This document shows, piece by piece, positions 1 through 25,055 of a stretch of DNA of 25,055 bases. Source of the stretch: Smittium culicis (Eukaryota > Kickxellomycota > Harpellomycetes > Harpellales > Legeriomycetaceae); the NCBI GenBank assembly GCA_001970855.1, contig LSSN01005465.1, positions 1 through 25,055 of the forward strand. Direction: 5' to 3'. Made by a program: the position numbers and the translations under genes. Numbering within the stretch: position 1 is the first letter of the stretch; every line of letters begins with the position of its first letter. A model generated the notes under the pieces. That model worked only from the letters and a program-made list of their open reading frames with translations, made no database searches and had not been told where the DNA came from.

Positions 1-835
1 GGAAACTATAAAACCTAAATATTTGAATTTTTTTCACTTGAAAAATTGCACTTTCTTTTCTTCAATTGGGCTCCGTTGGATTTTAAAATATAAAATACTT
101 TATGAGATCTGTGAAATCTGCATAGTTGATTTCTATATCACCCAAATAAACTGTAACAAAGTTATTCGCTTGTTGTTTCAAGATTCCATCCATGACTTTA
201 AAAAAATGAGAAGGAGCTCCAGATAGTCAAAAAATTATTTTTAGAAATTCATAAACACCATTGTGAGCTATAAAAGAAGTATATTTTGTGAATTAGGATA
301 AACTTGACACTACCAATATCCGCTCATAAGATCAAGGGGGTGTTAAAAACTTTTTATTTGCAATCGAATTAAACATTATTCGATCCTACTTGGAGGGAAT
401 TTTTCTATTGTGGCTATTAAATTCAATTTTCGGCAATCTACACAAAAACGTGTAGTCCTGTTGTTCTTAAGTACTAATCAGATTGGTGATGTCAATGGGG
501 AATTCGATTCTTGAATATCCATTTGTTCAGAATTTCATATATCTCCAACTTAATTGACCCCTTTTCCACTGGCAAATATCTCGTAATCTGCAGATAATTG
601 GTAAAGTGTCCTTACGTCTATATTAAATTCTGAATTTTTTTATTCCCGTTAAATTATGAAAAATCAGTAGCTAATAGACAGTTAAATTCTTCTAATAGTG
701 AATTAAGCTCAGATTTTTCCTTCTGGACTAAGTTATTGTTTGGTTTATATACTTTTATCTCATCAAAATTTTCATTTATATCGAGTATAAATTCGCTAGA
801 AATCTCTGCTTGTATGCTCAAGTATTATAACAGCA
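1..835 (-). pseudogene. Decayed Ty3/gypsy pol relic (reverse transcriptase region), truncated by the window edge
   Basis: Read on the minus strand, broken frames match the reverse transcriptase of Ty3/gypsy LTR retrotransposons, which copies element RNA into DNA. The order is right. At about 640-835 there is a pre-RT segment resembling LLEEFNCLLATDFS. At about 375-465 comes the block TTRFCVDCRKLNL, the usual RFCVDYRKLN motif. At about 130-235 comes SGAPSHFFKVMDGIL followed by VYLGDI, where the catalytic YxDD is changed to YLGD. At about 1-60 comes the thumb-region motif KKRKCNFFK. Many stops and frame changes separate these blocks, and the first catalytic Asp of YxDD is lost, so this copy is dead. 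RNase H and integrase would lie beyond position 1. The + strand open frame at 23-226 is an antisense shadow. Identification rests on motif recognition by eye and is fairly firm. Confidence 0.8.
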
Positions 836-1244
836 ACGTGTTAGGCACGAGGGGTGGAGTAAAGGCAGGTTTAAGGTTGGACTTAAACTGAAAATAAGAC
901 TAAAACTAAGATGGTGTTATTTATTTAATATTAAAGTGATACTTTATATTTAGTGGGATAAATATTATAAAATAAATAATATATCTAGATTTTTCTGAAA
1001 GGTGGAAAAAGGTTACACTTTTATACTTTTTAAGAAAAATCTATATGATATTTTAAATTAAAGATAATTATAAAAGCATTAATAATTTTCAATTAATGGC
1101 TTGAGTAATATTATTAAATGTTCTATAAGGTTCTATAAGCTACTGAAAATAATCTATGAATAACATTTCATAACATTCCATTGTATCCCAAAATTATCCA
1201 TGGCTTTCTTTGATTTTCCATTATTTTATATTGTATTCCATCGA
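836..1244. other. AT-rich gap between the gag and pol relics
   Basis: No frame here could be matched to the protease or zinc-knuckle region expected between gag and RT. The stretch around 1140-1265 has loosely repeated short strings such as CATTCCATTGTAT and GATTTTCCATTATTTTATA, suggesting low-complexity expansion inside the dead element. Nothing else is recognisable. Confidence 0.4.
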
Positions 1245-1922
1245 TTTACATGATTTTTCATGAATTTTTAGATTGTTTATGTGCATAACAGTTAGATTGG
1301 GAGCTTCTTCAGATGTTCAGGACGAATTTACCTTCTTTACGTCTTTATTTTATGAAGTATCTTTTCCTGTTTCTTTTTCTACAAATTGTAGACTTTATTT
1401 CAATAAATTGGAAGTTGAAACAAAATCCATTATTTCAGACCAAGATTTGTCTTTATTTTATTTATAAAGAATTTTCCATAAATATTTTTCACTTCTTGCT
1501 AATATTCCAAGATAATTTTTTGACTACAATTTATCGGTATATAGATCTTTTGTTTTTGTAATAATATAGTCATTAACTTCCTTGTTAAATTCTGACCATG
1601 AATTTTCAGACTTCTTTTTCATTTGGCTTAGTATTGTCAGGTCTCTTTCCTGATCTTACTTTTCTTTCTCAAATTTGTACTTAATTTTAGAAAGCCATTT
1701 ATCCAATGACTAACTTTTCTCAGTGACTATAGGTTGTAATTTTAAGCTCCAGTTTGCGGCTTCCTCTTGAAACCAAAATTTTAACAGATTAATTGAAACC
1801 TCTGCGGCGCAGTTATTATACGCTATTGCTTCTGCGAATCCTGTTGTCCTTGCTTCAACAGATTTACATTCCTCTTTAGCTCCGCTGAATTTCGGAGGTA
1901 ACACTTCAAAGCTAATTGACAT
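1245..1922 (-). pseudogene. Decayed Ty3/gypsy gag relic
   Basis: The minus-strand frame starting with ATG at 1920-1922 encodes MSISFEVLPPKFSG, typical of the start of fungal Ty3/gypsy Gag. It is followed by NNCAAEVSINLLKFW and EEAANWSLKLQPIV, the retrotransposon-gag helical core. The first open segment is 70 codons. The same frame then continues past an in-frame TAG just before SLDKWLSKIKYKFEKEK and further stops through SENSWSEFNKEVNDYI and RSEKYLWKIL, to about 1245. Gag forms the particle shell of the element. The chain of stops in one frame without obvious large indels indicates decay by point mutation. The gag-then-pol order matches the RT relic downstream on the same strand. Open frames at 1273-1561 on the + strand are antisense shadows. 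Confidence 0.75.
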
Positions 1923-2632
1923 TTTTTTTTTTTTTGCTTTGTGAGGCTCTTAATCTCAAAATTTTTGGATAGTTATATTTTTTAAAACAATATGAATTTT
2001 ATATTATAATATATCTTAAAATAGGAAATAGTAATTTTAATATAAAATAAATTAAAATCATTCCAAATCATTCCAAATCAAAAACCTTCTTTCTTCAACA
2101 AGGAATTTATGCATGTATTTATAGTTTCTTTTTGTAAAGTCCACAACTAGTTTTTGTACAATATTCCCGATTTGTTTGAAGGAATTTTGAATAAAATCTA
2201 ACTTGATTAGATTCGGATGAAAACCAATTGGAAAACCGTGCCCAACTAAATCACTTATTCTAGTGTTGTATATTTTAGTTTGTAATATTTACATACTCTA
2301 AAACTTCACTATTAGCTTCTATACTATGTAGATCTTTATAGCTAATTAATCGATTTCTTGAAAATTATAATTCATGATCATTGAATTTTATCATAAAGAA
2401 TTCTGAGATACACAATCTTTCAATTCTGGAAGGATCACTTGAAATATTGCAAATAGCTGTATTTTTTGGTCTAAAAGCCAGAATTAAAGATATTTAAGGA
2501 TTCCAACAACTCAGAATGAAGGGTTGTGGTATGATGAAGAAAAATATATTCTCAAATAAATTTAATATAATATAAGAAGGTTTATTAAGTACTCATGCTT
2601 ATGAGTGTAATTTTGAGGTCGGTAATAAATCC
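1923..2632. other. Presumed 5' leader/LTR side of the dead retrotransposon; no gene seen
   Basis: This stretch lies upstream of the gag relic with respect to the minus strand, where a leader and LTR would be expected. I could not find paired TG...CA LTR ends, a convincing primer-binding site or a second LTR copy. A 13-base poly-T run (about 1924-1936) abuts the gag start, and there is a short duplication of ATCATTCCAA near 2056-2076. The LTR is either diverged beyond recognition or absent. Confidence 0.35.
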
Positions 2633-3420
2633 ATGCAACAAGAAAACCATCCAAATACCAAGAAATTTGGAGCAAAAAAAATCATCAAAACTATAGAAAA
2701 TTTCATAAGATATTTGGCACCGCTGTATGAAGACAAAAATCAGGCCGCAAGTAGCATATATATCATAGATTCTGAATTCAGTGGACGCTCTACGCAGATT
2801 AACCGATAAAAAAGAATGATCTCCATATAGGGAACCTTTCAAAATTTTTTATTCGATTCACGAGCAATAAGATTTGGGTCTGAATGACTTGGAAAAAAAA
2901 AAAGCGAGAAAATTTTACAGCTTGTTTCCAGACGAAGAATCGGCGTGAAAAAAATGTGTTGGTGTTCAACTAGTCGAAATTGGAGAACCAGCTCACTTTC
3001 CTACCATGTAATCTAATATATCAAGTAGTATGGAAAGTTATGAGATAGCGACTGGCTATAAAAATAGTCAAAATGACGTGGAAGTCAGAAATATGGATCT
3101 CAAGAATGGCTTCTCTTTCGAAATCACAAATATCGGTACTTTTAGAAAAGAAAAGATTTCCAAACCCCAAAATCAGAAAGTAACAGTTCTCGGAAAATAA
3201 TAATTGAAGCTTGATATAATGGAGAATAAGATGCGTATCCTCGAAAATCAAGGGTTTTAGACTGATTTTATTAACTGTATCCTTTCCAACTAACGATGTG
3301 TTAGGCTTTGTTCTAGATAAATTACTATTAAGAGGCGTATGTTATTGTGATGGACTAGATGATAATACATTTTTATTAGATAATATTATGAAAAGCAGGA
3401 GAAAATAGAACTAGGACAAG
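2633..3420 (+). pseudogene. Possible decayed protein-coding segment, unidentified
   Basis: Several + strand frames read like ordinary protein rather than AT-rich noise, but they are broken. An ATG at 2633 opens 58 codons to TAA at 2807-2809, including ENFIRYLAPLYEDKNQAASS. Another frame from about 2829 to 3260 reads LEKKKARKFYSLFPDEESA, VGVQLVEIGEPAHFPTM and, from ATG 3030 to TAA 3198-3200, VEVRNMDLKNGFSFEITN, interrupted by TAA and TGA codons. A third frame at about 3270-3405 contains VLGFVLDKLLLRGVCYCDG. I recognise no family. Open stretches this size are not rare by chance at this base composition, so the evidence is only the protein-like residue mix and a locally higher GC content. It may be a dead host gene or dead element. 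Confidence 0.3.
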
Positions 3421-3547
3421 AACGGGAGTAAGGAAATAGAACGAAAAGCTTAGATATAACATGCTTTGTATAAGCTCAGGTTTATATAGAGATACTTGTA
3501 TTCTAGTTAATAAAGTTTATGTATGCTATGTACAATAAGGTTGCATT

Positions 3548-4610
3548 GATTACAATGTAATGGGAGATCGGGGTTCTGATTCGAAGATTATGAAAATTTG
3601 AGTCAAGCCCAAAACAATTTTATTGGAGATCAGATAAAGAAATTGCAACCTCGATATTTGCAGCTCAAGTTATAAATCATCTATCTGTAATTCATACTGT
3701 GAATAAGCTGAAAGTAGGTACAATAAAGACCAGCAAATTAGAATTTTTATATTAATTGAGAACTAATCAGAGGTATCTAGGAAATCAATGTTGTCTGAAT
3801 TAATAGAGTCGTTGGATGAGAATTTAATAAATTATTTTACGAGAACAAAACTGGATATTACTGCAGTAGCGAAGCTTTTTCTATTTCTTTTTTTAAAAAA
3901 AGATAATGAGGGGCGTCATCAGAGCTTATAATTAAGAAATAAAAGTGAAAAATATTTAAAATATCATCAGAAACATGGCTGAATTTGAGATAGTGGAATA
4001 TATCTTAATCGATGATTCAAGAACTCGCGTTATAAACGCAATACTATCTAGTAATAATTGCCATTGAGGGAAAGAAAGAGTAGAATTTATGGGAAAACCC
4101 CCATTTCAAATAGGCCCAACATTCAGATTCCATTCTATATCCAGCACTAGAGTTTAAGGCATTCAAAAAACTTGTAGAACTGAACTCGTAGCTCTTCACC
4201 GCGCGTCAGAAGTAAAAAAAAAAAACGGGCAGTAAATATGCTATTTAGATGTATCTAGGAATTTGATAAACCTCATTCAAATGATAGTAATATTGGATGC
4301 ATATATACGAATTGAGAGTTGATTGGGCGGGACCATAATAAACTTATAGCAAGTTTTACGGCGATTCGTGCCATACTAGCAAGCATAACGCCAGATTATC
4401 CTTAAATCATTTAGTACTGCACTAATTTTAGGGCAAGTTGTACTATGTTTGATACATAATATCGATATACTAGAACTGAGTGCAAATAGTTTGATTTGAG
4501 TCGATATAAACTTTGGATGAACTTTAAATGTCACCACTAGTCGAGATAATGTGTAATAATCTTTGCTGTGAAGAGGCAAATCAATTCCAAAAAAAAAGTT
4601 AAAAAATAAA
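3548..4610 (+). pseudogene. Possible continuation of a decayed coding region, unidentified
   Basis: Further protein-like + strand frames follow. At about 3570-3680 there is FEDYENLSQAQNNFIGDQ. An ATG at 3788 opens 47 codons to TAA at 3929-3931, with ELIESLDENLINYFTRTK. From ATG 3975 one frame runs to about 4390 with several stops and includes MAEFEIVEYILIDDSRTR and NLINLIQMIVILDAYIRIES. A shifted frame at about 4415-4500 reads ALILGQVVLCLIHNIDILEL. If these belong together they describe one long gene killed by stops and frameshifts. No domain is recognised. The minus-strand 94-codon frame at 4376-4660 overlaps this and looks like a shadow. Confidence 0.27.
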
Positions 4611-4660
4611 ATCATGGAATGATTAGTAGCTAGTAGTTCTAAAAAACAATAATTTATCAA

Positions 4661-6720
4661 TTTTCGCTATAAAAATATATTAAATTTCGATTTCGAATTT
4701 TATTGGATTTATTTTTATAGATTAGTTTAATTTTGAGTGTAATATAATAACTATTTTGAAGTCATCATTGTTATATCACAAGGGTATGCATCAACATTTA
4801 GGGTATACTTTTTTTGTGATAAAAATGCGTTTTCAATTATTTAGTTTATATGTCCATAACTGATAAATTTTAAATGCTGTTTTTTAAAAGTTGCTGGTTA
4901 TAATAAGAAAAATCAAATGTGAATTCGCTTGATATTGTAGATGTTATTAAAAGATTGCATCGTGCGAATACTGTTCAATAAGAGAGTTTACGTTGATTAT
5001 GCCGAGTGGATAATTTAAAAGTATATTTTATTAGATTATTCATATTAGTTTCTAATTCTGCACTTTATTCGTTTATTTAAATTTATGAACGAATTTTCGC
5101 ACTTCCTCTTGAAATTTTTCTGCTTTTTTTTTATTTTTTTATATCCAATCATTTATTTATTTTGAGGAGTAATCTAAATATCAAGTATTATCATTTTACG
5201 ATACATCTAGATATTCCAGATAAAAAATAAACCTCGAACAACACCCACCCCCCCCTTTTTTTATTGCGAGGAATGGTTATGAGTTTGGCATTCTTCACGC
5301 GCTAAAAAAAAAATAAGTTAGTGGTGATGATTTTGATATGAATTTCGGAAAAGGTAATATGGTTACTATTGCAATATATAGAGTGTGGGTATTTTTATTC
5401 AGATAGTCCTTAATTCTTTATATAGTTGTAGCATCTATGCTTTTCGATAAACACAATAAATAGTATTTAATAGAATTATTAGAGCTGCATTCAAGCAATA
5501 GCAGTTGGGTCAGGTATAACGCCCAATCGCTTTTCAATTTTATTTGTAACAGAATGGGATATATCGAATAAAATATAAAAAACAATAAAAAGCAAAGTGT
5601 TGGAGGAAGTTAGAGTTTTTTTAATTTGAAAATTAGCGAGGTGAAGAAAAAAAAAGAAGTTAATTTCATTGAAACAGATAGATTCAATTTCAGGAACGAA
5701 TGGACGGATCAAAAAATGATGTTTGGACTGATATGTTTGATTATTTCCGAGGCTAAATATTTCAGTATTTTAATAAAATGGCGGATCTTATACAGTTAAC
5801 TTGAACGCCAAACTCTATCACACCATTTTATACCGGGTATTCGCAGCATTTTTTGATGGCTTATATGACGTATACAGAAAATTTAAAATACTGTGTCTAT
5901 CAACGCACTATGTTTGGAAAAAAAATATGCAGATTTAGTTTACGGACAGGAGACTTGTTGGCATTAAAAAACCCCTCTCTCCATATCTTCCACGCCTTTT
6001 TTTTTTTTTTTAGTTTTTTGTAAGTGTTGTATTATGGAATCAAAAACCATAAATGATATTGGTGGTTTTGGTTGATGTGTTATTTAAAAGCGCCTTTTTG
6101 ATGGGATTAGTGACCCCTTCCCCCTTCATAAGCGCATTTTAACAAACAAACAAATTAAATAAAAGAAGTTTTTTAAGGAGTCTCCAAAAGATTAGGACAC
6201 GTCATTAATAAATTCCCATTTAATCAAAATTAGCTTCATCCGAATATTCGAAATAAACGATCTGGTGCGGTGTGAGAGAGGAGGGGAAAGAGCAAAAAGC
6301 AAAGCAAACGGTTCACAGAACTGCCAAAAAATAAAAAAAATAATAATAAAACCAACTGTGAGTAATATAAGTCATCATTACACCTGATACATCCATCATT
6401 ATTAAATTTATTTTTTTTTGAATTTTTTTGGCAGAATTAGTGCGAATAAATTTTAATGAGAGATTATGAGCAAAAAAAAAAAAAGAGCATTATTATTATT
6501 TTTTTTTTGTTCCAGATAAAAAGTGTATTAAGAGCTGATGAAGCTGGGGAAAATAAGTGAAAAAAAAAAAAAAAACTGATGAAATTATCGGATGAACATT
6601 AATACAATGCTAATTTGTCTAATAAGGGAGACATATGTTTTTTTTTATTATATTATTGTTGGCAGCGTATTTAATTATATGAGCTGTAAGGCAGCAATAT
6701 AGTAAATAGCGATTCATACA
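4661..6720. other. AT-rich spacer without a recognisable gene
   Basis: The stretch is dominated by A/T homopolymers and has C-rich runs near 5243-5255 and 6112-6125. An ATG at 5778 opens eight codons to TGA at 5802-5804, after which the same frame stays open to TAA at 6021-6023 (contains MAYMTYTENLKYCVYQRT). That length is within chance expectation and has no recognised homologue. The minus-strand 73-codon frame at 5491-5712 has a low-complexity composition and is not supported. Confidence 0.5.
6467..6474 (-). promoter_or_regulatory. TTTGCTCA octamer (Mac1-type copper response element match)
   Basis: TGAGCAAA on the + strand is the complement of TTTGCTCA, the element bound by the copper-fist factor Mac1 in budding yeast. 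It lies in the long spacer upstream of the copper-fist gene, far from its start, so any role is speculative. It also abuts a poly-A run, which raises the chance of coincidence. Confidence 0.2.
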
Positions 6721-6812
6721 TAACCATCCGTATAGTATAAAATGATTCACTCATTCACAATCCTCCATATAGTATAAAATGATTCATTTATTCATAATCC
6801 TCCGTATAGTAT
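6721..6812. repeat. 37-bp tandem repeat, about 2.5 units
   Basis: The block CC(G/A)TATAGTATA followed by AAATGATTCA recurs with its CC at 6728, 6765 and 6802, giving an exact 37-bp period. The third unit ends after GTATAGTATAC. The function is unknown; it is a minisatellite in non-coding DNA. Confidence 0.85.
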
Positions 6813-7644
6813 ACTTTTTTTTGATACTCGTCAGAAATTAGCTGGCTTTGTGCGATATAGATAAGATAAGTGAGTGTGTTGGGATGATTGTTTACTGCTA
6901 TTTGTAGCGGAATAGATTAAAAGCGGACAGTCACACCCTGTCATGGATATGTGGTCAATTTCAACCGTGTTTATGGATGGGCGGCCCCGCTTTATATCAT
7001 TTAATTCCTAAAAAAATATCAAGATACGAATAGTAGCGCGATTTAATTTAATTTTTTTAAAGGAGCGGCGTTTAATATACACTAAAAAATTTTTCGCTAG
7101 TAAAATATACTAACTTACGGTTCATGGTATAATTAAAAAAAAAAAATTAATCTCCTGGCTGTAATAAGAAAAAAAATTGTGGGATCATGAAACCCGAATT
7201 TTTAATAGCTATGAAAAAAAGAAATTTGGATTAAGTGCATTCATCGATTAATGTATATCTATACTAATAATAATAATATTTTTTTTTTTTACAAATCAGT
7301 AGTTTTTAGAGTTATTTAATTAAGATATAGAGACATTCTAAACGTATTTTCATTTTATTTACTGGAAGTGTACACTTAATAAGCTAAAAAAAAAAGATCG
7401 GTGAGCAAAACACGAAGTTTGATGTTGTTATTCATCCGACTAGTAAGATTGCAGAAAAATCGAAAAAGAGACAGAAAATAAGCTCATTAAGCTTTTCAAG
7501 TACCTAATAAGGGGTGCTTGAAATAGACAGTTCTTTATAGCATATGGGTGTATGTGTACATAAATACAAATGTGAATATGAATATAATGCGAGATTGATT
7601 ATGAAGAGCGGGATATTTTTTCTTTGAATGTCCATTTTTTGTAG
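6813..7644. other. AT-rich spacer, no gene seen
   Basis: No protein-like open frame or RNA gene was recognised. The stretch has several poly-A/poly-T runs and one exact TTTGCTCA octamer (listed separately). Confidence 0.5.
7402..7409 (-). promoter_or_regulatory. TTTGCTCA octamer (Mac1-type copper response element match)
   Basis: This is an exact TGAGCAAA in the sequence GGTGAGCAAAACACG. It is the second of three exact octamers in the spacer before the copper-fist gene. Binding is inferred only from the yeast Mac1 motif. Confidence 0.2.
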
Positions 7645-7842
7645 CCGACCCTTTCCGGTTCAACACTCTTTAAAAAAATTATAGTTATGATTCGTTTACT
7701 AATTAAAAGAAATTTTTATTATTTGCTGTTTATATACAGTATACCAATACTATTTAAAATATCTGAATTAAAGCATTTTAATTGGGCGCTGCTGACTATT
7801 TTTGGTAGATCAATAACAGTCTACTACCAGTGAATGGGTTAA
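7645..7842 (-). mobile_element. TTAA-type inverted-repeat MITE, copy 1 (reverse orientation)
   Basis: The copy begins ACCCTTTCCGGTTCAACACTC and ends GAATGGGTTAA (TTAA at 7839-7842), about 195 bp. Read on the minus strand it matches the other copies over its whole length. It carries the uninterrupted internal string GCATTTTAATTGGGCGCTG (7773-7791), which is the empty counterpart of the filled site in the copy at 22236. The left TTAA has mutated. It has no coding capacity, so it is a non-autonomous element. Confidence 0.8.
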
Positions 7843-7912
7843 TAATATTTCAAGTATTCAGATAGTGAATGGGATGGGAGGAGGGAGTGAGGGGTATAGC
7901 AAGGGTTTGATT
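7843..7912. other. G-rich linker with a G-quadruplex motif between two MITE copies
   Basis: Four G tracts at 7871-7873, 7876-7878, 7883-7885 and 7891-7894 are separated by loops of 2, 4 and 5 bases, which satisfies the standard intramolecular quadruplex pattern on the + strand. It lies between two inverted MITE copies. Confidence 0.6.
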
Positions 7913-8109
7913 TTAGCCCTTTCGCGGAAGGTAAACTATTTTTGACCCACCAGATATAGTCAACAGCGTTCAATTAAAATACTTTAATTCTGAGGCCTTA
8001 AGAGATGTTGGCATATTTTAACATAACAGCAAATTTATCATTTGCTTGTTAATCATAAACGAATGATTAAATTGATTTTTTTATAGAGTGTTGGACGGGA
8101 AATGGTTAA
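7913..8109 (+). mobile_element. TTAA-type inverted-repeat MITE, copy 2 (forward orientation)
   Basis: The left end is TTAGCCCTTTCGCGGAAGG and the right end is GAGTGTTGGACGGGAAATGG followed by TTAA (8106-8109). The length of 197 bp equals that of the other copies. The interior includes ACTATTTTTGACCCACCAGA and GTTCAATTAAAATACTTTAA, shared with the copies at 21595 and 22366. It is inverted relative to copy 1. Confidence 0.85.
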
Positions 8110-8977
8110 GCGAAGTCTAAAAATTGATAATTGGGATACAAATAAAGTGTAGAGAGATGGGTATGTGTACATATTGTAGATCAGCGAATAGTGTATGCTA
8201 TATAATAAGCGAATAGATGATAGAGTGATATGAGTAGATAAGCAGAGATTTATATTATTGGATGGAACACGGATACCGGATCTAACTTTTTTGGGAACGA
8301 ATTATGCGATTACCAAATACAAACAAACATACGACAATTATTTAATTTATTTTAGATGTCAAGCGCACAAACTTATATATGTTACATTATATAATGTATA
8401 TATAAATGGTTTAGATTAGCTAATTAGCGATTAATAACAATGAATTACTAATGTATGTAGTTATATAATAGCTGCAAATGAGAGGCAAGTAGGGGATGAG
8501 TGGGTATTTGATAAGCACATTCATCATAATTGCGAGAGCTGATACGTTTTTTTCTGAACAGACACGGAGGAGTATTTCTGTGCGCACTTACATGAGATTG
8601 ACAAACAGATCCAATAAAGATTTTTCAGTCAGTTGAATAGAAACGTAACTACAATCAATTTTAATTAAAGCTGACATTGGCACTTTAATTAAATAATAAT
8701 TAACATGTAAAAATAGAAGTTAGGGTGGGGGGGGAGAGGGATTAGATGAAAAGTTATGTCAGAAACAGAAACAATCTTTTGTAAATCAGTATTGTATTTA
8801 ACTGATCGGAGTAGGAGAGCAAAGTGAAGCCTATTGGTCGCTAAAGTGAGAATCCCAAATAAGAAATTATATCACCTTTCGGATTCCATAACCTTGGATG
8901 GTCGTATCAGTTATTACTGCTGCTGTTACTGCTTTATGTTTCAATAACCAATAGTCATCGCTTGCTTTTTCGCTTAA
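8110..8977. other. Spacer, no gene seen
   Basis: The stretch includes a 16-bp perfect palindrome TACATTATATAATGTA at about 8384-8399. It also has a second G-rich motif at 8723-8740 (GGG, a run of eight G, GGG). No protein-like frame or RNA gene was recognised. Confidence 0.5.
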
Positions 8978-9178
8978 TTATAAAAATGAAATGGGTATTA
9001 GTGGTGCATAAATCGGTAGTGCTTCAATTTCATGCTCTTCAGCTTTGCTTGCATTTTTTGCAAAAAAGTTTCTGAGCTTACTATACTTTATGAAATTATC
9101 TGGTACATCGAACAATTTATGCCTATTTAAAAATAGAGGTTTAACATACTCAAGTGCGATATTTTTCAGGCGAAATTG
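8978..9178 (-). pseudogene. Possible C-terminal coding relic, unidentified
   Basis: A 66-codon minus-strand open stretch without an ATG ends at TAA (8978-8980). It reads like real protein, for example ALEYVKPLFLNRHKLFDVPD and KAEEHEIEALPIYAPLIPIS. The same frame continues upstream beyond a TAG and a TAA to about 9290, where TTTATTTTATAATTTCAG resembles a splice acceptor. It could be the tail of a dead gene or of an intron-containing gene. It could also be chance, since stretches of this length are expected at this base composition. No family was recognised. Confidence 0.25.
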
Positions 9179-9339
9179 CTACCTAATGCACTTTATAAAC
9201 CTCAATTTGCTTCTAATGAATTAAGATAAAAATTGCTGGCATATTTTCTCAGGAATTCTATTTGAAGGTGTCGATTACTGAAATTATAAAATAAATATTC
9301 GGAATGGTAGATGATATGTTGGTTAGAAAAAGAAAAAAA

Positions 9340-9505
9340 AGTAATGCTTTAGTAATCGCCCAAATACAACAAAAATGCGTTCAATAGAAATTATGAAACA
9401 CCGAAAACCTTCGAAAATGATTGATTACTGTAGAATAGAAGCATATAAACACTTGCTTATTAATCAATTTGTTGTTACAGAGTGTTGGGATGGGAAAATG
9501 GCTTA
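9340..9505 (+). mobile_element. Degraded TTAA-type MITE, copy 3
   Basis: The right end AGAGTGTTGGGATGGGAAAA then TGGCTTA (about 9479-9505) matches the family end. The preceding CACTTGCTTATTAATCA matches the interior of copy 2. The left boundary is only approximate, and a deletion near the right end is likely. Confidence 0.5.
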
Positions 9506-10185
9506 GTGTGCAAGCGAGCTTAAGTGCCAGGTTTAGCAGCTTGAGATTGCCCTTACCAAGAAGAATTGCGCAATTTGTCGACTCAGGAAATAGCTAAACG
9601 CCGAGTTTCCAAATAGGTAATCACAATATTATACCCATTGATTACTAATCCTTCTGTTCTAATTACTTAATTTGATACTGCCCAAATTGCTGCTTAGGAA
9701 ATTTTATTGAGCTATAAAATTCGTTAGATGTATATAATTGGGGGGGAGGGGCAGGCATTTAATCGAAGCTCTCGTAATACACAAATGCTATAGGCAAAAA
9801 AATCTATTGCCAATGAATAAACATGTATGTAATGGCCAATATACAATATGAGTACTGCCCATTACCAAGCCAATTAGTTGACACTTCAATGTCTATCCGC
9901 ATTTGCAAAGTAGACTAGTCAGTTCAGCCAATTACAATGATGGAACAGCAAGCCATAATGATATCAAGTAATAGTTGGTATCTAAAAGCCAATAAGCCGA
10001 AGAGGATAAAGATGCTCCTAGAGAACAAAAACATTGAGCAAAAAGGTTGGCAGCCAGTAATAAGGGTTGGGTCTAGATTCCCATCGACATAAATAGCATT
10101 TTTTAAGACATCAGATAGGAAGGAAGATGCTTAATCTTCAGCTACCGGATCAAGTCATTCAATATTTTTTATAGTTAATAAACAG
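9506..10185. other. Spacer with clustered CCAAT pentamers, no gene seen
   Basis: Five CCAAT pentamers, four of them as GCCAAT, fall between 9809 and 9995. A run of seven G, one A, four G lies at 9740-9751. No intact open frame or RNA gene was recognised. Confidence 0.45.
10035..10042 (-). promoter_or_regulatory. TTTGCTCA octamer (Mac1-type copper response element match)
   Basis: This is an exact TGAGCAAA in ACATTGAGCAAAAAGG, the third exact octamer and 2.7 kb before the copper-fist start. Looser TTTGCTC matches occur at 6290, 8817 and 11292. Confidence 0.2.
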
Positions 10186-10355
10186 TTTAGTTCAGTTCAG
10201 TCCATCTCAGTTCAGTACAGCTCATCTCATCTCATCTCATCTCAGTTCAGTTCAGTTCAGTTCAGTTCAGCTCATCTCAGTTCAGCTCAGCTCATCTAAG
10301 CTCAGTTTAGTTCAGTGCAGCTTATCTCAGTTCATCTCAGTTCAGTTCAGTTCAG
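10186..10355. repeat. Phase-perfect pentanucleotide array, 34 units
   Basis: The array is 170 bp made of 34 consecutive 5-bp units with no indel. By count there are 13 TTCAG, 7 CTCAG, 6 CTCAT and 8 single-step variants (such as TTTAG, TACAG, CTAAG, TGCAG). It ends at CGCGC. It has no coding meaning because five is not a multiple of three. The function is unknown. Confidence 0.95.
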
Positions 10356-12243
10356 CGCGCTTACAAGTATTCAGGAATTCAAGTGATCATGCGGCTTTAT
10401 GCTAATATTATTAATGCCAAAAAAATATGCTGAAGTGATAAAAAGGGTTAATTGCCAAAAAAATAAAAATTAAAAAATAAAATAGGCAAAGTGAATGGGA
10501 TGGTGCGAGCGAAAGGAATTACAAAGATCGACACAACTACCCATTTAGGTACTATTTTGCGACCAATTAATTTGAGGCACTTTTTCAATTTGAAAATAAA
10601 AAAGAAAAATTAAAAAACTATAAATAAATTAGCGCAGTCAATTGTCGAGTTATTTTATTTTATTTTTTTGGCTCGATATCTATTTTAGTAATTTATGTAC
10701 TCTTCCATCCAAATATAATAAAATTAAAAAAAAACGATATTTCCAAAAAAAGCAATTGGTCGCTGTAAAAATTCAAAACGGTTGCCATAATTGTGACACT
10801 CTTATAGGTTGCGGATACTTGTAAATTTGTATTTCTATTTGCTTAATAAAATTAGGTAAAGGTAATAGTATTGGCTGTATCAGATAATTCATTCGATGGA
10901 TATATCCTAATTAGAACTAAATTGTAAAATAGTGCTGCAAAGTAGGAAGAAGTTAATAGAAAAAGCTCCGCTCCTCGAAATAGCCTTCCTAATGAAGTAA
11001 AAAAAAAGCTGTAAAAAAGCAAAAAATGGGCGCCGAGCATTAAAACTTAGACTCGAGGCTCCGGATTCATCAAAAAAAAAAAAAAATCCAGTAATTTTGC
11101 TAATGCGGTGAATAATTAAGCTAGCCAATTACTAGCCTTTCTGCTCAAGCTTCAATAATGGGCATTGCACTCTAAAACTTGCGCTGCTTGCTAACTAATA
11201 CTTTTTTTATAAAAAAAAAAAAAATGTTTGACGACTTCAAATAAGCCAAAACCTTTTTCTGCACTTCGGTCGTGTTTGTTGAGTTATTTTTTTTGCTCCT
11301 ATTAAGCCATGTATGTTACCTCCATGTAAACACGTTCATGCTTTTACAGCTACTGCACTTGCAAGAAGGGTTGGAGAGGAGGAATAGCGTTGGCTAGCTG
11401 CGTATATCCTTGATAATGATAAAATTTTGAGGAAAAGAATTAGGTGCTTGGGATGGAGCACCATTGCGTCTCCTCTCGTGGTATGGGGGTGGGGGGAATG
11501 AGGAGGATGAGTGAGTTATTTGTAAAGAGCACTGGATGAGGTTATGCTCGAATTAGGTTTTCCACTGCTCCAAATAATAAGCGATTCGTGTAACAGAGCC
11601 ATTTTCTTTGTCCAAAACATGTAGAAAAATAAAAAGCATAAAGCAAAGTATAATAGACACTCTGTCTGGACCGAAATTTATTCTTATAATAATAGTATAA
11701 AGCTAATTGGTCTATTCTGCTTCATATTCCAAATAATAACGGTTTACAATATACTCCGAAGTTTATATAAGAGCCATAAACCTCCTCCATTGGTTTAGGC
11801 AATAATCTCAGTTCCGCAATTACTGTAAAAGATATGACCACTGTTATTATTTTATTTGAGCCTTAAAGCTTTCTGTATTATAAAAACAAACGTTTTCTTC
11901 TATACTTATCCCTCGGAATAAATATATCACCCCACTTCCATTGGCCGCCTATATTGCCCAATCGCTGAACCTTTATGTCACCCAATAGGACTCGATACTC
12001 TCATGCTTTCTTAATCCTAATAAAAGGATGGCTAATGTTTATTACTTATATCCTATAATTTTGTTTTGCTTGTTATTGGCTAATTCTATATTCACGATTG
12101 GACGGATAATTTGCCAAGATTTAATTCTCTAAACGTAAATAATTTATGTTACTAATCAATAATTCTGTTCTATCCAATGGTCTTCCGTAGCGAACAAAGC
12201 TTAATTTAACGTAACATGAATTATTATCGTCAATTTAATTTCG
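10356..12243. other. Long spacer upstream of the copper-fist gene, no gene seen
   Basis: The short open frames at 10642, 10852 and 10907 are low-complexity (poly-F/K) and are not supported. The stretch has G-rich runs until about 11510 (for example five G, T, six G at 11485-11496), then becomes C-rich. CCAAT/ATTGG pentamers are frequent between 11700 and 12180. Confidence 0.5.
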
Positions 12244-12332
12244 TGTCAATATAATTCTTTGTCAATAAAATTTTTTTGTCAATAAAATTTTTTTGTCAAT
12301 AAAATTTCTTTGTCAAATTAATTTAATGTCAA
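12244..12332. repeat. 17-bp tandem repeat carrying TGTCAA, six units
   Basis: TGTCAA starts at 12244, 12260, 12277, 12294, 12311 and 12327, giving spacings of 16, 17, 17, 17 and 16 bp. The central units are near-identical TGTCAATAAAATTTTTT. A reverse copy, CATTGACAT, lies at 12352-12360. The array is 390-480 bp upstream of the copper-fist start, so it could be a regulatory array for that gene, or simply slippage. Confidence 0.85.
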
Positions 12333-12589
12333 TTTAACGTAACTGATTATCCATTGACATTCAAGCGCTAAATATATCTAATGCGGCCAAACTTTTTGCC
12401 CATCTTTTTTAATGCCTCTTTCTTTTTTTTTTTTTTGTCGATTAATAATCTAATAGAAATAAATAAAAAACCTCATTACTCAACAAAATAGTCAAATTTC
12501 CAAATAACGAATACTCAAAAGAAGAAAAATATTATCTATCCTGATCAACTACCAAAAAAGAAGTAAAAAAAGAACTCGTTTCCCAAATA

Positions 12590-12606
12590 AAAAATATATA
12601 TATACA
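12590..12606 (+). promoter_or_regulatory. Candidate TATA region of the copper-fist gene
   Basis: An alternating AT run (ATATATATATA) lies about 115-130 bp before the ATG at 12722, a usual distance for a fungal TATA box. A second candidate, TATATTTATATA, lies at about 12645-12656. The assignment is by position only. Confidence 0.35.
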
Positions 12607-12721
12607 ATTCTTTATCCCCAATACCCCCAGCCTTTTTCCAAATGCTATATTTATATACTCACTCAAAATATAATACACCCTCAATTAATCCTCACTCCAA
12701 CTACTGTATATATTAACCACT

Positions 12722-13891
12722 ATGATTATCGGAGGAAAGAAGTATTCTTGCAAACCATGTATCAGAGGCCACAGAGCCAACAAATGCAGCCACAGTTCTC
12801 GCGAACTAACTGAAATTAAAGCTAAAGGCAGGCCCCCAACCCAATGCAAAACGTGAAAGGACCTCCGCGCCTCAAAAAATATCCACTCCAAATGTATCTG
12901 TGGCAGCAAAAACGCCAGATCTAAATACTTAAACTACGCAGACAACTATAAAAACAACAAGTTTAAAAATTCTCGAGTCCATGAACTCCTCAACTTATGC
13001 GAATGCATTAACGGGCAGATATGTATCTGCTGCTCCGCCATAAAAAAAAACTCCCCTAAACCCGCCCTAAAAACCATCGACTACACCCTAAATAGCTCTA
13101 ATTTACATTACTCCCCAATGAAAGTTGCTATGAGCTCCCCAATTAAATCTGAATCTTCCATCTTTGAAGCTCTGCCCAACTTTAGAGACTTCGTCAAAGA
13201 CATCCAAACCGACCAGCACTTCTTATACTCAACCAACCCAATGTCCAGATCCCGCAACTCCTCATTCGCCTCCTCCTCATTCTCCGCAACTACCTCTCTA
13301 CCATACACGTTCTCCTCCTCTTGCTGCCCAAAAAACCCCATTTCTCATACTGACAGGCAAAATCAAGCTAACAAAAACAATTCCTTCTCAAGCATCAATT
13401 GCCTCAAAATGGATCCCCTAATAGGCATCGACCTACGAACAGAAGCTTCTTACTCCCCCTTCATGTACTCGCGCCTAAACTCCGCAACCAAATCCTCGCA
13501 ATACGGCGCCTTACTCTCCCACAACACACCAAAGTCCCACGCCTTCCCGTACAACACCTCCTCACCATCAAATACCAAAACGTCATCCTCTAATCGCGCA
13601 TGCTGCTGTTCATCCTCATCCAACAATAACCAACAAAACGGCCCTTCCTGTTGCTCATCTGCACCCAACAATAACCAACAAAATGGCCCTTCCTGTTGCT
13701 GCTCATCCGCACCCAACAATAACCAACAAAACGGTCCTTCCTGTTGCTGCTCATCCGGCTCCAAAATCAACACCTCCTTTGACTCGGATGGCGCCCTCGT
13801 CTGCAACTGCGGATGCTCAAAACCTTTGGCCGAATGCACCGACTGTTTCGAAGACATGTGCGAAGAACAGATCTTCAGGCCAATCATCTAA
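12722..13891 (+). CDS. Copper-fist transcription factor with one in-frame TGA at codon 45
   Basis: The ATG at 12722 begins a 389-codon frame ending in TAA. The N-terminus is a copper-fist domain, the copper-sensing DNA-binding domain of fungal Ace1/Amt1/Mac1/Cuf1 regulators. Zinc ligands are C10, C13, C22 and H24. IRGHR is at 14-18 and KGRP at 35-38. A CxxC follows, whose first Cys is C42 and whose second is replaced by TGA, then C58-x-C60. Another Cys cluster (C93, C95, C101, C103, C104) resembles copper-cluster CxC pairs. Residues 294-343 carry CC/CCC clusters separated by N/Q/G repeats. The C-terminus has C361, C363, C365, C372, C375 and C380. The frame continues undamaged after the TGA with the expected copper-fist residues. 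If TGA terminates, only 44 residues are made, or a 257-residue Cys-rich protein from ATG 13118 lacking the DNA-binding domain. Likely a nuclear factor. Identity is firm; functional status is open. Confidence 0.9.
12854..12856 (+). other. In-frame TGA at a conserved copper-fist cysteine position
   Basis: The codon sits in TGC AAA ACG TGA AAG GAC CTC CGC, encoding C-K-T-stop-K-D-L-R. Copper-fist proteins normally have Cys here (C-x-x-C before a K/R-x-L-R motif). One base change (TGC or TGT to TGA) explains it. Alternatives are assembly error, a fresh nonsense mutation, or recoding as Cys or selenocysteine. Confidence 0.85.
13621..13758 (+). repeat. In-frame coding repeat (N/Q then Cys cluster), three units
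   Basis: CAACAATAACCAACAAAA starts at 13621, 13666 and 13714, giving periods of 45 and 48 bp, both multiples of three. Each unit encodes NNNQQNGPS followed by CC or CCC and SS. The extra three bases of the second and third units add one Cys. The preserved frame suggests selection on protein. Confidence 0.9.
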
Positions 13892-14229
13892 TTCACACAT
13901 TTCCCCCCTCATAAAACTTAATATACTAGACTTTTTATTTCTCTTCCATTTATCATCCCCTCCCACCCACATCCAACGTACTTATAGCTTCCATACCATT
14001 ATATATATATATATATTTATATTTTTGTTAATTTTATCACAAGTAATAATAGTTTTCCATCCTACAACTAAACTTAAACCTCCACTTCTTATTATTGATT
14101 AAAGTTACTTCCACCTTTTATTAATACAAAAACTCCTATAAATCACCACCTCCTCCATATCGCATATATCGCTCCGTTCTCAATAACTATTAAAAGCGAT
14201 TTTAGAGCAAGAGCTTAGACACAAGATAA
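13892..14229. other. 3' flank of the copper-fist gene
   Basis: The flank is C/T-rich. A TATATATATATATATTTATA run at about 14000-14020 could serve as a yeast-type 3'-end efficiency element. I could not recognise a SECIS-type stem-loop here by eye. Confidence 0.35.
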
Positions 14230-14475
14230 TAAAGATTTAGAGACTAGTAATGAACTGAAAAAAATAAAGATTTAGAGGCTAGTAATGAACTGAAGGTAAT
14301 AAAGATTTAGAGGCTAGTAATAAGCTAAAGAAATTAAAGATTTAGAGGATAGTAATGAACAGAAAAAAAATAAAGATTTAAGGGCTAGTAATGTACTGAA
14401 GAGGTTAAAGATTTAGAGGCTAGTAATGTACTGAAGAGGTTAAAGATTTAGAGGCTAGTAACGAGTATCTATAGG
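14230..14475. repeat. 35-bp minisatellite, seven units
   Basis: TAAAGATTT(A) recurs at 14230, 14265, 14300, 14335, 14371, 14406 and 14441, so every period is 35 bp except one of 36. The unit is TAAAGATTTAGAGGCTAGTA followed by ATGAACTGAAG and a few variable bases. The units are contiguous with no unique spacers, so this is not a CRISPR array. Thirty-five is not a multiple of three, so it is non-coding. The last two full units are the most alike. Confidence 0.95.
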
Positions 14476-16229
14476 GAACGTTGAAATCTAAATCCGTGAA
14501 TCAGTATCCCACTTTCCCCCCCACAAAAATAAAATACATTGTTTAGTTGTTTTTTTTTTGTGCATACTTTAGCTCTTCCAATTAATCGCACCCAATATTA
14601 TTGTTGAACTGTATAGACTTTTCTGATATGTCTACAAACAATCAAAAATACTTTTTATTGTTATTTTTAGCGCTCTTCCCCTCCTCCCAATCCAACCAAA
14701 AAAAAAAACCCCCCATAAATTCTCTGGTGGAGAGGTGAGGTGAAGTGAGGTAATTGAGGGCAAAAGATTGCATTAATACCCTTTATTTTTCCTTATTTCT
14801 TCCTTCCTTAATATGCAAACAGCATTCTTATCAATTTGCAGGTTATGTACAATTGTGCTAAATTTAACATCAAGTATTCACTCGCTTGAAAATAAAATGC
14901 AAAAACAAAAAAACAAAAAAACAAATTTTATATTTAGGATATGTTTTATGTTTTAAAGACAATGTATGATTATTAGAGAATTATCCACACAATTACCCAT
15001 TCATCAAAAAAAAAAAAAAAAATTAAAATATTGGTCTGGGCTCATTACACTTGCTACTTTAACAAACTTGCTCATACAAAATATATAATAAATAAGTAAA
15101 TAAAAATAAAAGTCTTCCTGGATCCATACTCTACTCATTTTCGTTAACTGTCGAATGATCAGCGACTTTGTGCATTTTGAGATCTCTTTGCGATGGAGAC
15201 TTTATTTATTTTTTTTTTTTGCTATAATTAAAAGTATATACTTTAATAAAACTTCCCCTCATCCACCCATATATCCCATCCCCCTCCCTTTTTTAAAATA
15301 AAAAAAATTTCATGTTTAGGACAAAAAACGTTTCGTTATAGACTTTTTTATTTATATATTTTTTTTTTAAAAATTACTACATTCCTAATATACACATGTT
15401 GTTACTATCCATTCAAGCTTGTTATTTTTATAAAACAAGCGCTTGTCTTAAATTCGTTCAGTCCATTATCGGCATTTTATATGCACTTGAAAATGGGTTC
15501 TCCACGTAGCATATATCTATACTAAATAAATAAATAAATAAATAAATAAAAAGATGAATACGTAGTTAGATAAAATACTTCATAAATACATCCATCCATC
15601 ACCTACATTCTTCTGAATGCCTTTATTTCATTTTGGTTTTAATTTTTACATTCTCAAGAACTCTTTTGCTAATTCCACTATCGCTGCTACATTTTCTCTC
15701 TCGTCAAGAAAACTTTATTATCTGATAATAAAAATTAAAAAAAATAAATTTAACGCTTTTCAAATTTAATCATCGTTTTTGTCTATAGAAAGCTCTACTT
15801 ATGTCTGCTTTATAAGAACTAGATATTCTTATTTATTCACCAAATATTTATACTTTCTAATTTATCGCTAATCCACGGGCCCTCCCAAAAAATTCCTGCG
15901 TTGCTGTATATTATGTATTAGGTTATTCCGTCTGCTACTTACCTTTTATTAAACATCTGAGTCTTTATTATAACTTTCCCTCACCACCAATTCATAACCC
16001 TAATATTATAAGCTAATAAAAAAGGATACTTTTATCTTGAATTTTAATATAGATATAACATTCAAGCTGAAAAGTTAAAGACACTTAATTAGTATTTATC
16101 GCCCCAATTATTAATCATATCTCGAAACATTAAGTGGTAGAGAGAGATATCGAGGAACTTTGTTTCACCAAAAAAAAAAAAAAAATTATAGATATAAAAA
16201 ATATATAGAAGAAAAAAAGCTGTGTGATA
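14476..16229. other. Spacer and upstream region of the PH-domain gene
   Basis: The spacer is C/T-rich on this strand with many A/T homopolymers. It contains the palindrome ACAAGCGCTTGT (15435-15446; TAA/TTA flanks extend it to 20 bp with one mismatch). It also contains an (AAAT)n microsatellite of about seven units at 15523-15550. A 15-base poly-A (about 16170-16184) lies 45 bp before the start codon. No gene was recognised. Confidence 0.5.
15523..15550. repeat. (AAAT)n microsatellite
   Basis: About seven uninterrupted AAAT/TAAA units precede AAAGATG. It is a simple repeat in the spacer before the PH-domain gene. Confidence 0.95.
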
Positions 16230-19200
16230 ATGGATCCGAAATTCCAAAGATGTTATGCGCAGGGAATTCTGTCGAAAAAGAAGGACCTGGAGGTCGACGG
16301 CAAACCTTCCAAATCCAGAAAATGGACAACGCACTACGTAGAACTCATGGGAACCACTTTACACCTATACGAAGTCTCAAACTTATTCGCTGAAAAGCTA
16401 TCTGCCGTCCTTGAAGCCGGTCCGAACACGAAAAAAACGCTCCAAACCAACCCCGCTGAAATGACCGAAATCATCTCCCTAATCAAAGGCGGAAAAACCA
16501 TCTGTGCGCCCGTCGACAAAATCGATATCGCTTTTGCTTCCTACACTGCAATGGGAACCATCCGCAAACGCCCAAACAATATAGAAATCCTCACTGTTGG
16601 CCAAGAACGGTTCTACGTCACTGCTTCAAGCAAAATCCGCATGGACAACTGGGTCCATGCTTTCGATACCGCTGTTTCGGACTTTTCCTTCTACAACGAG
16701 CTCGTCACCCAAAAAACTCTCGTCAGCAAATACGCATACTTCCTCAACGACAGCCCTAACCCCGACCAGTTCCAAGTCCTCGTCCAGTTCGACCGTGATG
16801 CCGATCTATCACTCTGCGACCTCAAATGCAGACCCCATTTCAGTAAAGGCTTCGAGCTCGTCCTCACTAACTTCGCCAATGGCAAAAAAGGCTCCCAAAA
16901 AAACTCAACCGCCTCTAAATTCTTCAAGACCCCGGCTGAAGATATCGCTTGTTTCACCCTCATCAACAAAGCGTTCATCTACCCCGCCGCCGCCGACGAT
17001 ATCGATGATAACGGTAACTCTACAAACCCGAAAAAGAAATCTTCCGCGCCCGCAGAACTCACCAACTCTAAATTCAACCTCCGCCTAGTTGGTCTCATCG
17101 AGTACGCCCGCACCGTTAAGTCCAAATACGTCAAAACTATCGTCAACCAGATCTCGATATCGTTCAAGTCCGAACGCGAAATGTGCAACGCAATATCCAT
17201 CGCATCCAAACTCTTCACTTTGCCCGCATTCTCTTCCTTCAACACTATCGCACCTCACACTAACAGAAACTCTGCCATTTTCAACCAAAACGTCAACATC
17301 AACCAAACATTGCCCAACAACGCCAGACAATTTATCGCACAACCTGCACAATTACCAAATGACCAGTTCAACAGAAACTCTGTCATCATGTCTCCATCCG
17401 CCCAAATCCAGCAAAATCAAGGCCCACATGATTTCAATTCAAACTCTATTTCAAACAACCAAATAAACGCAAGCTCACCCAACATTGCAACATTCAACAA
17501 TATTGCTACCACAGACTCGCACACGCCCAATGTCCAAATTACCGACACCAAAACCGAAAATAAACATAACCGCGGGTTTATTAACAGAACCCTGAAACTA
17601 GGCAGCTTGTTCGGTAAACTTAAAAAGTCGTCCTCGGGAACGTTCAGCAAAGCAGAGTCTCAGCTCATCAAAGACACCGAAGCTAAAACTCCAACAACAC
17701 CAAATCTCGCCGATATCTTCACTCAGCCCGAAATTGAACCTATCACCGACAATACCGAAAATCAGCCCACTAAAGTCCCCGAATTCAAAGATTACTCCGC
17801 AAACCTCCCCGACCTCATGGAAGACGAATTCGACGCCGTAAAAATGATCGAGAAGTCTGTAGAAAACTTGTCTCTGTCCACAAACAAACAAATCGTCGAC
17901 CCGCAAATCGCCCAGCTTAATACCACCCAACAAAAAATTGATAATACACCCGAACTTGATGACGACTCTGACTCTGACAATGACGAACCGCTCACCAAAG
18001 CTTATCAAACTCACGTCAAAAATACCAGTCAGCTAGGAATAAACAGCTCCGTCCATCAACAAAACAATAATAATGCCCCTGCAGTAAACCAGCCACAAAA
18101 TACTTTCACTCAACCAATTAACTACAATGACACTCCTATCATGGTATCCGACGAAGCATCTAACGCTCTTCTCTACCAAAACACCGAATACGTCCAAAAC
18201 ATCAACCAATTTTACCCTGACCAATACGCAGATAACTTCAACAACAATACTGACGCCCACGCTCACGACGCTTTCAACAAAAACGAATTCGTCAACCCTG
18301 ATACTTTCCACCAAAACAACGTATTCTTTAACGGTAATGTCCCTGTTCCCGACAATTTTGCACCCATGCAAAATCAGCAAATGAACTACCCCGATTTCAA
18401 CGGCCAGTTCGTAAACATCCAGAATCCAAACATCATCCCTGACCAAAACTTCTACAACCCGCAGCTAGTAAACAATATGGGCCAGCGCTTCCCCAATAAC
18501 GGAATAAGCGAAATCCCATTAACCCAAATCGACTACCACGACGGTTTCGCCCAAAACGGCCAGCAGCAGTTCCAAGACAACATATTCGCACCCGCATTCA
18601 TCGAAGAGTCTGGCGGCCCATTACTAAGCATCAAAGCCAACAAAGTCATCACTGAAAACCATAAAGGCCTGATTGGCGCTATCGCAACGCGCGAACAGAT
18701 AAAAATCAACCAGAAATACAGAGACTCTAGCAGCCTCATCAAAGGCCGTCAGCTCCGCAAAACCCCCGACGCCGCCAATACGTTCAACGCAAACAGAGGC
18801 AGCAAAATGTTTACCGCCGACCCCGTCGCTGAAAACGTAAACTCGTGGCTAAACAGCGGATCTAATGACGATTCGCCTTTACCAAACACCACAACACCGC
18901 AAAGGCTCCGCAACACCAACTCTGTTTACTTCAGTGATCCTATGGTCAAACAACCTGGTATGGGTATCGACAATAACATCAATTACACACCCACCGGAAG
19001 ACCTAAAAGTCTGTTTTTTTCAAATAGCGTTAGCAACTTCAAAAACATCAACCACGGGCAACCAGGAAATATCTCATCCGTCAGAAACAGCGTTTTCAAC
19101 AGCTTATCCTCATACACAAACATATACCCAAACCAAGACGACGATTTACCCCTATCGTCCAATGAAGCATTGGCATCGGCTGGACTTCGCAACCCCAACT

Positions 19201-20003
19201 CATCAACTGTTTTCAAACAGAGTTTGAACTCGTCCCAGTATATGAACAGCTCGCCATTAAGGCAAAATAGCGGAACTCACCAAACTCATTCGAATAGAAA
19301 TTCTGCAATGTTCATGACAAATAACCGCAATAACGTCCCAAGATTTAACCTTAACCCCGCAAACAACGTCAGGTACGACGACCCCATGGCGCAGAGAAAT
19401 AATTTCGCCAATAACCAGCAAATGCAAAGAATGTACAACCAGAACCAAGTTCCTGATGGCGATGCCTATGGATACAATATGATGGAAAACCACAATAACT
19501 ACTACTCTGATGGATCTAAATCCAAATCTAACATGACTCTAAACTTTGCCTCTAACCCAAATATCCACCAATTCCAGCAAAAATCTCAGACCAGAAAAAG
19601 CATTAATGGACTAAACTACCAATTCGACAACACAAACGATGACTCTAATACCTTCACCATCGAAAAAAACAACAATCTCCGCGCAATTCCCAAACAACAA
19701 CAACCACCTGCCCAAAACCCAAAACAAAAATCTCTCGAGTTCGAGTACTCAATCAACGTCCCTGAAGCCGTCGCAATCAAGTTTGAACAGTTCCTCGACA
19801 CCTGCGTCGAATCGAAGCCGTACTCAAACACCTCCAGTAACGACATCTACCAAGCATACGTCAACTTTTGCTCGCGCAACGGTATCAAGCCCGATGACCG
19901 CGTCACCTACGACGATTTCGTTAAAATGCTCATCTCCACCGATTACACCATCAAAGACAACCGCAACGGCGGATATACCATATACAACGCTATCGTCGTC
20001 TAA
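16230..20003 (+). CDS. Large PH-domain protein, Caf120/Skg3-like, with N/Q-rich middle and primase-type C-terminal domain
   Basis: The ATG at 16230 (A at -3, G at +4) gives 1257 residues; a GTG six bases earlier is not a credible eukaryotic start. Residues about 10-150 form a PH domain, with GILSKKK, RKWTTHYVEL and the closing helix around W141. Residues about 175-335 (FQVLVQFDRDADLSLCD, then LRLVGLIEYARTV and FKSEREMCNAISIASKLFTL) resemble the second conserved block of fungal Caf120/Skg3 proteins, which are linked to CCR4-NOT or the cell cortex. A basic patch is at 445-466. The middle (about 340-1165) is disordered, rich in N and Q, with an acidic DDDSDSDNDE stretch and a helical, basic segment near 812-845 (GLIGAIATREQIK). 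Residues 1173-1257 form a compact domain (FEQFLDTCVE, IYQAYVNFC, NGGYTIYNAIVV) resembling the C-terminal winged helix of D5-type primases. Codons mostly end in C. The family call is by resemblance; the exact function is not established. Confidence 0.85.
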   Translation: MDPKFQRCYAQGILSKKKDLEVDGKPSKSRKWTTHYVELMGTTLHLYEVSNLFAEKLSAVLEAGPNTKKTLQTNPAEMTEIISLIKGGKTICAPVDKIDIAFASYTAMGTIRKRPNNIEILTVGQERFYVTASSKIRMDNWVHAFDTAVSDFSFYNELVTQKTLVSKYAYFLNDSPNPDQFQVLVQFDRDADLSLCDLKCRPHFSKGFELVLTNFANGKKGSQKNSTASKFFKTPAEDIACFTLINKAFIYPAAADDIDDNGNSTNPKKKSSAPAELTNSKFNLRLVGLIEYARTVKSKYVKTIVNQISISFKSEREMCNAISIASKLFTLPAFSSFNTIAPHTNRNSAIFNQNVNINQTLPNNARQFIAQPAQLPNDQFNRNSVIMSPSAQIQQNQGPHDFNSNSISNNQINASSPNIATFNNIATTDSHTPNVQITDTKTENKHNRGFINRTLKLGSLFGKLKKSSSGTFSKAESQLIKDTEAKTPTTPNLADIFTQPEIEPITDNTENQPTKVPEFKDYSANLPDLMEDEFDAVKMIEKSVENLSLSTNKQIVDPQIAQLNTTQQKIDNTPELDDDSDSDNDEPLTKAYQTHVKNTSQLGINSSVHQQNNNNAPAVNQPQNTFTQPINYNDTPIMVSDEASNALLYQNTEYVQNINQFYPDQYADNFNNNTDAHAHDAFNKNEFVNPDTFHQNNVFFNGNVPVPDNFAPMQNQQMNYPDFNGQFVNIQNPNIIPDQNFYNPQLVNNMGQRFPNNGISEIPLTQIDYHDGFAQNGQQQFQDNIFAPAFIEESGGPLLSIKANKVITENHKGLIGAIATREQIKINQKYRDSSSLIKGRQLRKTPDAANTFNANRGSKMFTADPVAENVNSWLNSGSNDDSPLPNTTTPQRLRNTNSVYFSDPMVKQPGMGIDNNINYTPTGRPKSLFFSNSVSNFKNINHGQPGNISSVRNSVFNSLSSYTNIYPNQDDDLPLSSNEALASAGLRNPNSSTVFKQSLNSSQYMNSSPLRQNSGTHQTHSNRNSAMFMTNNRNNVPRFNLNPANNVRYDDPMAQRNNFANNQQMQRMYNQNQVPDGDAYGYNMMENHNNYYSDGSKSKSNMTLNFASNPNIHQFQQKSQTRKSINGLNYQFDNTNDDSNTFTIEKNNNLRAIPKQQQPPAQNPKQKSLEFEYSINVPEAVAIKFEQFLDTCVESKPYSNTSSNDIYQAYVNFCSRNGIKPDDRVTYDDFVKMLISTDYTIKDNRNGGYTIYNAIVV

Positions 20004-20749
20004 ATTCCCATTACCCTTCCTACCCTTTAACTCTGTAACCTCTCTTAATTTATATCATCTTTTTTTTTTTGACTTCCTTTTTATACAAATTAATAATAAA
20101 CATATCTTTTTACTATTTAAAAAAAAAACTCTATTGAAATATTCTAGCTTTTCTATTTTTTTTTATTTCAGCTACTTGAACTATCCAAAATAACGATAAA
20201 TAGACAGAATAATGTTGAATCACAAAATTTTATCAGGTATGAAATAAAACATGCTCTACAAACAATAATTATTAAATGACTTTTTCAATTATGGTTTTTT
20301 GGTAGGTTCAAGAGACTTGGTTCTCGAAAAGGTTTATTAAAAAAATTATATTCCTGCTTTTTTTTACTAATTATACCCACCTCCCCCCAAAATTAGATAT
20401 TATTTAACTAAGTACGACCCATTTGATCCCATTTGGAGCTAGTTGGGAAATTACATTTCGGAAGAGTAAAAGAATAGCGTAAACAATCTTTGTAATCGTG
20501 TTAGATTAGGTACAGCGAATCTTAATTTGGTGCTCGCAACAGCAAAAAAGAATATTTTTGTTTTTAAATGTTGCCTGCTGTGCCCAAAGCACTTAACGTT
20601 CCAAAATTTAAGCTAATTTAAAGCCTCTGTGAACAAGAACCCTCCCCCCCCCCTCCAAAGACAGAAAATGTCGATTGTCAGGCGGGAGCTAGATTAAAAT
20701 TTTTTATTTTATTTTATTTTGTTAGTTTATATGTATTTTGAACTTTTGA
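20004..20749. other. 3' flank of the PH-domain gene, no gene seen
   Basis: The region is AT-rich with poly-T runs, and C-rich runs near 20380-20392 and 20640-20655. The 184-codon frame reaching 20193 is a shifted-frame shadow of the PH gene plus this flank. No RNA gene was recognised. Confidence 0.5.
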
Positions 20750-20945
20750 TTAACCTTTTCACGCCCAAAAAATCTTTAGAATAATGAATTTATTGATTCA
20801 CCATTAATTTATAGTTAATTTTATTATCTGATGCTACTATAATACAAACCAAAATTTAATTTAATTGCGTAATTATATGAGGGATTCTTTACGAAAAGTG
20901 CACTTTTATGGTGTAAAGAGTTGCAGAATATGAAATTTCATATAT
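20750..20945 (-). mobile_element. Degraded TTAA-type MITE, left end only
   Basis: TTAACCTTTTCACG (TTAA at 20750-20753), followed by CTTTAGAATAATGAATTTAT and TGATTCA, resembles the start of the reverse-oriented copies at 21539 and 22236. No matching right end was found; the end given assumes family length. Confidence 0.4.
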
Positions 20946-21011
20946 CATTTTTATCCAATAAATAAAATATAGTATTTTTTTTAGCAAATAATATTTTTAT
21001 AATGAAATAAT

Positions 21012-21210
21012 TTAACCCTTTCAGGGGCAGTTGGCCTTTTTTGAACTACCAAAATTATCCAACCAAACGGCAACATGATAATTAAATATATAATAATAAT
21101 AAATTATTGGCTGGTAAATGACAAAAATCCACTAACAAATAAATATATTATAGCTTACCCAATTATGATTTTTAATTAAGTTTAAGAGTGCTGGCCCCGG
21201 AAAGGGTTAA
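21012..21210 (+). mobile_element. TTAA-type inverted-repeat MITE, diverged subfamily, complete copy
   Basis: TTAA at 21012-21015 is followed by CCCTTTCAGGGGCAG. The right end is GTGCTGGCCCCGGAAAGGG then TTAA at 21207-21210. The total of 199 bp matches family length. The interior has diverged from the other copies, but the ends and the AAGAGTG subterminal string are shared. Confidence 0.85.
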
Positions 21211-21334
21211 AAGAACAATTAAAAAGCATTTCGAATTATGCCAATGGTAATTTATAATTTTTAATATTCGTTCCAATAATCATAAGCTGCAACAAAGCGC
21301 CCTCTTCGTTCAGAATCGCCCATATTATAATTAT

Positions 21335-21398
21335 TGAAAACAGTTGTCCATACTTTATTAGGTCAAAAAAAAAGTCTACCGCCCAGAAAAGGGCTTGA
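21335..21398 (-). mobile_element. TTAA-type MITE, right-hand fragment
   Basis: ACAGTTGTCCATACTTTATT, then AGGTCAAA and AGTCTACCGCCCAGAAAAGG GC, is the reverse complement of the forward end with its GGTAGACT string. The other end, expected just after 21200, was not recognised. Confidence 0.6.
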
Positions 21399-21538
21399 AT
21401 AATATCGTTCAAAAAATTCAGTATTACCTATAATTTATCATCTTCCGTTTTTTATATAATAATAACACTTGATTTACAAACAAATAATTTAATACCCAGA
21501 CTAATTATTTTGTTTGAACTTTGTAGTAAGTATTAAAT

Positions 21539-21925
21539 TTAACTATTTCCCGTAACCAGTCTTTGAAAAATTCAATTTATTGATTCATTTGTGATTAACC
21601 CTTTTCCGGGCGGTAGACTATTATTGACCCGCCAGATATAGCCAACAGAGTTCAATTAAAATGCAATATTTTAGAGATTTTAAATAGTATTGGTATACTG
21701 TAAATAAATAACAAAGCATAAATTTACTTATATATCGTAATCGAATCATAAAATTGGCTTTTTTAAAGAATGTGGAACGAGAAAGGGTTAATAATAAAAT
21801 TTACTATTTTCTATTGCTTTTCAATGTACAAATATTTCTTGACTTCGGAATTAAAGTATTTTAATTGAACACAGAGGGCTATATTTGGTAGATCAAAAAT
21901 ATTCTACCGCTTATGAAACAGTTAG
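21539..21925 (-). mobile_element. TTAA-type MITE (outer copy) split by a nested copy
   Basis: The left part (21539-21598) starts TTAACTATTTCCCG and matches the reverse orientation. The right part (21792-21925) resumes with TAATAAAATTTACTATTTTC and contains CGGAATTAAAGTATTTTAAT and TTGGTAGATCAAAAA, ending CAGTTAG. Removing the nested copy and one TTAA gives about 194 bp, the family length. Confidence 0.8.
21595..21791 (+). mobile_element. TTAA-type MITE, nested complete copy
   Basis: TTAA (21595-21598) is followed by CCCTTTTCCGGGCGGTAGAC. The right end is GTGGAACGAGAAAGGG then TTAA (21788-21791), 197 bp in all. It is inserted in the opposite orientation into the copy at 21539. The TTAA on both sides is the target-site duplication expected of piggyBac-type transposition. 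Confidence 0.9.
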
Positions 21926-22235
21926 TTCTAAATCAAAAATGATTTAATAAAACTGATATTTAATTTACTTATGAATTTGAAGTGCTTAATCACAATGGAA
22001 AATAAAATATGATTGTAAAAAATCAGAGAGCTAAAAAAAATATAATTCAAAAGCGGATTCTCCTTGAAATATTTATAATAAATGTGAACTTGGATCCGTT
22101 TATAATATGTTGCACTTTGTTTGTTTATTTTTAAATATGCAAATAAAAATGCGAATTCTTGTTTGCCAAAGTTTATTACACAAATTCATTTTCTACTATA
22201 CTCAATACATTTATGTATTTTTATTTGTTTGTACT

Positions 22236-22622
22236 TTAACCCTTTCCCGTTCAACACTATTTGAAAAAAATAATTTATTGATTTTTATGATAAAAAATGA
22301 AATTTGTTATTAGCTATTTATCACAGAAAAGAAAATATTTCTTAAAGCTTCGGAATTAAAGCATTTTAACCCTTTACCGGGCGGTAGACTATTTTTGATC
22401 TACCAAACCTAGCCAACCGGATTGAGTAAAAATAACTTAATTTCGAGGCCTTAGGAAATATTCGTTTGCTGTATTATAACAGTCAATAATAAATTTACTT
22501 ATAAATCATAAACAAATAAAAAAAATTTTTTTTTTAAGAGTGTTGGACGGGAAAGGGTTAATTGGGCGCTGTTGAATATATTTTCTAGATCAAAAACAAA
22601 CTACCACGCGGGATAGGGATAA
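22236..22622 (-). mobile_element. TTAA-type MITE (outer copy) split by a nested copy
   Basis: The left part, 22236-22369, starts TTAACCCTTTCCCGTTCAAC. The right part, 22562-22622, resumes with TTGGGCGCTGTTGA and ends GCGGGATAGGGATAA. Joined across one TTAA it is about 195 bp and matches copy 1 at 7645. Confidence 0.88.
22366..22561 (+). mobile_element. TTAA-type MITE, nested complete copy
   Basis: TTAA (22366-22369) then CCCTTTACCGGGCGGTAGAC; the right end is GTTGGACGGGAAAGGG then TTAA (22558-22561), 196 bp in all. It sits in the outer element's GCATTTTAATTGGGCGCTG site, which is intact in copy 1, so the TTAA duplication can be read directly. It contains GGTAGACTATTTTTGATCTA CC, a subterminal hairpin. 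The terminal inverted repeat is about CCCTTTCCCG. No coding capacity. Confidence 0.92.
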
Positions 22623-23065
22623 TAGAAAGCTGATTATTTACTTTTATTTTATATAAAGCCAATGTTTTAATAATAACTTGTTATAAATTATATCGATAGA
22701 TAGAAGATATAGCTATTGTACGCTAATATTCGGACTAAGAAAGACCTTAATAAGGAAATGAAGGGCCGAACTAAATATTAGTGAAATTTCATATGTTTCG
22801 AATTATTATTTTTCTACAAAAAACATAGAATTTTAGCTTTATATTTACAAAGTAAACGCATGTATCTGTATTCTAAAATATAAGAGCAAATAAAAGAAAA
22901 CCTTGAAAATTATGTCCAAATAATTAAATTGAATTTTGTTAGTAAACATAATTAGCGAAAGTTAAAAATAAAAAGTATAAATTTCAATATCTATGAATTC
23001 ATAAATTATAAATTATTCTTTAATTATTTTCTAGCTCCACTCTCTATTAGTGAAAGCTCGTAAAA
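22623..23065. other. Upstream region of the gamma-glutamyltranspeptidase gene
   Basis: This is AT-rich DNA between the MITE cluster and the next gene, so the cluster forms the far promoter. It contains one AGAGCAAA (about 22883-22890) and AT-rich TATA-like strings near 23000-23020. No gene was recognised. Confidence 0.45.
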
Positions 23066-24922
23066 ATGTTTTTATTAAACTCCTTTTTAAATTCCTTAGT
23101 TATATCAACTTACTATTTGTATGCTGAAGGGTCACCAACAAAATTAAATGCAGGTTTACAGCTCAAGTATACAAAGAATCATGAGTTAAAAATAATCAAT
23201 AATAATAAAATTTACAAGAAAGCTAATATAGACAACCCCAAAAGTTATAAATTTAAATATCAAACTAGGATAAAGAACCCCTCAGATTTAAATTATGAAG
23301 ATAAAAGGAAATATTTAGTAGACTCTGCACAGACATTTGGTACCAACGGTGCAGTTGCGACAGACGAATCGACATGTTCAGGTATAGGAATAGACGTTCT
23401 TAGAGATGGGGGCTCATCTATAGATGCTGCAATCGCTTCTGCTATATGTATCGGATTGTTAAATGCCCATTCTTCAGGAATCGGAGGTGGAGGGATTATG
23501 GTTATCAGGACAGAAAATGGAGACAGCGAAATGATCGATTTTAGAGAAACTGCCCCTTCTGCAGCATCAGAAAATATGTATACTAAAAATAAAACATTAT
23601 CTAAATATACAGGATTATCTTCTGGCGTCCCTGGTGAGTTGCGAGGTTTTCAGCTTGCGCACAAAAAGTACGGTCGTTTAAGTTGGAAAAGATTATTTGA
23701 GCCTACAATTAGATTGGCAAAAAATGGTTATAAAATTGGAAAAGAGCTTGCAAAAGTATTGAGTAAAAGAGAGAATCATTTAAAGATAGATCCAGGATTT
23801 AAACGGGCTTACTTTAAATTAAATGGCGAAATAATGGCTCACAATGATGTAGGAAAAAGAGAAAACTTTGCTAGAACTTTGCAGCAAATTGCAGACTTTG
23901 GCCCAGATGCTTTTTACAAAGGAAATATAGCAGAATCAATGGTAAAATGTATACAGGATAATGGAGGAATAATAAACTTAAATGATTTCTTAAATTATAA
24001 GGCGATATTGAGGCCTACAAGTGTAATAAATTATAAAGATCGAAAATTTATAACCGCTTCGCCACCAGGAGGTGGTCCAGTTTTATCAACATTTTTTAAT
24101 ATTTTAGAAGGCTATAACATGAAAGATCCCAACAGCAGAAACATTTCAACACATAGAATGCTCGAAGCTTTTAGATTTGGATTTTCGCTAAGATCGCGCC
24201 TCGCTGATCCTGAATATGTAAATATAACTGATACGATTTCCAAAAGCCAAAGTAAGGATTTTAGCGCAAAATTAAGATCAAAAATATCAGACAATGAAAC
24301 ACATTCGTACCAATATTACAATCTCAAAAATGATATAAAAAATGATCATGGTACAACTCATTTGTCAGTTATAGATAAGGATGGATTGGCTGTTTCACTA
24401 ACTTCAACTATAAACCATTATTTTGGGTCGTCGGTTATGGATCCAATAACTGGTGTTATATTTAACAATCAAATGGATGATTTCAGTATACCTGGTGTTA
24501 AAAACGCTTTTGGATTACCATATTCAAAAAACAATAATATTATCTCAGGAAAAAGGCCTTTATCTTCAATGTCGCCTACTATTGTAGAAAAAGATGGTTA
24601 TGTTGAGTTCATATTAGGCGCTTCAGGCGGAAAAAGAATACTCACTGCTATTACGCAAGTGCTTTTAAATATTCTAGAATATGGAATGTCTCTAAAAGAG
24701 GCCATAGATATGCCTAGAATCCACGACCAACTTATCCCAGATATAGCAGAGTTTGAACCGGGTTATCCAAAGAGAATTTTAGAAAGTTTAATTTATAGAA
24801 AACACAAAGTTACTCAGAATAGCAACCGTAAATCTGTGGTACAAGCGATACAAGTACAAAAAGATGGTATAATATGTGCAGTTAGCGATGGAAGAAAAGG
24901 AGGTGTACCCAGAGCATACTAG
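23066..24922 (+). CDS. Gamma-glutamyltranspeptidase (glutathione hydrolase)
   Basis: The 618-residue product is full length for the family. The enzyme cleaves the gamma-glutamyl bond of glutathione and transfers the group to water or amino acids; in fungi it serves the gamma-glutamyl cycle, often at the vacuole or cell surface. The precursor self-cleaves before a catalytic Thr, here T430 in DHGTTHLSV, making large and small subunits. Substrate residues are visible: R160 in IDFRETAP, NNQMDDFS at 467-474, PLSSMSP at 498-504 and the oxyanion glycines G521-G522. Residues 2-20 are hydrophobic and end YA-EG, a signal peptide or membrane anchor. Residues 21-85 are a basic, N/K-rich linker. TTHLSV rather than TAHLSV is closer to bacterial and fungal than vertebrate enzymes. 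Codons mostly end in A/T, unlike the two upstream genes. No internal stop or intron is seen. ATG 23066 is chosen because it precedes the hydrophobic leader and has A at -3. Confidence 0.95.
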   Translation: MFLLNSFLNSLVISTYYLYAEGSPTKLNAGLQLKYTKNHELKIINNNKIYKKANIDNPKSYKFKYQTRIKNPSDLNYEDKRKYLVDSAQTFGTNGAVATDESTCSGIGIDVLRDGGSSIDAAIASAICIGLLNAHSSGIGGGGIMVIRTENGDSEMIDFRETAPSAASENMYTKNKTLSKYTGLSSGVPGELRGFQLAHKKYGRLSWKRLFEPTIRLAKNGYKIGKELAKVLSKRENHLKIDPGFKRAYFKLNGEIMAHNDVGKRENFARTLQQIADFGPDAFYKGNIAESMVKCIQDNGGIINLNDFLNYKAILRPTSVINYKDRKFITASPPGGGPVLSTFFNILEGYNMKDPNSRNISTHRMLEAFRFGFSLRSRLADPEYVNITDTISKSQSKDFSAKLRSKISDNETHSYQYYNLKNDIKNDHGTTHLSVIDKDGLAVSLTSTINHYFGSSVMDPITGVIFNNQMDDFSIPGVKNAFGLPYSKNNNIISGKRPLSSMSPTIVEKDGYVEFILGASGGKRILTAITQVLLNILEYGMSLKEAIDMPRIHDQLIPDIAEFEPGYPKRILESLIYRKHKVTQNSNRKSVVQAIQVQKDGIICAVSDGRKGGVPRAY

Positions 24923-25055
24923 AAAATTTTATGGAAATTTATCCATCCAGAAGAACCATTTTTATTTATATTAAACTTTTAGAATAGTATTTTTTAACAA
25001 TTATGAATATTTTTATAATGGGTATTGTCCTATTTAAATAAGGTTTTAAATCAAA
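24923..25055. other. 3' flank of the transpeptidase gene
   Basis: AT-rich sequence with TTTTTATTTATATTAAAC about 35-50 bp after the stop codon, suitable for a fungal 3'-end signal. Nothing else is seen before the window ends. Confidence 0.4.

What the first reader, a model, noticed from the sequence alone, without database searches (positions are those of the whole stretch)
12854..12856. A TGA codon replaces a conserved cysteine in an otherwise intact copper sensor
The copper-fist frame is open for 389 codons except for TGA at codon 45, which falls where copper-fist proteins carry the second Cys of a C-x-x-C following KGRP. The domain continues correctly afterwards (K-D-L-R, then C-x-C), three downstream Cys-rich repeats keep frame, and no other lesion is present. 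A long-dead gene should show more damage. TGA in place of a metal-binding Cys fits selenocysteine recoding (which I recall being reported in a few early-branching fungi), Cys recoding, regulated readthrough, a very recent nonsense mutation, or a sequencing error. A selenocysteine in a copper-binding transcription factor would be new. I saw no obvious SECIS element, which counts against that option.
Basis: partly seen in the sequence, partly recalled or inferred. Interest (0 to 1): 0.85.

Follow-up and report, generated by a model that had tools for sequence, protein, structure and literature searches.

The report
Stop codon in one copper-sensor copy
A stop codon in the copper-sensor gene of an insect-gut fungus is absent from a second, nearly identical copy of the same region in the same genome assembly, so it is most likely an ordinary gene-breaking mutation on one copy rather than a recoded amino acid.

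Summary
The copper-fist frame 12722-13891 is open for 389 codons except for TGA at codon 45 (12854-12856), at the second Cys of the C-x-x-C after KGRP. Of 49 proteins returned by a homologue search, 46 align here and all 46 have Cys; 3 did not align. The host is a Smittium-like gut fungus (Harpellales). It does use selenocysteine (Sec): its genome has a UCA-anticodon tRNA-Sec, SepSecS, and a SelenoH gene whose CxxU codon is TGA on both contigs carrying it. The host therefore does not rule Sec out. The same assembly argues strongly against it: contig C1557 (11,643 bp) matches window 10360-22007 end to end at 99.69% and carries the gene intact, with a Cys codon at position 45. The gene copies differ at three bases; two are silent and the third makes this TGA. 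The closest homologue (Smittium culicis, 83%) also has Cys. Most likely this is a heterozygous premature stop; a base error in one contig is the main rival. Sec keeps about 3%, because the SECIS tests have no power here: SelenoH also scores negative.

The parts
12722..13891 (+). copper-fist transcription factor gene (CRF1/Cuf1/Ace1-like), 389 codons + TAA, interrupted in this copy at codon 45
   Evidence: PF00649, 65.6 bits on the intact copy; 83% to Smittium culicis CRF1
12854..12856 (+). TGA at codon 45; the near-identical copy on contig C1557 has a Cys codon here
12722..12835 (+). N-terminal copper-fist zinc module (Pfam match, residues 1-38), upstream of the stop
13118..13891 (+). downstream ATG-started frame of 257 codons; the protein collection lists this piece (P0002) as the window's protein; it lacks the whole copper fist
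13603..13757 (+). in-frame 48-bp repeat, about 3.3 copies, encoding Cys-rich units
10360..22007 (+). stretch present twice in the assembly: matched end to end by contig C1557 (11,643 bp), 99.69% identity, 29 mismatches, 5 gap openings
10183..10355 (+). pentamer array ending just before the point where C1557 begins; a likely cause of the contig break

Best explanation
The TGA is a premature stop created by one recent base change on one of two near-identical copies, most likely the two alleles of a diploid Harpellales fungus. Shown: the other copy in the assembly is intact with Cys at this codon, and no other protein difference separates the copies. Inferred: that the two contigs are allelic; that the TGA allele makes only a 44-residue peptide or an unstable mRNA; and that the intact allele supplies the copper sensor, so the lesion is tolerated as a recessive null.
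For: C1557 is wholly contained in window 10360-22007 at 99.69% identity. Of its 29 mismatches, 3 lie in the copper-fist gene (two silent plus this TGA), 0 in the 3,774-bp PH-like gene and 26 outside these two genes. Cys is found in S. culicis and Coemansia, and in 46 of 46 alignable proteins of 49 returned, so Cys is ancestral. Near-identical contig pairs occur elsewhere in this assembly: all 4 pairs that I picked because their hits looked alike, plus the SelenoH pair, match at 98.8-99.95% over their main blocks; one pair also has a 1.2-kb block at 94.2%. Eight of nine Harpellales genomes are reported as probably diploid, with SNP ratios of 0.41-0.75% (PMC5954228, passages seen). There is no sign of general TGA reassignment: the PH-like gene (1257 codons) and the gamma-glutamyltransferase gene (618 codons) have no in-frame TGA, and the 5 SepSecS pieces have no stop inside.
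Against: No reads are available, so allelism and the base itself are not proven. Window 5000-10359 and 22008-25055 show no second full-length copy (1-4999 was not searched), so the duplication is local: either a partly collapsed diploid assembly or a local duplication. Divergence here (29 mismatches in 11.65 kb, about 0.25%) is below the published read-based range of 0.41-0.75%. SepSecS was found on a single contig.
Confidence: 0.75

Rival explanations
1. Base-call or assembly error in contig C2199: the true sequence has Cys on both copies.
For: It is the only protein-level difference between the copies; the altered base starts a short A run; the assembly is fragmented, 2529 contigs.
Against: The two contigs differ at 28 other bases and 5 gaps, so they look like distinct haplotypes rather than error copies of one sequence, and the two other coding differences are ordinary silent changes.
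Confidence: 0.13
2. Recent segmental duplication: C1557 is a second locus, and the window's copy is an early pseudogene.
For: The flanking stretches 5000-10359 and 22008-25055 show no second full-length copy.
Against: C1557 is free-standing, and both its ends are identical to the window, with no novel junction; it starts just after a pentamer array; other near-identical contig pairs occur in the assembly.
Confidence: 0.07
3. Selenocysteine recoding: TGA is read as Sec, giving a Sec-containing copper sensor.
For: The host has tRNA-Sec with anticodon TCA, SepSecS and a SelenoH gene with TGA in CxxU on both contigs that carry it. Sec use by Harpellales is reported (PMC12611240, passages; PMC10386755, passages). 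The residue replaced is a conserved Cys of the copper-regulatory part.
Against: The other copy has Cys; the closest homologue and 46 of 46 alignable proteins have Cys. No SECIS by Rfam at E up to 10, and only one weak SECIS-like hit by my scan, identical in both copies; both methods also fail on SelenoH, so this counts little. No unusually stable structure next to the TGA. By contrast, SelenoH keeps TGA on both contigs although these differ at 16 bases.
Confidence: 0.03
4. Stop-codon readthrough or another recoding inserts a standard amino acid.
For: The frame stays open downstream.
Against: A recent change on one copy explains the open frame. The codon after TGA is AAG, not the leaky CUA context (recalled). 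The 46 alignable relatives have Cys here, not a stop, though relatives with a stop could be cut short in databases and missed.
Confidence: 0.02

Closest known systems
Copper resistance protein CRF1 of Smittium culicis (P0001)
   Same: 390 aa, 83% identical over the whole length, same N-terminal Cys layout
   Different: Cys at residue 45 instead of a stop
Copper-fist regulators Ace1/Cup2, Amt1, Cuf1
   Same: N-terminal zinc module matched to Amt1, PDB 1co4; C-x-x-C then C-x-C after it, the place of the copper regulatory domain (zinc module and copper regulatory domain described in PMC3338643 and PMC5234253, passages)
   Different: the window's copy stops just after the zinc module
Fungal SelenoH, reported as shared among Harpellales (PMC12611240, passages)
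   Same: in-frame TGA at the second Cys position of a C-x-x-C, in the same genome
   Different: SelenoH has TGA on both contigs; for the copper-fist gene one contig has Cys. SelenoH is a redox-fold protein (recalled), not a transcription factor

Membership tests
Copper-fist transcription factors (PF00649) | match to the copper-fist model above the curated cut-off | tested here: met
   65.6 bits vs cut-off 25 on the intact copy; 69 bits on both copies in the genome search
Copper-fist transcription factors (PF00649) | KGRP followed by C-x-x-C and C-x-C | tested here: not met
   met by the intact copy C1557; in the window's copy the second Cys codon of C-x-x-C is TGA
Eukaryotic selenoproteins | host has Sec machinery | tested here: met
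   tRNA-Sec (58.3 bits vs cut-off 47, anticodon TCA; the tRNA-Sec model also rang in all 14 control genomes, over the cut-off in 5) and SepSecS (5 pieces, best 5.5e-42; rang in 3 controls). SPS: pieces below the cut-off, and the model rang in all 14 controls. PSTK: 28.6 bits, below the cut-off. eEFSec search uninformative
Eukaryotic selenoproteins | SECIS element in the 3' UTR | tested here: inconclusive
   none by Rfam, one weak candidate by own scan, the same in both copies; the positive control SelenoH also gave none
Eukaryotic selenoproteins | TGA conserved in alleles and orthologues | tested here: not met
   Cys in the second copy and in 46 of 46 alignable proteins of 49 returned; caveat: orthologues with TGA could be truncated in protein databases and missed
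Eukaryotic selenoproteins | full-length Se-containing product | not testable with these tools
   needs mass spectrometry or 75Se labelling
Heterozygous nonsense alleles | an otherwise identical intact allele in the same individual | tested here: inconclusive
   an intact 99.69% copy exists in the assembly, but allelism (versus duplication) needs reads

The most novel reading that the evidence does not exclude
A Cys/Sec polymorphism: in a Sec-using fungus one allele of a copper sensor encodes Cys and the other Sec at a conserved Cys of the copper-regulatory part, using recoding signals in Harpellales that standard SECIS models do not recognise.
Probability: 0.03. Interest if true: 0.88.

Novelty: new member of a known kind. 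Interest (0 to 1): 0.14.

Why it matters
As a heterozygous premature stop it is ordinary. Its use is as a caution. In a Sec-using, probably diploid fungus whose assembly holds some regions twice, an in-frame TGA at a Cys position can look like a new selenoprotein, and comparing the second copy in the same assembly settles most of the question. If Sec insertion were shown after all, it would be the first Sec-containing copper-sensing transcription factor that I know of. Full-text searches for 'selenocysteine' with 'copper fist' and with 'copper-fist' found 0 papers in the held library; 'selenoprotein' + 'copper sensor' + 'transcription factor' + 'fungi' found 1, a review of mammalian copper (listing only).

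Tried and rejected
Absence of Sec machinery as a refutation was rejected: tRNA-Sec and SepSecS are present. The SECIS test was rejected as decisive: Rfam and my scanner both find none at the SelenoH gene. From memory, Mariotti 2019 says most fungal selenoproteins lack consensus SECIS; that paper is not held, so this is recalled, and a search for 'fungal selenoproteins' found no paper. An intron hiding the TGA was rejected: the intact copy reads straight through this codon. Genome-wide TGA reassignment was rejected: no in-frame TGA in the two other long window genes or stop in the SepSecS pieces. A fold z-score scan (100-base windows, 30-base steps, listing z below -1.8) found nothing next to the TGA and nothing in the SelenoH stretch scanned. 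The first SelenoH search (PF10262) gave only one sub-threshold hit (E 0.43) that by eye reads like a retroelement; TIGR02174 then found the gene. Species identity was not resolved: 56.3 Mb in 2529 contigs does not fit the size of any of the nine assemblies tabulated in PMC5954228 (passages). A copper-fist search limited to residues 1-110 returned only S. culicis. NCBIfam gave no family for the copper-fist protein.

Full report
What is there. Its frame 12722-13891 encodes a copper-fist transcription factor: 389 codons, a terminal TAA and one internal stop, TGA at codon 45 (12854-12856). The stop stands at the second Cys of C-x-x-C after KGRP. A profile search built on three sequences returned 49 proteins. 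Of these, 46 align with residues 1-110 and all 46 have Cys at columns 42, 45, 58 and 60; P0002 (the window's own 257-residue downstream fragment), P0004 and P0005 gave no alignment.

Host. The closest homologue is CRF1 of Smittium culicis, 83% identical over the full length and with Cys at this place. Most of the next best are Coemansia, another Kickxellomycotina genus (placement of Coemansia recalled), with a more distant Smittium megazygosporum protein among them. The host is therefore a Smittium-like Harpellales fungus, a gut symbiont of insect larvae. The exact species was not resolved: the nine Harpellales assemblies tabulated in PMC5954228 (passages) have other sizes.

The host uses selenocysteine. 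The genome has a tRNA-Sec (58.3 bits, over the cut-off of 47; anticodon TCA). The tRNA-Sec model rings in all 14 control genomes, over the cut-off in 5; the other four hits here are sub-threshold, and ARAGORN finds tRNA-Ser at each. SepSecS is present in five pieces on one contig. SelD-like pieces lie below the cut-off, and that model rang in all 14 control genomes, so SPS is not established. PSTK gave one sub-threshold hit. The eEFSec search rang nowhere, controls included, and is uninformative. A SelenoH gene lies on two contigs, C1547 and C2495, and on both its CxxU codon is TGA. Passages in two papers state that Harpellales use Sec, and one that they share SelenoH (PMC12611240; PMC10386755). 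The primary paper, Mariotti 2019, was not held.

The deciding comparison. A search of the genome with the gene's own DNA gives two places: the window and contig C1557. The whole of C1557 (11,643 bp) matches window 10360-22007 at 99.69%, with 29 mismatches and 5 gap openings. Within the copper-fist gene the copies differ at three bases. Two are silent; the third is the TGA, where C1557 has a Cys codon. The proteins differ at no other residue. The neighbouring PH-like gene (Pfam PH 22.7 bits, just under its cut-off of 25.1) has no difference over 3,774 bp, and the other 26 mismatches lie outside these two genes. Cys in the second copy, in S. culicis and in all aligned proteins makes Cys the ancestral state, and TGA a young change on one copy.

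Alleles or duplicates. Four contig pairs whose hits looked alike were fetched and compared; all four contain near-identical stretches (main blocks 98.8-99.95%, one further block of 1.2 kb at 94.2%), and the SelenoH contigs match at 98.9% over 2.1 kb. These pairs were picked because they looked alike, so they show that such pairs exist, not how frequent they are. In an ORF comparison of six pairs (for C1557 only its first 10 kb), the copper-fist gene was the only likely real gene broken in one copy. One frame overlapping the end of the PH-like gene also changed length, and the five other pairs held only 7 frames of 100 codons or more on each side, a small control. PMC5954228 reports SNP ratios of 0.41-0.75% and allele frequencies around 50% for eight of nine Harpellales, and infers diploidy (passages). 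C1557 is free-standing, starts just after a pentamer array, and both its ends are identical to the window. Alleles are therefore favoured. Against this, the outer stretches searched (5000-10359 and 22008-25055) have no second full-length copy, and divergence here (about 0.25%) is below the published range; a local duplication is not excluded.

Tests of recoding. Rfam at E up to 10 finds no SECIS in 12600-16200. My own scan of the 1,009 bases after the stop finds one weak SECIS-like hairpin (-4.4 kcal/mol) at about 14432-14484, at the end of the tandem array, and the same in both copies. The same two methods on the SelenoH 3' region find nothing, so they have no power in this fungus. A z-score scan in 100-base windows finds no unusually stable element next to the TGA; two mildly stable windows (from 13052 and 14072) occur equally in both copies. 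The case against Sec therefore rests on the Cys in the second copy and in relatives, and on the contrast with SelenoH, not on SECIS.

How it most likely works. Translation of the TGA copy ends just after the zinc module and yields a 44-residue peptide or a decaying mRNA (inferred). The 257-residue frame starting downstream at 13118 lacks the DNA-binding part and is what the protein collection lists for the window (P0002). The intact copy supplies the regulator (inferred). Probabilities: heterozygous stop 0.75, base error 0.13, recent duplication 0.07, Sec 0.03, readthrough 0.02.

Verdict. This is an ordinary premature stop on one copy, or an error, in an interesting host. Interest is low.

Noticed in passing
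L024:398-625 (contig C1547) and L025:1501-1728 (contig C2495): A SelenoH gene with TGA in its CxxU motif on two contigs whose 2.1-kb overlap differs at 16 bases; no SECIS found by Rfam (C1547 copy) or by a simple scan of both.
   Followed up: partly
window 7648-8109 and 22236-22561: Part of a dispersed repeat family, matches of about 200 bp in both orientations; 146 and 155 matches reported in the genome, many of them one place read on both strands and some in the window itself. Looks like a short inverted-repeat (MITE-like) element.
   Followed up: no
window 14223-14461: A 35-bp tandem array, 6.8 copies, about 330 bases downstream of the copper-fist stop codon.
   Followed up: no
window 10183-10355: A pentamer (CAGTT-like) array of about 35 units, ending just before the point where contig C1557 begins.
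   Followed up: partly
window 1500-1922, minus strand: A 70-codon frame and its broken continuation that look by eye like a retrotransposon gag remnant.
   Followed up: no
window 23066-24922: Intact gamma-glutamyltransferase gene (PF01019, 573 bits); another contig, C1498, matches part of it at 65% DNA identity.
   Followed up: no
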